This document shows, piece by piece, positions 1 to 64,000 of a stretch of 64,000 nt of DNA (position 1 is its first letter; the number at the start of each line of letters is the position of its first letter). The DNA comes from Pseudorhodoferax soli. Its GTDB lineage: Bacteria > Pseudomonadota > Gammaproteobacteria > Burkholderiales > Burkholderiaceae_C. Under the pieces are notes generated by a model, which saw only the letters and a list, made by a program, of their open reading frames with translations, had not been told where the DNA came from and did not search any database. Both the position numbers and the translations under genes were made by a program. The DNA is taken from assembly GCF_003337555.1 (NCBI RefSeq), contig NZ_QPJK01000006.1:1-64000 (forward strand), written 5' to 3'.

Positions 1-253
1 GGCGACCCCGGTGCCCCTGTCCTTCCGCTTCGCTCCAGGCAACCTGCGGTGCTCGCGCCATGGGCTGCATTGCGCAACTCGCACCGTTCACTGCGGGAAC
101 GTAGATCGAACAAGCGCAATGAGTCAGTTCACGAAGCGCGAGGTTCCCCGCGCAGCCCATGGCACTGCGCTCCTCGGCAGGGGCACAGGGGGAAGTCCCA
201 CACGGGCCATCGCTACGCTCGGCCTTTCGCTCGGGCCGTCGCTGCGCTCGGCC
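1..253. repeat. Partial copy A of the eCIS-interspersed inverted-repeat element (right arm only)
   Basis: This stretch matches the right arm of the elements at 4512-5174 and 10273-10971 almost base for base, beginning at the equivalent of 4921 and ending in the doubled tip GGCCATCGCTACGCTCGGCC / GGGCCGTCGCTGCGCTCGG. The window edge cuts the rest. It starts about 30 bp downstream of the stop codon of the baseplate J-like gene, the same placement as the other two copies relative to their upstream genes. Several frames are open through it, but they translate to arginine/serine-rich runs and none looks like a protein. Confidence 0.85.
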
Positions 254-282
254 TCGTGCTTGGCGGGCGTGGATCTTTTCCA

Positions 283-2550
283 TCAGCACAGCTCCGGCAC
301 GACCGGCACCGCCACCGCGCTCGCATCGGCGAACGGGTTCGGCAACGCACGCAGATCCGTCGGCGCACTAGCGCCTTCGATCGCGATGACCGACAGCAAC
401 TCCGGCAGCTGCCACGCCGACAGCACGAGCTGCTGCGCGCCGTCGGCCGCGATGGCCGGCAGCAGCTGCCAGTCGTCGCCCTGGCGCTGGAACAGCCGCA
501 GGCCGCGCAGCTCGTCGACACCGGGCACGCGCGAGACCTCGACCTCCAGCTCGCGCGAGCGCACGGCGCGGCCCAGCGGCCAGCCGCTGCCGTCCAGACC
601 ACCGGGGGCCAGAGGCCACAGCAGCCGGCGCAGCGCCTCGCGCACGCCCAGCAGCACCTGGTCGCGCGCATGCCCGTCGCGCACCAGCACGGCGACCGAC
701 AGGCCCAGCGCCACGTAGTCGCAGCCGATCACGTAGAGCTCGGTGGCCAGCGGCGTGCGCACCGAGAGGTGGGCGTGCAGGCGCTCGATGAAGGGGCGGT
801 CGGGCCGCGGGTTGGGCGCGGGCGCCAGCGGCGCGGCCGGCAGCGCCAGCACGCTGACCACGCCGGGCACGTGGAAGCGGCGGTCGCGCGGCTTGAAGCG
901 GGGCAGCACCTCGATGCGGCCCACGTCGATGGACGGCGCCTCCAGGGCGAGGGCGCGGTAGTCGTCCTCGGTGACGGCGCGGTCGCGGTGCCGCAAGCGG
1001 GCCGGGATGCGGCGCTCGGCCACGGCCAGGGTCTCGGCGTCCTCGCCGCCGGCCAGTGGCAGCGGCTGCAGCACGCGGATGGGCGGCGCGGTCTGGCCCG
1101 CCACCGTGGTGCCGGTCAGCTCGGCCAGCGCCAGCGGCGGCAAATTACCGGCACGTCCACCGCCGAAGCGGCCCTGCGCGAGGCGCACGCGCATGCCGGC
1201 CTCGGGCACCTTGCCGCGCAGGCCGTCGCCCAGGCGCACCGTGCCCGCCTCGACGTCGAGCTCGTAGGCGGTGGCGTCGCGCGCGACTTGCGGGTCGGCG
1301 TGGATGGCGGCCAGGTCGTCCACGCGGCTCCAGGGCTGGTAGCCACGGCCCGGCGCCTCGACCTCGATCTGCAGGCTGGTGGCGTCGACCGAGCCCAGCG
1401 GCAGCGCGAACTGCTGGTCGGCCGCGCCGTTGGAGGCGCCCAGCACGCGGCCGGCCAGCGTGTTGCGCTGGTCGATCTCCACCGCGTTGATGCCGATCCA
1501 GGCCAGCGGCAGCTGCTGCACCTGCTGCCCCGGTTGCGGGCGCAGGCGCAGCCAGGCCACCAGGCGCGCGGCGCGGGCCGGGTCGTCGAGCCGCGGCGGC
1601 GCGTCGCCCACGCCGGCATGCGGGTTCTCGCCCACGTCGTTGGACGGGGCCCAGATGGCGCGCTCGTCGGGCAGCTGCAGGCGCAGCGTGCCGGCGCGGG
1701 CCAGGCCGCCGCTGGTGTCGGTGCCGCCCTGTACGGGCAGGGTGATGTAGCTGGTGTCGAAGTCGCCGGTGCCGCGCGTCGTCATCTCCCACAGCACCGG
1801 AACCGGCGTGGCGGCCGTGACCTCGTCGAACGGGCCGGCGGGGCGCACGGCCGGCACCACGCCGACCGAGAGCAGCGGCGGCAGCGCGGCATCGCCACCG
1901 CCCAGCGCGCTGCGCACGGCCGTGTTCACCTCACCCTGTTGGTCGGCCTGGCGCGCGGGCGGGGCCAGCAGCGCGATCCACAGCGCGCGGTCGACGCTCT
2001 GCGCAAACACGTCCACGCCGTCGGGCACGGCGCGGCCCTGGGCGAACACCGGCGTGGTCTGGTAGGCCTTGAGCGCGCCGCTGATGCGGTGGATGCGGGC
2101 CAGGCCCTGCAGCAGGTCGCTGCGCTGGGCCAGTTGCGCGGGGGGCAGCGCGCGCTTGATGTAGGCCTCGCCGGTGATGGGCAGCACGGTGGTCTCGGCC
2201 AGCGTCTCGAAGGGCACGGCGGCCTTGAGCAGGGCGCGCGGCTGCAGCTTGTGGGCGGCCAGCTCGGTGTCGCGCGCGAAGGCCAGGCCGACGATGCCGC
2301 GCGCCGGCAGCGCCGGCTGCAGGCCCATGCCCAGCAGCTTGAGGAACACCAGGCGCTGGCGTTCGGGCACCAGGTTGGCGCGGTACAGCAGCGTGTCGCC
2401 GAGCCAGGCGAACAGCTCGATCAGCGTGCGGCCGGGGTCGCCCTGGCGTGGATGCGTCCACTCCGGCGTGTGGGCCGGGATGCGCGCGATCAGTTCCTCG
2501 ACGAGGTCGTCGAAGCGGCGGTCGTCCAGTGAGGGAGGCAGCAGGGGCAT
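283..2550 (-). CDS. eCIS baseplate J-like assembly protein
   Basis: This 755-residue protein is a putative baseplate assembly protein of the gpJ/Afp11 type, a component of the baseplate wedge of contractile injection particles. The hallmark is a central block near residues 430-465 reading TVRLGDGLRGKVPEAG then FGGGRAGNLPP, the conserved 'GDG..G..P..G' and 'GGG..GN' signature of the family. The N-terminus (PPSLDDRRFDDLVEELIARIP) matches the usual start of these proteins. It starts 2 bp after the stop of the gp25 wedge gene, the usual gp25-J order. The gene is followed by repeat copy A and the operon probably continues beyond the left edge, where the second wedge protein, fibre, tape measure and AAA+ ATPase would be expected. 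Confidence 0.9.
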   Translation of the reverse strand: MPLLPPSLDDRRFDDLVEELIARIPAHTPEWTHPRQGDPGRTLIELFAWLGDTLLYRANLVPERQRLVFLKLLGMGLQPALPARGIVGLAFARDTELAAHKLQPRALLKAAVPFETLAETTVLPITGEAYIKRALPPAQLAQRSDLLQGLARIHRISGALKAYQTTPVFAQGRAVPDGVDVFAQSVDRALWIALLAPPARQADQQGEVNTAVRSALGGGDAALPPLLSVGVVPAVRPAGPFDEVTAATPVPVLWEMTTRGTGDFDTSYITLPVQGGTDTSGGLARAGTLRLQLPDERAIWAPSNDVGENPHAGVGDAPPRLDDPARAARLVAWLRLRPQPGQQVQQLPLAWIGINAVEIDQRNTLAGRVLGASNGAADQQFALPLGSVDATSLQIEVEAPGRGYQPWSRVDDLAAIHADPQVARDATAYELDVEAGTVRLGDGLRGKVPEAGMRVRLAQGRFGGGRAGNLPPLALAELTGTTVAGQTAPPIRVLQPLPLAGGEDAETLAVAERRIPARLRHRDRAVTEDDYRALALEAPSIDVGRIEVLPRFKPRDRRFHVPGVVSVLALPAAPLAPAPNPRPDRPFIERLHAHLSVRTPLATELYVIGCDYVALGLSVAVLVRDGHARDQVLLGVREALRRLLWPLAPGGLDGSGWPLGRAVRSRELEVEVSRVPGVDELRGLRLFQRQGDDWQLLPAIAADGAQQLVLSAWQLPELLSVIAIEGASAPTDLRALPNPFADASAVAVPVVPELC

Positions 2551-2552
2551 GT

Positions 2553-2945
2553 TCAGCCCTCCAGGTCCACGGTGACGTTCAGGGCGGCGGCCTGCCCGGA
2601 GCGGGCCAGCCGGTAGGCGATCTCCACGCGCACTTGGCTGGGCGCGCCTGCGACCTCCCAGACTTCGACGCCGTCGAGCAGGATGCGGCTCTCCCAGCGG
2701 CCGAGCGCGTCCTGCACGAGGTCGCGCATCTCGCGCCGCGTGGCGATGGTGTTGGGCGCGTGCAGCAGCCGGTCGAGCCCGCCACCGAACTCGGGCCGCA
2801 TCAGCTGCTCGCCGGGGCGCGTGGACAGGATGGCGCGGATGCCGTCGCGCACGCTGGTGGCGAGGTCCGGCCAGGCCAGCGCACCGTGCGCGTCGGGCAG
2901 CGGCAGCAGCGGCCAGCCGATGAGGGGGCGGGGTGCGGCGCTCAT
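2553..2945 (-). CDS. gp25-like eCIS baseplate wedge protein
   Basis: The 130-residue product belongs to the GPW/gp25 family, the conserved wedge that starts sheath polymerisation in T4-like tails, T6SS (TssE) and eCIS (Afp9/Pvc9). Supporting features are the N-terminal GWPLLP, the central SVRDGIRAILSTRPGEQLMRPEFGGG (shown here in part) with its typical 'ILSTRPGER-M-PEFG' pattern, and the C-terminal V-V-I-Y-x-L segment. Its ATG overlaps the stop of the upstream 518-residue protein gene (ATGA), so the two are probably translationally coupled. Confidence 0.92.
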   Translation of the reverse strand: MSAAPRPLIGWPLLPLPDAHGALAWPDLATSVRDGIRAILSTRPGEQLMRPEFGGGLDRLLHAPNTIATRREMRDLVQDALGRWESRILLDGVEVWEVAGAPSQVRVEIAYRLARSGQAAALNVTVDLEG

Positions 2946-4498
2946 GTCTTGGGCGGCACTTTGGGGAACGGCAGGCAGATCTTCATGGAGAACATCCAGC
3001 CGAACACGATGTTGAAGAGCCCCAGGAACAGGTTCAGCACCAGGAAGGCGCAGATCGTGATGATGGGGATGTTGAAGCTGCAGATCCACGTCAGCCCGAA
3101 CTTGCTGCTCGCGCCTTCGCCGTCCAGCAGCTTCTTGCTCGATCCGGACAGCAGGCTCTGCAGCGAGGGCGGCACGACGAAGGCCACGCTGGGCTTGAGC
3201 GCGCCGAGCAGGGCCTTGTCGCTCGGGTCGGGCAGCGCGATCTGCACGGGCGGTGCGCCGGCGCCCTCATACCAGGCGGCGATCACGAAGGGCTCGCTGG
3301 CCTCGCCCCAGACGATGCGCGCCGGGCACCCGCCCTCGGGCGCCAGCCGCACGAAGGCGCGCAGCTGGTAGCGCGCGCCGGGTTCGTCGAAGCGCCCGCG
3401 CTTGCCCTTCACCGCGGCGAAGCGGCTCTGCATGGCGGCGTGCATGGCGTCGAGCAACCGCCCGGCGGCGGTGGTTTCCATCGCCGGCCAGGCGGCGGGC
3501 ATCTCCACGCTGCCGCCCTGCTGCAGCAGCACCACCGCGTGGGCCTGCTGCAGGAACTGGTCGGCCCGCACCAGGCGCGGCTGGATCTCGCCGCTCTGCA
3601 GCACCAGCGGCAGCTGCAGCGTGGCCAGGGCCTGCAGGATGGGCGCGCCGGCGCTGCCGAAGGCATCGAACTCGCTGGCCAGCTGGCGCAGCAGCAGCAC
3701 GAAGCGCGTGAGGACCGCATCGGCATTGGCCTGCTCGCTGTCCTTGAGCCAGGCGCCGGTGATGGTCTGGCCGTTGCGCGGCAGGCCCATGGCGCTGCCC
3801 TGCAGCGCCAGCACCAGGTGGTCGCGGAAGGCGGCCGAGCGGGGGCCGAAGTCGGTGCCGGGCGCGGCGGCCAGCAGGTCGTCGGCTTCGCTGATCTCGC
3901 TGCTGACGGTGGGCACCAGGCCGTAGTAGAGGGTCTGGCCGGCGTCGGTGCAGACATCGGGCGGCGCGAGGTACAGCGGGATGGTGGCTTCCTCCAGCGC
4001 GCTGTCTGGCTGGGTGCGCGTGAAGGCGGCCAGCTGGCGGTCGATGTCGGGCACGCCGGTCAGGCCGCGCTGGCTGCGCTGGGCCGGCAGCGGATCGGCG
4101 TCGGCGCCGCCCACGCGGGCCAATGGCAGCCAGCCGTGGAGCCGGCCGCCGGACTTCATCCAGCCCTCGCTGCGGCCGTCGGTGCCGATGCGGCGCAGCA
4201 CCAGCCCGGCGGCCTGGACGCGCTTGGGGTCGAGCCGCGGTTCGCCAGCGGTGTCGCACCAGGCCTCCAGCAGCGCCAGGTGGAACTGGCGCTGGATCGG
4301 CTGGAACAGCTTGAGCGTGCCCTGGCTGTCGAGGGCGCGGGCACGCAGGGCGCGCAGGCGTTCGCGGCCGGCGGTGCTGCGCAGGTCTTCCAGCGTGGCG
4401 GGCAGGAAGCCGTCGTCGCTGCGCTGCAGGAGCCAGGGGCTGCCGCTGCGGGCGAGGCCGCGGGGGGCGCCGATGAGAACGGGGTGGTGTTGGGCCAT
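2942..4498 (-). CDS. eCIS-associated protein with C-terminal membrane segment
   Basis: This 518-residue protein lies between the spike gene and the gp25 gene, where the PAAR tip might be expected, but no PAAR-like sequence is visible. Residues 1-465 are soluble, with no domain I recognise. Residues about 470-505 form a long hydrophobic stretch (ICSFNIPIITICAFLV then LNLFLGLFNIVFGWMF), followed by a basic, proline-rich tail (KICLPFPKVPPK). That could be one long or two short membrane helices near the C-terminus. The start is ATG at 4498; reading further upstream would enter the repeat element. Established knowledge: some cytoplasmic or membrane-attached CIS encode a membrane protein that docks the particle. 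Assigning this protein a docking or release role is inference. Confidence 0.75.
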   Translation of the reverse strand: MAQHHPVLIGAPRGLARSGSPWLLQRSDDGFLPATLEDLRSTAGRERLRALRARALDSQGTLKLFQPIQRQFHLALLEAWCDTAGEPRLDPKRVQAAGLVLRRIGTDGRSEGWMKSGGRLHGWLPLARVGGADADPLPAQRSQRGLTGVPDIDRQLAAFTRTQPDSALEEATIPLYLAPPDVCTDAGQTLYYGLVPTVSSEISEADDLLAAAPGTDFGPRSAAFRDHLVLALQGSAMGLPRNGQTITGAWLKDSEQANADAVLTRFVLLLRQLASEFDAFGSAGAPILQALATLQLPLVLQSGEIQPRLVRADQFLQQAHAVVLLQQGGSVEMPAAWPAMETTAAGRLLDAMHAAMQSRFAAVKGKRGRFDEPGARYQLRAFVRLAPEGGCPARIVWGEASEPFVIAAWYEGAGAPPVQIALPDPSDKALLGALKPSVAFVVPPSLQSLLSGSSKKLLDGEGASSKFGLTWICSFNIPIITICAFLVLNLFLGLFNIVFGWMFSMKICLPFPKVPPKT

Positions 4499-4511
4499 GT
4501 CAGTTGCCCCG

Positions 4512-5174
4512 GGCCGAGCGCAGCGATGGCCCGTGTGTGACCCCGCTCCCACCCCTGTGCCCACGCCGAGGAGCGCAGTGGCCTGGGCGGCGCGGGGAAC
4601 CTCGCGCTTCGTGAACTGACTCATTGCACTTGTCCGAGCTGAACGAACGCAGTGAGTGGTGCGAGTTGTGCAATGCGCCCAGGCCGCGAGCACCGCAGGT
4701 TGCCCGGAGCGCCAGCGCAGGGACGGGGGCACCGGGGCCGCCTTCTCTTTGGTTACTTTCTCTTGGCGGAGCAAGAGAAAGTGACTGCACTGCCGGGTGC
4801 ATATCCCGGCCTCTGGTGCCAGCAAGAACTACTACGGTTGATCGACGTGAGGAGGCGGGGATTTCGCCCCCGCACGACGACTCACTTTTCTTGCTTCGCC
4901 AAGAAAAGTAAGCAAAAGAAGGCGACCCCGGTGCCCCTGTCCCTGCGCTGGCGCTCCGGGCAACCTGCGGTGCTCGCGCCATGGGCTGCATTGCGCAACT
5001 CGCACCGTTCACTGCGTTCACTACGCTCGGACAAGCGCAATGAGTCAGATGTTGAAGCGCGAGGTTCCCCGCGCAGCCCATGGCACTGCGCTCATCGGCA
5101 GGGGCACAGGGGAAAGTCCCACACGGGCCATCGCTGCGCTCGGCTCCGCGCTCGGGCCGTCGCTGCGCTCGGCC
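4512..5174. repeat. Inverted-repeat element, copy B (~663 bp)
   Basis: The left arm (about 4512-4800) and right arm (about 4883-5174) are imperfect reverse complements over roughly 290 bp, with a unique spacer of about 80 bp. The outer tips carry GGCCGAGCGCAGCGATGGCC and its complement. The inner ends each form their own hairpin: ACTTTCTCTTG/CAAGAGAAAGT at 4755-4782 and ACTTTTCTTG/CAAGAAAAGT at 4884-4909. The spacer has a third stem, GCGGGG/CCCCGC, with a 7-base loop (about 4855-4873). The element lies 55 bp after the spike gene stop and ends 13 bp before the next start codon. Open frames inside are by-products of the palindrome and base composition. Confidence 0.9.
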
Positions 5175-5229
5175 GAGGCAGGTGGTGGTGGTCCGTGCGC
5201 GGTGCGCGGTTGAAAGGCTTGTCATCGCA

Positions 5230-5919
5230 TCACCACACATTCCCAGCACCAGGCGTATAGCTCGCGCTGATCACCGCATTGGTCTGCAGCACCGCGCACT
5301 TGACCATGCCGGAGAAGTCGGCCATGGCCGCGTCGACCTTGACCATGCCGGCCGTCACCTCCACGTTGGCGGCCTGCACCGAGACCTTGGCAGCCGCCGT
5401 GACGGTGATGCCTGCCGTCTCCAGCTTGATGCTGTTGCCGTTGGCGTCTTCCAGCGTCAACGCGCTGGGGCCGTCCTTCAGCGTCACGCGCGTGCCGCCG
5501 GGGGTCTCCAGCGTCAGCGTCTCCTGGCCGCTCTCGTCGAGCAGCGTGATCTGGATGCCGTTCTTCGAACGCAGGCGCTTGGTGCGGTTGGCGCCGCCGG
5601 CCGCGATGTCGGCCGGCGCAGCGGCGCTGCCGTTCCACAGGCCGCCGACGATCAGCGGCGCGCGCGCGTCGCCCTGGGCCATCAGCACCAGCACCTCGTC
5701 GTCCACGTCGGGCAGCATGAACAGGCCGCGCTGGTCGCCCGCGAACGGGGCGACGACACGGGCCCACAGCGGGGCGTCCTGGCCTTCGGCGCCATCGAAG
5801 GCGAGAAGCCGGATCTGCACGCGGTTCAGGCGCTCGGGGTCGTCCAGCGAGACCACGCGCGCGAGCTGGGCCAGCGCGGCCCAGGGCGGCGCGGTCATGA
5901 AGGGCAGGTCGCGTTGCAT
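5230..5919 (-). CDS. gpV/VgrG-like eCIS spike protein
   Basis: This 229-residue protein resembles phage baseplate assembly protein V and the gp5/VgrG C-terminal part. An OB-fold-like N-terminal region (RVQIRLLAFDG, WARVVAPFAG, GLFMLPDVDDEVLVLMAQGD, PLIVGGLWNG) is followed by a beta-helix-like repeat (NGIQITLLDESGQETLTLETPGG, shown in pieces across residues 125-200) that would form the trimeric needle. It ends in a short tail with NVW. The ATG at 5919 overlaps the stop of the gpD-like gene (ATGA), which fixes the start. Together with that gene it would make the central hub and spike, normally a single fused protein in VgrG and two proteins in P2-like phages. Repeat copy B follows. Confidence 0.9.
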   Translation of the reverse strand: MQRDLPFMTAPPWAALAQLARVVSLDDPERLNRVQIRLLAFDGAEGQDAPLWARVVAPFAGDQRGLFMLPDVDDEVLVLMAQGDARAPLIVGGLWNGSAAAPADIAAGGANRTKRLRSKNGIQITLLDESGQETLTLETPGGTRVTLKDGPSALTLEDANGNSIKLETAGITVTAAAKVSVQAANVEVTAGMVKVDAAMADFSGMVKCAVLQTNAVISASYTPGAGNVW

Positions 5920-7001
5920 CAGGTCCCCAGGTAGGCGCACTCGGCCTGGAATTCGGTGCGGTAGCCCTGGCGCTGGTCGAACAGATGGCGCGCCAGCACC
6001 ACGTAGTAGCTGTTGTCGAACTGCGGCGCGATGCCGGCCAGCCGCACATGGCAGCCCACGCGCAGCCGCGCATTGCCCTCGGCCACGCCCTCGGCGCGCA
6101 CGAAGCGGCGGGCGCGCTGGTCGAACGCGGCGGCGGCCACGGCGCGGGCTTCGGCGTCGCTGTGCACGGCCGGGCCCGCCAGGTGCAGCGGGCGCGCGCC
6201 CAGCGCATCGGCTGCCCACTGGGGACCGCTGCGGCCGCTGCCCGGGCCGCCGTGGGCCAACGCGCTGGCCTGGCCGGCAACGGGTGCGCCGTCGCGTGCG
6301 TTCCAGCCGGAGACACTGACCGCGCTGACCTGTCCGGCCAGGTCGGCCGTGATGCGCACGCGCGCCAGCTGGCTGTACAGCGTGAGCTCCAGGCTGCCGC
6401 GCTGCACCTCGCCGCGCGGCGCCACCTGCAGCCGGGCACCGACCACCTGCAGGTCGGCGTCGAAGCGCGCGAGCAGGCGGCGCAGGAAACCGAGGTCGGT
6501 CTCGTCGAGCTGGGCCCAGGTGCCGCGCGGCTGGTCCAGCGCGGTCACGTCGATGGCCAGGCCCAGAACGCCTGCGATGGTGCGCGCCACCTCGGCGGGC
6601 GACTGGTCGGTGTAGACGCGGGTGCGGCGCGCGCGGCGGGCGGCGCCCAGCGCGTCTTCGGCCAGCACCACGAGCTCGGGCGGCTTGCCGTAGTCGCAGA
6701 CCATCTCCAGTGCGCTCACGCGGCCCTGGAAGATCTCGGTCGGCGCGGCGGCGTCGCCGCTGTAGACGGCCAGTTCGGCGCCCAGGCGCAGCGTGGAGTT
6801 GGCGTCGAAGGCCAGTTCCGGGCTGCCGCCCGTGGCGACCCAGTTGTTCAGGCGCAGCTCCAGGTGCGAGAGACCGCCTTCGCTTTCCTCCATGCGCAGC
6901 GCCAGGAGCTGGGTGCTGAGCCGCGCGTCCTCCTGCCCCGCGATGCGCAGCGTGGGGCGCGCACTGAAGATGGCGCTCTGGCTGAGGGTGGCTTCGCTCA
7001 T
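5919..7001 (-). CDS. Phage late control gpD-like hub protein
   Basis: The 360-residue product matches the gpD/gp27-like hub family that connects the tube to the spike. Visible hallmarks are the N-terminal 'P.LRI.GQEDARLS.QLLALRMEESEGGLS.LEL' pattern near residues 15-50 and a central 'GRVSALEMVCDYGKPPELVVLAEDALG' segment (given in part). A C-terminal region has 'LRVGCHVRLAGIAPQFDNSYYVV' features leading into 'AECAYLGT'. Its stop overlaps the spike start, and the 54-residue protein gene ends 6 bp upstream of its ATG. The order adaptor - small protein - gpD - gpV is the conserved core order of eCIS loci (Afp/Pvc 6-8 region). Confidence 0.9.
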   Translation of the reverse strand: MSEATLSQSAIFSARPTLRIAGQEDARLSTQLLALRMEESEGGLSHLELRLNNWVATGGSPELAFDANSTLRLGAELAVYSGDAAAPTEIFQGRVSALEMVCDYGKPPELVVLAEDALGAARRARRTRVYTDQSPAEVARTIAGVLGLAIDVTALDQPRGTWAQLDETDLGFLRRLLARFDADLQVVGARLQVAPRGEVQRGSLELTLYSQLARVRITADLAGQVSAVSVSGWNARDGAPVAGQASALAHGGPGSGRSGPQWAADALGARPLHLAGPAVHSDAEARAVAAAAFDQRARRFVRAEGVAEGNARLRVGCHVRLAGIAPQFDNSYYVVLARHLFDQRQGYRTEFQAECAYLGT

Positions 7002-7007
7002 CGTGGC

Positions 7008-7172
7008 CTACCGGTCGCACAGGCGTGCTTCGCGCTCGGCACGCACGCGCAGGGTTTGCTCGATCTGCTCGGCCAGCGCGGCGCCATCGGGCGGGGCGGC
7101 GGCCGGCGCCGGCGCACTGGCCGGCGGGGTGGGGCTGATCTCGGTGCTGACTTCTTCGAAGGTGACGGCCAT
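7008..7172 (-). CDS. Small eCIS protein (54 aa), DUF5908-like position
   Basis: A 54-codon frame runs from ATG at 7172 to TAG, starting MAVTFEEVSTEISPTPPASA and ending EQTLRVRAEREARLCDR. The middle is alanine/proline-rich and the C-terminal third is a charged amphipathic helix. It lies 11 bp after the CIS tube adaptor gene and 6 bp before gpD, with the SD-like GAGGAG upstream. eCIS loci regularly carry a ~55-60-residue protein at this point (Afp6/Pvc6). The size and placement fit; the sequence alone is too short to prove the family. Confidence 0.7.
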   Translation of the reverse strand: MAVTFEEVSTEISPTPPASAPAPAAAPPDGAALAEQIEQTLRVRAEREARLCDR

Positions 7173-7183
7173 GGTGTTGCTCC

Positions 7184-8191
7184 TCAACCGAACTGGATGC
7201 GGCCATGCAGGTCCGCCTGGACACCGACCTCGGCACTGAGGCTGCCACCGGCCTGCACCACGGCCCGGCCGCCCGGGCCGAACGCAGCGCCGGCCACGGG
7301 CGGTGCCGGCAGCAGGCTGGCGCGGGCGGAGCCCAGGTCGACGGACACGCCGGGCGGCGCGATGGACAGGCCCGCGAAGGCCGGCCCGGCGGTGGCCGTG
7401 AGCGCGGCACCGACGTTGAGGCCGGCGCCCGCGCTGGCGCCCACGCCCAGGCCGACACCGGCACCGAGCGACAAGCCTGCGCCCGCGCCGCCGCCCAGCG
7501 ACAGCCCGGCACCGGCCGAGAAATCCGCCGCGGCCGACAGCGTCACGCTGCCGCCCACCGACAGGCCGGCCTCGGCGCCGAAGCGCAGGCTGGCCGAGGC
7601 GTTGGCACCGGCGATGGCGCGTGCGGCGCGCGGGTCGCCCAGCGCATTCGCCACGCTGGCGGCACCGGCCCCGGGCGCGGCGCTCACGGGGTCGGCCGGC
7701 AAACTGCGGTCCACCGGCGGAGCGGGGCTCTTGTTGCTCTGGAACTCGACCTCCTGGCTGGCCAGCGTGAGCGCGATGGACGAGCGCAGCGGCACGCCTT
7801 CGGCCGAGAAGAAGTCCAGCGTCTCCTTGAACTGCTCGATAACGCCGCGAAAGCGGTAGCTGCCCCAGCCGAACTCGACCTTGGGCGCGAATGGCTTGCT
7901 GCCGTCCTTCGCCGGTTCCAGCAGGCCGCTGATGTGGGCCGTGACGTCGCGCACCGAGACGCCGGTCTCGGTGGTGTCGAACACCAGCGTCATGCTGAGC
8001 TTGCCGCTGCTCTTCTTGACGAACTGCCGCGCGCCGTTGTTGCCGTTGCGATCGTCGAACTCGTTGGCGATGGTGTATTCGAGCGAGGCCGGGTTGAACT
8101 GCACCTCGAACGGCGCGCCGCCCTTGCCCGGGCCGTCCAGCACCTTGAAGGTGGCGGCGGCCACGGTGGGGGCGTCGGGCAGCCAGGCCAT
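7184..8191 (-). CDS. CIS tube/LysM-type adaptor protein with Gly/Ala-rich tail
   Basis: Residues 1-150 match the CIS tube adaptor (Afp7/Pvc7) domain: VQFNPASLEYTIANEF, a KLSMTLVFDTTETG strand pair and FGWGSYRFRGVIEQFKETLDFFS. These proteins usually end in a LysM domain. Here a short degenerate stretch (DPRAARAIAGANASASLRF, 186-204) is followed by a low-complexity Gly/Ala/Leu/Ser region at about 205-275 with repeats such as GAGLSLG and GVGLGVG. The tube 2 stop overlaps the start: ATG at 8191 is used here, with GTG at 8194 in the same frame as the alternative. The protein would couple tube length or the baseplate to the spike; the function of the tail is unknown. Confidence 0.85.
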   Translation of the reverse strand: MAWLPDAPTVAAATFKVLDGPGKGGAPFEVQFNPASLEYTIANEFDDRNGNNGARQFVKKSSGKLSMTLVFDTTETGVSVRDVTAHISGLLEPAKDGSKPFAPKVEFGWGSYRFRGVIEQFKETLDFFSAEGVPLRSSIALTLASQEVEFQSNKSPAPPVDRSLPADPVSAAPGAGAASVANALGDPRAARAIAGANASASLRFGAEAGLSVGGSVTLSAAADFSAGAGLSLGGGAGAGLSLGAGVGLGVGASAGAGLNVGAALTATAGPAFAGLSIAPPGVSVDLGSARASLLPAPPVAGAAFGPGGRAVVQAGGSLSAEVGVQADLHGRIQFG

Positions 8192-8673
8192 CACGCGGCT
8201 CCCGTGTCGTACAGGCGCAGGCCTTCGTGCGCCAGGTGCAGCTCTTCGATGCCCACCTCGTTGCCCTTGGCGTTGAGGTCGGCGGCCTTGAACTTGACCG
8301 GCAGGCAGCGGTCCAGCCCCCAGGTCAGCGCGGTCTGGCCGGCGCTGTCCTGCACCACGATCTCGGCCGAGAGGCGGTAGGCGTAGGCGCCGCCGCCCAC
8401 CAGCTGGAACCAGCGGAACAGGTCGCGCGTGCGCGTCATGCCGCGCTTGAGCACCACGGTGGCGAAGCTGACCTGGCCGGCCCGCTGGGTGGCGCCGTAG
8501 TTGGCGCCGCCGGCACGGATCAGCTTGGGCTCCATCGTGGCCTCCAGGCCCGTGCATTCGGCGAAGGCGCCGCTGCACACCTCGACGGCGCCGCCGCCGC
8601 CGCTGCCCGCGCGCTTGAACGTGACCGCGAAGCGGAACACGTGCAGGCCGATGAAGGCGGCGTCCGCGCTCAC
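8191..8673 (-). CDS. eCIS tail tube protein 2
   Basis: The 160-residue product is a second tube-type protein (Afp5/Pvc5-like, gp19 fold). The family pattern is visible: FRFAVTFKRAG near the start, a CSGAFAECTGLEATMEPKLI segment near residues 35-55 (in part), the KRGMTRTRDLFRWF motif that matches 'LKRG......L..W', and a C-terminal IEELHLAHEGL strand. It begins with GTG in a GTGA overlap with the sheath 2 stop and ends overlapping the adaptor gene. Only the tip-proximal layer of the tube would be made from such a minor tube protein; that role is inferred from known eCIS. Confidence 0.88.
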   Translation of the reverse strand: MSADAAFIGLHVFRFAVTFKRAGSGGGGAVEVCSGAFAECTGLEATMEPKLIRAGGANYGATQRAGQVSFATVVLKRGMTRTRDLFRWFQLVGGGAYAYRLSAEIVVQDSAGQTALTWGLDRCLPVKFKAADLNAKGNEVGIEELHLAHEGLRLYDTGAA

Positions 8674-10247
8674 TGCGGTGCCTCCGCCAGCGCATCGACG
8701 CTGGCCGCGTGGCCCAGCTGGAGCACCACGGTGATCTGCTCGATGGCCATGGCCGGGCGCACCTGCAGCACGGCGACCAGGCGGCCGGCGTCCAGGTCGG
8801 CCTGGGTCATGGTGCTGCGGTCGCAGCGCACCGAGAAGGCCTGTGCGCGCGTGGCACCGCCGAACGCGCCGGCCTGCCAGAAGCCGGCCAGCAGTTCCTC
8901 CAGCGTGCCGCGCAGGCGGGCCCACAGGGCAGGGCCGTTGGGCTCGAACACAGCCGTGTCGCCGGCCCGCTGCGCCGCCTGCAGCAGCGTGCCGAGCAGC
9001 CGGCTGGCACCGCCGAAGCGCCAGGGGTCCAGCGCCGAGGCGCTGACGTCGGACTGCAGCGCCCAGCCTTCGGCCTGCTGCGCGAACAGGCACACCCGCC
9101 TTGCCAGCAAGGCGGACGGGCTGTCGGGCGCCAGGCCCCAGGCCGGCACCGGCTCGGCGCCGCCCACGTCGCGCAGCAGCGCCAGCGAACGGTCGCCGGC
9201 CACCGAGCGGTGCGTGCCCAGCGCCACCGCGCCCTGCGCGACGAGGCCGGCCAGCACGCCGTCGGCCGGCTCCAGGCCCTGCGGCAGATCGCCCACCGCG
9301 GCGCGGGTGCGCAGCCAGGGCCAGGCCAGCTGCGACAGCGCCTCGGCCGGGCGGCCCTGTGCGGTGTCTTCCGCCAGGCTGTCCGCCAGCACGCCGGCCT
9401 GCTGCAGGTAGTTGAGGAAGTCGGCCTGCGCATGCGTGCCGGCGGCGCTGCGCGTGTCGGCCTCGGGCAGTGGCAAGGCGGCCAGCAGCGTGGCGCTGCG
9501 CCGGTGCCGTGCCAGGAAGCCGCGCACGCGCCGCAGCGCGTCACGCCATTGCTGGTAGCCGGCGGCGTCCAGCCGCGGTGCGGGCACGCGCAGCAGGGCG
9601 GTGTCGGGATCGGGCGGCTGCTCGACGTCGCAGGGCGCGAAGCCCTCGGGCGGCGGTACGAGCGCGCGCGCGTTGTCCGGCGGCGGCGGCAGGCCGGCGC
9701 ACAGGTCGGGCAGGTCGGGCAGCAGCAGCAGGCTGGCGTGCGGCAGGCCGTAGAGGTGTTGCAGGCCCTGCCAGCTGGCGGGTTCGTGCGGCGCGAACGG
9801 TGTGGCCGTGGGCAACAGCCGCGCCAGGCGCGCGGCGCGCTGGGCGGTGCGCGTGGCACTGTCCTGCTGCACGGGCCAGGGATCGCCCACGCGCACGACG
9901 ATGGCACGCCTGCCGCCGCGCGCGAAGAAGCTGCGCACGGCGGCGCCCAGGTAGCTGGCGCAGCGGCGCGTGCCGGCCGCATCCACCGCGCGGCGGTCCC
10001 AGTCGTAGAAGCGGTCGAACAGGTGCCAGCTGTCGAGCGCCAGCGGCATGTCCAGCAGGTCTTCGATCTGCGCTGCGGGGCGCGCCCACGGGCCTGTCAC
10101 CCAGCCGCCCGCATCCAGCTGCGCGCGCAGCGCATCGGGCAGCGGGCGGCCCGCGCGGCGGCCGACGAAGCCGACGAAGCAGGCCACGTCCGACCGGTAG
10201 AGGTCGGCCGGGGCGCTTTGTGCGACGGGTTCGAAGACGAGGGCCAT
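8670..10247 (-). CDS. eCIS tail sheath protein 2 (divergent)
   Basis: This 525-residue protein shares the C-terminal sheath core with sheath 1: AVFEPNGPALWARLRGTLEELL, then AFSVRCDRSTMTQADLDAGR and an I-E-Q-I-T-V strand ending. The N-terminal half is different and lacks the usual 'PGVYVEE' start. It keeps YLGAAVRSFFARGGRRAIVVRVG near residues 100-125 (in part), equivalent to the 'AV.AYF.NGG..LYVVRV' block of sheaths. It is the first gene after repeat copy C and its start (ATG 10247) lies 25 bp from the element edge. Minor sheath proteins of this type form the baseplate-proximal ring in characterised eCIS. Confidence 0.88.
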   Translation of the reverse strand: MALVFEPVAQSAPADLYRSDVACFVGFVGRRAGRPLPDALRAQLDAGGWVTGPWARPAAQIEDLLDMPLALDSWHLFDRFYDWDRRAVDAAGTRRCASYLGAAVRSFFARGGRRAIVVRVGDPWPVQQDSATRTAQRAARLARLLPTATPFAPHEPASWQGLQHLYGLPHASLLLLPDLPDLCAGLPPPPDNARALVPPPEGFAPCDVEQPPDPDTALLRVPAPRLDAAGYQQWRDALRRVRGFLARHRRSATLLAALPLPEADTRSAAGTHAQADFLNYLQQAGVLADSLAEDTAQGRPAEALSQLAWPWLRTRAAVGDLPQGLEPADGVLAGLVAQGAVALGTHRSVAGDRSLALLRDVGGAEPVPAWGLAPDSPSALLARRVCLFAQQAEGWALQSDVSASALDPWRFGGASRLLGTLLQAAQRAGDTAVFEPNGPALWARLRGTLEELLAGFWQAGAFGGATRAQAFSVRCDRSTMTQADLDAGRLVAVLQVRPAMAIEQITVVLQLGHAASVDALAEAPQ

Positions 10248-10272
10248 GTCAGTCCCCTGGTGCCCGTGCCGT

Positions 10273-10971
10273 GGCCGAGCGCAGCGATGGCCCGAACCCC
10301 AGGCCGAGCGCAGCGATGGCCCGTGTGGGGGTTCCCCCTGTGCCCACGCCGAGGAGCGCAGTGGCCTGGGCGGCGCGGGGAACCTCGCGCTTTGTGAACT
10401 GACTCATTGCACTTGTCCGAGCTGAACGAACGCAGTGAGTGGTGCGAGTTGTGCAATGCGCCCAGGCCGCGAGCACCGCAGGTTGCCCGGAGCGCCAGCG
10501 GAGGGACGTGGGCACCGGGGCCGCCTTCTCTTTGGTTACTTTCTCTTGGCGGAGCAAGAGAAAGTGACTGCACTGCCGGGGGCATATCCCGGTCCCTGGT
10601 GCTTGTTCTGAAGCAGTGGGTTCTATCGAGAAATACGTCTGATCGAGGTGAGGAGGTGGGGCTATCCACCCCACACCCGGACTTACTTTTCTTGCTTCGC
10701 CAAGAAAAGTAAGCAAAAGAAGGCGACCCCGGTGCCCCTGTCCTTCCGCTTCGCTCCAGGCAACCTGCGGTGCTCGCGCCATGGGCTGCATTGCGCAACT
10801 CGCACCGTTCACTGCGTTCACTACGCTCGGACAAGCGCAATGAGTCAGATGTTGAAGCGCGAGGTTCCCCGCGCAGCCCATGGCACTGCGCTCCTCGGCA
10901 GGGGCACAGGGGGCAGTCCCACACGGGCCATCGCTGCGCTCGGCCGCGGACAGCCGTCGCTGCGCTCGGCC
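10273..10971. repeat. Inverted-repeat element, copy C (~699 bp)
   Basis: This copy has the same architecture and orientation as the one at 4512-5174. The left tip is doubled (GGCCGAGCGCAGCGATGGCC at 10273-10292 and 10302-10321) and so is the right tip (10926-10945 and 10953-10971). Both inner hairpins are present, and the diverged spacer of about 95 bp keeps the central stem as GTGGGG/CCCCAC with a 7-base loop. It separates the major sheath and tube genes from all the low-copy tail components. It starts 34 bp after the tube 1 stop and ends 25 bp before the sheath 2 start. Confidence 0.9.
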
Positions 10972-11005
10972 TGGGCTGACACGGCAGGTTGCTCGCATGT
11001 TGCCC

Positions 11006-11449
11006 TCAGGCGCTGAATTCCAGCGCTTCGGCGGACAGCACCACCTCTTCCATGGCGACGTCGCCGCCGCCCTTGCCGGCCAGCGTGGGCCCGCTGTACT
11101 TCATCGGGATCACGCCGCGCAGCACCCAGGACTGCACGGGCTTTTGTGCCTCGTCGAGCAGCGTGATGGTGACGCTGCGCTGCGCTTCGGGCCCCTTGAC
11201 GCGGGCGCTGCCGATCCAGTCGAACAGCGTTTTGGAGTTCAGGATGCCGCGCTTGAGCGTGACGTCGGAGACCTTGTGCACGCCGGCGACCTTGCGCACG
11301 TGGTTTTCCTTGTCGTTGCCGAAGCGGTACTCGGCCACCGTGAGCTCGGTGCCGATGCCCGACACGTCGGAGAAGCCGCCGAAGACTTCGCCGCCGTCGA
11401 AGTTGACGATGAAGTTGAAGGCGCCGTAGGGCGTGGTGCGGTTTGCCAT
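11006..11449 (-). CDS. eCIS major tail tube protein 1
   Basis: The 147-residue product is a gp19/Hcp-like inner tube protein (Afp1/Pvc1 type). Diagnostic pieces are YGAFNFIVNFDGGEVFGGFS at the N-terminus, DVSGIGTELTVAEYRFGND, DVTLKRGILNSKTLFDWI and the C-terminal EEVVLSAEALEF. A strong SD-like GAGGAG lies just upstream of ATG 11449, and the gene follows the sheath 1 stop by 10 bp. Sheath and tube are made in many copies per particle. The operon is interrupted by repeat copy C directly after this gene. Confidence 0.94.
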   Translation of the reverse strand: MANRTTPYGAFNFIVNFDGGEVFGGFSDVSGIGTELTVAEYRFGNDKENHVRKVAGVHKVSDVTLKRGILNSKTLFDWIGSARVKGPEAQRSVTITLLDEAQKPVQSWVLRGVIPMKYSGPTLAGKGGGDVAMEEVVLSAEALEFSA

Positions 11450-11459
11450 GGTGCGCTCC

Positions 11460-13232
11460 TCAGGCCGCGTCAGCGGTCATCTGGCCGATGCGGAAGATCA
11501 CGAACTCGGCCGGCTTGATGATGGCCACGCCGATCAGGCAGACCAGGCGGCCGTTGTCCAGGTCGTTCTGGGTCATGACGCTGCGGTCGCAGCGCACGAA
11601 GTAGGCCTGCTCGGACGTGCTGCCCAGGAGCGCGCCGTTGCGCCATTCGTTGTAGAGGAAGTCGGAGATGGTCTGGCGCACGTTGGCCCACAGGCGTTCG
11701 CCGTTGGGCTCGAACACGGCCCACTGCGTGCCGCGGTCGATGGACGACTCCAGGTAGTTGAAGTAGCGCCGGTCGGAGACGTACTTCCACTCCGGGTCGC
11801 TGGAGACCAGCCGCGCGCCCCAGACGCGGTAGCCGCGCCCGGAGAGGTAGCGCAGGCAGTTCACGCCCAGCGGGTTCAGCAGTTCCTGCTGCGCGAAGTT
11901 GACGTCGACCTCGAAGCGCAGCGCGCCGCTCACGATCTCGTTGGCCGGGGCCTTGTGCACGCCGCGCTGCACGTCGTTGCGGGCGTAGATGCCGGTCACG
12001 AAGCCCGAGGGCGGCAGCTCGATCTCGCGCGGGATGTCGTCGCGCCCGGGCCGCGCCAGCGGGTTGGCCACCACCACCCAGGGGTAGTAGAGCGCGGCGT
12101 GGCGCGAGTCGACACGGCCGCGCGCAGTGCGCATGTCGCCCGGCGTCTGGCGCGGTGCGCAGTCGAGCACGGCGATGCGGTAGGCGCGGCGGCGCTCGGC
12201 GTGGGTGATCAGCGCGTTCTGCACGGCCGGGCCTTCGGCATAGGCGCTGCTGCCGGGCGCGGCGACGATGGACACGTCCTCCAGGCCCGACAGCGTGGCC
12301 AGGGCCGCGGCGTAGCTCCCCGCCGTGGTCTCGGCGCCCAGCGTGGGCGCGTTGCCGTCGCTGCCGCCGGAGAGCAGCAGCTGCCGGCGCCCTTCGGTGT
12401 CGCCGGCCACGGCCGGCAGCGCGCGCACGGCGGCCAGCAAGGCGAAGGCGTCCACGTTGGCGCCGATGTCGGCCATGACCAGGTTGTTGAGCGCCTCGGC
12501 GCGGCTGCCGGGGTTCAACGCCAGCACGGTGCCCAGCCAGCGCGGGTGGGCGCGCGCCAGGCCCAGGTCTTCCCAGGTCTGCGCGCCGCCATCGGCATCG
12601 ACCACGTCGAGCGCCAGCGTGAGCAGGGCGGCCGTGGCGCCTTCGCCGCCGGGCACGTCGGCAGGGCCCAGGCCGGCGAGGTCCAGCGCGGTGGCGTCGG
12701 CCTCGGCCCAGGCGGCGCCGCTGCCCTGGTACAGGGTCTCGGCGCCGGCAGCCGTGATGGCCAGCAGGCTGCCGGCTGGCGCGGTGGCCATGGTGCGCAG
12801 CGTGGCCGGGCGCTGGGCCACGCGGAACAGCACGCGCCCATTGGCCGCTGCGCCCGGGAAGCGCGCGCGGACGACGACGCTGGCGGCCGCATCGGCGCCC
12901 GTCAGCAGCGCACCGGAGGCGGGCTGCGCGCCGTTGACGGTGCGCACCACGTACAACCGCGAGCCGCCGTTGTCGAAGTAGGCGCGCACCGCATGGGCGA
13001 CGTAGTTGAGCCGGCGCGCCGCGTCGGTCACGTCGGCCAGCTCCAGGTTCTCCAGCCCGCCGTAGACGTGCTCGAAGTCGGTCAGGCTGGTGACCATCTC
13101 GGGCACGCCGGCCACCGGGCCGCGCCGGGTGGGACCGACGAAGGCGGTGGTGCTGGTGCCCACGCCCTCGATGGATTTGGCGCGGAAGCTGGTTTCTTCC
13201 ACGTAGACGCCGGGTGCCAGGTATTCGGGCAT
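11460..13232 (-). CDS. eCIS major tail sheath protein 1
   Basis: This 590-residue protein is a canonical contractile sheath subunit. It opens PEYLAPGVYVEETSFRAKSI, has the HAVRAYFDNGGSRLYVVR block near residues 80-105, and ends with the conserved core: VFEPNGERLWANVRQTISDFL, AYFVRCDRSVMTQNDLDNGR and PAEFVIFRIGQMT (each in part). A good SD (AAAGGAG) lies 10 bp before ATG 13232. The insert between residues 140 and 330 is the variable surface domain. Contraction of the sheath around the tube drives injection. Confidence 0.95.
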   Translation of the reverse strand: MPEYLAPGVYVEETSFRAKSIEGVGTSTTAFVGPTRRGPVAGVPEMVTSLTDFEHVYGGLENLELADVTDAARRLNYVAHAVRAYFDNGGSRLYVVRTVNGAQPASGALLTGADAAASVVVRARFPGAAANGRVLFRVAQRPATLRTMATAPAGSLLAITAAGAETLYQGSGAAWAEADATALDLAGLGPADVPGGEGATAALLTLALDVVDADGGAQTWEDLGLARAHPRWLGTVLALNPGSRAEALNNLVMADIGANVDAFALLAAVRALPAVAGDTEGRRQLLLSGGSDGNAPTLGAETTAGSYAAALATLSGLEDVSIVAAPGSSAYAEGPAVQNALITHAERRRAYRIAVLDCAPRQTPGDMRTARGRVDSRHAALYYPWVVVANPLARPGRDDIPREIELPPSGFVTGIYARNDVQRGVHKAPANEIVSGALRFEVDVNFAQQELLNPLGVNCLRYLSGRGYRVWGARLVSSDPEWKYVSDRRYFNYLESSIDRGTQWAVFEPNGERLWANVRQTISDFLYNEWRNGALLGSTSEQAYFVRCDRSVMTQNDLDNGRLVCLIGVAIIKPAEFVIFRIGQMTADAA

Positions 13233-13288
13233 GGCCTAACTCCTTTCATGAAGGCGGGGAACGCCGTGACGCATCACTCGCTCGGCCT

Positions 13289-14092
13289 TCATGGCACTGC
13301 GAGCACAAGGGACAGGGTGAGGCTGCGCCCCGCTGCGAGCGCCACGGCCTGCGTGGCGTTCGGCAGCGTGGCGGCGCGGGATTCGAGACCGTCGGGGTCG
13401 ACCAGCGGCGGCGCGGCCGGCGCGCGGCCGGCCTGCACGGCGACGAGCGGCGTGCGCAGGCCGGCGGCGGGGTCGAACACCCATTGCAGCGTGGCCGCCA
13501 GTTCGCTGACGACCACGGCGTCGGGGTCGTCCGACCAGGTGGTGACGGGCACGCCGGGCACGGGCACCAGCGCTTCGCCGCGCCAGTCGGTCAGTCCGCG
13601 CGCCAGCACGCGGCCATCGGCGCGCACCAGCAGCAGTGCGCCGCCCAACGCATCGCCACTGGCCTCGGCGCGCACGCTTGCGCGCAGCAGCGACCAGTTG
13701 GCGCTGGTGGGCGCGGCGGCGGCGGGGTACAGCGCCAGTTCGACGGGCGTGAACAGGGAGTCCGGCTGGCCGGCCAAAGGATCGCGTGGCAGGGCCAGGG
13801 TGGCGCGGCGCGGCAGGTAGCGGCCCAGCGGGTCGTGCACGGTGAGCGGCAGCGCCACGCTGCCGAGTGCGGGGGCGGCTGGGGGCAGGGCGAAGGCCGT
13901 CTCGTGCGCGGCCAGGGCATCGGCGCGCACCAGCACGTACAGGCCGCCGCGGTTGCGGCGCACCGTGGCGCCGGCCACCTGCACTTGCAGCGGCGTGTCG
14001 ATCTGCGTGCGCGTGACGGCGTCGACGCAGCGCACGGCGCCCAGCACGCGCGTCTCCACGCGTTCGAGCTCGCGCAGCAGCAGCGCGCTCAC
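13289..14092 (-). CDS. Beta-rich eCIS-linked protein of unknown function
   Basis: The 267-residue product starts with GTG at 14092 in a GTGA overlap with the DUF4255 gene, so it is co-translated with it. No catalytic motif was recognised. The sequence is rich in short hydrophobic strands and has a segment resembling an Ig-like or carboxypeptidase-regulatory-like beta sandwich (RADGRVLARGLTDWRGEALVPVPGVP, about residues 150-180, in part). Characterised Pvc16-type cap proteins have a DUF4255 domain followed by a beta domain, so this could be a split-off second half of the cap. That reading is inference. Confidence 0.7.
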   Translation of the reverse strand: MSALLLRELERVETRVLGAVRCVDAVTRTQIDTPLQVQVAGATVRRNRGGLYVLVRADALAAHETAFALPPAAPALGSVALPLTVHDPLGRYLPRRATLALPRDPLAGQPDSLFTPVELALYPAAAAPTSANWSLLRASVRAEASGDALGGALLLVRADGRVLARGLTDWRGEALVPVPGVPVTTWSDDPDAVVVSELAATLQWVFDPAAGLRTPLVAVQAGRAPAAPPLVDPDGLESRAATLPNATQAVALAAGRSLTLSLVLAVP

Positions 14093-14688
14093 GATGGCGC
14101 CCCTGCTTGCACGGCTGTGCCGTGGACGAAGCGCGTGGCGACCACCGGCGCGGCATCCAGCAGTTGGTCCGGGTCGAGCCGCACGCGGCGCGCGATGTAG
14201 GAGACCGAGAGCCGGTAGGGCGGCTCCAGCGCGTCCCAGATGCGCATCATGTCCTCGGTGGACAGCTCGGACGGGATGATCTGCACCACCTCGTCCGGCC
14301 CCCAGCCGGCCTCGGGCGACAGCGCGGACGCGTCCAGGATGGGGTGCTGGTAGAACTGGCGCACGGCCCAGGCCATGGGCAGCAGCTCGTCCTGCGGGTT
14401 GCCGGCCCAGGCGGTCAGCAGCAGGTGCACGTCCAGGCCCAGCGGCGGCTGCTGGTCGGGCGACATGCGGTCGGGCCGGGCCTGGCGCAGGTGTTCGTTG
14501 ACGGTCAGGCGGTAGACGTACAGCGTGAGCCGCGTGCCGTCGTCCTGCGGGGCGGCCAGCTCGCCGGAGGACAGCAGCGCGAAGTCGCACTCGGGCATGG
14601 CCTGGCCGGCCACCGCGGCCGGGTAGGTGTTGCGCAGGTAGGTCACGAGGGACTGCCCCACCGAGTGGATCGCCTGGATGTTGGCCAT
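14089..14688 (-). CDS. DUF4255 (Pvc16 N-terminal-like) tail terminator/cap protein
   Basis: This 199-residue protein matches the DUF4255 family found in eCIS loci and known in PVC/Afp as the cap that closes the tube and sheath. Recognisable parts are an N-terminal helix (IHSVGQSLVTYLRNTYP), a LTLYVYRLTVNEHLR strand-turn, PLGLDVHLLLTAWA and SELSTEDMMRIWDALEPPYRLSVSY (in part). The last piece is the most conserved section of the family. It starts 22 bp after the small first gene, and its stop overlaps the next gene. Confidence 0.9.
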   Translation of the reverse strand: MANIQAIHSVGQSLVTYLRNTYPAAVAGQAMPECDFALLSSGELAAPQDDGTRLTLYVYRLTVNEHLRQARPDRMSPDQQPPLGLDVHLLLTAWAGNPQDELLPMAWAVRQFYQHPILDASALSPEAGWGPDEVVQIIPSELSTEDMMRIWDALEPPYRLSVSYIARRVRLDPDQLLDAAPVVATRFVHGTAVQAGAPS

Positions 14689-14710
14689 GGTCGTGCGTCA
14701 AGTTCTCTCG

Positions 14711-14959
14711 TCAATGCCGGGGGCGCGGTGCCCGGTAGATCGCGCCGTGGTCGGGCAGGGGCACGCGCTCGATCCGGCCCTGCCGCACCAGCGCGGCCAG
14801 CGCCTGCTGCAGCTCCTGCGCCGTGACCAGCACCCCGGCCGTCCCCAGCCACCACTGCGCGATGCCTTGCTCGGAATCGGCCGCCAACGGATGGCGCGCC
14901 AGGTAGTCCAGGATCACCTGCTCCGCCTGCCGCCAGCCCGGTTCCGCAGCGTCGTGCAA
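14711..14959 (-). CDS. Small winged-helix-like protein, first gene of the eCIS operon
   Basis: The 82-residue frame has TTG at 14959 as its only plausible in-frame start; an in-frame TGA lies directly upstream. A GGGGG stretch about 7 nt before it could serve as ribosome binding site. The sequence (AEQVILDYLARHPLAAD, then ELQQALAALVRQGRIERVPL and AIYRA) has the helix-helix-wing pattern of a small winged helix. It may be a structural or assembly factor rather than a DNA binder. It starts about 23 bp downstream of the predicted sigma-54 transcription start. Confidence 0.65.
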   Translation of the reverse strand: MHDAAEPGWRQAEQVILDYLARHPLAADSEQGIAQWWLGTAGVLVTAQELQQALAALVRQGRIERVPLPDHGAIYRAPRPRH

Positions 14960-14992
14960 TCACACCCCCGATACGTTGTCTGGGTGCTGCAA

Positions 14993-15008
14993 TGCGAACG
15001 CCGTGCCA
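14993..15008 (-). promoter_or_regulatory. Predicted sigma-54 (-24/-12) promoter of the eCIS operon
   Basis: Read on the minus strand the sequence is TGGCACG-GCGT-TCGCA. The -24 part is identical to the consensus TGGCACG, the -12 part TCGCA differs from TTGCA at one position, and the invariant GG and GC dinucleotides have the correct spacing (10 bp between them). The start of transcription would fall near 14982, just ahead of the first eCIS gene at 14959. A sigma-54 activator gene lies immediately upstream in the same direction. Confidence 0.75.
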
Positions 15009-15071
15009 GCCCGTGGGCCGGCTGCAAGTGCTTGATCGGATTGGTTTGTGCAGCGCCCGTGCGGGGCGGGT

Positions 15072-15087
15072 GGGTCGTGCGCGACCC
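15072..15087. promoter_or_regulatory. Candidate upstream activator site (dyad) for the sigma-54 promoter
   Basis: A perfect interrupted dyad GGGTCG-TGCG-CGACCC lies about 65-80 bp upstream of the -24 element, the usual distance for an enhancer-type activator site. It sits between the activator gene stop and the promoter, and GGGTCG occurs once more at 15105-15110. Assignment to the neighbouring activator is inferred from position. Confidence 0.45.
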
Positions 15088-15122
15088 GCTGCGGCGCACC
15101 CGGTGGGTCGCCGGCGGCCGGC

Positions 15123-16112
15123 TCAGCTGCGGCGCTCGAGCCCGTGCTTCTTGAGCAGCTTTCCCAGGGCGCGCCGTTCCTTGCCGGCCAGCCGCGCGGC
15201 GTGGGTGACGTTGCCGTCGGCCAGCTGCATGAGGCTGCGCAGGTAGTCGCGCTCGAACTGCTGCAGGGAATCCTCGCGCGCGTCGTGGAAGCTGCGCAGC
15301 GCGCCGGGGGCGACGCTGGCCGGTGTGACCACGGTCACCTGCACGGCCTGGGCGAGCGGGGAGAGCTCCAGGGTGTCGCCATCGGACAACATCAGCGCGC
15401 GCTGCACGCGGTTGTCGAGCTCGCGCACATTGCCGGGCCAGGCATGGCAGGCCATCCAGTCCAGGCTGGCCGGGCTCAGCCGGCGTGGCGCCAGCGCGTG
15501 GCGGCGCTGCTGCTCGGCCATGAAGTGCTCGGCCAGCAGCAGCGCATCGCCGGGGCGTTCGCGCAGCGGGGGCAGTTCGAGCAGCAGCACGTTGAGGCGG
15601 AACACCAGGTCGTCGCGGAAGTGGTGGCTGTCCAGCAAGGCGTCCAGGCGCGGGCTGGCGGCGGCGATCACGCGCACGTTGCCGTTCAACTCGCGCGCGC
15701 CGCCCACCGGCCGGTAGCGCTGGTCCTGCAGGAAGCGCAGCAGCGCCACCTGGGCGCGCAACGGCAAGGCGTCGAGCTCGTCGAGGAACAGCGTGCCGCC
15801 CTCGGCCGCCGCCACCAGCCCGGTGCGGGCCTGGCGGGCATCGGTGAAGGCGCCACGCTCGCAGCCGAACAGCTCGGTCTCGATCAGCGTCTCGGGCAGC
15901 GCACCGCAGTTGACGGGCACGAAGGGGCCGTGCTGGCGTGCGGATTGGTAGTGGATGGCACGTGCGGCCAGTTCCTTGCCGGTGCCTGTTTCACCCTGGA
16001 TCAGCACCGGCGCGTCGAAGCGGGCCATGCGCGCGATCAGTTGCAGGACATGCAGGAAGGCCGGAGAACGGCCGATCAGACGCGGGGCGGCAAGGCTGGG
16101 TGGCTGCTGCAT
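15123..16112 (-). CDS. Sensor-less sigma-54-dependent activator (bEBP)
   Basis: This 329-residue regulator has only the AAA+ domain and a Fis-type helix-turn-helix, with no N-terminal sensor (PspF-like layout). The Walker A GETGTGKE is at residues 40-47, the L1 loop motif at 87-92 reads GAFTDA instead of GAFTGA, and the Walker B GGTLFLDELD is at about 105-114. The R-finger region HHFRDDLVFRLNVLLLELPPLR follows (in part). The C-terminal DNA-binding part is at about 280-325 (LMQLADGNVTHAARLAGKER). A strong SD (GGGGGAGG) precedes ATG 16112. It lies just upstream of the eCIS genes and a -24/-12 promoter, so it is probably the eCIS activator. Without a sensor, its activity would depend on its level or on a partner. 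Confidence 0.9.
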   Translation of the reverse strand: MQQPPSLAAPRLIGRSPAFLHVLQLIARMARFDAPVLIQGETGTGKELAARAIHYQSARQHGPFVPVNCGALPETLIETELFGCERGAFTDARQARTGLVAAAEGGTLFLDELDALPLRAQVALLRFLQDQRYRPVGGARELNGNVRVIAAASPRLDALLDSHHFRDDLVFRLNVLLLELPPLRERPGDALLLAEHFMAEQQRRHALAPRRLSPASLDWMACHAWPGNVRELDNRVQRALMLSDGDTLELSPLAQAVQVTVVTPASVAPGALRSFHDAREDSLQQFERDYLRSLMQLADGNVTHAARLAGKERRALGKLLKKHGLERRS

Positions 16113-16178
16113 GGATCCTCCCCCGGTGACGGGTGGTCCACGAGCCTAGCGCCGTATGGCCTGGTGCGGCAAGAGGAA

Positions 16179-16245
16179 CGCCCCGCTGCGGCCAGGCCGG
16201 CGGGGCGTTTTTCGGTCGGATGGTGGATGACCCGGGTCATCCACC
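16179..16245. terminator. Bidirectional hairpins between the activator and the secreted-repeat gene
   Basis: Two dyads lie side by side. At 16222-16245 GGTGGATGACCC is followed directly by its reverse complement, a perfect 24-bp palindrome 7 bp past the stop of the gene at 16253. At 16179-16209 CGCCCCGC pairs with GCGGGGCG and is followed on the plus strand by GTTTTT. On the minus strand, the direction of the flanking genes, the second hairpin is followed by a weaker T-rich run. They probably stop transcription from the upstream gene. Confidence 0.55.
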
Positions 16246-16252
16246 GCGCCGG

Positions 16253-16663
16253 TCAGCTGGCGCTCTTGTCCTTGAGCTTCTCGCCGCCGCGGCGAATGGC
16301 GGCGCCGCTGCGCTCCATGCCGTTGCCAACGGCCTCGCCGGTGCGTTCTGCGCCGTGCTTGATGGCCTCGCCGGTGCGCCGCGCGCCGCGCTTGACGGCG
16401 GCGCCGGCGTTGTGCGCGCCTTCCTTGATGTTCTGTTCCGCGCGGGCGGCCGGGCCGGGTTGCGGGTTGCGCGGATCGGCGCTGCGGTAGGCCGGCGCCG
16501 GGGCGTCGCGCGTGGCGGGTGCGGTGTTGGCGCCGCGGTAGTTCTGCAGGGCTTGGTCCATGCGCTGTTCGCGCGTGGTGTCCTGCGCATGGGCCGCGGG
16601 AAGCAGGCCGGCGAGGGCGATGGTGGTGGCGGCGACGAGGCCCAGGTGGCGGGGAGACTTCAT
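16253..16663 (-). CDS. Secreted amphipathic-repeat protein
   Basis: The 136-residue product has a Sec signal peptide (basic MKSPRH, hydrophobic core, likely cut after AHA at residue 26), a proline/alanine linker and a C-terminal half of tandem 11-residue units. Examples are AVKRGARRTGE, AIKHGAERTGE and AVGNGMERSG between residues 85 and 125. Such units form amphipathic helices like those of LEA or apolipoprotein-type stress proteins. No enzyme motif is present. It would act in the periplasm or envelope; a stress role is inference. Confidence 0.75.
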   Translation of the reverse strand: MKSPRHLGLVAATTIALAGLLPAAHAQDTTREQRMDQALQNYRGANTAPATRDAPAPAYRSADPRNPQPGPAARAEQNIKEGAHNAGAAVKRGARRTGEAIKHGAERTGEAVGNGMERSGAAIRRGGEKLKDKSAS

Positions 16664-16784
16664 GGTGCTGTCCGTTGTCGTTGGGATGGCCCTAGCGTAA
16701 GCAGGAGGCGGCGCCGGCGCAGTCGGCTGGGCGCGCGATGCGGCGTGGGCCTGCGACTACGTGGTGCAGGGTTCAGGGCGCGGC

Positions 16785-17738
16785 TCAGATCTCGTAGCCA
16801 TCCGCGGTCACCTTGTCCTTGTCGGCCACCATGGCCTGGTCGACCACGCTGCGCTGCAGCGTCGGTGCGAAGGACTCGATCAGCGCGTACACGTAGGCAC
16901 GCAGGTAGCTGCCGCGGCGCAGCGCGAGCTTGGTCAGGTTGATGCCGAACAGCGCGCCCGCGTCGATGGCGCGCAGCTGCGTGTCGCGCTCGGCCTCGAA
17001 CGCGATGGAGGCGACGATGCCCACGCCCATGCCGAGTTCCACATAGGTCTTGATGACGTCGGCGTCCATCGCGCTGAGCACGATGCGCGGCTCGATGCGG
17101 TGCTTGGCGAAGGCCTGGTCGATGTGGCCGCGGCCGGTGAAGCCCGCGCCGTAGGTGATCAGCGGGTAGCGCGCCAGCTTCTCCAGGCTCAGCGGGCCGT
17201 CGAGCAGCGGGTGGTTGGGCGGCACGATGACGGAGTGCGTCCAGCGGTAGCAGGGCAGGGCCACGAGGTCGGCGTACTGCGCCAGTGCCTCGGTGGCGAT
17301 GCCGATGTCGGCCTCGCCCGACAGCAGCATCTCGGCCACCTGGCGCGGCGAGCCCTGGTGCAGGTGCAGCCTGACGTTGGGAAACTGCAGCCGGAACTCC
17401 TGCACGGCCGTGGGCAGCGCATAGCGGGCCTGCGTGTGCGTGGCGGCGATGGACAGCGAGCCGCTTTGCTGCGCCACGAACTCCTGGCCCGCGGTGCGCA
17501 GGTTGTGGCTGCCCTGCAGGATGTTCTCGATGATGGGCAGCACATGGGCGCCGGGTTCGGTCAGGCCCGTGAGCCGCTTGCCGGCGCGCACGAACAGGTC
17601 GATGCCCAGTTCCTCCTCCAGCTCGCGGATCTGCCGGCTCACGCCGGGCTGCGAGGTGTGCAGCGTGTGGGCCACTTCGGTGAGGTTGAAGCCGCAGCGC
17701 ACGGTTTCGCGGACGGAGCGCAATTGCTGGAAGTTCAT
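16785..17738 (-). CDS. CysB-family LysR transcriptional regulator
   Basis: This 317-residue LysR protein belongs to the CysB/Cbl/SsuR branch: MNFQQLRSVRETVRCGFNLT, TSQPGVSRQIRELEEELG and GKRLTGLTEPG in the HTH region, and THTQARYALPTAV at the start of the ligand domain. CysB-type regulators control sulfur assimilation and sulfonate or sulfate-ester use, and bind sulfate, APS or O-acetylserine derivatives. The start is ATG 17738 because it places the HTH at the usual distance. It lies next to a desulfurisation-type flavoprotein and a SsuD-like monooxygenase. A candidate operator sits 35 bp upstream. Confidence 0.9.
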   Translation of the reverse strand: MNFQQLRSVRETVRCGFNLTEVAHTLHTSQPGVSRQIRELEEELGIDLFVRAGKRLTGLTEPGAHVLPIIENILQGSHNLRTAGQEFVAQQSGSLSIAATHTQARYALPTAVQEFRLQFPNVRLHLHQGSPRQVAEMLLSGEADIGIATEALAQYADLVALPCYRWTHSVIVPPNHPLLDGPLSLEKLARYPLITYGAGFTGRGHIDQAFAKHRIEPRIVLSAMDADVIKTYVELGMGVGIVASIAFEAERDTQLRAIDAGALFGINLTKLALRRGSYLRAYVYALIESFAPTLQRSVVDQAMVADKDKVTADGYEI

Positions 17739-17773
17739 CGTGCCGGATTGTTCGGGGCGACACGCAAATCTCA

Positions 17774-17798
17774 AACGATTGATTCGTTGGTTCTATAT
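17774..17798 (-). promoter_or_regulatory. ATAT-N17-CGTT motif upstream of the CysB-like gene
   Basis: On the minus strand ATAT (17798-17795) and CGTT (17777-17774) are separated by exactly 17 bp. The same arrangement occurs ahead of three other sulfur-related units in this window (19257, 28159 and 59391). The inner bases AATCAAT next to CGTT closely match the site at 59391. It would serve autoregulation of the LysR gene. Confidence 0.55.
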
Positions 17799-17835
17799 CG
17801 CCAAAACATCGCTGGGGCGCGCCACGGCATGCTCG

Positions 17836-17866
17836 AAAAAAAGCCCCATGCCATCCGGCATGGGGC
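17836..17866 (-). terminator. Rho-independent terminator after the acyl-CoA-dehydrogenase-like gene
   Basis: GCCCCATGCC and GGCATGGGGC form a perfect 10-bp stem with a 4-base loop. On the minus strand it is followed by seven T residues (17836-17842). It ends transcription of the gene at 17973-19181 before the LysR gene. Confidence 0.85.
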
Positions 17867-17972
17867 CCAAATCCCCTTCCGAGGGAGCCATCTGTCCCAC
17901 GCAATCGTCATGGCCGCGCGGCGGCGGCGAACGAGATTCATGCGCTGGCAGATGTGTGCCATGCTGCCTGCG

Positions 17973-19181
17973 CTACAGGCCCAGCGCGCGGCGTCCGGCG
18001 GCGGCCAGCACGGCGTCGCTCTGCGGCGCGTGCACGCGGCCGCACAGCACGTCGCGCAGGTGGCGCTGCAGCGGGTTGTGGCGCGTGAGGCCATGGTTGC
18101 CGCAGAGCTTGAGCGCGCGCTCTACGGCCTCGATGGACTGGGCCGTCACGCTGTGCTTGAGCAGGCCGCTGTCGGCCGCCGGCGGCGGCTCGCCGCACTC
18201 CACGGCGGCCACGGCATCGTCGAGCAGCACGCGGTTGTGGCGCAGCAGCGCCTCGATCTCGCCCAGCGCCTCGTGCGTGCGCGGCAGGCTGGCCAGCGGC
18301 GCGCCCAGGCTGCCCGGCGCACGCTGGCGCAGGAACTCCAGCAGCCAGTCGCGCGCCGCGCGGGCCACGGCGTCGTAGAGCGCGCCCAGCAGCACCGCCA
18401 TCCAGGCCTGGTGCAGGGCCTGGGCCTGCTGCTCGGCCGCACTGCCGGCGCCGGGGGCCCAGTCGGCCGGTGCGCGAAGGTCCACGGCGTTCTCCAGCGG
18501 CAGCGCGACCTTGTCGAACACCGCCTCGTGGCTGCCGGAGGCGCGCAGGCCCAGGTGGTCCCAGCTGCGCACGATGGTGATGCCCGGCGCATCGCGCGGC
18601 ACCAGGAACACACCGGTGCGCGGCGGGGCCTCGTCGGTGCGGCCCCAGACGACCAGCCAGCGCAGGCCCTCGATGCCGGTGCAGTACAGCTTGTGACCCG
18701 ACAGTTGCCAGCCCTGGGCATCGCGGCGTGCCACGGTGTCGGGCAGGCCGCCGCGGCTGGGCGAACCCAGCAGCGGTTCCACCCGCAGCGCATTGACGAG
18801 CGCACCGTCGCGCACGGCGTCGCGGGCCACGCGCTCGCGCAGCGCCAGCGGCCAGCGGCTGCCCTCGTGCCCCAGCGCCAGGTGCTGCAGGTAGGTCATG
18901 GTGAGGATCAGCGCCGTGGCCGGCTCCGCATGCGCGAGTGCCGCGACGACGCGGCGTGCCTGCGACAGCCCGGCGCCCGCGCCCCCCCAGTGCCGCGGCA
19001 CCACCAGCGCGACAAGGCCGGCCTCGTGCAGCGCCGCGAAGTTGGCGTGCGGAAACGCGCCGCTGGCGTCCAGCGCGGCCGCACCGCCGGCCAGCAGCGC
19101 CGTGAGCCGGGCCAGGACGGTGGGATGCAGGCCGGCGGCAGCGGGCGCGCTCGGCAGTCGGTACAGCAGGGGGGCGTTCAT
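17973..19181 (-). CDS. Acyl-CoA-dehydrogenase-like flavoprotein (SfnB/DszC-like)
   Basis: The 402-residue protein has the acyl-CoA dehydrogenase fold: an N-terminal helical domain with VPRHWGGAGAGL, a beta domain with QGWQLSGHKLYCTGIEGLRWLVVWGR (residues about 155-185, in part), DHLGLRASGSHEAVFDKV, and a C-terminal LKLCGNHGLTRHNPLQRHLRDVL. This is the pattern of the SfnB/DszC/monooxygenase subgroup, which uses reduced flavin to oxidise organosulfur compounds instead of oxidising acyl-CoA. The neighbouring CysB-type regulator, SsuD-like enzyme and solute receptors support a role in sulfur scavenging. The substrate is unknown. Confidence 0.8.
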   Translation of the reverse strand: MNAPLLYRLPSAPAAAGLHPTVLARLTALLAGGAAALDASGAFPHANFAALHEAGLVALVVPRHWGGAGAGLSQARRVVAALAHAEPATALILTMTYLQHLALGHEGSRWPLALRERVARDAVRDGALVNALRVEPLLGSPSRGGLPDTVARRDAQGWQLSGHKLYCTGIEGLRWLVVWGRTDEAPPRTGVFLVPRDAPGITIVRSWDHLGLRASGSHEAVFDKVALPLENAVDLRAPADWAPGAGSAAEQQAQALHQAWMAVLLGALYDAVARAARDWLLEFLRQRAPGSLGAPLASLPRTHEALGEIEALLRHNRVLLDDAVAAVECGEPPPAADSGLLKHSVTAQSIEAVERALKLCGNHGLTRHNPLQRHLRDVLCGRVHAPQSDAVLAAAGRRALGL

Positions 19182-19256
19182 GGGTGGGTGCGGCGGGGTC
19201 GGGGCAAGGCCTTGCAGGCTATCGGCACGGCGCCGCTGCCCAAACTCGAACGGCGC

Positions 19257-19281
19257 ATATGGATGGGCGTTTTCCTTCGTT
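19257..19281 (+). promoter_or_regulatory. ATAT-N17-CGTT motif upstream of the SsuD-like gene
   Basis: CGCATAT followed by a TTTTCCT block and CGTT closely matches the site at 28159 (identical CGCATAT, TTTTCCT and CGTT at the same spacing). The motif ends 54 bp before the ATG at 19336, suitable for LysR-type activation. Confidence 0.55.
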
Positions 19282-19335
19282 CCGCCTGCGGGCAGGGCTG
19301 GCTAAGGTCGCGCCGATCCAACGGAGCACACCACC

Positions 19336-20439
19336 ATGAGCCAAGTCGAATTCATCGGCATGATCCAGAGCCAGAAGGTCTCGGAGATCCACGCCGCCCA
19401 GGGGCCCGCCATCGACCGCGACTACGTGCGCGCGTTCGCCCAGGCACACGAGGCCGCCGGCTTCGACCGCATCCTCGTACCGCACCATTCCACCGGGCCG
19501 GACGCCACGCTGACGGTGGCCTACGCGGCATCGGTCACCGAGCGCATCGGCTTCATGCTGGCACACCGGCCCGGCTTCGTGGCGCCGACCCTGGCGGCGC
19601 GGCAGTTCGCCTCGCTCGACCAGTTCAGCGGCGGCCGGCTGGCCGTGCACTACATCTCGGGCGGCTCCGACGACGAGCAAAAGCGCGACGGCGACTGGCT
19701 CGACCACGACCAGCGCTACGCCCGCACCGCCGAATACCTGGAGGTGCTGCACAAGGTCTGGACGGCCGACAAGCCGTTCGACCACGAAGGCGCGCACTAT
19801 CGCGCGCGCAACGCGTTCTCCGAGGTCAAGCCGGTGCAGACGCGCAACGGCAGGCCGCATGTGCCGGTGTACTTCGGCGGCGCGTCCGAGGCCGCGATTC
19901 CCGTGGCCGGCCAATACGCCGATGTCTACGCGCTGTGGGGCGAATCGCTGGATCAGGCGCGCGAGCTGACCACGCGCGTGCGCGCCGAGGCGGCGAAGCA
20001 CGGCCGCAGCGTGCGCTTCTCGGTCTCGTTCCGTCCCATCCTGGCGGAGACCGAAGAGAAGGCCTGGGCCCGCGCCGAAGCCATCCTGGCCGAGACGCGC
20101 CGCCTGCGCGTGGTGCAGGGCTTCGGCCGTGGCGGGCCGCAGCAGAGCGAGGGCGCGCGCCGCCTGCTGGCCGCGGCCGACAAGGGTCCGCGCGTGGACA
20201 AGCGGCTGTGGACGGCGATTGCGCAGGAGACCGGCGCGCGCTCCAACAGCACTGCGCTGGTCGGCACGCCCGAGCAGGTGGCCGATGCGCTGCTGGATTA
20301 CCACGACCTGGGTGTGAGCACCTTCCTGATCCGCGGCTTCGACCCCCTGGAGGATGCGACCGACTACGGCCGCGCGCTGATCCCGCTGACGCGCGAATTG
20401 GTCGCGCAGCGCATCGCCAACCGCCGGGAGGCCGCATGA
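19336..20439 (+). CDS. SsuD-like LLM-class flavin-dependent monooxygenase
   Basis: The 367-residue protein is a bacterial luciferase-like (LLM) FMNH2-dependent monooxygenase close to alkanesulfonate monooxygenase. Typical segments are EAAGFDRILVPHHSTGPDAT, IGFMLAHRPGFVAPTLAARQ, DQFSGGRLAVHYISGGSD (each in part), the RYARTAEYLEVL block and VPVYFGGASEAA. Family members cleave C-S bonds of sulfonates using reduced FMN. No flavin reductase is adjacent. The stop overlaps the start of the Bug receptor gene, so the two are coupled. Confidence 0.88.
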   Translation: MSQVEFIGMIQSQKVSEIHAAQGPAIDRDYVRAFAQAHEAAGFDRILVPHHSTGPDATLTVAYAASVTERIGFMLAHRPGFVAPTLAARQFASLDQFSGGRLAVHYISGGSDDEQKRDGDWLDHDQRYARTAEYLEVLHKVWTADKPFDHEGAHYRARNAFSEVKPVQTRNGRPHVPVYFGGASEAAIPVAGQYADVYALWGESLDQARELTTRVRAEAAKHGRSVRFSVSFRPILAETEEKAWARAEAILAETRRLRVVQGFGRGGPQQSEGARRLLAAADKGPRVDKRLWTAIAQETGARSNSTALVGTPEQVADALLDYHDLGVSTFLIRGFDPLEDATDYGRALIPLTRELVAQRIANRREAA

Positions 20440-21425
20440 TGCGGACGCTGCCAGCGTTCCAACGCCTGGCGCTCGGCCTGCTCGGCGCAGCGTGCCTGCT
20501 CGCGGCGCCGCTGGCCCAGGCCCAGGCCTGGCCGGGCAAGCCGCTCAAGCTCATCGTGCCGTTCCCGCCCGGCGGCGCGGCCGACACCATCGGCCGCTAC
20601 TACGCCGAGCAACTGGCGCACGCGCTGGGCCAGGCCGTGGTGGTGGACAACAAGCCCGGCGCCGGCACGGCGATCGCGGCCGAGGCCGCCGCACGTGCGG
20701 CACCCGACGGCTACACCTTGTCGCTGGCCACCAGCGGCCAGCTGACCATCCTGCCGCACCTGCAAGGCAACCTGCGCTTCGATCCGCTCAAGGACTTCAC
20801 GCCGGTCTCGCTGCTGGCCTCGGTGCCCAACGTGATCGCGGTGAACGCCAAGTTCCCCGCCGAATCGGTGGCGGCGCTGGTGGCCGCTGCGAGGGCGCAG
20901 CCGGGCAAGCTCAGCTACAGCTCGTGCGGCAGCGGCACGCTGTGCCATCTGAGCGGCGAGCTGTTCAAGGGCCTGACCGGCGCCGACCTGCTGCACGTGC
21001 CGTACAAGGGCAGCGCACCCGCGGTGGCGGCGGTGCTGGGCGGCGAGGTGCAGGTGGCGGTGGACACGCTGACCATCCTGGCGCCGCAGATCCAGGCCGG
21101 CAAGCTGCGCGGGCTGGTTCTCACCGCAGCGCAACGCTCGCCGCTGCTGCCCGGCGTGCCGAGCGCGCCAGAAGTTGGCTTGCCCGCATTCGCGACCTCG
21201 GGCTGGTTCGGCATCGTGCTGCCTGCGGGCGCGCCCGTACCGGTGGTCGAACGGCTGCAGCGCGAGATCGCCACCATCGCGCGCGCCCCCAAGACCGCGC
21301 GCGAGCTGGAGGCCAAGGGCATCACGGTGGAGCACAACACGCCCGCCGCCTTCGCCGAGCTGATCCGGCTGGACCATGGCCGCTGGGGCCGGGTCATCCG
21401 GGACAGCGACGTCCGCATCGAGTGA
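20436..21425 (+). CDS. Bug-family (TTT) periplasmic solute receptor
   Basis: The 329-residue product has a signal peptide cut after AQAQA near residue 30, followed by the Bug hallmarks WPGKPLKLIVPFPPGGAAD, VVVDNKPGAGT, AAPDGYTL and LLHVPYKGSAPAV. Bug receptors deliver carboxylates or other small anions to tripartite tricarboxylate transporters, although most in Comamonadaceae are orphans. ATG 20436 gives an ATGA overlap with the monooxygenase gene. Its ligand may be an organosulfur acid, judging from context. Confidence 0.88.
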   Translation: MMRTLPAFQRLALGLLGAACLLAAPLAQAQAWPGKPLKLIVPFPPGGAADTIGRYYAEQLAHALGQAVVVDNKPGAGTAIAAEAAARAAPDGYTLSLATSGQLTILPHLQGNLRFDPLKDFTPVSLLASVPNVIAVNAKFPAESVAALVAAARAQPGKLSYSSCGSGTLCHLSGELFKGLTGADLLHVPYKGSAPAVAAVLGGEVQVAVDTLTILAPQIQAGKLRGLVLTAAQRSPLLPGVPSAPEVGLPAFATSGWFGIVLPAGAPVPVVERLQREIATIARAPKTARELEAKGITVEHNTPAAFAELIRLDHGRWGRVIRDSDVRIE

Positions 21426-21438
21426 CCTGGACCACACC

Positions 21439-22443
21439 ATGACCAAGCCTTCCAACTTCTCCCGCCGCCGCGTGCTGCAGACCAGCGGCAGTGCCGCCAT
21501 CGTCGCGGCCAGCGGCCTGCTGGCTGCGCGCGCCTGGTCGCAGCCGCGCAAGCTCAACTTCGCCTGGAACGCCACGGCCTTCTGCCTGTCGCCCGTGGTC
21601 GTGGCGCAGGAGCGCGGCTACTTCGAACGCAACGGCCTGCAGGTGGAACTCACCAACTACACGGGCTCGACCGACCAATTGCTCGAGTCGCTGGCCACCG
21701 GCAAGGCCGACGCCGCGGTCGGCATGATCCACCGCTGGCTGAAGCCGCTGGAATCGGGCTTCGACGTGAAGATCGTCGGCAGCTCGCACGGCGGCTGCGT
21801 GCGGCTCGTCGGCTTGAAGGAGGCCGGCGTGACCCGGCTGGCCGACCTCAAGGGCAAGACCATCGGCGTCTCCGACATCGCCAGCCCCGGCAAGAACTTC
21901 TTCTCCATCCTGCTCAAGAAGAACGGCATCGACGCCGACAAGGACGTGGTCTGGCGCCAGTACCCGGCCGACCTGCTGGACATCGCCGTGAACAAGGGCG
22001 AGATCCAGGCCATCGCCGACGGCGACCCCAACATCTACCTCATCGAGAAGCGCAACAAGGCGCGCTACGTGGAGCTGGCCACCAACCTGTCGGGCGAGTA
22101 CAGGGACAAGGTCTGCTGCATCCTGGGCGCGCGCGGCGAACTCGTGCGCAAGGACAGGCCCGCGGTGGCCGCACTGGTGCGCTCCATCGTGCAGGCCTCC
22201 GACTACGTGGCCGACAACCCCAACGAATCGGCCAGGCTGTTCGCCCGGTACGCGCCCAAGGTCGGCGTGGACGACCTGCAGGCCCTGCTGGGCACGCTCA
22301 CGCACAAGCACCACCCGACAGGGCGCAGCCTGCGCGACGAGGTGGAGTTCTACGCGCGCGACTTCCAGTCGGTGGGCGTGCTCAAGCCGGGCACGAACGT
22401 GGCGAAGTTCGCGGACCACGTGTCGGTGGACGTGCTGGGCTGA
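21439..22443 (+). CDS. ABC sulfonate/nitrate-type substrate-binding protein (Tat signal)
   Basis: The 334-residue protein begins with a twin-arginine-type signal (FSRRRVLQTSG, cut near ARAWS) and continues with the SsuA/NMT1-like fold: LAFAW-like strand, ERGYFERNGLQVEL, LLESLATGKADAAVG and KGKTIGVSD. It is closely similar to the receptor at 28251 (shared SQPRKL, IHRWLKPLES/EAG, HGGC.RLV and YPADLLD). No permease or ATPase is adjacent, so it may feed the transporter encoded at 29276-31125. It follows the Bug gene by 13 bp in the organosulfur operon. Confidence 0.88.
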   Translation: MTKPSNFSRRRVLQTSGSAAIVAASGLLAARAWSQPRKLNFAWNATAFCLSPVVVAQERGYFERNGLQVELTNYTGSTDQLLESLATGKADAAVGMIHRWLKPLESGFDVKIVGSSHGGCVRLVGLKEAGVTRLADLKGKTIGVSDIASPGKNFFSILLKKNGIDADKDVVWRQYPADLLDIAVNKGEIQAIADGDPNIYLIEKRNKARYVELATNLSGEYRDKVCCILGARGELVRKDRPAVAALVRSIVQASDYVADNPNESARLFARYAPKVGVDDLQALLGTLTHKHHPTGRSLRDEVEFYARDFQSVGVLKPGTNVAKFADHVSVDVLG

Positions 22444-22499
22444 GGGCGGGGCGGACCAAGCGGCTGGCGGGCCACCCGCAGCGCTGCGGCGGCCCTGCG

Positions 22500-23084
22500 C
22501 TACCCACCCTGGGTGGGCGGCCGCCTCGACAGCACGGCCGCACGGCAGACATCCAGGATCTCGTCGGCGAGGGCCGAGTCGTCAGGACAGGCGCGCGACA
22601 GCACCAGCGCGCCGATCACCTGTGCAATCACCTCGATGCGCCTGGCGCGCAGTTCGCCTTCGCGTTGGGCGTCCTGCGGCGCACCGGACTGGCGCGCCAG
22701 CGTCGCCAGCAGGCCTTCGATGCCGGCCGCAAACGCCGCCTTGATCGGCTCCGGCTGGCGCGCAGCGTCGCCGCACAGCGCGGCCATCGTGCAACCGTCA
22801 CCGCGTGCGTCGCGGTGCTCCCGCGACAGGTAGTGCTCGACGAACGCGGCCGAATCAACGCCTTCGGCCTTGGTGGCTGTCTGCGCAAAGCCGCAGGTCG
22901 CCGCTTCCGCCAGCAGGTCGGCCTTGGACGGAAAGTGCTTGTAGAAGCCGCCGTGGGTGAAGCCGGCCACCGCCATCAGGTCCGCGATGCCCACCCCGTC
23001 GTAGCCACGCTCGCGGAACAGCGCAGCCGCCGTCTCGACGATGCGCGCCCGGTTCGCCTGCGCCTGCGCTTTGGTGACTTTCAT
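22500..23084 (-). CDS. TetR-family repressor
   Basis: The 194-residue product has a TetR HTH at residues 10-55 (IVETAAALFRERGYDGVGIA, then GFTHGGFYKHFPSKADLL) and a C-terminal ligand domain with the GDGCTMAALCGDAARQPEP block common to this subgroup. Two cysteines there could sense electrophiles, as in NemR; that is inference. The ATG is at 23084, since longer readings enter the operator region. It is divergent from the reductase operon and probably controls both. Confidence 0.88.
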   Translation of the reverse strand: MKVTKAQAQANRARIVETAAALFRERGYDGVGIADLMAVAGFTHGGFYKHFPSKADLLAEAATCGFAQTATKAEGVDSAAFVEHYLSREHRDARGDGCTMAALCGDAARQPEPIKAAFAAGIEGLLATLARQSGAPQDAQREGELRARRIEVIAQVIGALVLSRACPDDSALADEILDVCRAAVLSRRPPTQGG

Positions 23085-23132
23085 GCGAGATCTCTGAGGA
23101 TTGGCCTTTGCTGGAGGCGCCCAAATATACAT

Positions 23133-23184
23133 TGATGTCGATCATCATCAAAGTCTTGACAATAAAGATGATGATCGACATCAT
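23133..23184 (+). promoter_or_regulatory. Promoter overlapped by a pair of inverted TetR operators
   Basis: TGATGTCGATCATCATC (23133-23149) and its exact reverse complement (23167-23183) are 17 bp apart. Each half is itself nearly palindromic (TGATG.CGAT.ATCA). A -35 TTGACA (23156-23161) lies in the spacer, and CATCAT (23179-23184) fits the -10 at 17-bp spacing, inside the second operator. Repressor bound here would block transcription toward the reductase gene. Confidence 0.75.
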
Positions 23185-23209
23185 TGTGCAAACTCCACTG
23201 CAGACGCAC

Positions 23210-24304
<1,095 letters not shown>

Positions 24305-24362
24305 GCAGTTCCCCCGGTCGCGTCGCGGCAGGGGCGCCTTTTCCATCCAAGAGATCCAACAC

Positions 24363-25151
24363 ATGACCACACGCTCCACCGTTCTCATCACCGGCGCCTC
24401 GACCGGCATCGGCGCCACCTACGCCGACCGCTTCGCCCGCCGCGGCCACGACCTCGTGCTGGTCGCCCGCGACAAGGCGCGCCTGGAGGCGCTCGCAGTG
24501 CGCCTGCGCGACGAGACCGGCGCAGCCGTCGACATCCTGGCGGCCGACCTGACCCAGCCCGGCGACCTGGCCGCGGTCGAGGCACGCCTGCGCGACGACG
24601 CCCGCATCGACACCCTGGTCAACAACGCCGGGGCCGCGCTGTCCGGCCCGTTCATCGACCAGTCGACGGATTCCATCGCCAGGCTGATCGCCCTCAACAC
24701 CACCGCACCGGCGCGCTTGGCCAGCGCCATCGCACCGCGCCTGGCGCGGGCCGGCACCGGGGCGATCGTCAACATCGGCTCGGTGGTTGGCCTGGCGCCC
24801 GAGTTCGGCATGTCGGTCTACGGCGCGACCAAGGCCTTCGTGCTGTTCCTGTCGCAGGGCCTGAGCGTGGAGCTCGCGCCCAAGGGCGTCTACGTGCAGG
24901 CGGTGCTGCCGGCAGGCACCCGCACCGAGATCTGGGAACGCGCGGGCATCGATGCCAGTGCCATGCCCGATCTGATGGAGGTGGGTGCGCTGGTGGATGC
25001 CGCCCTGGTCGGCTTCGACCGCCGCGAGCCGGTGACCATCCCGCCGCTGCACGACGCGTCGCACTGGGCCGCACTGGATGCCGCGCGGCTGGGCCTGGTC
25101 GGGGATCTGCGGCAGGCCCATGTGGCAGAGCGCTACCGCCCGGCCGCCTGA
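24363..25151 (+). CDS. Short-chain dehydrogenase/reductase
   Basis: The 262-residue classical SDR has TGASTGIGATYADRFARRGH as the NAD(P)-binding motif at residues 10-29, NNAG at about 93-96, the catalytic Ser in NIGSVVG and YGATK as the Tyr-Lys pair. It resembles the DltE-like group of oxidoreductases. It follows the ene-reductase by 58 bp and precedes the quinone reductase by 8 bp, so all three are probably induced together by the TetR ligand. Confidence 0.9.
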   Translation: MTTRSTVLITGASTGIGATYADRFARRGHDLVLVARDKARLEALAVRLRDETGAAVDILAADLTQPGDLAAVEARLRDDARIDTLVNNAGAALSGPFIDQSTDSIARLIALNTTAPARLASAIAPRLARAGTGAIVNIGSVVGLAPEFGMSVYGATKAFVLFLSQGLSVELAPKGVYVQAVLPAGTRTEIWERAGIDASAMPDLMEVGALVDAALVGFDRREPVTIPPLHDASHWAALDAARLGLVGDLRQAHVAERYRPAA

Positions 25152-25159
25152 TCGCAGCA

Positions 25160-26164
25160 ATGCAAGCGTTCATCATCGATCGCTACGGGCCGAAGCAGCC
25201 GGGCCGCATCGGCGAGATGCCGGAACCCGCGCTGCGGGACGACGACGTGCTCGTCCAGGTCCACGCCGCGGGCGTCAATGCGCTGGACTCGAAGATCAGG
25301 AACGGCGAGTTCAAGCTGATCCTGCCCTACCGCCTGCCCCTGGTGCTGGGCAACGACGTGGCCGGTACGGTGATCCGGGTCGGCGCCCGCGTGCGCAGCT
25401 TCCAGCCCGGCGACGAGGTCTATGCGCGCCCGGACGACGACCGCATCGGCGGCTTCGCCGAGCGCATCGCGGTCAAGTCCTCGTCGCTGGCGCTGAAACC
25501 GAGGAACATCGGCATGGTCGAGGCCGCATCGCTGCCGCTGGTGGCCCTGACGGCCTGGCAGGCGCTGGTGGAAGCCGCCCGGCTGCAGAAGGGCCAGAAG
25601 GTGCTGATCCTGGCCGGTTCGGGCGGCGTCGGCAGCGTGGCCATCCAGCTGGCCAAGCACCTCGGCGCGTTCGTCGCCACGACCACCAGCACGGCCAATG
25701 TCGAGTGGGTGAAGGCCCTGGGCGCCGACGTCGTGATCGACTACAAGCAGCAGGACTTCAGCAGCGTGCTGCGCGACTACGACGTGGTGCTGAACAGCCT
25801 GGGCACCGCCGAGCTGAACAAGTCGCTCCAGGTCCTGCGGCCAGGCGGGCACCTCGTCTCGATCTCCGGCCCGCCCACGCCGGCGTTCGCTGCCGCGCGC
25901 GGACTGGCCTGGCCGCTGCGGCAGGTGCTGCGCCTGCTGAGTTTCGGCATCCGCAGGAAGGCGAAGCAGCGCGGCAGTTCCTACACCTTCGTCTTCATGC
26001 GGGCCGATGGCGCGCAGCTGCGCGAGATCACGTCACTCGTCGAATCGGGCGCCATCCGACCGGTCGTGGACCGGGCATTTCCCTTGCAGGACACCAGCAA
26101 AGCGCTGGCCTACGTGGACAGTGGACGCGCCAAGGGCAAGGTGGTGGTGCAGGTGGTCATGTGA
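25160..26164 (+). CDS. NADP-dependent quinone oxidoreductase/MDR-family reductase
   Basis: The 334-residue protein belongs to the zinc-free medium-chain dehydrogenase/reductase family. It has the GroES-like entry (LVQVHAAGVNALDSKIRNGEF), LVLGNDVAGTVIRVGARV, GDEVYARP and the nucleotide motif LAGSGGVGSVAIQLAKHLGA. It lacks the structural-zinc cysteine cluster. Such enzymes reduce quinones or enones, consistent with the ene-reductase and SDR upstream. It converges with the carboxypeptidase gene. Confidence 0.9.
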   Translation: MQAFIIDRYGPKQPGRIGEMPEPALRDDDVLVQVHAAGVNALDSKIRNGEFKLILPYRLPLVLGNDVAGTVIRVGARVRSFQPGDEVYARPDDDRIGGFAERIAVKSSSLALKPRNIGMVEAASLPLVALTAWQALVEAARLQKGQKVLILAGSGGVGSVAIQLAKHLGAFVATTTSTANVEWVKALGADVVIDYKQQDFSSVLRDYDVVLNSLGTAELNKSLQVLRPGGHLVSISGPPTPAFAAARGLAWPLRQVLRLLSFGIRRKAKQRGSSYTFVFMRADGAQLREITSLVESGAIRPVVDRAFPLQDTSKALAYVDSGRAKGKVVVQVVM

Positions 26165-26276
26165 CGTGCAAGACACCCGGTCTCGCCGGTGTGGGTGCGC
26201 AGGCCGATCCCGCCGCAAGCGCGGCGAAGCTTGAGCGGGCGGGGTGGGCACCCGGAAGCTGCGCGGAGGACGCTGA

Positions 26277-27984
26277 CTAGACCAGCGCTGCCACCGGATA
26301 GCGCCGCCACTCCGGCTCGGCATGGCGCCGGCCATGGGTGAACAGGAACCAGAGCACCGCTTGCGGGTCGGACAGCTGCTCCGGATGGGCGGCCTTCCAT
26401 GCGTCGAACGCCTGGCGCAGCGCTGGCTCCTCGGCCAGCATGTCCAGGGCCGTGTCCTCGAAGGCATAGGCCGAGATGGAGGCCTGCTTCCTCTCCAGCA
26501 CGCTGTTGAAGAACCCCCAGCGGAAGAAGCTGTCGTGCGCTTCGGGCTCCAGGGTCTCGACCACGTAGCGGGCCTGGGGTTGGTCCAGCGGCACCAGCAC
26601 ATCGCCGGCGCGCGCCTGGATGGCCTCGGAGTGCGTGCTCAAGCGCACACGGTCATGGAACATGTGGCCTTCGTAGGCGGTGGCGCGCGTGCCGACCTCC
26701 AGCACCCGGTACACCCGGGCCACCTCGAACACCTGGTCGGCGCCCAGGCGCTGCAGCGCGACGCCGTTCCACTGCAGACGTTCGATCACCTCGCGCCAGG
26801 CCTGGGGCACCAGGTAGGCCTTCGGCGCCGTCACCACGCATTCCTCGGTGCAGCGGTCGAAGTGGACGATGTCCTTCTCCCACGGCTGCGCGCGGTCGTA
26901 GGCGAGCCGCTGGTAGTTGCCCAGCCGGCTCGGCGTGCGCACCGCAGCAAAGCCCTTGAAGCGAAGCTGCGCCGGTCGCGCGTGGTCGTTGCGCCAGCGC
27001 AGCGGCCACTGCATGCGGCGTGCAGCGTCGGCGCGCGATTGGCGCCGCAGCTGCTGGGATGCTTGCGGATTGCTCCACGGTGAAGTCCAGCACCACCTCG
27101 ACCAGCGTGCGCATCGCGGCCACGCGGTCGGCGAAGGGCTTGAGCATGTGGCTCTCGGGCATGAAGCCGATGGTGTGGTGCAGCGCGGCGTAGCCGGTGG
27201 AGAAGCGCGGCAGGTCGAGAAAGTCTTCGATGCCTTCGTCCGGGGTCTCGGCCAGCAGGTTGACGTAGGGGCAGGTCGGCCAGCCGCGTCGCTGCATGTC
27301 GCCGTAGATGGCGGGCAGCATGCGCTCGCGCAGGAAGTCGCCCAGGGCGCCGCCCAGCTTGTCGGGCTGGGTCGGGATCAGGGTCATGGTGCAGGCGTAG
27401 TCGGCGCCGTTGGAGGTGTGGGTGTCGACCATCACATCCGGGTCCCAGGCCGTGAAGAAGCGGTTGAACACCTGGGCGGCCAGGCTGTCGCACTTGATGA
27501 AGTCGCGGTTCAGGTCGAGGTGCAGGTCGTTGCCACGAAAGCCGAACGACTCGGGGCCGAGCTGGTTGGCGCGCGAGGTGGACTGGCGGTTCACGCAGCC
27601 GTCGACGTTGTAGACCGGGATGAACAGGAAGACCGTGTCGCCGAGCGCCGCCAGCCGTTGGGGCTCCATGCAGAAGTCGCGCACCAGCGCCATGCAGGCA
27701 TCGATGCCTTCGGGCTCGCCGGCGTGGATGCCGTTGTTGTTGAAGAACACCGGGCGCCCCTGCGCGCGCAGGGCGTCGCGTTCGAACACACCGTCGGCCG
27801 TGACCAGGCCGGCGTGCAGGGGCAGGCCGGTGTCGGACGTGCCGATCTGCCACCACCGCAGCACCCCCGGGAAGCACTCGGCCAGCCGCTCGTAGAAGGC
27901 GATGCACTCGGCCCAGGTGGTCGTCTGGTTGCCGTTGCCGAGTTCGAAGGGCGTGGGATGGGCGAGGCTGGTCGGGTGCTGCAT
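26277..27984 (-). pseudogene. M14-family zinc carboxypeptidase, frameshifted
   Basis: The coding sequence is split. From ATG 27984 one frame encodes the catalytic domain: zinc ligands in NGIHAGEPEGID (HxxE) and DVMVDTHTSNGADY, and GFMPESHMLKPF. It runs in frame to VVLDFTVEQSAS near 27065. The rest of the protein continues in another frame from about 27055 (QQLRRQ, then WPLRWRND and RLGNYQRLAYDR) to the stop at 26277. A single-base change near 27046-27066 restores a continuous protein of about 568 residues. The C-terminal domain is well preserved, so the lesion is recent or a sequencing error. Zn and catalytic residues are intact in the first part. Confidence 0.8.
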
Positions 27985-28158
27985 GGTCTGTGGGATTCTG
28001 TCATTCGCCCACGAAGTGCAGCGGCGGTGCGCGTCGGTGGCTCGCCAGCCACTGGTCGAAGCGGCGCAGCGTGCCGTCAACGCCGAACGGGTGCATGCGC
28101 GCCAAGGCGCTACCGCGCGCAGCGGCGCTGCGGCCGACGCGGACCCCCGGTTCTCCGC

Positions 28159-28183
28159 ATATCCAAACGCTTTTTCCTGCGTT
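28159..28183 (+). promoter_or_regulatory. ATAT-N17-CGTT motif upstream of the ABC transporter operon
   Basis: CGCATAT, then TTTTTCCT and CGTT with 17 bp between ATAT and CGTT, nearly superimposes on the site at 19257. The motif ends 67 bp before ATG 28251. The gap between the carboxypeptidase start (27984) and this gene otherwise holds only an unconvincing minus-strand frame of about 30 codons (28001-28100). Confidence 0.55.
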
Positions 28184-28250
28184 GGAAAAGTGCCCAGTGC
28201 CCACTACCGTAGCGCCCATTCCTGATGTTCGAAGGAGAGGGAGTTTCACC

Positions 28251-29273
28251 ATGTCCAACCTGCACATTCCTCACGGCAGCACCTGGTCGCGCCGCAAGCT
28301 CGTGCGCACCGCCGGCATCGCCGCCGTGGCCGCGTCGACCGCGCTGCTGGCCTCGCGCGCACGTTCGCAGCCGCGCAAGCTGACCTTCGCCTGGAGCCAG
28401 GCCGGCTTTTGCCTCACGCCGGTGCCGGTGGCGCTGGAGCGCGGCTTCTTCGCGCAGAACGGGCTCGATGTCGAACTGCTGAACTGGGCCGGCGCCGCCG
28501 ACCAGCTGCTCGAGGCGGTGGCCACGGGCAAGGCCGATGTGGCGGTGGGCCTGATCCACCGCTGGGTCAAGCCGCTGGAGGCGGGGCTGGATGTGAAGCT
28601 GGTCAGCAGCGTGCACGGCGGTTGCCTGCGGCTGGTGGCGGCCCAGGGCGGCGGCATCACCAGCGATGTGAAGAGCTTCAAGGGCAAGGTGATCGGCGTG
28701 GCCGACCTCAACAGCCCGGCCAGGCAGTTCTATGCGATCCACCTGGCCAAACGCGGCGTGGACATCGACAAGGACTTGGAGTGGCGCGTGTACCCGGCCG
28801 ACCTGCTGGACGTGGCCGTCAGGAAGGGCGAGATCCAGGCGATCGCCGACGGCGACCCCAACCTGTACCTGATCGAGAAGCGCAACCCCGGCGTGTTCAC
28901 CGAGATCGGCAACAGCGCCAAGGGCGACTATGCCGAGCGCATCTGCTGCGTGGTGGGCGCGCGCGCCGAGTTCGCGCAGAAGAACAAGCCGCACGCCGCG
29001 GCCGTGGTGCGCGCGCTGGCGCAGGCCTCCAACTACGTGGCCGACAACCCGAACGAGGCCGCGCGGATCTACCACAAGTACACCCCCAAGGTGGCCGTGG
29101 AAGACCTGCAGAAGCTGCTGGCCGAGCTGACCTACAAGCACCACCCGGCCGGCGCGCCGCTGCGCGCCGAGGTCGAGGCGTTCGCGCGCGACTTCCACAA
29201 CGCCGGCATCCTCAAGAAGAGCACGGACGTGGTGCGCTTCGCCAACCATGTGTCGCTGGACGTGCTGGGCTGA
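28251..29273 (+). CDS. ABC sulfonate-type substrate-binding protein (Tat signal)
   Basis: This 340-residue periplasmic receptor has a twin-arginine-type leader (WSRRKLVRTAG, cut near SRARS) and the SsuA/TauA-like fold: LERGFFAQNGLDVELLNW, LLEAVATGKADVAVG, KGKVIGVADLNSP and YVADNPNEAARIYHKY. It is a paralogue of the receptor at 21439. A good SD (GAAGGAGAGG) precedes the ATG. Permease and ATPase genes follow directly, so it forms a complete importer, probably for a sulfonate, sulfate ester or related acid. Confidence 0.9.
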   Translation: MSNLHIPHGSTWSRRKLVRTAGIAAVAASTALLASRARSQPRKLTFAWSQAGFCLTPVPVALERGFFAQNGLDVELLNWAGAADQLLEAVATGKADVAVGLIHRWVKPLEAGLDVKLVSSVHGGCLRLVAAQGGGITSDVKSFKGKVIGVADLNSPARQFYAIHLAKRGVDIDKDLEWRVYPADLLDVAVRKGEIQAIADGDPNLYLIEKRNPGVFTEIGNSAKGDYAERICCVVGARAEFAQKNKPHAAAVVRALAQASNYVADNPNEAARIYHKYTPKVAVEDLQKLLAELTYKHHPAGAPLRAEVEAFARDFHNAGILKKSTDVVRFANHVSLDVLG

Positions 29274-29275
29274 AC

Positions 29276-30340
29276 ATGAGCGCGCTCGCACCATCTTCCT
29301 TCGACGCGCCGCGCAGCCCGGCGCACACGCCGGCGCTGCGCGCGGCGCCTGCCGTGCCGCCCGTGTTCCAGGCGCAGGCGCCCACCGGCGTCTGGCGCAC
29401 CGGCCTCGTCGCCGTGCTGGCCTGGGCCGGCCTGGGCGTGCTGACGCTGGCCTGGCCCAACAAGCCCATCGGCTTCTCCGACTGGGCCTTCACCCAGGAG
29501 TTCGGCATCGCCGCACTGGCGGTGGCAGCACTGCTGCTGGCCGTGGCGCTGCTGGGCGCGCGCGCCGGCCGGCTCGGCGGCAAGCTGCGGCCTGCTGGGC
29601 AATGGCTGATCGCCGCGCCGCTGCTGCTGGCGCTGTGGGAGCTGTTGACGGCCAAGCTGGGCCTGCTGCCGCCGCCGTTCTTCGCGCCGCCGCAAAGCCT
29701 GATCGACGTGGTGGCCGAAGACTGGAGCCGGCTCGGCCTGTCGACCGCGCATTCGCTGCGCCTGCTGGCCAATGGCCTCGCGATCGGCGCGCTGGCGGGC
29801 TTCCTCACGGGCGTGTGGATCGGCTGGTCGCGCATCGCCGGCTACTGGGTGCATCCGCTGCTGCGCTTCCTGGGGCCGGTGCCGGCTTCGGCGCTGCTGC
29901 CGCTGGCCTTCTTCTTCGCCCCCTCGAGCTATTCGGCCGCGGTGTTCCTGGTGGCGCTGGCCACCTTCTTCCCGGTGGCGGTGCTGAGCTGGTCGGGCGT
30001 GGCGTCGGTGCCCAAGAGCTACTACGACGTGGCGCGCACGCTGGGCGCGTCCGAGTGGTTCCTGGTCCTGCGCGTGGCGATTCCGGCGGCCCTGCCACAG
30101 GTCTTCGTCGGCCTGTTCATGGGCCTGGGCGCCTCGTTCTCGGTGCTGGTCACGGCCGAGATGATGGGCGTGAAGGCCGGCCTGGGCTGGTACCTGCAAT
30201 GGGCCCAGGGCTGGGCCGCCTACGCCAACATGTACGCGGCGCTGCTGGTCATGGCGGTGCTGTGCTCCAGCCTCATCACGCTGCTGTTCACGGTGCGCGA
30301 CCGCGTGCTGTCCTGGCAAAAGGGGACGGTCAAATGGTGA
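29276..30340 (+). CDS. ABC transporter permease (SsuC/TauC-like)
   Basis: The 354-residue protein is an inner-membrane permease of the sulfonate/nitrate class. An unusual N-terminal part of about 100 residues carries two extra hydrophobic segments (GLVAVLAWAGLGVLTLAW and FGIAALAVAALLLAVALLG). It is followed by the usual six-helix core with the EAA-type loop YYDVARTLGASEWFLVLRVAIPAALPQVF (in part) that contacts the ATPase. The start is ATG 29276, 2 bp after the receptor stop. Confidence 0.9.
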   Translation: MSALAPSSFDAPRSPAHTPALRAAPAVPPVFQAQAPTGVWRTGLVAVLAWAGLGVLTLAWPNKPIGFSDWAFTQEFGIAALAVAALLLAVALLGARAGRLGGKLRPAGQWLIAAPLLLALWELLTAKLGLLPPPFFAPPQSLIDVVAEDWSRLGLSTAHSLRLLANGLAIGALAGFLTGVWIGWSRIAGYWVHPLLRFLGPVPASALLPLAFFFAPSSYSAAVFLVALATFFPVAVLSWSGVASVPKSYYDVARTLGASEWFLVLRVAIPAALPQVFVGLFMGLGASFSVLVTAEMMGVKAGLGWYLQWAQGWAAYANMYAALLVMAVLCSSLITLLFTVRDRVLSWQKGTVKW

Positions 30341-31125
30341 GCACCGTACAAGCCACGCCAGCGCTGCAACAAGGCGCCCGCATCGAGGTGCAGCGGGTCA
30401 GCCACTGGTTCGAACAGAAGGGCAGCGCACTGCAGGTGCTCGATGGGGTCGACCTGAGCGTGGCACCGGGCGAGTTCGTCGCGTTGCTGGGCCCCAGCGG
30501 CTGCGGCAAGTCCACGCTGCTGCGCTTGGTGGCCGGGCTGGAACCCGCCACCACCGGCACGCTGACGCAGGACGGCGTGCCGATCACGCGGCCCGATCCC
30601 TCGCGCATCGTGGTGTTCCAGGACCCGACGCTGTTCCCCTGGCGCACGGTCTGGGACAACGTGGCGCTGGGCCCGCAGGCGCGCGGCCTGCTGAAGGACC
30701 AGCGCGCGCGGGTGGACGCGGCGGTCAAGCTCGTCGGCCTGTCCGACTTCGCCGCCAGCTACCCGCACCAGCTCTCGGGCGGCATGGCGCAGCGCGTGGC
30801 GCTGGCGCGTGCGCTCGTCAACGACCCGCAGCTGCTGGTGCTGGACGAGCCGCTCGGCAAGCTCGATTCACTGACGCGCATCGCCATGCAGAGCGAGCTG
30901 GTGGCGCTGTGGCAGCGCGCAGGCTTTTCGGCGCTGCTGGTCACGCACGATGTGGAAGAGGCGCTGTTCCTGGCGCAGCGCGTGATCATCCTGAGCGACC
31001 GCCCGGCGCGCATCACGGCCGAGCTGACGGTCGACCTGCCGTACCCGCGCCAGCGCGGCCACCAGCGCCTGGCCGAGCTGCGGCACGAGGCGCTGCGCCA
31101 CCTTGGCCTGGACGCCACCTGGTAG
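30334..31125 (+). CDS. ABC transporter ATPase (SsuB/TauB-like)
   Basis: The 263-residue ATPase shows Walker A GPSGCGKST, Q-loop VVFQDPTLFPW, signature LSGGMAQRVALARAL, Walker B LLVLDEPLGKLD and the H-switch LVTHDVEEA. It belongs to the nitrate/sulfonate/taurine group. ATG 30334 overlaps the permease stop at 30338-30340, so the pair is translationally coupled. Confidence 0.93.
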   Translation: MVSTVQATPALQQGARIEVQRVSHWFEQKGSALQVLDGVDLSVAPGEFVALLGPSGCGKSTLLRLVAGLEPATTGTLTQDGVPITRPDPSRIVVFQDPTLFPWRTVWDNVALGPQARGLLKDQRARVDAAVKLVGLSDFAASYPHQLSGGMAQRVALARALVNDPQLLVLDEPLGKLDSLTRIAMQSELVALWQRAGFSALLVTHDVEEALFLAQRVIILSDRPARITAELTVDLPYPRQRGHQRLAELRHEALRHLGLDATW

Positions 31126-31128
31126 CCG

Positions 31129-32280
31129 ATGCCGCCCGAGACGGAGTGGCTGAACCAGCTCATCGCCGCACTGCAAGCCGCCCAGCACGGGCTGCTGCGG
31201 CTGCTCGGTGCTCTGGGCCTGGTGCAGCCGTTGGACGGCCAGCCCGCCTGGCCGTTCGCGCTGCGCCTGTCAGGCGAGAACCTGCTGATCGACCTGGGCC
31301 AGGCACGCCGCATGGGTTGGACGCTGGCGGCCCTGGCGCTGGCAGCGCTGCTGGTGCTGCTGGCATTGCTTTGGCGGCGCGGGCGCTGGCATGTGCTGGC
31401 CGGCGTGCTCCTGCTGCTGCTGGCCGCGCCCTGGCCCGAGGCGCGCGTGCTGCTGGTGCCGGCCACGCCGGCCAGCTTCCACCGCTCGCCGACCGGCTTC
31501 TCGGCCCAGGCCATCGTGCAGGGCCAAGCGCTCTATGCGCAGCACTGCCTGGCCTGCCACGGTGAGGACGGGCGCGGCCAGGGGCCGCTGGCTGCGGCGC
31601 AGCCGGTCTGGCCTCCGAATTTCTCGGGGCCGCTGCTGTGGCGGCGCGCCGATGGCGACCTCTGGTGGCACGTGCTGCACGGCGTGCGTGGGCGCGACGG
31701 CGACGCCACCATGGCCGGCTTCGCGGGCACGCTGCAGGCCGACGAAGCCTGGGCCCTGATCGACTTCATAAAGGCCCAGGGGGCAGGGCAGGCGCTGCGC
31801 GCGGCCGGCTTCTGGCCGCAGCCCGTGGGCCTGCCCGACGTGGCGGTGCAGTGTGCGGGGCAGGGCGCCCGGCCGCTGCGCAGCTGGAGCGGGCAGCGCG
31901 TGCGCGTGGTCGCGCAAGGCCAGGGCACGGTGCTGGAAGACCCGCGATTCGTGACGGTGCTGCTGCGCCCGTCGAGCGTGCCTGCACCGGTGACGGCGCC
32001 GGACTGCGTGGCCACCGACGATGCCGCCTGGCAGGCGTTCGCGCTGATCACGGGCAGCCGATCCTTCGCCGGCACGCAGTTGCTGGCCGACCGCGACGGC
32101 TGGGCGCGCGCACGCGCGGTGCCGGGCCAGGCCGGCTGGTCCGAGGACGACCTGCTGTGCCGCACCGAGGGCCAGCCGCGCACGGCGCAGGACCGTGCGC
32201 CGGTGGACGGCCTGTCGGCGCTGATCGCGGCGATGGACGCCGAACCGGTGCGCTATGTCAAAGGCGGCTTCGTCCATTGA
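31129..32280 (+). CDS. Membrane-anchored c-type cytochrome
   Basis: The 383-residue protein has a soluble N-terminus, two membrane segments at about 63-105 (MGWTLAALALAALLVLLALL and WHVLAGVLLLLLAAPW) and a periplasmic cytochrome c domain. The single heme site is CLACH at about residues 143-147 (ALYAQHCLACHGEDGRGQGP), and the likely axial Met is in DATMAGFAG. The C-terminal 150 residues match nothing I recognise. It follows the ATPase by 3 bp, but it may belong functionally to the metal-handling genes downstream. Confidence 0.8.
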   Translation: MPPETEWLNQLIAALQAAQHGLLRLLGALGLVQPLDGQPAWPFALRLSGENLLIDLGQARRMGWTLAALALAALLVLLALLWRRGRWHVLAGVLLLLLAAPWPEARVLLVPATPASFHRSPTGFSAQAIVQGQALYAQHCLACHGEDGRGQGPLAAAQPVWPPNFSGPLLWRRADGDLWWHVLHGVRGRDGDATMAGFAGTLQADEAWALIDFIKAQGAGQALRAAGFWPQPVGLPDVAVQCAGQGARPLRSWSGQRVRVVAQGQGTVLEDPRFVTVLLRPSSVPAPVTAPDCVATDDAAWQAFALITGSRSFAGTQLLADRDGWARARAVPGQAGWSEDDLLCRTEGQPRTAQDRAPVDGLSALIAAMDAEPVRYVKGGFVH

Positions 32281-32335
32281 CGTCAGCGCCGCACAGCCTT
32301 GGGACGAATTGCCCAGGCCCGGGCCGCACGCCCTC

Positions 32336-32749
32336 ATGCACAATCGCGATCCCATGCACGCCTTGCTCCGCCTGATCTCCCGCATGCCCCTGGTGGCAGG
32401 CCGGCGGCCGGGCGCGGCACTAGTGCGTGCGGTGCTGGCGCTGTTCATGCTGTCGCTGGGCGTGGCCATCGCTTCGCCCATCGTGAAGCCCCAGGCGATG
32501 GAGCTGATCTGCTCGGGCGCCGGCATCGTCAAGGCCGTCGTGCACACCGACGACGGCGTGCAGGAAATGGGCGCCAGCCACCTCGACTGCCCGCTGTGCG
32601 CGCTGAGCGGCGCGCCCCCGATGCCCGGCACCGCGGCGCTGCCGCCGGTGCTGCCGCTGGGCCATGCGGTCCAGCCGATCCCGGCCGCGCGCATCGCCGC
32701 GGCCACCGCGGCGCCCTTGCCGGCGCGCGGGCCGCCTTCGCTCTTCTGA
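32336..32749 (+). CDS. DUF2946-like small cysteine protein, copper-linked
   Basis: The 137-residue product has one hydrophobic N-terminal segment (VRAVLALFMLSLGVAIA) and the motif MELICSGAG followed by HLDCPLCALSG. This C...C..C layout with a nearby His is characteristic of DUF2946 proteins, which usually sit beside TonB receptors and PCuAC/YcnI copper proteins. That is the case here. The start could also be the second ATG at 32354. Confidence 0.72.
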   Translation: MHNRDPMHALLRLISRMPLVAGRRPGAALVRAVLALFMLSLGVAIASPIVKPQAMELICSGAGIVKAVVHTDDGVQEMGASHLDCPLCALSGAPPMPGTAALPPVLPLGHAVQPIPAARIAAATAAPLPARGPPSLF

Positions 32750-32816
32750 CATCGCCTTCGATGGCGTAGCGCCGCCCGCAGGGGCAGGGCGCTGCGTCAA
32801 TCCCTCGCCATGCAGC

Positions 32817-32835
32817 GGCGGGCCGCGGGCCCGCC
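32817..32835. promoter_or_regulatory. GC-rich hairpin in the leader of the TonB receptor gene
   Basis: GGCGGGCC and GGCCCGCC form an 8-bp stem with a 3-base loop 15 bp before the ATG at 32851, just ahead of the SD-like GAGAG. With no T-run it is not a terminator. It could influence translation or mRNA stability. Confidence 0.3.
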
Positions 32836-32850
32836 ATCAGAGAGCTTTCC

Positions 32851-35169
32851 ATGCACAAGATCACCGTGCTGTTGTCCGGCGCCGTAGCCACCATGGCCGG
32901 CGCAGCCTTCGCGCAGTCCACGCAGGCCACCGGCGACGCGCCCGAGCGCCAGAAGTCGCTGGGCGTCGTCACCGTCAGCGGCGGCCAGCCCACGTCCCTG
33001 CCCACGCAGATCCCCACCACCATCGAGGGCGTCACGCGCGCGCAGATCGCCACCACCGTCAACGCCACCGACGCCGAGGACGCGCTCAAGTACCTGCCCA
33101 GCCTGCTGGTGCGCAAGCGCTACATCGGCGACTACAACCACGCCATCCTCTCGACGCGCGCCTCGGGCACCGGCAACAGCGCACGCTCGGCTGTCTATGC
33201 CGACGGCATCCTGCTGTCGAACTTCCTGGGCAACGGCATCGCCAACGGCAGCAACTACGCGCCGCGCTGGGGGATGGTCACGCCCGAGGAGATCGAGCGC
33301 GTGGACGTGATGTACGGCCCGTTCTCGGCGGCTTACCCGGGCAACTCCGCCGGCGCCGTGGTCGACTACGTGACGCGCATGCCGAAGAAGCTGGAGGCCC
33401 ACATCCGCCTGGGCTACGCGGCGCAGCCCAACAGCCTGTATGCGACCGACCGCACGTTCACCTCGTGGCAGACCAGCGCCTCGCTGGGCAGCAAGAGCGG
33501 CGACTGGTCGTGGTGGCTGGCGCTGCAGCGCGGGCGCAGCGAAGGCCAGCCGCAGACCTTCGCCACGGCGCTGCAATCGGCCGGGCAGCCGGGCGGCGCC
33601 GGCGTTCCGGTCACGGGCGCGGTGCCCGGCCGCAACCTCACGGGCCAGCCCTGGTGGCTCTTGGGCAGCGCCACGCAATACACCACCGAGCAGGACCAGG
33701 CCAAGCTCAAGCTGGCCTACGACATCACGCCGACCCTGCGCGCGAGCTACACCCTGGGCTGGTGGCAGAACCAGTCCGAAGGCCGGTCGCAGAGCTGGCT
33801 GCGCGACGCCGCCGGCCATGCGGTGTATAGCGGCCCCGTGCAGATCGATGGCCGCAGCTACACCGTGGGCGCCACGGCCTTCCCCTCGACGGACGACGCG
33901 CAGACGCACTGGATGCACGGCTTCTCGCTCAAGAGCCGCACGCAGGGCACCTGGGATTGGGAGCTCGTGGCCGGCCTCTACGACTACGCCAAAGACCGCC
34001 AGCGCATGCCGACCACCGCCCTGCCGCAGGCCGCCAGCGGCGGCGCCGGCACGCTGCAGACGCAGGACGGCACGGGCTGGAACCAGCTGGCGGCCAAGGG
34101 CACCTGGCGGCCGCAGGGCGTGGGCGGCGCGCACACCGTCGATTTCGGCGTGGGGCGCGATGCGTACGAGCTGAACATCCTGAAGACGGCCGTCGCCACC
34201 GACTGGCGCAGCGGCGAGGGCGGTGCCATTCCTTCCGCATTGGTCAGCCAGGTCGGCGGCCGCACCAGCACCTGGCATGCCTGGGCACAGGACGCCTGGG
34301 CCTTCGCGCCGCAGTGGAAGGCCGTGCTGGGCGCGCGCTGGGAGCACTGGCAGGCCGAGGACGGCCTGAGCGCCACGGCCACCAGCCGGCTCGCCTACGC
34401 CGCGCGCAGCCAGTCCGATCTCTCGCCCAAGGCCGCGCTGGCCTACCAGTTGACGCCCGAGACGGTGCTAAAGGCCTCGCTGGGCCGCGCCGTGCGCTAC
34501 CCCACGGTGGGCGAGCTGTACGGCGCGACCTCGGGCGGGGCACTGGGCTTCGTCAACGACCCGACCCTGCGGCCCGAGAAGTCCTGGACCGGCGAGCTGA
34601 CGGCGGAGCGTGATCTGGGCACGGGCCTCGCCCGCGCGACCTTGTTCCACGAGACCACGCGCGACGCGCTGATCAGCCAGCTGGTGCCCAACAGCGCCGT
34701 CTCGCGCGTGCAGAACGTCGACAAGGTGCGCACGTTCGGCGTGGAGCTGGCCGCCAACGCCAGCGATGTAGCGCTGCGCGGCCTGGACCTCGGCGGCAGC
34801 CTGACCTTCGCCAACAGCAAGACCGTGGCCAATGCCGCCAACCCGGCCAGCGTGGGCAAGTGGCAGCCACGCGTGCCGCGCTGGCGCGCCACGGCCCTGG
34901 CCACCTGGCGCGCCGACGACCGCTGGTCCGCCACGCTGGCGGCGCGCTACAGCGGGCGCCAGTACAGCAATCTGGACAACAGCGACACCAACGCCTTCAC
35001 GTACTTCGGCGCCAGCCGCTACCTCACGCTGGACCTGCGCCTGCGATGGCAGATCGACAAGCAATGGTCGGCCGCGTTCGGCATCGACAACCTGAACAAC
35101 CAGCAGTTCTGGGCCTTCCACCCCTATCCGCAGCGCACCTACCACGCGCAACTCCAGTTCGATCTTTGA
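32851..35169 (+). CDS. TonB-dependent outer-membrane receptor, probably copper-type
   Basis: The 772-residue receptor has a signal peptide (cut near AAFAQ), a plug domain with NATDAEDALKYLPSLLVRKRYIGDYNHAILSTR (in part), YADGILLSNFLGNG, EEIERVDVMYGPFSAAYPGNSAGAVVDYVT, and a 22-strand-type barrel. It ends YHAQLQFDL, a typical C-terminal beta signal with terminal Leu instead of Phe. It sits between a DUF2946-like gene and a YcnI-PCuAC gene, so copper or a copper chelate is the likely ligand. That assignment is from context. Confidence 0.85.
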   Translation: MHKITVLLSGAVATMAGAAFAQSTQATGDAPERQKSLGVVTVSGGQPTSLPTQIPTTIEGVTRAQIATTVNATDAEDALKYLPSLLVRKRYIGDYNHAILSTRASGTGNSARSAVYADGILLSNFLGNGIANGSNYAPRWGMVTPEEIERVDVMYGPFSAAYPGNSAGAVVDYVTRMPKKLEAHIRLGYAAQPNSLYATDRTFTSWQTSASLGSKSGDWSWWLALQRGRSEGQPQTFATALQSAGQPGGAGVPVTGAVPGRNLTGQPWWLLGSATQYTTEQDQAKLKLAYDITPTLRASYTLGWWQNQSEGRSQSWLRDAAGHAVYSGPVQIDGRSYTVGATAFPSTDDAQTHWMHGFSLKSRTQGTWDWELVAGLYDYAKDRQRMPTTALPQAASGGAGTLQTQDGTGWNQLAAKGTWRPQGVGGAHTVDFGVGRDAYELNILKTAVATDWRSGEGGAIPSALVSQVGGRTSTWHAWAQDAWAFAPQWKAVLGARWEHWQAEDGLSATATSRLAYAARSQSDLSPKAALAYQLTPETVLKASLGRAVRYPTVGELYGATSGGALGFVNDPTLRPEKSWTGELTAERDLGTGLARATLFHETTRDALISQLVPNSAVSRVQNVDKVRTFGVELAANASDVALRGLDLGGSLTFANSKTVANAANPASVGKWQPRVPRWRATALATWRADDRWSATLAARYSGRQYSNLDNSDTNAFTYFGASRYLTLDLRLRWQIDKQWSAAFGIDNLNNQQFWAFHPYPQRTYHAQLQFDL

Positions 35170-35182
35170 AAGGAAACCACCC

Positions 35183-36043
35183 ATGCGCTCTTTGCTCCTG
35201 CCCCTGATCGCCGCCGCCATGCCGGCCTTCGCCCACGTCACCTTGCCGCCCGGCGGCGCCGCTGCCGGCAGCGACTACGAGGCCGCGTTCCGCGTCGGCC
35301 ACGCCTGCAAGGACACGCCAGCCACCACGGCCGTCACCGTCCGCCTGCCCGAGGGCTTCACGCTGGCCGAGGCGCAGCCGCGCGCCGGCTGGACCTTGGC
35401 CAGCAGCCCGCGCGAGGTGCGCTGGACGGCCGATGCCGCCAGCGCCTTGCCCGACAAGGAGCGCGCCGAGTTCGTCGTGCGCGGCAAGCTCACCAGCCAG
35501 CCCGGCACGCTGTGGTTCCCGGTGCGCCAGGACTGCGGCACGCAAAGCGCCGACTGGGCCCAGTTGCCCGGCACGGACGCGAGCGCCAAGCTGCCGTTCC
35601 CTGCCGCGCGGCTCGACGTGCTGGCACCGGGCGTCGCCGCCGTGGACGTCAAGAACGCCTGGGCACGGCCCAGCGTGCCGGGCCAAAGCGGCACCGGCGC
35701 CTTCATGCAGCTCAGCGCGCCGCAGGGCCTGCGCCTGGTCGGCGTGGCGACGCCGCTGGCCGGCGTGGCCGAAGTGCACGAGATGAAGATGGACGGCGGC
35801 ACCATGCGCATGCGCGAACTGACGGAGGGGCTGGCGCTGCCGGCGCGGCAGGCCGTCGAGCTCAAGCCCGGCGGCCTGCACCTGATGCTGATGGACCTCA
35901 AGCAGCCGCTGGCCAAGGGCACGCAGCTGCCGCTGACGCTGCGCTTCGTGGATGCCAAGGGCGTGGCGAGCCAGCGCGAGGTGCAGGTGCCGGTGGGCGT
36001 GCCGGAAGGGGCCGCGGCGGGCGCGCAGGGCCACGTGCACTGA
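35183..36043 (+). CDS. YcnI-PCuAC two-domain copper-binding protein
   Basis: The 286-residue protein begins with a signal peptide cut at FA|HVTLPPGGA, leaving the N-terminal His that makes the copper brace of YcnI (DUF1775). Residues 18-150 are the YcnI domain (GHACKDTPATTAVTVRLPEG, WFPVRQDCG). Residues about 153-286 are a PCuAC (DUF461) domain with the Met/His motif VHEMKMDGG, TMRMREL and GGLHLMLMDL, plus a His-rich tail (GHVH). PCuAC chaperones deliver Cu(I) to cytochrome oxidase. It starts 13 bp after the TonB receptor with a good SD (AAAGGAAA). Confidence 0.9.
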   Translation: MRSLLLPLIAAAMPAFAHVTLPPGGAAAGSDYEAAFRVGHACKDTPATTAVTVRLPEGFTLAEAQPRAGWTLASSPREVRWTADAASALPDKERAEFVVRGKLTSQPGTLWFPVRQDCGTQSADWAQLPGTDASAKLPFPAARLDVLAPGVAAVDVKNAWARPSVPGQSGTGAFMQLSAPQGLRLVGVATPLAGVAEVHEMKMDGGTMRMRELTEGLALPARQAVELKPGGLHLMLMDLKQPLAKGTQLPLTLRFVDAKGVASQREVQVPVGVPEGAAAGAQGHVH

Positions 36044-36077
36044 GAGGCCGCTGCCATCGGCTCTGATGCACCGCACA

Positions 36078-36106
36078 CATCAATCCTTGTGCAACATGCA
36101 ATTCAC
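36078..36106 (-). promoter_or_regulatory. 29-bp LysR-type motif upstream of the PrpF-Bug gene
   Basis: Read on the minus strand: GTGAATTGCA, 11 variable bases, GATTGATG. The same 29-bp layout, with 21 of 29 positions identical in all three, occurs at 40471 and 44997. It ends 29 bp before the ATG at 36136. In all three cases it points away from the target gene. Confidence 0.65.
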
Positions 36107-36135
36107 AATATCGATGCGGGGCCGAAGAATGCCGC

Positions 36136-38151
36136 ATGAGCAAAACCATCCCCTGTGTCCTGATGCGCGCCGGCACCTCGCGCGGACCCTTCTTCCTGCG
36201 CGAGTGGCTGCCCGAGGGCGACGAGGCGCGTGACCAGGCGCTGATCGGCGCCATCGGCGCGTCCGACCCCTTGCAGCTCGATGGCGTGGGCGGCGGCAGC
36301 ACGCTGAACAGCAAGGTGGCCATCGTCTCGCGCTCGAGCGTGCCGGGCTGCGACCTGGACTATTTGTTCGCACAGGTCGGCGTGGGCCACCGCTCGGTCG
36401 ACACGCGGCCCAACTGCGGCAACATGCTCTCGGGCGTGGCGCCGTTCGCCATCGAGCAGGGTCTGGTCGAGGCGCAGCAGGGCACGACCAAGGTGCGCGT
36501 GCACAACGTCAACACCGGCGCGCGCATCGACGTGACCGTGCGCACGCCGGGCGGCCGCGTCACCTACGCGGGCGATGCCCGCATCGACGGCGTGGCCGGC
36601 ACGGCCGCCCCCATCCTGCTGGACTTCCTCGATGCCTGGGGCGCCGTCACCGGCCAAGTCTTCCCCACCGGCCAGCGCATCGACCGCATCCAGGGCGTGG
36701 AGGTCAGCTGCATCGACGCGGCCATGCCGCTCATGATCGTGCGCGCGGCCGACCTGGGCGTCAGCGGGCGCGAGAAGCCGGTGGCGCTGGACGCCGACAC
36801 GGCCCTGCTCGAACGCATCGAATCGCTGCGGCTGGAGGTGGGCCTGCGCATGGGCCTGGGCGACGTGTCGAACAGCGTGATCCCCAAGCCGGTGCTCGTC
36901 AGCGCCGGCGAATCGGCCAACAGCATCACCTCGCGCTACTTCACGCCGCGGCGCTGCCACGCATCGCATGCGGTGACCGGCGCCATCGGCGTGGCCAGCG
37001 CGTTCGCGCTGCCGGGCACGGTGGCCAGCGGCATGGCACGCAGCGCCGGTTGCCACCAGCTGACGGTGCTGCACCCGGCCGGGCAGATCGACATCGAGGT
37101 CGAGCTCGGCGGCGCGGGCGAGGCCGTCAGCGTGCAGCGCGCCGCCCTGGTGCGCACCGCGCGCAAGATCATGCAGGGCGAGCTGCACCTGCCCGACTAC
37201 GTGTTTTCGCGTCCCGAAGAGGCCGCGCAGCCCGCTGCGCGCAAGCCGCTCACCCTGATCGTGCCGACCAGCGCGGGCGGCGGCAACGACACCATGGCCC
37301 GCATCATCGCCGCCAAGCTGGCGCCGCTGCTGGGCCAGGAGGTGCTGGTCGACAACCGCGCCGGTGCCAACGGCGCCGTGGCCAGCGAGTACGTGGCCGG
37401 CGCGGCCCCCGATGGCCAGACCCTGATGTTCGGCTACGTGGGCACGCATGCGATGAACCCGGCGCTGCAGAAGCTGGGCTACGACCCGGTGGCCGATTTC
37501 GCGCCCATCGGCCTGGTCGGCTCCTCGCCGACGCTGATGGTGGCGCACCCGGACCTGCAGAGCGGCGATGTGCCCGCGCTGGTGGCGGCCCTGCGTGCGC
37601 AGCCCGGCCGCTACGCCTATGCGTCGGCCGGCGAGGGCACGCCGCCGCACTTCGCCGCGGCACTGTTCCAGCTGGCCACGGGCGCGCGCATGGCCGGCAG
37701 CACCTACCAGGGCGCTGCGCCGGCCATCGCCGACACGGCCAGCGGGCGCACGCAGATCATGTTCCCCAGCCTGTTCACGGCCCACCCCTTCGTGCACAGC
37801 GGTCGACTGCGCGCACTCGCCGTGGCCGGCCCGCAGCGGCTGCCGGGCCTGCCCGACGTGCCCACGCTGGCCGAGGCCGGCGTGCCGGGCGTGGACGTGA
37901 CGCAGTGGTATGGCCTGTTCGCCCCCGCGCGCACGCCGCACGACCGCGTCGACACCTTGAACCAGGCGCTGAACCAGGTGCTGGCCGATCCAGCGGTCGT
38001 CCAGCTGTTCGAACAGCACGGCGCGCGCGTGGAGGCGGGCACACCGCAGATGTTGGCCGCCCGCGTGCAGGCCGACCTGGCGCGCTGGCAGGCCGTCGTC
38101 GCGCAGGGCGGGCTGGCGGTCGCCGAACAGCGCGCGGCGGTGCTCGAGTAG
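36136..38151 (+). CDS. PrpF-family isomerase fused to a Bug receptor domain
   Basis: This 671-residue protein joins two families in one uninterrupted frame. Residues 1-358 are a PrpF/4-oxalomesaconate tautomerase-type isomerase: PCVLMRAGTSRGPFF, DGVGGGSTLNSKVAIV, DTRPNCGNMLSGVAPFAIE and a terminal LPDYVFSRP. Residues about 370-671 are a Bug receptor without signal peptide: LTLIVPTSAGGGNDTMARII, NRAGANGAVASEYVAGAAPDG, THAMNPALQKLGYDPVADF. That half is very similar to the receptor at 39428-40399. PrpF enzymes shift double bonds in unsaturated tricarboxylates in the cytoplasm, whereas Bug proteins normally work in the periplasm. Here no export signal is visible, so the Bug half would be cytoplasmic. 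The gene starts 29 bp from a LysR-type motif. Confidence 0.85.
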   Translation: MSKTIPCVLMRAGTSRGPFFLREWLPEGDEARDQALIGAIGASDPLQLDGVGGGSTLNSKVAIVSRSSVPGCDLDYLFAQVGVGHRSVDTRPNCGNMLSGVAPFAIEQGLVEAQQGTTKVRVHNVNTGARIDVTVRTPGGRVTYAGDARIDGVAGTAAPILLDFLDAWGAVTGQVFPTGQRIDRIQGVEVSCIDAAMPLMIVRAADLGVSGREKPVALDADTALLERIESLRLEVGLRMGLGDVSNSVIPKPVLVSAGESANSITSRYFTPRRCHASHAVTGAIGVASAFALPGTVASGMARSAGCHQLTVLHPAGQIDIEVELGGAGEAVSVQRAALVRTARKIMQGELHLPDYVFSRPEEAAQPAARKPLTLIVPTSAGGGNDTMARIIAAKLAPLLGQEVLVDNRAGANGAVASEYVAGAAPDGQTLMFGYVGTHAMNPALQKLGYDPVADFAPIGLVGSSPTLMVAHPDLQSGDVPALVAALRAQPGRYAYASAGEGTPPHFAAALFQLATGARMAGSTYQGAAPAIADTASGRTQIMFPSLFTAHPFVHSGRLRALAVAGPQRLPGLPDVPTLAEAGVPGVDVTQWYGLFAPARTPHDRVDTLNQALNQVLADPAVVQLFEQHGARVEAGTPQMLAARVQADLARWQAVVAQGGLAVAEQRAAVLE

Positions 38152-38208
38152 TGCTGGCCGAGGGGCGGCGGTGCGATCAGCCGGCCCTTGGCCATGCAGG
38201 CAAGTCGC

Positions 38209-38230
38209 AGGGCCGCCCAGGCCCTGTTTT
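38209..38230 (+). terminator. Terminator of the PrpF-Bug gene
   Basis: AGGGCC and GGCCCT form a stem with a 5-base loop, followed by GTTTT on the plus strand, 57 bp after the stop codon. It faces the minus-strand terminator at 38264, as expected between convergent genes. Confidence 0.65.
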
Positions 38231-38263
38231 GCATTCTTCGTTTTCCCTTGTGCGACCGAGCAC

Positions 38264-38297
38264 AAAAAAAGGGATGCCTGGCGAACCAGGCATCCCT
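38264..38297 (-). terminator. Terminator of the porin gene
   Basis: AGGGATGCCTGG and CCAGGCATCCCT form a perfect 12-bp stem with a CGAA/TTCG tetraloop. On the minus strand it is followed by a run of seven T (38264-38270). It lies 21 bp after the porin stop. Confidence 0.92.
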
Positions 38298-38318
38298 TCA
38301 CGCGGGTGCGGCAGGGCT

Positions 38319-39425
38319 TCAGAAGTGGTGCCGCACCCCTGCGCTGAACCCCGTCGCCCGCTTCTTGTTGGCCGCGCCCTGGAACCCGCCCTGCCACCGC
38401 GTGTGGTCGGCTTCGAGGTAGACCATGCTGCGCCGCGACAGCTTGTACTCGGCGAACGCCACCGTGCGGCCGTAGCCATCGTCGGCGCGCGCGCTGCGCT
38501 CGCGCGCCACCCGGTAGTGCGCCAAGGTGAGGTCGACGAACGCGCCCGCGGGCACCGTGGCGCCCAGGCCCAGCGTGCGCAGCGCGGCGCGCGTCGTTGC
38601 GCTGGTGTGGGCCTGGCTGCGCGCATAGAGGGCCGCCAGGCGGATGCCGCCTTCCAGGGTGTAGGCGGCGCCCAGCACGTGGCCACGCAGGCCCAGCGTG
38701 TCGTCGTTGTTGCGAAAGCGCTGGTGCGCTGCCGACAGCTGCAGCCGGCCCAGCTTGTAGCCCAGGCCCACGCCGGTGGAATCCGAAGCCCCGCTGTTGC
38801 CAGGCACCTCGCCCAGGCTGTGCATCAGCCGCACGTGCAGGCCGCCGAACTCGGCGTTGTACTTGATGCTGTTGTTCAGCCGGTACGAGCCCGTGGCCGA
38901 CCCGCTCGCGCCGTAGCCCACGCCCAGCTGGTGCTGGCTCAGGGCCGCCACGTTGATGGCCGGGTTGAAGCTGGCCAGCCGCATGCCCAGCGGATCGATG
39001 GGCGAGATGGCATCGGCCAGCAGCGTGGTCTGGCGCCCCAGGCTGACCAGGCCCCAGGGGCCGCCCAGGCCGACCCAGGACTGGCGGTCGAAGTACATGG
39101 TGGAACTCGCCGGTGCGCCCGTCTTGGCATTGATGCCCGATTCGAGCTGCGCCTGCGCGCTGAGCCCGCCGCCCAGGTCTTCCTGGACGCGGATGCCCCA
39201 GCGGCTGGTGTTGTTGAGCCCGCTGGACATGGTGGTGGCCGATGTGTCGCTGGGCGCGAACTCGTTGAGCCCGCTGGCGCGGCGCATCGACAAATCGACG
39301 ATGCCGTACAGGCGTGCGCTGCTTTGCGCCTGCGCGCAGTCGGCGGCCAGCGCGCACAGGGTGGCCAGCGCCGCCGGCGCGATCAGCTTGCGCTGCATGG
39401 AAGGGGCTTGGGCCAGGGTGGGCAT
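38319..39425 (-). CDS. Gram-negative trimeric porin
   Basis: The 368-residue porin is of the betaproteobacterial Omp32/OpcP type. It has a signal peptide cut near CAQAQ, then SSARLYGIVDLSMRRASG, SRWGIRVQEDLGGGLSAQAQLESGIN, TMYFDRQSWVGLGGPWGLVSLGRQ (all in part) and the C-terminal beta signal TGFSAGVRHHF ending in Phe. ATG 39425 lies 2 bp past the Bug stop; an alternative start is 39398 (MQRKL). Co-transcription with the Bug receptor suggests it lets the same carboxylate across the outer membrane. Confidence 0.88.
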   Translation of the reverse strand: MPTLAQAPSMQRKLIAPAALATLCALAADCAQAQSSARLYGIVDLSMRRASGLNEFAPSDTSATTMSSGLNNTSRWGIRVQEDLGGGLSAQAQLESGINAKTGAPASSTMYFDRQSWVGLGGPWGLVSLGRQTTLLADAISPIDPLGMRLASFNPAINVAALSQHQLGVGYGASGSATGSYRLNNSIKYNAEFGGLHVRLMHSLGEVPGNSGASDSTGVGLGYKLGRLQLSAAHQRFRNNDDTLGLRGHVLGAAYTLEGGIRLAALYARSQAHTSATTRAALRTLGLGATVPAGAFVDLTLAHYRVARERSARADDGYGRTVAFAEYKLSRRSMVYLEADHTRWQGGFQGAANKKRATGFSAGVRHHF

Positions 39426-39427
39426 GC

Positions 39428-40399
39428 TCAGTCGGCCTTCAGTCCGGTGGCCTGCACCACCTTCTTCCACTTGACCTGCTCGGCCGCGACGAAGCTGCGC
39501 ATCTGCGGCAGGGTCATGGTCTCCACTTCGGCGCCGCTTTCGACCAGCTTGTGGGCGATGGCCTTGTCCGCCAGGATGCGGTTGAGCGTGGCGTTCAGCT
39601 GCTCCAGCACGGGCGCAGGCGTCTTGGCGGGCGCGAACATGGCGTACCACTGCGAGACGTCCACGCCGGCGATGCCCTGTTCGGCCAGCGTGGGCACATC
39701 GGGCAGCAGGGTGGAGCGCTTGCTCCCGGCCACGCCCATGGCCTTGAGCTTGCCGTTCTTGACGAAGGTCATGGCCGTGAACAGGCTCGGGAACATCACC
39801 TGCGTCTGTCCGGCCATGGTGTCGTTGACCGCCGGCGCGGAGCCCTTGTAGGGCACGTGCAGCATGTCCACCCCGGCGGACAGCTTGAACATCTCGGCAG
39901 CGAAGTGGGGCGCGGTGCCGTTGCCGGCCGACGCGTAGGAGGCCGGCTCCTTGCTTTGCTTGAACTGCGCCACGAACTCCTTGGCGTTGTTGGCCTTGAC
40001 CTTGGGGCTGACCACCATCAACGTGGCCGACGAACCGACCATGGCCACGGGCTCGAAGTCGGCCACCGGGTCGTAGCGCAGCTTCTGCAGCGCCGGGTTC
40101 ATGGCGTGCGTGGCGATGTAGCCCAGCATCAGCGTGTAGCCATCGGGCGCGGCGCGCTTCACGTATTCGCTGGCGATGGCACCGTTGGCGCCGGCCTTGT
40201 TCTCCACGATCACGGTCTGCTTCAGTGCCAGCGAGAGCGCCTGCCCGAGGGTGCGGGCCATCGCATCGTTGGCGCCGCCGGCCGAAGTGGGCACGACGAT
40301 GGTGATGCTCTTCTCGGGCCAGGCGGCCGCCGCTGTGCCGCAGGCGAATGCGGCGGCGGCGGCGATGGCGCCGACCAGGTGTCGTTGTGGAAACTTCAT
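39428..40399 (-). CDS. Bug-family (TTT) solute receptor of the carboxylate module
   Basis: The 323-residue protein has a signal peptide (MKFPQRHLVGAIAAAAAFA, cut near GTAAAA) and the Bug motifs WPEKSITIVVPTSAGGAND, VENKAGANGAIASEYV, AAPDGYTLMLGYI, MLHVPYKGSAPAV and LPDVPTLAEQG. It is the closest relative in the window of the Bug half of the PrpF fusion (shared THAMNPALQKL.YDPVADF). It is divergent from the LysR gene and followed by the porin. The ligand is probably an unsaturated dicarboxylate or tricarboxylate. Confidence 0.9.
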   Translation of the reverse strand: MKFPQRHLVGAIAAAAAFACGTAAAAWPEKSITIVVPTSAGGANDAMARTLGQALSLALKQTVIVENKAGANGAIASEYVKRAAPDGYTLMLGYIATHAMNPALQKLRYDPVADFEPVAMVGSSATLMVVSPKVKANNAKEFVAQFKQSKEPASYASAGNGTAPHFAAEMFKLSAGVDMLHVPYKGSAPAVNDTMAGQTQVMFPSLFTAMTFVKNGKLKAMGVAGSKRSTLLPDVPTLAEQGIAGVDVSQWYAMFAPAKTPAPVLEQLNATLNRILADKAIAHKLVESGAEVETMTLPQMRSFVAAEQVKWKKVVQATGLKAD

Positions 40400-40470
40400 T
40401 TGTCTACTCCGGTGGATTGCAAAGGTTGGCATGCGCAGAAGACTGGATGGTCGGCGGCGCGGGTGCTTCT

Positions 40471-40499
40471 GTGAATTGCATCTTTGCGAACGATTGATG
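40471..40499 (+). promoter_or_regulatory. 29-bp LysR-type motif between the Bug receptor and LysR genes
   Basis: GTGAATTGCA-TCTTTGCGAA-CGATTGATG, in which TGCATC and GATGCA form a dyad around the centre. It is 71 bp from the Bug ATG and 34 bp from the LysR ATG, the usual position for a LysR operator in a divergent promoter. Confidence 0.7.
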
Positions 40500-40533
40500 C
40501 ACACTGTCGATCACCGGAGAACCAGGACATCGC

Positions 40534-41460
40534 ATGGCCATCAACTTCAACCTCAACGACCTGCAGGCCTTCCGCACCGTGGCCGAGCTGTCGAGCTTTC
40601 GCAAGGCGGCGGACGCTTTGCACGTGTCGCAGCCGGCGTTCAGCCGGCGCATCGAGAAGCTGGAAGAGGCCCTGGGCGTGAAGCTGCTGGAGCGCACCAC
40701 GCGCAAGGTCAGCCTGACGGCCGTGGGCCGCGATTTCGACCGCAAGGTGCAGCAGCTGCTGGACGACCTGGACAACACGCTGCTGGGCATCCGCGGCGTG
40801 GCCGGCACGCGCATGGGCGAGGTCACGATCGCGTGCGTGCCGTCCACGGTGTACTACTACTTGTCGCAGGTGGTCTCGCGCTACCACGAGCGCTACCCGA
40901 AGATCCGAGTCAGGGTGTTCGATGCGGGCGCCAACGATGTGCTGGCGGCCGTGGCGCGCAGCGAGGCCGATTTCGGCCTCAACTTCATCGGCAGCCAGGA
41001 GCCCGACATCGAGTTCAAGCCCTTGCTGGAAGAGCGTTTCGTGGCCGCGTGCCGGCGCGACCATCCACTGGCGAAGAAGCGCAAGGTGGGCTGGGCCGAG
41101 CTGGGCCAGTACGACTTCATCTCGGTCAGCAAGACATCGGGCAACCGGCTGCTGCTGGACCAGGCGCTCGCGGGTCTGCCAGGGCGCCCGCAGGCCATCT
41201 ACGAGGCGCAGCACGTGACCACCATGCTGGGGCTGGTGGAGGCGGGGCTGGGCGTGGCGGCCGTGCCTTCGCTGGCCATGCCGGGCGCCGACCATCCGCT
41301 GCTGGTCAGCGTGCCGCTGGTCGACCCCATCGTCACGCGCAAGGTGGGTCTGATCCGGCGCAAGGGCCGGCCGCTGTCGCCGGCGGCGCAGCAGCTCTAC
41401 GATTTCTTCGCGGAGATGAAAGGCAAGCGCGCCCTCGCGGCCAAGCGCGCGCCTGCGTGA
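40534..41460 (+). CDS. LysR-family regulator of the carboxylate module
   Basis: The 308-residue product has a typical LysR HTH (LNDLQAFRTVAELSSFRKAA, HVSQPAFSRRIEKLEEALG, LERTTRKVSLTAVG) and a periplasmic-binding-protein-like effector domain (VTIACVPSTVYYYLSQVVSRY, LGVAAVPSLAMPG). It is divergent from the Bug-porin pair and converges with the lyase-CoA transferase-hydratase operon with only 7 bp between stops. The three copies of the 29-bp motif mark the units it probably controls. Confidence 0.92.
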   Translation: MAINFNLNDLQAFRTVAELSSFRKAADALHVSQPAFSRRIEKLEEALGVKLLERTTRKVSLTAVGRDFDRKVQQLLDDLDNTLLGIRGVAGTRMGEVTIACVPSTVYYYLSQVVSRYHERYPKIRVRVFDAGANDVLAAVARSEADFGLNFIGSQEPDIEFKPLLEERFVAACRRDHPLAKKRKVGWAELGQYDFISVSKTSGNRLLLDQALAGLPGRPQAIYEAQHVTTMLGLVEAGLGVAAVPSLAMPGADHPLLVSVPLVDPIVTRKVGLIRRKGRPLSPAAQQLYDFFAEMKGKRALAAKRAPA

Positions 41461-41467
41461 GAACGCG

Positions 41468-42814
41468 CTACCCGCGGGCAGCCAGCACCCGGTCGACCAT
41501 CACGCCGGCCTGGCCCAGGTGGTTCGCCGGCTCGCACATCGCTTCCAGTTGCGCGCGCGTCACGTGCTTGGTGATCTCCGGGTGCACGGCCAGGACCTCG
41601 ATCAGCGGCCGGTCCTTGGCGATCGCCTCGCGGCACAGGTCATACACCAGGTCGTGCGCGTACTCGCGGCCGATGTAGGGCCCCAGGCCCATCATCACGG
41701 CCTCGGACATCACCAGGCCGTTGGTCATGGCGATGTTGGCGCGCATGCGGGCGCCATCCACCTCCAGGCCCTTCAGGATGAACTTGGTCTGCTTGAGCGC
41801 GCCCGACATCAGGCAGAAGATCTCGGGCAGCGACACCCATTCGATCTCCCAGGGGCCGGTGGAGCGCTCGTGGTCGGCCACCATCGCGTCCATCAGCGCA
41901 GCGGCGTGCTGGCGCGCCACCGAGATGTTGGCGTGGATGTACAGGCACGAGATCGGGTTGCGCTTTTGCGGCATGGTGGAGGATGAGCCGCGCCCGGGTG
42001 CGTAGGGCTCGAAGACCTCGGCCACTTCGGTCTGCATCATGAGCTTCACGTCCATGGCGATCTTGCCCAGCGAGCCGCCCACCAGGCCCAGGAAGGCGCC
42101 GACCTCGGCAATGGTGTCGCGCACCGTGTGCCAGGAGATCAGCGGTTGGGCCAGGCCCAGCTCCTGCATCAGCGCGGCCTGGGTTTCCATCGCACCCTTC
42201 TCCAGCGACGACAGCGTGCCCGACGCACCGCCGAACTCGCCCATCAGCACGCGCGGCTTGAGCTGCTGCAGCCGCTCGCGATGGCGGTCGATGCCGGCCA
42301 GGATGCTGGCCATCTTGTAGCCGAAGGTGATGGGCGTGGCCTGCTGCAGGTTGGAGCGGCCGATGACCGGTGTGTCGCGGTACTTCCTGGCCAGCGATGC
42401 CAGCGCATCGCCGATCTCGTTCAGGTCCTGCTCGACCAGCGCCAGGCCTTCGCGCATCTGCAGCACGGCGGCGGTGTCGGTGATGTCTTGCGTGGTGGCG
42501 CCCCAGTGGCAGTACTCGCCAAGCTTGTCACGGCAGTGGGCGTTGATCTGGTTGACCACCGCGATGATGGGATAGCCGATCTGCTCGGTCTTGGCCTTGA
42601 GCTGCACCCAGTCGATCTGCGACAGCTCGCAGTTCTTGACGATCTCGTCGGCCGCCTCCTGCGGAATGATGCCGAGACGGCCCTGCACCCTGGCCAAGGC
42701 GCGCTCGATGTCCAGGTACTTGGCGGTGCGGTTCTCGTCGGACCAGACTTCGCGCATGCGCGCGTCGCTGAACATGTCGCCGAAGATGCGCGAGTCGATG
42801 ATGGTGGCTGCCAT
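41468..42814 (-). CDS. Fumarate-lyase-superfamily enzyme (PcaB/adenylosuccinate-lyase-like)
   Basis: The 448-residue protein carries the superfamily signature GSSTMPQKRNPISCLYI at about residues 270-286, and YCHWGATTQDITDTAAVLQMRE and GRSNLQQATPITFGYKMA blocks typical of carboxy-muconate cycloisomerase and related lyases. The family adds or removes a group across a fumarate-like double bond. Together with a CoA-transferase and hydratase it probably handles an unsaturated dicarboxylic acid rather than purines. It is the last gene of the operon, 27 bp after the CoA-transferase. Confidence 0.85.
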   Translation of the reverse strand: MAATIIDSRIFGDMFSDARMREVWSDENRTAKYLDIERALARVQGRLGIIPQEAADEIVKNCELSQIDWVQLKAKTEQIGYPIIAVVNQINAHCRDKLGEYCHWGATTQDITDTAAVLQMREGLALVEQDLNEIGDALASLARKYRDTPVIGRSNLQQATPITFGYKMASILAGIDRHRERLQQLKPRVLMGEFGGASGTLSSLEKGAMETQAALMQELGLAQPLISWHTVRDTIAEVGAFLGLVGGSLGKIAMDVKLMMQTEVAEVFEPYAPGRGSSSTMPQKRNPISCLYIHANISVARQHAAALMDAMVADHERSTGPWEIEWVSLPEIFCLMSGALKQTKFILKGLEVDGARMRANIAMTNGLVMSEAVMMGLGPYIGREYAHDLVYDLCREAIAKDRPLIEVLAVHPEITKHVTRAQLEAMCEPANHLGQAGVMVDRVLAARG

Positions 42815-42841
42815 GGAGTTCTTTCGTTGGGGGTGTGGGGG

Positions 42842-44041
42842 TCAGACCGTCTGGGCGGCGCGCAGTGCGGCGATGTCGCCGGCCGCGTAGCCCAGTTCGG
42901 CCAGGATGGCGTCGGTGTGCTGGCCCAGTGCGGGCACCGGGTCCATGCGCGGGCCGCCCGCCTCGCCGCCCCAGCTGCCGGGCGGCAGCATGGCAGGCAG
43001 CGGGCCCTGCGGCGAGCCGACCTCGGTCCAGCGGCCACGCGCCTGCAGCTGCGGGTGCGCCCAGACCTCGGCCATGGTGTTGACCTGGGCGTTCGCGATC
43101 TGCGCCTGCTCCAGCCGCGTGACGACCTGCGCTGCGGTCAGCGGCGCGAACGCGTCCACGATGATCTGGCGCAGCGCGACGCGCTCGGCCACGCGCTTGA
43201 AGTTGGCGGTGAAGCGCGGGTCGGTGGCCAGCGTGGGCTGCTGCAGCACGGTGGTGCAGAAGCTGGCCCACTCGCGCTCGTTCTGCAGGCCCAGCATCAC
43301 GGTGCCGCCGTCGCCCGCGGGGAACGGGCCGTAGGGGTAGATGGTGGCGTGGCTGGCGCCCGTGCGCGGCGGCGGCGCGGCGCCCTCGAACGCGTAGTAC
43401 AGCGGGTAGCTGGTCCACTCGGCCAGCGATTCCAGCATGGAGATGTCGATGCGCTGGCCGCGCCCGGTCTGGCTGCGCTGCATCAGCGCGGCCAGGATGT
43501 TGGTGTACGCGTACATTCCCGCTGCGATGTCGGCGATCGAGGGGCCGGCCTTGCAAGGCTCGTCGGGCGTACCGGTCACGGAGACGAAGCCGGCCTCGCT
43601 CTGGATCAGCAGGTCGTAGGCCTTCTTGTCGCGGTAGGGGCCGGGGTTGACCGGGTCGTCGCCGTAGCCCGAGATGTCGCACACGATCAGGCCGGGCTTG
43701 CGCGGGGAGAGCGCCTCGTAGCCCATGCCCAGCCGCGCGGCGGCGCCGGGCGCGAGGTTCTGCACCACCACGTCGGCCTTCTCCAGCACCAGGCGCTCGA
43801 GCACCTTGGCGGCCTCGGGATGCTTGACATCCAGCGTCAGGCTTTCCTTGGAGCGGTTGGTCCAGACGAAGTGCGAGGCCAGGCCGCGTACGCGCTGGTC
43901 ATAGCCGCGGGCGAAGTCGCCGCTGCCCGGGCGTTCGATCTTGATGACGCGGGCGCCCAGGTCGGCGAGCTGGCGGGTGGCGAACGGCGCGGCGATGGCG
44001 TGTTCGAGCGTGACGACGGTGATGCCTTTGAGGGGTTGCAT
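42842..44041 (-). CDS. Class III (CaiB/BaiF) CoA-transferase
   Basis: The 399-residue enzyme begins LKGITVVTLEHAIAAPFATRQLADLGARVIKIERPGSGDFAR (in part), the typical start of formyl-CoA/citramalate CoA-transferases. It has the catalytic Asp in GPSIADIAAGMYAYTNILAAL and the SLTLDVKHPEAAKVLERLV block. Such enzymes transfer CoA from succinyl-CoA or another donor to an organic acid. It lies between the MaoC-type hydratase (16 bp) and the lyase, suggesting activation of a C4-C6 acid followed by hydration. Confidence 0.9.
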   Translation of the reverse strand: MQPLKGITVVTLEHAIAAPFATRQLADLGARVIKIERPGSGDFARGYDQRVRGLASHFVWTNRSKESLTLDVKHPEAAKVLERLVLEKADVVVQNLAPGAAARLGMGYEALSPRKPGLIVCDISGYGDDPVNPGPYRDKKAYDLLIQSEAGFVSVTGTPDEPCKAGPSIADIAAGMYAYTNILAALMQRSQTGRGQRIDISMLESLAEWTSYPLYYAFEGAAPPPRTGASHATIYPYGPFPAGDGGTVMLGLQNEREWASFCTTVLQQPTLATDPRFTANFKRVAERVALRQIIVDAFAPLTAAQVVTRLEQAQIANAQVNTMAEVWAHPQLQARGRWTEVGSPQGPLPAMLPPGSWGGEAGGPRMDPVPALGQHTDAILAELGYAAGDIAALRAAQTV

Positions 44042-44057
44042 GGTGGTGTTCTCCGGG

Positions 44058-44927
44058 TCAGCGCAAGGTGGCGGTGGCGTCCATCGTCAGCCAGCCTTCG
44101 TGGTCACTGGCCCACAGGCGCACGGTCTTGCCGTCGGCCTGCAGTTCGCCGTTGACGTGGAAGGGGTGCAGGTCGAAGGTCGGCCGCACGGCCTTGAAGC
44201 GGAAGCTCGCCACGTCGGCACCGGGCAGCTGGCGCCGCAGCAGATCCATCAGCAAGGTGGCGATCAGCGGGCCGTGCACGATCAGGCCGGGGTAGCCCTC
44301 GACCTGGGTGACGTACTGTCGGTCGTAGTGGATGCGGTGGCCGTTGAAGGTCAGCGCCGAGTAGCGGAACAGCAGCACGTCGTCGGGCACGATCTCGCGG
44401 CGCCAACCCGTGGCTGCGGTGCCCTTCTCCGCGTCCTGGGGCGGCGGGGCCACGTCGTTCGGGCCCTGGGCTTCGCGGTAGACAATGTCGTGGAACTCGA
44501 CCAGCGCCGGGTCGGCGGCGCCGTTGCAGCGCACCTCATGCCGCACCTTGACGAACACCAGCTTGCCCGTGCGGCCCTCCTTGGTGCTGACGTCGTCGAT
44601 GGTGGAGGTGCGGGCCACGGCGTCGCCCACACGGATCGGCGTGTGGAACGCGAATTGGCTGCCCGCCCACATGCGGCGCGGCAGCGGCACTGGCGGCATG
44701 AAGCCGCCGCGCCTGGCGTGGCCGTCGGCGCCGATGTCCGACTGGCGGTGCAGCGGCAGGAAGTAGAGCCAGTGCCACAGCGGCGGCAGTGGCACGCCTG
44801 TGGACGTGTCGGCGGCGGGGTGGTCCAGGGTGGCCGTGAGGGCTGCGACCTGCGTGGGATGGACGGTGTCCTGGACGGTCTCGCTGCGGCCGATCCAGGC
44901 CTGCAGCGCTTGCGTGGCTGTGCTCAC
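44058..44927 (-). CDS. MaoC-like acyl-CoA hydratase (mesaconyl/itaconyl-CoA hydratase type)
   Basis: The 289-residue protein matches the FAS1-like/MaoC double-hotdog hydratases. The N-terminal half contains PLPPLWHWLYFLP and GGFMPPVPLPRRMWAGSQF, both frequent in mesaconyl-C4-CoA and itaconyl-CoA hydratases. The C-terminal half has FRYSALTFNGHRIHYDRQYVTQVEGYPGLIVHGPLIATLL (in part), with the catalytic Asp/His region. GTG 44927 with SD GGAGA is preferred to longer frames. It is the first gene of the three-gene operon. Confidence 0.85.
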   Translation of the reverse strand: MSTATQALQAWIGRSETVQDTVHPTQVAALTATLDHPAADTSTGVPLPPLWHWLYFLPLHRQSDIGADGHARRGGFMPPVPLPRRMWAGSQFAFHTPIRVGDAVARTSTIDDVSTKEGRTGKLVFVKVRHEVRCNGAADPALVEFHDIVYREAQGPNDVAPPPQDAEKGTAATGWRREIVPDDVLLFRYSALTFNGHRIHYDRQYVTQVEGYPGLIVHGPLIATLLMDLLRRQLPGADVASFRFKAVRPTFDLHPFHVNGELQADGKTVRLWASDHEGWLTMDATATLR

Positions 44928-44996
44928 TTGCGTCTCCGGTGGTTGGCTGCGTGCGGTGCAGCGTTGCCGGGCAGTGTGGAGCAGCTCCATCGCCAA

Positions 44997-45025
44997 GTGA
45001 ATTGCAACATTCCGAAAGATTGATG
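44997..45025 (+). promoter_or_regulatory. 29-bp LysR-type motif upstream of the hydratase operon
   Basis: GTGAATTGCA-ACATTCCGAA-AGATTGATG matches the motifs at 36078 and 40471. It is 69 bp from the GTG start of the hydratase gene, almost the same as the 71 bp at the Bug gene and in the same orientation relative to the gene. Confidence 0.7.
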
Positions 45026-45095
45026 CATGCAATGCAGCAATGCGGCGCGCGGCGCCGCGGCTGTTGCAGCGCCGCCAGCGCGCAGCAGGGCTGGT

Positions 45096-46145
45096 TCAGG
45101 CGTTTGCGCCGGCCAGCGCGCGCAGCTCCGTGCTGCTGCGATGGCCGACATGGCGCGCGGGCCCGGCCAGCCAGGCCTGCGCGGCCGCCCGCCCCGCATC
45201 GCGCAGGCGTTCGAGAAACGGCAGGTGCGCGATCAGCCGCGTCTCGCCGCGCAGCGCGGCCAGCACCGGGCCGCCGTCCACCAGGTGCCAGCGCGCGCGG
45301 GCGATGCGCCCGGCCACGCCGCCGCCGGGCCACCAACGCGTGCCGACGTCCGCCTGCAGCGTGGCCAGCAGGTCCAGCTCCCGCAGGAAGGGCGCCTGGA
45401 AGGCGATGTCCATGGCGCGCTCGGCGATCTCGGCGCGCTGGCGCGGCGTGCGCGCATGCTGGCGCGGCGCCAGCAGCACCAGCAGCGTGTCGGCGGCGCA
45501 GCGTGCGTCGGCCAGCAGCGGCAGCAGGGCCGGGTTGGCGCTGTAGCCGCCATCCCAGTAGGGCTCGCCGGCGATCTCCACGGTGTGGTGCAGCGTGGGC
45601 AGGCAGGCCGAGGCCAGCACGGCGTCGAGGCTCAGCGCCGCGTTGTCGAAGACCTTGAGCCGGCCGCTGTTGGCGTGCGTGGCGGCGATCGCCAGCTTCG
45701 GCGCATCCGCACGGCACAGCGCCGTGAAGTCCAGCTGCTCGGCGAGCAGTTCGCGCAGCGGATCGCGGCCCAGCGGATTGAGCTCGTGCGGGGCGAAGAG
45801 CTGCGACCACTGCAGCATGAGCCGCGCCAGCGGGTTGAAGGCCAGCGCATCGTCTTCTCCCACGGTCAGCCATTCGAACGGCACGCGGCTGCCGATGGCG
45901 CTCCAGAAGTCGCTCAGGGCGGCACGCGCAGCCGCGGGGCCGCCTTGCACCAGCCCGTGGGCCAGCAGCACGCCGTTGATGGCGCCGGCACTGGTGCCGC
46001 TGATGCCGGCGATGGCGAAGCGGTCGGCTTCCAGCAGCGCGTCCAGCACGCCCCAGGTGAAGGCGCCGTGCGCGCCGCCGCCCTGCAAGGCGAGGTTCAG
46101 GGCCGGGCGGTGCGGAGTGAGGAAGGGCAGGGTGGGCCAGCGCAT
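45096..46145 (-). CDS. Patatin-like phospholipase
   Basis: The 349-residue protein shows the full patatin set: oxyanion loop LALQGGGAHGAF, nucleophile elbow GTSAGAINGV (Ser about residue 53) and the catalytic Asp in YWDGGYSANP. It resembles cytoplasmic RssA-like lipid acyl hydrolases. No signal peptide is visible. It starts just beside a short tandem repeat region and is not obviously part of an operon. Confidence 0.92.
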   Translation of the reverse strand: MRWPTLPFLTPHRPALNLALQGGGAHGAFTWGVLDALLEADRFAIAGISGTSAGAINGVLLAHGLVQGGPAAARAALSDFWSAIGSRVPFEWLTVGEDDALAFNPLARLMLQWSQLFAPHELNPLGRDPLRELLAEQLDFTALCRADAPKLAIAATHANSGRLKVFDNAALSLDAVLASACLPTLHHTVEIAGEPYWDGGYSANPALLPLLADARCAADTLLVLLAPRQHARTPRQRAEIAERAMDIAFQAPFLRELDLLATLQADVGTRWWPGGGVAGRIARARWHLVDGGPVLAALRGETRLIAHLPFLERLRDAGRAAAQAWLAGPARHVGHRSSTELRALAGANA

Positions 46146-46161
46146 GCGTGCAGCATGCCAT

Positions 46162-46224
46162 GCCCACTTGTCAGGGCGCTGTCAGGCCCACATGTCAGGC
46201 CCACATGTCAGGCCCACCTGTCAG
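46162..46224. repeat. 13-bp tandem repeat (GCCCACATGTCAG)
   Basis: Units GCCCACTTGTCAG, GGCGCTGTCAG, GCCCACATGTCAG (twice) and GCCCACCTGTCAG follow each other without gaps. The array starts 16 bp upstream of the patatin start and just enters the 3' end of the gene at 46221. Unit number may vary between strains. Confidence 0.7.
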
Positions 46225-46532
46225 GGCCTGCCGCGGTACCGGCCCGGCCGGGCAGCGCCGTCGATGATCTCGCGCCAGGACTTGCCGGCCGCGCGGAGCT
46301 GGTCGGCCGAGGGCCCGAGCGGATGGCCGTAGCGTGAACTGGTCCAGGCCTTCAGCCGTGCGAGCTCGTCGGCGGGCGTGTCGGCGCGAAAGCGCTGCTT
46401 GAGCGCGTTGCGCTGCGCGACGGCCCAGCGCGCCACCTGTTCCTCGCCATCCCCGGCCGTGAGAAGCCGCTCGGCCGCCACACGCAGCGCGGCGACCTCG
46501 GCTTCGTAGTGCGCGCGCGGATCGCTGCCCAT
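46221..46532 (-). CDS. Hypothetical 103-residue helical protein
   Basis: No family is recognised. The product is charged and helical in its first 65 residues (AEVAALRVAAERLLTAGDGEE, then AVAQRNALKQRF). It ends with a basic segment containing SADQLRAAGKSWREIIDG, which resembles a helix-turn-helix-like motif. It follows the TfoX-like gene by 6 bp and is probably co-transcribed with it. Confidence 0.65.
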   Translation of the reverse strand: MGSDPRAHYEAEVAALRVAAERLLTAGDGEEQVARWAVAQRNALKQRFRADTPADELARLKAWTSSRYGHPLGPSADQLRAAGKSWREIIDGAARPGRYRGRP

Positions 46533-46538
46533 GGCGGA

Positions 46539-46907
46539 TCAGCGGCGCGTGGCGCGCTTCGCGGCTGGCCTGCGCGGCGCTGCGGCCGCCGCGGCACGCA
46601 GCGCGGCGTCCCAGGCCAGGCGTGCCCAGCGTGCGGCTTCCTCGCGGTCCTCGAAGACTTCGGCCGGCACCTCGTGGTAGTTCATGCGGGCCAGCTCGCC
46701 CTGGCGCGCGTACGCGAAGGCCGGCAGGCCGAGTTGCTCGAACGCCGCCCGGTTCTGCGCGTCGGTCTTGAGGTACAGCCGCTCGTTGGCCACCAGCGCG
46801 AACATGCGCCCTTCGTGGAACACGCCATGGCCGCCGAACATGCGGCGCACGGTGATGCGGCCGAAGCGCTCGAAGACCTCGTGCAGGTTGTCGCTGAATT
46901 CGCTCAT
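46539..46907 (-). CDS. TfoX/Sxy N-terminal-domain protein
   Basis: The 122-residue product has the TfoX N-terminal domain: LHEVFERFGRITVRRMFGGHGVFHEGRMFALVANERLYLKTD (residues 8-50, in part), where RRMFGG.G.....MFALV is the family hallmark, and EVPAEVFEDREEAARWARLA. It ends in a basic alanine-rich tail. Stand-alone N-terminal-domain proteins of this type are common and need not be competence regulators. Confidence 0.85.
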   Translation of the reverse strand: MSEFSDNLHEVFERFGRITVRRMFGGHGVFHEGRMFALVANERLYLKTDAQNRAAFEQLGLPAFAYARQGELARMNYHEVPAEVFEDREEAARWARLAWDAALRAAAAAAPRRPAAKRATRR

Positions 46908-46997
46908 GGCAGCCTGTGGTCGGCCGGGCAGGGCCTGCCACCGCGCCGAGACCCGCCCGGCTTGGCACTTCCGCGGGCCGCGCTGGTGCACACCGTG

Positions 46998-47387
46998 TCA
47001 GGCATGCGCCATCAAGGCCACCGAAGCCAGCAGTTCGCGCACCTTGAAGGGTTTGTCCAGCGTGCGCAGGGGCTTGAGCGCTTCCAGGCGGCTGGCCGCT
47101 GCAGCGGAGACCGGAAAGGTCAGGGCGACCACGGGGAGGTCCGGCCGGCACACGAATTCGCCGGCGCGCACGCGTTCGAACAGCGTGAGTGCCTCGCTGC
47201 CGTCGCCCATGTCCAGCACCATGCCGCCGAAGCGCCGGGTTTCCAGCAGCGGCAGCGCGCGCGCGACGCTGGAGGCCTCGTGGAACTCGACCAGGCCCAG
47301 TTCGCGCGCCACCGCGACCATGGTCCGGCGCATCACGAACTGCGGCTCGACCAGCAGCACGGCGGGCGGGCGGATGGCCGCCGTCAC
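46998..47387 (-). CDS. Single-domain response regulator receiver
   Basis: The 129-residue protein is a stand-alone receiver. It has an acceptor Asp in GGMVLDMGDG, a Thr in VVALTFP and a conserved Lys in LDKPFKVRELL. The acidic pair at the N-terminus is reduced to VEPQ, so phosphorylation chemistry may be weak. The GTG start overlaps the stop of the upstream GAF gene. Confidence 0.75.
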   Translation of the reverse strand: MTAAIRPPAVLLVEPQFVMRRTMVAVARELGLVEFHEASSVARALPLLETRRFGGMVLDMGDGSEALTLFERVRAGEFVCRPDLPVVALTFPVSAAAASRLEALKPLRTLDKPFKVRELLASVALMAHA

Positions 47388-47887
47388 GCGCCATCCTCCG
47401 GGTTCTCGTTCGCCAGCGCTTCGTCGACCAGGGTGCGCAGCGCCTCCAGCACCGCCAGCTCCACCGTGCCCAAGGCGCGCGGCTTGCTGTCGAGCACGCA
47501 CAGCGTGCCCACCCGTTCCCCGCCCGGGGCGCTGAGCGGCGCGCCGGCATAGAAGCGGATGTGGGGTGCGCCCGTCACCAGCGGGTTGTCGGCGAAGCGC
47601 CCGTCCTGCAGCGCATCCTCGACGACGAAGGTCTCGGGCTGCAGGATGGCGTGGGCGCAGAAGGCGATGTCGCGGCCGGTTTCGGGCACGTCCAGGCCCA
47701 CCCGCGACTTGAACCACTGGCGTTCGCCATCGATCAGGCTGACCAAGGCCATCGGCATGTCCAGTTGTTCGGCGGCGAAGCGCACCACGCGGTCGAAGCG
47801 TTCCTCGGGCGGGGTGTCCAGCACCATCAACGCCTGCAGGGCGCGCAGGCGGGCGTCTTCGTCGGCGGGCAGTGGTGCGGCTTGCAT
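47384..47887 (-). CDS. GAF-domain protein
   Basis: The 167-residue product is a single GAF domain (LDTPPEERFDRVVRFAAEQLDMPMALVSLIDGERQWFKSRVGL, in part; AFCAHAIL; IRFYAGAPL; VGTLCVLD). This is the version usually attached to histidine kinases or cyclases, here free-standing. It is translationally coupled to the receiver protein downstream, so the two may act as a small signalling pair with a partner elsewhere. Confidence 0.85.
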   Translation of the reverse strand: MQAAPLPADEDARLRALQALMVLDTPPEERFDRVVRFAAEQLDMPMALVSLIDGERQWFKSRVGLDVPETGRDIAFCAHAILQPETFVVEDALQDGRFADNPLVTGAPHIRFYAGAPLSAPGGERVGTLCVLDSKPRALGTVELAVLEALRTLVDEALANENPEDGA

Positions 47888-47940
47888 GGGGCGCCAGCCT
47901 AGCATGGCGGCCCGGCGCCTGTCGGACGCTGCCGGTGGTC

Positions 47941-48213
47941 TCAGCTGCGCGGGCCGCCTGCCGAGCGCCGCTGTTCCCGCAGCATGAAGAGGTAGAGCCC
48001 TTCGACCTTCTCGCGTGCCCAGGGCGTCTTGCGCAAGACCTTGAGGCTGGACGCGATGCTCGGCGCCTGCGTGAAGCAGCGCAGCGGGATGCGCTCGGCC
48101 AGGCCCGGCCAGCCGAAGTGGGCCACCAGTTCGGTCAGGATGCGTTCCAGCGTGAGGCCGTGCAGCGGATTGCGCGGCTGGGCCGCAGGGGAAGGAGGAA
48201 GGTTGTCGCTCAC
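47941..48213 (-). CDS. VF530/DUF2132-like DNA-binding protein
   Basis: The 90-residue product contains the conserved core NPLHGLTLERILTELVAHFGW, RCFTQAPSIASSLKVLRKTPWAREKVEGLYL (in part), typical of VF530-type proteins, which have a small helical fold reported to bind DNA. It starts at GTG 48213. It stands alone and is divergent from the sterol desaturase gene. Confidence 0.85.
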   Translation of the reverse strand: MSDNLPPSPAAQPRNPLHGLTLERILTELVAHFGWPGLAERIPLRCFTQAPSIASSLKVLRKTPWAREKVEGLYLFMLREQRRSAGGPRS

Positions 48214-48280
48214 GGCCGCGATGGTGCCACGACCCGTGCCGCCAGGCGCAGAATGCGTCCCCCACCGCGCGCACCACACC

Positions 48281-49213
48281 ATGAACACCATCGAGAAGAT
48301 CCTGCTGTTCGGCGCCGCGCCTGTCGTGCTGCTGCTGTCGTTGCTGGAGGCAGTGGTCCTGTCGCGCCGTGGCGGCTACGACTGGCATGCCTACGGCGTC
48401 TCCCTGTTCGACTTCGTCGGGCGCATCGCGATCACGGTGTTCGTGCCGCTGACCATCGCCGCGCCGCTGGTGCGCTGGGTCGAGCAGCACCGGCTGGCGA
48501 CGATCCCGGTGGAATCGGTCGGCGCGGGCCTGCTGCTGTTCTTGCTGCTGGAATTCTTCTACTACTGGCTGCACCGCGCCGGCCACCGCGTGCGCTGGTT
48601 CTGGTGCAACCACGCCGTGCACCACACGCCCAATCAGCTGAACCTGGGCGCCTCGCTGCGCATCGGCATGTTCGGCAAGCTCAGCGGCAACGTGGTCTTC
48701 CTGCTGCCGCTGGTGTGGATCGGCTTCGACCTGCGGCTGGTGCTGGCTGCGCTGTCGCTGAACCTGCTTTACCAGTTCTGGCTGCACGCGACCTGGATTC
48801 CCAGGCTGGGCTGGCTCGAACACGTGCTCAACACGCCCTCGGCCCACCGCGTGCACCATGCGGCCAACCTGGACTACCTGGACGCCAACTACGGCGGCGT
48901 GCTGATCGTGTTCGACCGCCTGTTCGGCACCTACACGGCCGAGCGCGATGCGCTGCCCTGCCGCTACGGCCTGGTGCACCCCATGGCCAGCCGCAACCCG
49001 TTGACCGTGGAGCTGGCGCAGTGGCTGGCGCTGGCGCGCGACCTGGTGCGGGTGCGCAGCCTGCGCGCGCTGCTCGGGCATCTGTGCATGCCGCCCGGCT
49101 GGTCGCCAACCGGCGCGCACGAGACCACTGAGGCGCTGCGCGCGCGTGCCGCCGGCCCCGTGGCCGCTGCGCTCAGCGCGCCCCGAACGCCGCGCCTGCG
49201 AACAGATCCTTGA
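48281..49213 (+). CDS. Sterol desaturase/fatty acid hydroxylase family protein
   Basis: The 310-residue membrane protein has several hydrophobic helices and the eight-histidine di-iron motif set: WLHRAGHRVRWFWCNHAVHHTP (HxxxH and HxxHH), FWLHATW and SAHRVHHAANLDYLDANYGG. Bacterial members are involved in hydroxylation or desaturation of lipids. The substrate is unknown. Its 3' end overlaps the convergent flavin reductase gene by 41 bp. Confidence 0.9.
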   Translation: MNTIEKILLFGAAPVVLLLSLLEAVVLSRRGGYDWHAYGVSLFDFVGRIAITVFVPLTIAAPLVRWVEQHRLATIPVESVGAGLLLFLLLEFFYYWLHRAGHRVRWFWCNHAVHHTPNQLNLGASLRIGMFGKLSGNVVFLLPLVWIGFDLRLVLAALSLNLLYQFWLHATWIPRLGWLEHVLNTPSAHRVHHAANLDYLDANYGGVLIVFDRLFGTYTAERDALPCRYGLVHPMASRNPLTVELAQWLALARDLVRVRSLRALLGHLCMPPGWSPTGAHETTEALRARAAGPVAAALSAPRTPRLRTDP

Positions 49214-50288
49214 ACTCGCGCGGCTGCGAGCGCCAGTACTGGCGCGGGGCGACCACCTGGGCCCCCAGCCTGGTCGCGGCGTGCCAGGGCCAGTGCGGGT
49301 CGTACAGCACGGTGCGGGCGATGGCCACGGCATCGGCCCGGCCCTCGGCGACGATGGCCTCGGCCTGCTCTGGCTCGGTGATGAGGCCGACCGCGATGGT
49401 GGGCAGGCCGACCTCGGCCTTCAGGCGCTCGGCGAACGGCACCTGGTAGAGCGGCCCGAGCGCGATGGCCTGCTGCGGCGAGACGCCGCCCGAGGACACA
49501 TGGATGGCCGCGCAGCCGCGCGCCTTGAGCTCCTGCGCCAGCGCCACGGTGCTCTCCACATCCCAGCCACCCGGCACCCAGTCGGTAGCCGACACCCGCA
49601 CCCAGACCGGCTTGCCGGGCGTGAAGGCCTCGCGCACCGCGTCGAACACCTCGAGCGCAAAGCGCATGCGGTTGGCCAGGCTGCCGCCGTAGCCGTCGCT
49701 GCGCTGGTTGGACAGCGGCGACAGGAACTGGTGCAGCAGGTAGCCATGCGCGGCGTGGATCTCGATGCCGTCCAGCCCGAGCCGGGCGGCACGGCGGGCG
49801 GCGCTGGCGAAGGCCTCGCGCACGCGGCGCAGGCCGGCCGCGTCGAGCGCCAGCGGTGCCTGCTCGCCCGGGGCATGCGGCAGCGCCGAGGCCGAGACGC
49901 CCTGCCAGCCGCCGGGCTCGCCGGCGCGCACCTGGGCGCCGCCGTCCCATGGTGCGCGGCTGGACGCCTTGCGGCCCGCATGGCCCAGCTGGATCGCCAC
50001 CGGCATGGGCGAATGCGCGCGCAGCGCACCCAGCACGCGGGCCAGGCCGGCCTCGTTGGCGTCCGAGTACAGGCCCAGGTCACCCGCGCTGATGCGGCCC
50101 TCGGCTTCCACGGCCGTGGCTTCCAGGACCAGCAGGCCGGCGCCCGACAGCGCCAGCCGGCCCAGGTGGATCAGGTGCCAGTCGCCCGGCGTGCCCTCGC
50201 TGGCCGAGTACTGGCACATGGGGGCGATCACGATGCGGTTGGCCAGCTCGAGCTGGCCGATCTGCAGGGGCTGGAAGAGTTGGCTCAT
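49173..50288 (-). CDS. NADH:flavin oxidoreductase (YqjM/OYE class)
   Basis: The 371-residue protein is a thermophilic-type Old Yellow Enzyme: LFQPLQIGQLELANRIVIAPMCQYSA with the redox-active Cys, QLGHAGRKAS, LGLDGIEIHAAHGYLLHQFLSPLSNQRSDGYGG (in part) and AIARTVLYDP. It starts 1 bp after the stop of the GntR gene, so the two form an operon. It differs from the NemA-like enzyme at 23210 and would reduce other enones or enoate-like compounds. Confidence 0.92.
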   Translation of the reverse strand: MSQLFQPLQIGQLELANRIVIAPMCQYSASEGTPGDWHLIHLGRLALSGAGLLVLEATAVEAEGRISAGDLGLYSDANEAGLARVLGALRAHSPMPVAIQLGHAGRKASSRAPWDGGAQVRAGEPGGWQGVSASALPHAPGEQAPLALDAAGLRRVREAFASAARRAARLGLDGIEIHAAHGYLLHQFLSPLSNQRSDGYGGSLANRMRFALEVFDAVREAFTPGKPVWVRVSATDWVPGGWDVESTVALAQELKARGCAAIHVSSGGVSPQQAIALGPLYQVPFAERLKAEVGLPTIAVGLITEPEQAEAIVAEGRADAVAIARTVLYDPHWPWHAATRLGAQVVAPRQYWRSQPREFKDLFAGAAFGAR

Positions 50289-50289
50289 G

Positions 50290-50994
50290 TCAGGCGGCGG
50301 GGGTGGCGGGGTTGGCGGGGTGGGCGGTGTTGGCGGAACGTGGCGCGGTGATGCCCGCGATCGTGCGCAGGATGTGCGCGCGCACCAGGGCCTCAACGCC
50401 CTCGGCATCGCCGAGCTTGAGCGCCGCGAGGATCTCGCGGTGCACGTCCTGCACGTAGTCGACGGAGGGGCGGGCCTCCATCCAGATGCGCATGAGGGGC
50501 TCGATCACCGAATGCAGCGCCGAGATCTGGTGCATCAAACGCGGTGCATCGCTGACCGCGCACAGGCGCTCGTGAAACTGCCGGTGCACGGTGATCCAGT
50601 CCGAGGTGTTGGCCGCGCTGCGCTGCATCCTGGCGAGGATTTGTTCGAGGTCGTGGATGTCGTCCGCGCTCACGCGGCGCGCGGCCATCGCGGCGGCCAG
50701 GCCCTCGAGCACGGCGCGCATCTCGAACACCTCGCGCACCTCTTTCTCGGTGAGGTCGCGCACCACCGCGCCGCGGTTGGGCCGCATCACGATCAGGCCC
50801 TCGGCCGCCAGGCGGTTCAAGGCCTCGCGCACGGGCATGCGGCTCATGCCCAGGGCACTGGCGATCTCCTCGGGCACCAGGCGTGCACCCGGGCGCTGCA
50901 GCCCCATGCGGATGGCATGGCGGATGTGCTGGTAGGCCTCCTCCTGGGCGGTCGAGTGGGTGGATTCGAACGAGGAGGAGCGTTGCATCAGCAT
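50290..50994 (-). CDS. GntR-family (FCD) transcriptional regulator
   Basis: The 234-residue product has a GntR winged helix (AYQHIRHAIRMGLQRPGARL, EEIASALGMSRMPVREALNRLAAEGLI) and an FCD effector domain with EVREVFEMRAVLEGLAA, FHERL and H-IL-AL-metal-ligand-type histidines. ATG 50994 or 50988 are equally possible. It is divergent from the Bug-GGT pair, and a nested dyad lies in the shared upstream region. Confidence 0.9.
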   Translation of the reverse strand: MLMQRSSSFESTHSTAQEEAYQHIRHAIRMGLQRPGARLVPEEIASALGMSRMPVREALNRLAAEGLIVMRPNRGAVVRDLTEKEVREVFEMRAVLEGLAAAMAARRVSADDIHDLEQILARMQRSAANTSDWITVHRQFHERLCAVSDAPRLMHQISALHSVIEPLMRIWMEARPSVDYVQDVHREILAALKLGDAEGVEALVRAHILRTIAGITAPRSANTAHPANPATPAA

Positions 50995-51215
50995 CAATGG
51001 GGCGGGGGATTTGCACGAATGGCGGCGCAATTCTATGAGGGGGTATGCGGATCGACCGGGTGCGGGGCGCCCTGCATCGAAAGGGACGCATACGGTGCGC
51101 GCGGAGCACGCCCGTGGTGCATGGCCGCGCTGCGGCGCCCGGCGGCCTGCGCAGGCGGTTGAAAACGGGCCCTTGCGCGGCGGGCTGGCTGGCCTGGTAA
51201 TTGCTGATGGACTGC

Positions 51216-51262
51216 ATCCTGCAAACTGGATCCAATGATCCAGATATCCAAAAATGCAGGAT
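51216..51262. promoter_or_regulatory. Nested inverted repeats, probable GntR operator
   Basis: ATCCTGCA (51216-51223) pairs with TGCAGGAT (51255-51262), and inside it CTGGATC (51226-51232) pairs with GATCCAG (51237-51243). The 333-bp intergenic region between the GntR gene and the Bug gene (50995-51327) contains no other clear feature. FCD-type GntR proteins bind short dyads of this kind; which gene is repressed is not visible. Confidence 0.6.
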
Positions 51263-51327
51263 ACTCGCGGCGGCAACACAAGGGGCCGCCAGGCAATCCC
51301 TTCCATTCCGTAGACGAGGTTCCTCCC

Positions 51328-52305
51328 ATGCTTCTTGAGTCGTTGCGCGCGTCCTTCCTGGCAGCCGCGGTGCTGGCCGTCGGCAGCAGCGCCAGTGCGC
51401 AGGCGCCGGCCTGGCCCACCAAGCCGGTCCGCATCGTGGTGCCGTTCTCCGCCGGCGCCGCCACCGACCTGATCAGCCGCCAGATCGGCACCGGCCTCGC
51501 CAAGGCGCTGGGCCAGGGCTTCATCGTCGAGAACAAACCCGGCGCCGCCGCGATGATCGGCAGCGATGCGGCAGCGCGCGCGCCGGGCGACGGCTACACG
51601 CTGCTCATGAGCGGCCCGGCCTCGATGGTGACCAACCGCTTCCTCTACAAGAAGCTCAGCTACGACCCCGATGCCTTCGCGAAGGTGGCGGTGGTCGCCA
51701 TCACGCCCAACGTGCTGTTGTCCCATCCCTCCCTGCCGTTCAAGACCGTGCCGGAGATGGTGGCCTACGCCAAGGCCAACCCCGGCAAGCTCACCTATGC
51801 CTCGTTCGGCGCGGGCACCACTTCGCACATGGCCGGCGAGATGCTGCGCCAGCAGGCCGGCATCGACATCGTGCACGTGCCGTACAAGGGCGCGGGCGAG
51901 GCCATCCCTGCGCTGCTGTCGGGCCAGGTGTCGATGTACTTCGACACCATCATGACCGCGCTGCCGCAGGTCAAGGCCGGCAAGCTCAACGCGCTGGGCG
52001 TGTCCAGCGCCACACGTTCCGCGATGGCGCCGGACATCCCCACCATCGCCGAGCAGGGCTACCCGGGCTACGACATCGCGCCCTGGTATGGCATCGTCGC
52101 CTGCCCCGGCACGCCGCAGCCCATCGTGGCCCAGCTGAACACCGAGATCAACAAGCTGCTGCAGGATGCCGCCTTCCGCGACAGCCTGGCCGCCACCGGC
52201 GCCGAGCCGCGCGGCGGCTCCGTCGCCGACTTCGAGGCCTTCGTGCGCACCGAGGTGCCGCGCACCGAGAAACTCGTGAAGCAGTCCGGCATCACCATGC
52301 AGTAG
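51328..52305 (+). CDS. Bug-family (TTT) solute receptor
   Basis: The 325-residue product has a signal peptide (cut near SSASAQA) and Bug motifs WPTKPVRIVVPFSAGAATD, VENKPGAAAMIGSDAAARAPGDGYTL (in part), IVHVPYKGAGEAIPALL and IPTIAEQGYPGYD. It is followed 34 bp later by a gamma-glutamyltransferase and is divergent from a GntR regulator. The ligand could be a gamma-glutamyl or pyroglutamyl-type acid, judging from context. Confidence 0.9.
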   Translation: MLLESLRASFLAAAVLAVGSSASAQAPAWPTKPVRIVVPFSAGAATDLISRQIGTGLAKALGQGFIVENKPGAAAMIGSDAAARAPGDGYTLLMSGPASMVTNRFLYKKLSYDPDAFAKVAVVAITPNVLLSHPSLPFKTVPEMVAYAKANPGKLTYASFGAGTTSHMAGEMLRQQAGIDIVHVPYKGAGEAIPALLSGQVSMYFDTIMTALPQVKAGKLNALGVSSATRSAMAPDIPTIAEQGYPGYDIAPWYGIVACPGTPQPIVAQLNTEINKLLQDAAFRDSLAATGAEPRGGSVADFEAFVRTEVPRTEKLVKQSGITMQ

Positions 52306-52339
52306 CAGGCTGTCTTTCTTCCACCCCAAGCACACCCCC

Positions 52340-53929
52340 ATGCAAGACTTCGACTGGTCCTTTCCCTACCGTTCGCAAAAGATGCCGCTGCTCGCGGCCA
52401 ACGCCGTCAGCACCAGCCAGCCGCTGGCCGCGCAGGCCGGGCTGCAGATGCTGCGGGACGGCGGCAACGCCATCGACGCGGCGATCGCCACGGCCATCAC
52501 GCTGACCGTGGTGGAGCCGGTCATGAACGGCATCGGCGGCGACCTGTTCGCCCAGGTCTGGCACGAGGGCAAGCTGTACGGGCTGAACGCCAGCGGCCGC
52601 GCGCCGGCGCGCTGGAGCCTGGCGCACTTCGCGGGCCGCAGCGCCATGCCCAAGGTCGGCTGGGACACCGTCACGGTGCCGGGCCAGGTCGCGGGCTGGC
52701 GCGCGATGTCCGAGCGCTTCGGCAAGCTGCCGTTCGCGCAGCTGTTCGCGCCCGCCGTCGCCTACGCGGCAGACGGCTTCCTGGTCTCACCGCAGATCGC
52801 GCGGCAGTGGGCGGCGCAGGTGCCGGTGCTGCTGGAGCAGCCCGGCTTCAAGGACACCTTCCTCGTCGAGGGCCGCGCGCCGCGCGCGGGCGAGCGCTGG
52901 CGCTGCCCCGACCAGGCGCGCACGCTGGGCGAGATCGCCGCCACGGGCGGGCGCAGCTTCTACGAGGGCACCTTGGCCGAGCGCATCGTCGACCACGCGC
53001 GCAAGACCGGCGGCGCCATCGCCGCGCAAGACCTCGCGCAGCACCAGGTGGCCTGGGTCGAGCCCATCGCCCAGGCCTTCCGCGGCCACTTGCTGCACGA
53101 GCTGCCACCCAACGGCCAGGGCATCGCGGCGCTGATCGCGCTGGGCATCGTCGAGCGCTTCGACGTGGAGGCCATGGGCCTGGACAGCCCGGATTTCTAC
53201 CACCTGGCCATCGAGGCCATGAAGCTGGCCTTCGCCGACCTGCACGCCCACGTGGCCGACCCGGCCCACATGCAGGTGCCGCCAGCGGCGCTGCTGGACC
53301 CGCAGTACCTCGCGGCGCGCGCCGCGCTGATCCGCATGGACCGCTCCTCGGTGCCCATGGCCGGCGTGCCCAAGCCGGGCGGCACCGTCTACCTCGCCGC
53401 GGCCGATGCGGGCGGCAGCATGGTCTCGTTCATCCAGTCCAACTACCGCGGCTTCGGCTCCGGCGTGGTGGTGCCGGGCACCGGCATCGCGCTGCACAAC
53501 CGGGGCGAGAGCTTCAGCCTGCAGGCCGGCCATCCCAACTGCGTGGCACCGGGCAAGCAGCCCGTGCACACCATCATCCCGGGCTTCGTGACGCAGGGCG
53601 GCCAGCCGCTCATGGCCTTCGGCGTGATGGGCGGCTCCATGCAGGCGCAGGGGCATCTGCAGATGCTGATGCGCCTGGCGGCATTCCGCCAGAACCCGCA
53701 GGCCATGAGCGACGCGCCGCGCTTCCGTGTCGAGAACGGCCCGGTCGTCAACGTCGAGGCGCATCTGCCGGGCGCGGTGGTGCAGGAACTGCAGGCGCGC
53801 GGCCACGCTGTGCAGGTGGCCCCCAACGACAGCCTGGAGTTCGGCTCGGCGCAGCTGATCCACCGCGTCGAGGGCGGCTACCTGGCGGCCAGCGACTCGC
53901 GCCGCGACGGCCAGGCCGTCGGTTTCTAA
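52340..53929 (+). CDS. ggt: Gamma-glutamyltransferase family enzyme, no signal peptide
   Basis: This 529-residue Ntn-hydrolase has the GGT fold. The large subunit part includes GLQMLRDGGNAIDAAIATA, VVEPVMNGIGGDLF and TVPGQVAGWRAM. The autocleavage/nucleophile Thr is in KPGGTVYLAAADAGG (about residue 346), followed by SFIQSNYRGFGSGVVVPGTGI and MGGSMQAQGHLQMLM. It has no N-terminal export signal, as in the YwrD-like group, so it should act in the cytoplasm. It shares an operon with a Bug receptor, suggesting import and hydrolysis of a gamma-glutamyl compound. Confidence 0.88.
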   Translation: MQDFDWSFPYRSQKMPLLAANAVSTSQPLAAQAGLQMLRDGGNAIDAAIATAITLTVVEPVMNGIGGDLFAQVWHEGKLYGLNASGRAPARWSLAHFAGRSAMPKVGWDTVTVPGQVAGWRAMSERFGKLPFAQLFAPAVAYAADGFLVSPQIARQWAAQVPVLLEQPGFKDTFLVEGRAPRAGERWRCPDQARTLGEIAATGGRSFYEGTLAERIVDHARKTGGAIAAQDLAQHQVAWVEPIAQAFRGHLLHELPPNGQGIAALIALGIVERFDVEAMGLDSPDFYHLAIEAMKLAFADLHAHVADPAHMQVPPAALLDPQYLAARAALIRMDRSSVPMAGVPKPGGTVYLAAADAGGSMVSFIQSNYRGFGSGVVVPGTGIALHNRGESFSLQAGHPNCVAPGKQPVHTIIPGFVTQGGQPLMAFGVMGGSMQAQGHLQMLMRLAAFRQNPQAMSDAPRFRVENGPVVNVEAHLPGAVVQELQARGHAVQVAPNDSLEFGSAQLIHRVEGGYLAASDSRRDGQAVGF

Positions 53930-55521
53930 AGCACCCGAAAGCCGTGCGTGCCGTCGCGCGCCAGCTGCGCGACGAGGCCGAACTCCCAGTCCAGGTAGCC
54001 CTGCATGGCCGCGCGCGGCGCGTCCGTGCCTTCGTAGGGCCGGCGGTAGCGGTCGGTGCGCGGCGTGGCCAGGCGCGGCTCGCCGGTCTCCAGCGGCAGG
54101 CCGGCAGCGGCCCAGGCGGCCGTACCGCCCGCGAGCACCTGCACGCCGGCCGTGCCTTGGCCACGCGCGGCCAGCAGCGCCTGCAGTTCGGGGGCGGCAT
54201 AGGGGGAAAGTACGCCGTCGGCGCTGGTCAGCACGTACTGGCCCGCCCGTGGCAAGTGGTCGATCGCCTGGCGCAGTTGCGCGCGGATGGCGAACCAGGC
54301 GCCCGGGATGTGGCCGCGCACATGCGCCTGGCCCGGTCCCAGGTCGACCACCACGCTGTCCGCCAGCGCGGCCGAAAGCTGTGCGGGCGTGATGCGCTCG
54401 GCGTCCGGCGCCGGCGGCAGCGCAGGCAGGGCCGCGCCGCGTTCGTCGAAGGCGCCGGCGCCGTCGAGAACGTAGACCTCCCAGCCCATCTGCGCGAGCC
54501 AGGAGCCGGTCATGTTGGCGCGCACGCCATCGTCGTCCACCAGCACGATGCGCGCGCCGCGCACCGGCACGCTGTGGTCGGTCTCCTGCACCAGCTGGCC
54601 GCCCGGGGCGCTGGCAAAGCCCGGCAGGTGGCCGGCGGCGTAGTCCTCGGGCGTGCGCACGTCGAAGGCGTACAGCGTGCGGCCGCGTTCGGCGCGCCAA
54701 CGCGCCAGCGCCTGCGTTGTGGCGCGTCCCACGCCGGCGCGCCGGGCCGTGTCGGCCGCGGCCTGGCGCGCCTGGGCCAGGCGCTCGGGTGCGACCTGCG
54801 CAGGCGCGCGCCGGGCCGCGCCATGGTCCAGCTGCTGGCCCGCCAGCAGCCAGCCGATGGTGCCGTTGCGCAGCGCGGCCACGGGGTTGGGCACGCCCGC
54901 GTTGACCAGCGACTGCGTGCCGATGATGCTGCGCGTGCGGCCCGCGCAGTTGACGACGATGGTGGTGGCCGGATCGGGCGCCAGCTCGCGGGCGCGCAGC
55001 ACGAGTTCGGCGCCCGGCACGCTGGTCGCGCCCGGGATGCTCATGGTCTGGTATTCGTCGAAGCGGCGCGCGTCCACCACCACGGCATCGGCGCCCGTGG
55101 CGATCAGCGCCTGCACCTCTTCGGCGGACAGCGAGGGCGTGCGGCACTCGTGCTCCACGAGTTCCCCGAAGGATTTGCTGGGCACGTTGACGTCGCGGAA
55201 CACCTCGCCGCCCGCGGCGGTCCAGCCCTCCAGCCCCCCGGCCAGCGCATGCACGCGCGTGTAGCCCAGCGCGGCCAGCACGGCCGCGCCGCGCGGCACC
55301 AGGTCTTCGCCTCCGTGCGCGCCGTACAGCACGATGGTCGTGTCGCGCCGCGGGATGCGGCGCCAGGCTTCCAGTTCGATGCGCGACAGCGGCAGGTTGG
55401 CGGCCCACAGCGGATGCGACTGGGCGAACGGGTCTTCCTCGCGCAGGTCGAGCAGGGCGATCTCGTCACGCGCCAGCAGCGCGGCGCGGACATCGGCGGG
55501 TGTCAGTGAGGGCAGGGGCAT
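53926..55521 (-). CDS. Multi-domain rhodanese-like protein
   Basis: The 531-residue protein contains four tandem rhodanese-like domains. The second, at about 125-230, is the only one with a catalytic cysteine (VVNCAGRTRSIIG). The others read VLYGAHGGED, VLVDDDGVRA and VLTSADGVLSP at the equivalent loop. Each has the 'DLR/DVRTPEDYAAGHLPG'-type CH2 motif. Its stop overlaps the stop of the convergent ggt gene by 4 bp. A sulfurtransferase or sulfide-transfer role is likely for domain 2; the rest may bind a partner. Confidence 0.88.
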   Translation of the reverse strand: MPLPSLTPADVRAALLARDEIALLDLREEDPFAQSHPLWAANLPLSRIELEAWRRIPRRDTTIVLYGAHGGEDLVPRGAAVLAALGYTRVHALAGGLEGWTAAGGEVFRDVNVPSKSFGELVEHECRTPSLSAEEVQALIATGADAVVVDARRFDEYQTMSIPGATSVPGAELVLRARELAPDPATTIVVNCAGRTRSIIGTQSLVNAGVPNPVAALRNGTIGWLLAGQQLDHGAARRAPAQVAPERLAQARQAAADTARRAGVGRATTQALARWRAERGRTLYAFDVRTPEDYAAGHLPGFASAPGGQLVQETDHSVPVRGARIVLVDDDGVRANMTGSWLAQMGWEVYVLDGAGAFDERGAALPALPPAPDAERITPAQLSAALADSVVVDLGPGQAHVRGHIPGAWFAIRAQLRQAIDHLPRAGQYVLTSADGVLSPYAAPELQALLAARGQGTAGVQVLAGGTAAWAAAGLPLETGEPRLATPRTDRYRRPYEGTDAPRAAMQGYLDWEFGLVAQLARDGTHGFRVL

Positions 55522-55597
55522 GGGGCGAGCATAGGCGCCCTCTACGTGCGCTGATGCGGCCCGCGCATCAGCAGCTGCGGAAAACGCGCTTGGCAGA

Positions 55598-55966
55598 TCA
55601 GCCCGCGCGCTGCGCCCGGGCCCGCCAGCGCCTGGCCCGTGCCGACCAACGCGCCAGCAGCCAGCGCATGCGCCGGCCGCCCCACAGCAGCAGCCGTCCG
55701 ACCGGCTCCTGCAGCGCCGGCACGTCGCGCGCCACCAGCAGCAGTCCTATCGGCAGGTACTCCAGCCCGATGACCGGCAGGAACCACAGCGCACTGAACA
55801 CGAAGCACAGCAGGGCGGCCGGTATGCGCACCCAGCGCGCCGCCGGTGAGAGCAGCCAGCGCAGCAGCCGCCTGAGCTTTCGGGGCAGCAGGCCCAGCAA
55901 GCCCGCGACCGCCTGGTCGTAGGCGCTGCCGGTGCGTGGGCCTGGCGCCCGCAGCCAATGGCTCAA
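55598..55966 (-). CDS. Small basic membrane protein
   Basis: The 122-residue product has one strong hydrophobic segment at about 47-80 ([20 protein letters not shown], then [14 protein letters not shown]), flanked by arginine-rich ends. No family or catalytic motif is visible. Its ATG overlaps the stop of the glycine-zipper gene (ATGA), so the two are made together. Confidence 0.7.
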
Positions 55967-56466
55967 AGGCCGTCCCGTGGCGCGCCCGATGCGGCCGTGC
56001 GGGCGCTGGCATCGCTGAGCCGTTGCCAGGCATCGCGCGAGGCGTGGCGCGCGCTTTCCCAGTCGAGCGTGGAGCGGCCGCGCGCCTTGTTCCAGTCGCG
56101 GGCGAGTTCCTCGTCGACCTCATCGAAAGCACGGCCCCCGTGGCGCCCGTAGGCGCTCTCACCGTAGCGGTAGGCCGGCCCGTAGTCCTCGTAGCGGGTG
56201 CCGGCGGCATAGGGCTGCTGTGCATGGTGGTCGCGCCAATAGGCCTCCTCGGCCGCGGGGTCCACCGTCGGGTCGGCCGCGGCCACGCCCTTGCCGGCCA
56301 GGGCGCCGACCGCCGCACCGGCGAGCGCGCCGGCTGCTGCGCCGACCGGCCCCGCCACACCGCCCACCGCCGCGCCTGCGGCGGCCGCGCCGGCGACACC
56401 GCCGGCCAGTCCACCCGCCACCGCGCCCACGCCGGTGGCGGCCTTGCTCCTGTCGGTCATGTTCAT
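55963..56466 (-). CDS. Glycine-zipper protein
   Basis: The 167-residue protein has a glycine-zipper membrane-type region at about residues 10-62 ([40 protein letters not shown]). It is followed by a hydrophilic tail rich in Tyr, Asp and Arg ([41 protein letters not shown]). Such proteins resemble envelope-stress or desiccation-linked proteins of pseudomonads and Comamonadaceae. It is coupled to the small membrane protein. Confidence 0.75.
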
Positions 56467-56557
56467 CTCCTGAAGTCCAGGCTCCACCGTAAGGGCCGCT
56501 GCGCCGCTGCCATGCAGGACAAGAACGCAGCCGGCTGTCCACCGCAGCAGTGCAGCC

Positions 56558-59302
<2,745 letters not shown>

Positions 59303-59390
59303 CGCGGGAGCGCCTTTGCGCGTTCTGCGCATGTGCGCATGCGCAAAACACGCTTGTGAGATCGGGGCGGCCTGCACAGAAGTTTTTTGC

Positions 59391-59415
59391 ATAAGCAAGC
59401 AAATAAACAATCGTT
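59391..59415 (+). promoter_or_regulatory. ATAA-N17-CGTT motif upstream of the TauD-like operon
   Basis: GCATAA and CGTT are separated by 17 bp in an AT-rich patch, and the inner CAAT next to CGTT matches the site upstream of the CysB-like gene. It ends 70 bp before ATG 59486, nearly the same distance as at 28251. Confidence 0.5.
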
Positions 59416-59485
59416 GGGCGCAGCGCAGGCGCGGCCTACAGTGCAACGCATCGCTGCCCCGCGCAGTTCCCTGCATTGCCCGACC

Positions 59486-60391
59486 ATGCCCGCCTTGCTC
59501 GATCTTCCGTCCGCCACCGAAGCAGCCGAAGCACCTGCCCAGGCCTTCGAAGTCCGCCGCCTCGACGCGCCCTTCGGCGCCGAGGTCGTGGGCCTGGACC
59601 TCGCCCATCCACTCAACGGTGCCGACTTCGCGCGCCTGCACCGCGCGCACCTGGACCACCATGTGCTGGTGCTGCGCGACCAGCGCATCACGCCGGCACA
59701 GCACGTGGCCTTCAGCCGCCGCTTCGGCCCGCTGCAGATCCACGTGCAGAAGAAGTTCCAGCTCGAAGGCCAGCCCGAGGTGCTGATCGTCTCCAACATC
59801 AAGGTCGATGGGCAGCCCATCGGCCTGGGCGATGCCGGCCACTACTGGCATTCCGATCTGTCGTACAAGGACAAGCCCAGCCTGGGCTCGCTGCTGCACG
59901 CGCAGGAGCTGCCGAACGAGGGCGGCGACACGCTCTTCGCCGACCAGCATGCGGCCTACGACGCCTTGCCCGAGCCCTTGAAGGCGCGGCTGGCCACGCT
60001 CACGGCCGAGCACAGCTACCTGGCCAAGTACGAGGAACTGCGCGCCCGCAGCCCCTGGCGCCCGGCGCTCACGCAGGCCCAGCTCGACGAGGTGAAGCCC
60101 GTGGTGCACCCCATCGTGCGCACCCACCCCGAGACCGACCGCAAGGCGCTGTTCGTCAGCGAACACTTCACGACGAAGATCGTCGGCCTGCCCGAGAACG
60201 AGAGCCGCGCGCTGCTGGAGCTGTTGTTCGCCGCGAGCACGAAGCCTGAGTTCCAGCTGCGCCACCGCTGGCTGCCGCACGACATCGTGTTCTGGGACAA
60301 CCGCTCGGTGCTGCACCTGGCCGCCGGCACGCCCGACAGCGAGCGCCGCAAGCTCTACCGCACCACCATCGAGGGCGACGCGCCCTTCTGA
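59486..60391 (+). CDS. TauD/TfdA-family Fe(II)/2-oxoglutarate dioxygenase
   Basis: The 301-residue enzyme has the HxD iron motif in HYWHSDLSYK, the distal His and 2-oxoglutarate Arg in RSVLHLAAGTPDSERRKLYRTT, and FGAEVVGLDLAHPL at the start, all typical of TauD. Members release sulfite from sulfonates such as taurine or hydroxylate other acids. A sulfonate/taurine-type transporter follows. The ATG is at 59486, as upstream readings are unlike the family. Confidence 0.9.
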   Translation: MPALLDLPSATEAAEAPAQAFEVRRLDAPFGAEVVGLDLAHPLNGADFARLHRAHLDHHVLVLRDQRITPAQHVAFSRRFGPLQIHVQKKFQLEGQPEVLIVSNIKVDGQPIGLGDAGHYWHSDLSYKDKPSLGSLLHAQELPNEGGDTLFADQHAAYDALPEPLKARLATLTAEHSYLAKYEELRARSPWRPALTQAQLDEVKPVVHPIVRTHPETDRKALFVSEHFTTKIVGLPENESRALLELLFAASTKPEFQLRHRWLPHDIVFWDNRSVLHLAAGTPDSERRKLYRTTIEGDAPF

Positions 60392-60464
60392 ATCCCCGCA
60401 CCCGCGCTTTTCTGCTCACGCAGCGCCGTGGGCGGGCTTCGCTCACCCTGGAAATCCCCACACC

Positions 60465-61475
60465 ATGCACCGCATCACCCGCCGCCTCGCCACCATCGCC
60501 ACCGGCGCAGCACTGCTCGCCGGCAGCTTCGCCGCCCAGGCCGAGGGCCGCATCCGCATCGCCGAGCAGTTCGGCATCGTCTACCTGCTGCTCAACGTGG
60601 CGCAGGAGCAAAAGCTCATCGAGAAGCACGGCAAGGCCGCGGGCGTGGACATCCACGTCGAGTTCGTCAAGCTGTCGGGCGGTTCGGCCGTCAACGATGC
60701 GCTGCTGTCCGGGAACATCGAGGTGGCCGGCGCCGGCGTGGGCCCGCTGCTCACCATCTGGGACCGCACCAAAGGCCGCCAGAACGTCAAGGGCGTGGCC
60801 TCGCTCGGCAACTTCCCGTACTACCTGGTCAGCAACAACCCGGCCGTGAAGACGATCGCCGACTTCACCGACAAGGACCGCATCGCCGTGCCCGCGGTGG
60901 GTGTGTCGGTGCAATCGCGCGTGCTGCAGCTGGCGTCCGCCAAGCTGTGGGGCGACAAGGAATTCGCCAAGCTCGACAAGATCAGCGTGGCCGTGCCGCA
61001 CCCGGACGCGGCCGCCGCCATCATCAAGGGCGGCACCGAGATCACGGGCCACTTCGGCAACCCGCCGTTCCAGGAACAGGAGCTGGCCGGCAACCCGAAC
61101 GCGCGCATCGTGCTGAAGTCCTACGACGTGCTGGGCGGCCCCGCGTCGGCCACCGTGCTGTACGCCACCGAGAAGTTCCGCGCCGAGAACCCCAAGACCT
61201 ACAAGGCCTTCACCGACGCGCTGGGCGAGGCCGCGCAGTTCATCACCGCCAACCCCGAGAAGGCGGCCGACATCTACCTCAAGGTCTCGGGCGGCAAGAC
61301 CGACCGCGAACTGCTGCTCAGGATCATCAAGAACCCCGAGGTGCAGTTCACCACCGCGCCGCAGAACACCTACGCGCTGGCCGAGTTCATGCACCGCGTG
61401 GGCGCGATCAAGAACAAACCCGCATCGGCAAAGGACTACTTCTTCGACGACGCGCACAGCGCGCAGGCGAACTGA
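60465..61475 (+). CDS. ABC taurine/sulfonate-type substrate-binding protein
   Basis: The 336-residue periplasmic receptor has a Sec signal peptide (cut at AAQA|EG) and the TauA/SsuA-like core: RIRIAEQFGIVYLLLNVAQEQKLIEKHG (in part), LLSGNIEVAGAGVGPLL and a C-terminal VQFTTAPQNTYALAEFMHRVG. It lies 73 bp after the dioxygenase gene and 2 bp before the ATPase gene, so the transporter and dioxygenase should act on the same compound. Confidence 0.9.
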   Translation: MHRITRRLATIATGAALLAGSFAAQAEGRIRIAEQFGIVYLLLNVAQEQKLIEKHGKAAGVDIHVEFVKLSGGSAVNDALLSGNIEVAGAGVGPLLTIWDRTKGRQNVKGVASLGNFPYYLVSNNPAVKTIADFTDKDRIAVPAVGVSVQSRVLQLASAKLWGDKEFAKLDKISVAVPHPDAAAAIIKGGTEITGHFGNPPFQEQELAGNPNARIVLKSYDVLGGPASATVLYATEKFRAENPKTYKAFTDALGEAAQFITANPEKAADIYLKVSGGKTDRELLLRIIKNPEVQFTTAPQNTYALAEFMHRVGAIKNKPASAKDYFFDDAHSAQAN

Positions 61476-61477
61476 GC

Positions 61478-62332
61478 ATGGCCGAGCTGGTGCTGCGCAA
61501 TGCCGTCTCCGCCGCGCCGCTGCGCGGGCCGGGTGCCGTCGCGCAACCGCTGCGCGCCACGGTGCCGCAGCCGCTGCTGCAGGTCGACGGCGTGAGCCTC
61601 GAGTACCGCACGCCCGAGCGCGTGGTGCGCGCCACGCACCGCGTGGGCTTCGACGTGCACGCGGCCGAGCGCTACGTGCTGCTGGGCCCCTCGGGCTGCG
61701 GCAAGTCCACGCTGCTCAAGGCCATCGCCGGCTTCATCCCGCCGGTGGAAGGCGAGATCCGGCTCGACGGCCGGCGCGTGACGGCGCCCGGCCCCGACCG
61801 CATCGTCGTGTTCCAGGAATTCGACCAGCTGCCGCCCTGGAAGACCGTGCGCGAGAACGTGATGTTCCCGCTGCTGGCCTCGCGCACGCTGCCGCGCAAG
61901 GAAGCGAGCGAGCGCGCGCTGCACTACCTGGACAAGGTGGGCCTGTCCAAGTTCGCCGACGTGCATCCGCACCAGCTCTCGGGCGGCATGAAGCAGCGCG
62001 TGGCCATTGCCCGCGCGCTGGCCATGCAGCCGCGCGTGCTGCTCATGGACGAGCCCTTCGCCGCGCTCGACGCGCTGACGCGCCGCAAGATGCAGGAAGA
62101 GCTGCTGGCGCTGTGGGACGAGGTGCGCTTCACGCTGCTGTTCGTCACCCACTCCATCGAAGAGGCGCTGGTGGTGGGCAGCCGCATCGCGTTGCTGTCG
62201 CCGCACCCGGGGCGCATGCGCGCCGAGATCAACAGCCACGCGTTCGACCTGCACAGCACCGGCGGCGCCGAATTCCAGGCGACGGCGCAGCGCATCCACC
62301 ACCTGTTGTTCGAGGAAGAGACGAGCGTATGA
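61478..62332 (+). CDS. ABC transporter ATPase (TauB/SsuB-like)
   Basis: The 284-residue ATPase has a 35-residue N-terminal extension, then Walker A GPSGCGKST, Q-loop VFQEFDQLPPW, signature LSGGMKQRVAIARAL, Walker B LLMDEPFAALD and switch FVTHSIEEA. This Q-loop variant (EFDQL) is usual in a subgroup of nitrate/sulfonate/taurine transporters. Its stop overlaps the permease start (ATGA). Confidence 0.92.
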   Translation: MAELVLRNAVSAAPLRGPGAVAQPLRATVPQPLLQVDGVSLEYRTPERVVRATHRVGFDVHAAERYVLLGPSGCGKSTLLKAIAGFIPPVEGEIRLDGRRVTAPGPDRIVVFQEFDQLPPWKTVRENVMFPLLASRTLPRKEASERALHYLDKVGLSKFADVHPHQLSGGMKQRVAIARALAMQPRVLLMDEPFAALDALTRRKMQEELLALWDEVRFTLLFVTHSIEEALVVGSRIALLSPHPGRMRAEINSHAFDLHSTGGAEFQATAQRIHHLLFEEETSV

Positions 62333-63198
62333 GCGCGCTGAATCCCCCTGTGCGGCCCGAGGCCGAATGGCAGCTGCAGCCCTACCTCGAGGGCAGCGTC
62401 GAACGCGCGCTGCCCCTGGGCACGCGGCTGTGGTCGCAAGCCTGGCTGCGCAAGGGCCTGATCCTCGCCGTGCTGGCGCTGCTGTGGGAGCTGCTCGCCC
62501 GCTGGCAGGACAACGACCTGCTGCTGCCCACCTTCAGCGCCACCATGCGTGCGCTGGTCGAGGGCTTCGCCAGTGGCGAGCTGCTGGCGCGCGTGGGCAT
62601 CTCGCTGTCGGTGCTGCTGCAGGGCTATGTGGCCGGCGTGCTGCTGGCCTTCGCGCTGACGCTGCTGGCGGTGTCCACCCAGCTGGGCCGCGACCTGCTG
62701 TCCACGCTCACCTCGATGTTCAACCCGCTGCCGGCCATCGCGCTGCTGCCGCTGGCGCTGCTGTGGTTCGGCCTGGGCCGGGGCAGCCTGGTGTTCGTGC
62801 TGATCCATTCGGTGCTGTGGCCGCTGGCGCTCAACACCTTCGCGGGCTTCCAGGGCGTGCCCGAGACGCTGCGCATGGCCGGGCGCAACTACGGCCTCAA
62901 GGGACTGCGCTACGCGCTGCAGATCCTGGTGCCGGCCGCGCTGCCGGCCATCCTGTCGGGCCTGAAGATCGGCTGGGCCTTCGCCTGGCGCACGCTGATC
63001 GCGGCCGAGCTCGTGTTCGGTGCCAGTTCGGGGCAGGGCGGGCTGGGCTGGTACATCTTCCAGAACCGCAACGAGCTCTACACCGACAAGGTGTTCGCGG
63101 GCCTCGTCACCGTGGTGCTGATCGGGCTCGCGGTGGAGACGCTGGGCTTCGCCACGCTGGAACGCCTGACGGTGCGGCGCTGGGGCCAGCAGCGCTGA
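62329..63198 (+). CDS. ABC transporter permease (TauC/SsuC-like)
   Basis: The 289-residue inner-membrane protein has six predicted helices, the motif FNPLPAIALLPLALLWFGLG, and the EAA loop LRMAGRNYGLKGLRYALQILVPAALPAILSGL (in part) of binding-protein-dependent permeases. Translational coupling with the ATPase and the receptor upstream completes the importer. Confidence 0.92.
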   Translation: MSALNPPVRPEAEWQLQPYLEGSVERALPLGTRLWSQAWLRKGLILAVLALLWELLARWQDNDLLLPTFSATMRALVEGFASGELLARVGISLSVLLQGYVAGVLLAFALTLLAVSTQLGRDLLSTLTSMFNPLPAIALLPLALLWFGLGRGSLVFVLIHSVLWPLALNTFAGFQGVPETLRMAGRNYGLKGLRYALQILVPAALPAILSGLKIGWAFAWRTLIAAELVFGASSGQGGLGWYIFQNRNELYTDKVFAGLVTVVLIGLAVETLGFATLERLTVRRWGQQR

Positions 63199-63262
63199 GC
63201 CTGGAAGAGCAGGCCAAGGTCGGATACAAGGGTGGTCACCAACACCGCCCCGTACCCGCACC

Positions 63263-64000
63263 ATGACCGACCTCCAAGAACGCAGCCTTTCCCTCCTCGC
63301 CGGCCTGGGCGTGGACCGCACGCAGCTGGCCGCCGGGCCGCTGGCGGTTCGCTCGCCCGTGGACGGCAGCCTGCTGGCCGAGCTGGCCATCGCGGGCCCG
63401 GCCGAGGTGGCCAGTGCCATCGGCATGGCCCGCGCCGCCAGCCTGGCCTGGCGCGACGTGCCCGCCCCGCAGCGCGGCGAACTCGTGCGCCTGCTCGGCG
63501 AGGAACTGCGCGCGGCCAAGCCGCAGCTCGGCGAACTGGTCTCCATCGAGGCCGGCAAGATCGGGACCGAGGGCCTGGGCGAGGTGCAGGAGATGATCGA
63601 CATCTGCGACTTCGCGGTCGGGCTGTCGCGCCAGCTGTACGGCCTGACCATCGCGTCCGAGCGGCCCGGCCACCGCATGATGGAGACCTGGCATCCGCTG
63701 GGCGTGGTGGGCGTCATCACCGCCTTCAACTTCCCGGTGGCGGTGTGGGCCTGGAACGCGGCGCTGGCGCTGGTCTGCGGCAATGCCGTGGTCTGGAAGC
63801 CGTCGGAGAAAACCCCGCTGACCGCGCTGGCCTGCCAGGCCATCTTCGCGCGTGCAGCACAGCGCTTTGGCCAGGCGCCCGCGCAGCTGAACCAGGTCGT
63901 CGTGGGTCTGCGCGACACGGGAGAGGCGCTGGTCGACGATGCACGCGTGGCGCTGGTCTCGGCCACGGGCAGCACGCGCATGGGCCGCGCTGTCGGCCCG
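63263..64000 (+). CDS. ALDH7-type aldehyde dehydrogenase (N-terminal part)
   Basis: The first 246 residues are present; the gene runs off the right edge. Visible motifs are the NAD-binding TWHPLGVVGVITAFNFPVAVWAWNAALALVCGNAVVWKPSEKTPL (in part) and VSATGSTRMGRAVG, matching the alpha-aminoadipate-semialdehyde dehydrogenase (AmaB/ALDH7) group. The catalytic Cys lies outside the window. It follows the permease by 64 bp and may oxidise an aldehyde released by the dioxygenase; that link is inferred from order only. Confidence 0.85.
   Translation, partial: MTDLQERSLSLLAGLGVDRTQLAAGPLAVRSPVDGSLLAELAIAGPAEVASAIGMARAASLAWRDVPAPQRGELVRLLGEELRAAKPQLGELVSIEAGKIGTEGLGEVQEMIDICDFAVGLSRQLYGLTIASERPGHRMMETWHPLGVVGVITAFNFPVAVWAWNAALALVCGNAVVWKPSEKTPLTALACQAIFARAAQRFGQAPAQLNQVVVGLRDTGEALVDDARVALVSATGSTRMGRAVGP

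What the first reader, a model, noticed from the sequence alone, without database searches (positions are those of the whole stretch)
36136..38151. In-frame fusion of a PrpF isomerase to a Bug receptor lacking an export signal
PrpF is a cytoplasmic isomerase and Bug proteins are periplasmic binders. Here both are one 671-residue chain with a short linker (about 359-369) and no signal peptide, and the Bug half keeps its ligand-pocket motifs and closely resembles the exported receptor encoded 1.3 kb away. A cytoplasmic Bug domain could sense or channel the substrate of the isomerase, or act as an allosteric module. I know of no described protein with this architecture.
Basis: partly seen in the sequence, partly recalled or inferred. 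Interest (0 to 1): 0.8.

Follow-up and report, generated by a model that had tools for sequence, protein, structure and literature searches.

The report
Isomerase fused to captured receptor domain
A bacterial enzyme that probably interconverts forms of aconitate carries at its end a copy of a receptor that normally works outside the inner membrane, and related bacteria show what look like the stages by which that receptor was captured, lost its export signal and came to stay inside the cell.

Summary
The fusion is real: one 671-codon frame, PrpF-family isomerase (residues 4-353) plus TctC/Bug domain (388-659), no export signal. It is neither strain-specific nor degenerate: 6 of 6 genomes of the genus have it, and 48 of 64 family genomes with this isomerase have both domains in one frame. 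Three states nest on the isomerase tree, with exceptions. A (15 of 64): adjacent genes, the Bug with its own signal peptide. B (28): one frame running through a Shine-Dalgarno site, start codon and signal peptide into the Bug. C (20, with the window): those elements gone, a hydrophilic linker left. In C the Bug half stays under purifying selection and keeps its cleft core, but the PYK motif and many lysines of exported Bugs are gone, and its charge shifts from about +6 to about -2, as expected for a move from periplasm to cytoplasm. Recurring neighbours (Tad1-like decarboxylase, CoA-transferase, hydratase, CitE-like lyase, TcuAB) point to trans-aconitate/tricarballylate catabolism, so the enzyme half is probably an aconitate delta-isomerase, though NCBI's model calls it 4-oxalomesaconate tautomerase. 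What the cytoplasmic Bug half does is inferred, not shown. My paper searches showed no description.

The parts
36136..38151 (+). fused gene: PrpF-family isomerase + TctC/Bug domain, 671 aa, state C
   Evidence: 6 of 6 genus genomes carry it
36136..37200 (+). isomerase half, residues 1-355
   Evidence: Pfam PrpF 4-353; NCBIfam NF033377 488 bits, cut-off 440; Foldseek 6otv TMt 0.89, LigU 6p3j 0.84
36313..36315 (+). Lys60, aligned with LigU Lys66
   Evidence: alignment offset of 6 to LigU; PDB title LigU(K66M); invariant in 67 of 67 rows
36415..36417 (+). Cys94, aligned with LigU Cys100
   Evidence: same offset; PDB title LigU(C100S); invariant in 67 of 67 rows
37201..37242 (+). linker, residues 356-369, hydrophilic; no GGAGA site with start codon and no signal peptide
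37243..38148 (+). Bug half, residues 370-671; cleft core kept, net charge -3 (the separate Bug nearby +8)
   Evidence: Pfam TctC 188 bits; model pLDDT mostly above 90, closest to closed or ligand-bound Bugs
39431..40399 (-). separate Bug of the same subfamily, with a signal peptide by eye (MKFPQRHLVGAIAAAAAFACGTAAA)
   Evidence: 53% identity to the fused half; Pfam TctC; tree
40534..41460 (+). LysR regulator; its cluster recurs in 79 of 121 loci
41468..42814 (-). Tad1-like lyase, trans-aconitate decarboxylase candidate
   Evidence: best PDB match U. maydis Tad1, 533 bits, against 381 for bacterial CMLE 1re5; but it also just passes the NCBIfam PcaB model (359.8, cut-off 355.75)
42842..44041 (-). 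CoA-transferase family III (itaconate CoA-transferase candidate)
   Evidence: its cluster recurs in 64 of 121 loci
44061..44963 (-). FAS1-type/MaoC-like hydratase (itaconyl-CoA hydratase candidate); start uncertain
   Evidence: Pfam FAS1_DH_region over cut-off, MaoC under it
38322..39440 (-). porin, neighbour; start uncertain
   Evidence: Pfam Porin_4

Best explanation
An obligate cytoplasmic two-domain protein. The N-terminal half is a PrpF-type isomerase, most likely interconverting cis- and trans-aconitate for a trans-aconitate/tricarballylate catabolic route. The C-terminal half is a Bug receptor domain that was once the separately exported product of the next gene. The stop between the two genes was lost first (state B, where the Bug can still start from its own ribosome-binding site and be exported). 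Then the ribosome-binding site, start codon and signal peptide were deleted (state C), trapping the Bug domain inside the cell. There it was kept by selection, most likely as a ligand-binding module that captures or senses the pathway's tricarboxylate beside the enzyme. Shown by computation: the fusion, its conservation, the three states and their order on the isomerase tree, purifying selection, the charge shift. Inferred: the aconitate substrate (about 0.65), cytoplasmic location (about 0.9), ligand binding by the fused half (about 0.55), capture or sensing as its use (about 0.4).
For: Architecture. Family sample: of 397 genomes, 68 have a match at E 1e-100 or better, 64 of them with the isomerase half; of these 64, 48 are fused in one frame, 15 adjacent and unfused, 1 without Bug beside it. 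GGAGA site plus start plus signal peptide: 28 of 28 B, 0 of 20 C (with L225 moved by hand from C to B). Order A, then B, then C on the isomerase tree, with exceptions. dN/dS medians of the Bug half in five hand-chosen C groups 0.08-0.18, like the separate Bugs in four of those groups, 0.12-0.24. Twelve cleft-core residues identical in 78 of 78 C halves. Charge: A, B and separate Bugs +4 to +10, median 20-24 Lys; main C clade median -2 with 5 Lys, while the separate Bugs of C loci have 24. The Bug half of the model fits closed or ligand-bound Bugs (TMt 0.92-0.94) better than the open or apo TphC and TBP chains (0.80-0.83). Neighbour lyase closest to Tad1; representative TcuA and TcuB over cut-off; Adi1 is a PrpF-family aconitate isomerase whose table match is an oxalomesaconate tautomerase (PMC4720413, passages).
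Against: No activity, expression or localisation data. Two-domain model pTM 0.50: no confident relative placement. In C the PYK motif is gone, several conserved lysines are replaced (some by Arg), and position 503, a ligand contact in TphC, varies. Mean entropy over my 22 pocket positions is 0.41 in C against 0.14-0.18 in the other classes, so the pocket is less tightly kept there. NCBI's model names the enzyme a 4-oxalomesaconate tautomerase. The window's lyase also just passes the PcaB model. The CitE-like lyase is not beside the window's cluster and its representative is under the itaconate-specific cut-off (161 against 375).
Confidence: 0.5

Rival explanations
1. The Bug half is a structural part only: it stabilises or oligomerises the isomerase, or tethers it to another protein, and binds no ligand.
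For: PYK motif gone and conserved lysines replaced in C; no confident relative placement of the halves; pocket less tightly kept in C than in the other classes (0.41 against 0.14-0.18); purifying selection does not require ligand binding.
Against: P377, T378, G381, G382, N384, D385, G501, G526, S545, Q590, W591 and Y592 are identical in 78 of 78 C halves, and within C the pocket positions vary less than the rest (0.41 against 1.22); the model has the closed, ligand-bound shape.
Confidence: 0.27
2. An inert relic: a read-through fusion whose signal peptide was lost, the Bug half tolerated but useless.
For: State B shows how a fusion can arise by loss of the stop between two genes; many C loci have another Bug to do transport (43 of 70).
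Against: dN/dS medians 0.08-0.18, at median dS up to 1.3. None of the 65 rows of the main C clade lacks the Bug half, though most of those rows came from a search that favours fusions. In the family sample none of the 16 unfused isomerases falls in that clade.
Confidence: 0.08
3. The enzyme is a genuine 4-oxalomesaconate tautomerase of aromatic catabolism, and the Bug half binds an aromatic-pathway tricarboxylate (this can hold together with other rivals).
For: NF033377 score 488 over cut-off 440; Lys and Cys aligned with the LigU pair; the window's lyase also passes the PcaB model.
Against: E. coli YbhH is annotated with the same name (records H9 and H12), so the name is broad. The recurrent neighbours that I had annotated are a Tad1-like lyase, CoA-transferase, hydratase, CitE-like lyase, TcuA, TcuB, DctA, LysR and porin, no ring-cleavage dioxygenase among them; non-recurrent genes were not annotated.
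Confidence: 0.2
4. The full-length protein is exported or membrane-anchored in spite of lacking a signal.
For: In state B the internal signal peptide could anchor the isomerase to the membrane.
Against: In the 20 family C genomes the linker reaches at most 0.77 on the 15-residue hydropathy measure, against 1.43 or more in the 28 B, and the Bug half has lost the basic charge of its relatives.
Confidence: 0.04

Closest known systems
LigU / 4-oxalomesaconate tautomerase and YbhH (PDB 6p3j, 6otv)
   Same: isomerase fold, Lys/Cys pair, above the NCBI cut-off
   Different: those chains are single-domain (350-365 aa); the window protein adds a Bug domain of about 300 residues and has other recurrent neighbours
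Ustilago maydis Adi1/Tad1 itaconate pathway (PMC4720413, passages read)
   Same: PrpF-family isomerase plus Tad1-like decarboxylase
   Different: fungal and biosynthetic; no receptor fusion in the passages I saw; here bacterial and probably catabolic
Shewanella oneidensis PrpF (PMC5690661, passages read)
   Same: family, catalytic Lys/Cys, acts on trans-aconitate
   Different: 31% identity in the fold match, single-domain, 2-methylcitric acid cycle
TctC/Bug receptors AdpC, TphC, BugD, BugE, TBP
   Same: Bug fold, closed-cleft shape, core motifs
   Different: those are periplasmic receptors; this one is fused, acidic, without signal and without PYK. Its Thr378 in place of the TphC aromatic F30 is shared by all 160 sequences aligned
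Solute-binding-protein domains inside the cell (PMC9602780, passages read)
   Same: a binding-protein fold used in the cytosol
   Different: those passages speak of sensor domains of signalling proteins and of cytosolic single-domain proteins, not of a domain fused to a metabolic isomerase

Membership tests
4-oxalomesaconate tautomerase (NF033377) | score above the curated cut-off | tested here: met
   487.7 bits, cut-off 440
4-oxalomesaconate tautomerase (NF033377) | Lys and Cys pair of LigU | tested here: met
   K60 and C94 by alignment; the pair taken from the LigU K66M and C100S entry titles
4-oxalomesaconate tautomerase (NF033377) | neighbourhood of a protocatechuate 4,5- or gallate-cleavage pathway | tested here: inconclusive
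   none among the recurrent annotated neighbours; non-recurrent genes were not annotated
Aconitate delta-isomerase (Adi1-type) | PrpF family with a Tad1-like partner gene | tested here: met
   the lyase cluster occurs in 66 of 121 loci, 0 of 17 in state A
Aconitate delta-isomerase (Adi1-type) | cis/trans-aconitate isomerase activity | not testable with these tools
   needs an enzyme assay
PrpF 2-methylaconitate isomerase sensu stricto (TIGR02334) | score above the curated cut-off | tested here: not met
   189 bits, cut-off 440.55
TctC/Bug receptor of a tripartite transporter | Pfam TctC domain and Bug fold | tested here: met
   188 bits, cut-off 27; Foldseek TMt 0.92-0.94 to closed or ligand-bound Bugs
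TctC/Bug receptor of a tripartite transporter | export signal peptide | tested here: not met
   none at the N-terminus or in the linker
TctC/Bug receptor of a tripartite transporter | interaction with TctA/TctB membrane parts | not tested
   not examined

The most novel reading that the evidence does not exclude
A transporter's receptor domain has been captured by the pathway's enzyme and turned into an intracellular tricarboxylate-binding module that feeds or gates aconitate isomerisation, and living relatives still show the intermediate, a single reading frame that could yield both a (possibly membrane-tethered) isomerase-receptor chain and a separately started, exported receptor.
Probability: 0.33. 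Interest if true: 0.85.

Novelty: new variant of a known kind. Interest (0 to 1): 0.72.

Why it matters
To my knowledge protein domains seldom change compartment, and the steps are rarely preserved. Here unfused, read-through and fully captured forms coexist in one bacterial family, with a measurable change of charge when the domain stops being exported. It makes the evolution of an enzyme's extra domain from a transport part directly testable. It also suggests a function, trans-aconitate and itaconate catabolism, for genes now annotated 4-oxalomesaconate tautomerase; in the one annotated fusion that I opened (Variovorax sp. SRS16) the product name does not mention the receptor half.

Tried and rejected
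Sequencing or assembly error: rejected, same full-length match in 6 of 6 genus genomes. Strain oddity: rejected. Recent copy of the neighbouring Bug: rejected, 53% identity and another lineage in the Bug tree. Alphaproteobacterial fusion suggested by long plasmid hits: rejected for Rhizobium rhizoryzae and Microvirga, which have separate frames with a signal peptide before the Bug. For Sinorhizobium sojae the hit covered residues 1-498, but my search of its frames (200 aa or more, E 1e-20) found only the isomerase. Wider occurrence: in the phylum sample 0 of 298 other genomes had a full-length match at E 1e-90.

Results against or short of my reading. The idea that a second Bug is needed whenever the signal is lost is only partly upheld: another Bug (48% identity or more) within the locus in 43 of 70 C and 0 of 26 B (the window counted as having one by hand), and 14 of 20 C and 0 of 28 B in the family sample (one search gives 13; the window's own Bug was not counted in locus L001 and is added by hand). 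But in 3 independent pairs it never differed, so the pattern rests mostly on one large clade. Loss of lysines went with C in 3 of 3 independent pairs, too few for significance (sign test p 0.25). The number of signal losses is uncertain: 5 changes on the isomerase tree, 2 on the Bug tree, 3 on the joined one. Weaker Shine-Dalgarno-like strings before a start codon occur in 5 of 82 C linkers (L033, L050, L055, L077, L088), without a signal peptide behind them. No clear conserved new interface stood out on the C halves. My first mapping of the TphC contact T155 (labels) was off by one; from the alignment it corresponds to P503, which I use.

Rows dropped or changed. In the Bug alignment, ten sequences without the P..AGG pattern were left out (L029, L077, L079, L151, L153, L178, L181, L182, L189, L210). 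Identical or near-identical rows were thinned in the trees, and 12 of 71 unfused outgroup rows were used. Locus sets hold some genomes twice (once named, once by handle). L225 (G348) was moved by hand from C to B: hydropathy 1.43 fell just under my threshold of 1.5, but it has the GGAGA site, start codon, signal peptide and basic charge.

Full report
Observation. The frame 36136-38151 is open for 671 codons and encodes a PrpF-family isomerase (residues 4-353) followed by a TctC/Bug domain (388-659). The enzyme half passes NCBI's cut-off for 4-oxalomesaconate tautomerase (488 bits, cut-off 440) but not for PrpF proper. Its closest solved relatives are YbhH and LigU, and Lys60 and Cys94 align with the LigU residues changed in the K66M and C100S entries. 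The Bug half is closest to BugE, AdpC and the terephthalate-binding protein (the names BugE and AdpC for these entries are from PMC5812351). The fusion is the genome's only match to NF033377 at E 0.001, while P0001 scored 150 matches there, most of them to its Bug half (150 of 265 candidates scored).

Distribution. All 6 genomes of the genus carry the fusion; the nearest named relatives are Pseudorhodoferax. A scan of genome contigs gave 133 relatives, of which the best 80 were kept; all 80 encode the isomerase and a Bug domain in one open frame, but ranking by the full-length query favours such loci. A less biased count comes from 397 genomes of the same family: 68 have a match at E 1e-100 or better, 64 with the isomerase half and 4 with a Bug only (my count of the rows). 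All 64 were taken as loci (L001 for the window) and classified: 48 have both domains in one open frame, 15 have two adjacent genes, 1 has no Bug beside it (G640). In 300 genomes of the order, three outside the family had a match along the whole protein (G005, G125, G244). In 299 genomes of the phylum only the window's own did.

Three states. State A: the isomerase gene ends and a Bug gene with its own signal peptide follows; the Bug domain begins 62-324 bases after the isomerase domain, the signal peptide lying between (signal-like stretch seen in 15 of 15 family A loci). State B: the isomerase frame has no stop; it runs through a GGAGA site 4 or 7 bases before an ATG or GTG and then a hydrophobic signal peptide, for example VFSRPPEGDKPMKRLLAPALAAALAAAAPAALA. 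All 27 B loci of the first set have this, and all 28 of the family sample once L225 is counted as B. State C: these elements are absent and a hydrophilic linker remains, 9-21 residues in the family sample and up to 36 elsewhere (L048, L052, L056). 0 of 20 family C genomes has the GGAGA site. The window is C, linker VFSRPEEAAQ. On the isomerase tree the unfused outgroup, A, B and C come in that order, with 65 C rows in one supported clade. Exceptions: two A rows (L175, L184) lie among B rows, and the C rows L048, L052, L056, L082 and L086 lie outside the main clade. So the signal was probably lost more than once, but the trees disagree on the count: 5, 2 or 3 changes. In the Bug tree the main C halves fall in a group with the A and B Bugs (support 91) and 9 separate Bugs; the separate Bugs of Pseudorhodoferax and Variovorax lie outside it.

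Selection and compartment. Nei-Gojobori dN/dS medians (my own script, hand-chosen groups) for the fused Bug half in five C groups are 0.08-0.18, against 0.12-0.24 for the separate Bugs (four of the groups) and 0.05-0.11 for the isomerase half; a B group gave 0.20 for Bug and 0.24 for isomerase. The fused half is therefore constrained like a separate Bug. Twelve cleft-core residues are the same in 78 C, 26 B, 11 A and 45 separate Bugs. But 14 positions conserved in the 82 A, B and separate sequences vary in the 72 main C halves, among them PYK (523-525), Lys or Arg at 422, 446, 487, 512, 554 and 567 (at 446, 487 and 554 often still basic), and Ala503, which the alignment places at the TphC ligand contact T155 (TphC contacts from PMC8556258, passages). 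Pocket positions are also less tightly kept in C (mean entropy 0.41) than in the other classes (0.14-0.18), though tighter than the rest of the C domain (1.22). Net charge of the domain is +4 to +10 in A, B and separate Bugs and -7 to +4 (median -2) in main C halves; median lysines fall from 20-24 to 5. The separate Bugs of C loci still have 24, so base composition of the genomes is not the cause. The six C rows outside the main clade shift the same way (0-12 Lys, net -3 to +2). State B halves stay basic, which fits a Bug that is still exported from its own start.

Structure. AlphaFold2 on an alignment of 67 window and locus proteins gives mean pLDDT 84.7 and pTM 0.50: both folds are mostly confident, their relative placement is not. 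Weak stretches in the enzyme half are 45-57 and 152-154. The Bug half matches closed or ligand-bound Bugs (8hka, 7nds, 5oei; TMt 0.93-0.94) better than the open or apo chains of TphC and TBP (7ndr, 8hk9; 0.80-0.83).

Pathway. In 121 loci the recurring neighbours are LysR (79), a fumarase-superfamily lyase (66), CoA-transferase III (64), a CitE-like lyase (57), a FAS1/MaoC-type hydratase (45), TcuA (28), TcuB (26) and DctA (20) (one representative of each cluster, two of the hydratase, named). The lyase, CoA-transferase, CitE and hydratase clusters occur with B and C, in 0 of 17 A loci; A loci have TcuA in 9 and TcuB in 7 of 17. The window's lyase matches U. maydis trans-aconitate decarboxylase Tad1 (533 bits) better than 3-carboxymuconate cycloisomerase (381), although it also just passes NCBI's PcaB model. 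In U. maydis, Tad1 works with Adi1, a PrpF-family aconitate delta-isomerase listed there with an oxalomesaconate tautomerase as its match (PMC4720413, passages). S. oneidensis PrpF isomerises trans-aconitate (PMC5690661, passages). I infer a route trans-aconitate to itaconate to itaconyl-CoA to citramalyl-CoA to acetyl-CoA and pyruvate; the last three steps are recalled from the known itaconate pathway. The CitE-like representative scored under its itaconate-specific cut-off (161 against 375), and in the window no CitE-like gene lies beside the others.

Mechanism. Most likely the fused Bug half is a cytoplasmic tricarboxylate-binding module beside an aconitate isomerase, capturing or sensing substrate. 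A purely structural role is the main rival. The relic hypothesis is disfavoured by selection. State B deserves notice by itself: one frame could give two products, an isomerase-signal-Bug chain and a free exported Bug. That is inferred from sequence only.

Literature. The listings showed no paper on this fusion; several listings were partial (for example 20 of 39, 25 of 1,336 and 20 of 91 papers), and subscription papers are mostly missing from the library. I saw passages only of PMC5812351, PMC4720413, PMC8556258, PMC5690661, PMC5994714 and PMC9602780. The 2022 repertoire of binding proteins mentions cytosolic members and sensor domains; the passages shown name no such fusion.

Noticed in passing
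L043, L051, L061-L064, L066-L071, L073, L087, L185, L187, L190, L201, L206-L209 and others: State B: an isomerase frame running in frame through a Shine-Dalgarno site, start codon and signal peptide into a Bug; possible nested gene with two products in two compartments.
   Followed up: partly
window 286-14697 (-): A run of genes that looks like a phage-tail-like contractile particle, including a probable tail sheath protein at 11463-13235; named from recall, not searched.
   Followed up: no
window 35183-36043 (+): Neighbouring gene looks like another two-part protein, YcnI-like (DUF1775) plus copper chaperone PCuAC-like; from recall, not searched.
   Followed up: no
L086: A contig binned as the actinobacterium Modestobacter carries this fusion, whose other loci are named Burkholderiales or are broadly assigned bins (one labelled Vitreoscilla); possibly a misbinned contig.
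   Followed up: no
whole genome G000: P0001 scored 150 matches (150 of 265 first-look candidates scored), most of them to its Bug half, so the genome is rich in Bug genes.
   Followed up: no
L211, L212: Rhizobium rhizoryzae and Microvirga plasmids have a separate isomerase gene followed by a Bug gene with signal peptide, so the pairing reaches beyond Burkholderiales.
   Followed up: partly
L186 (G640): An isomerase of this group with no Bug beside it, near state A rows in the tree.
   Followed up: no
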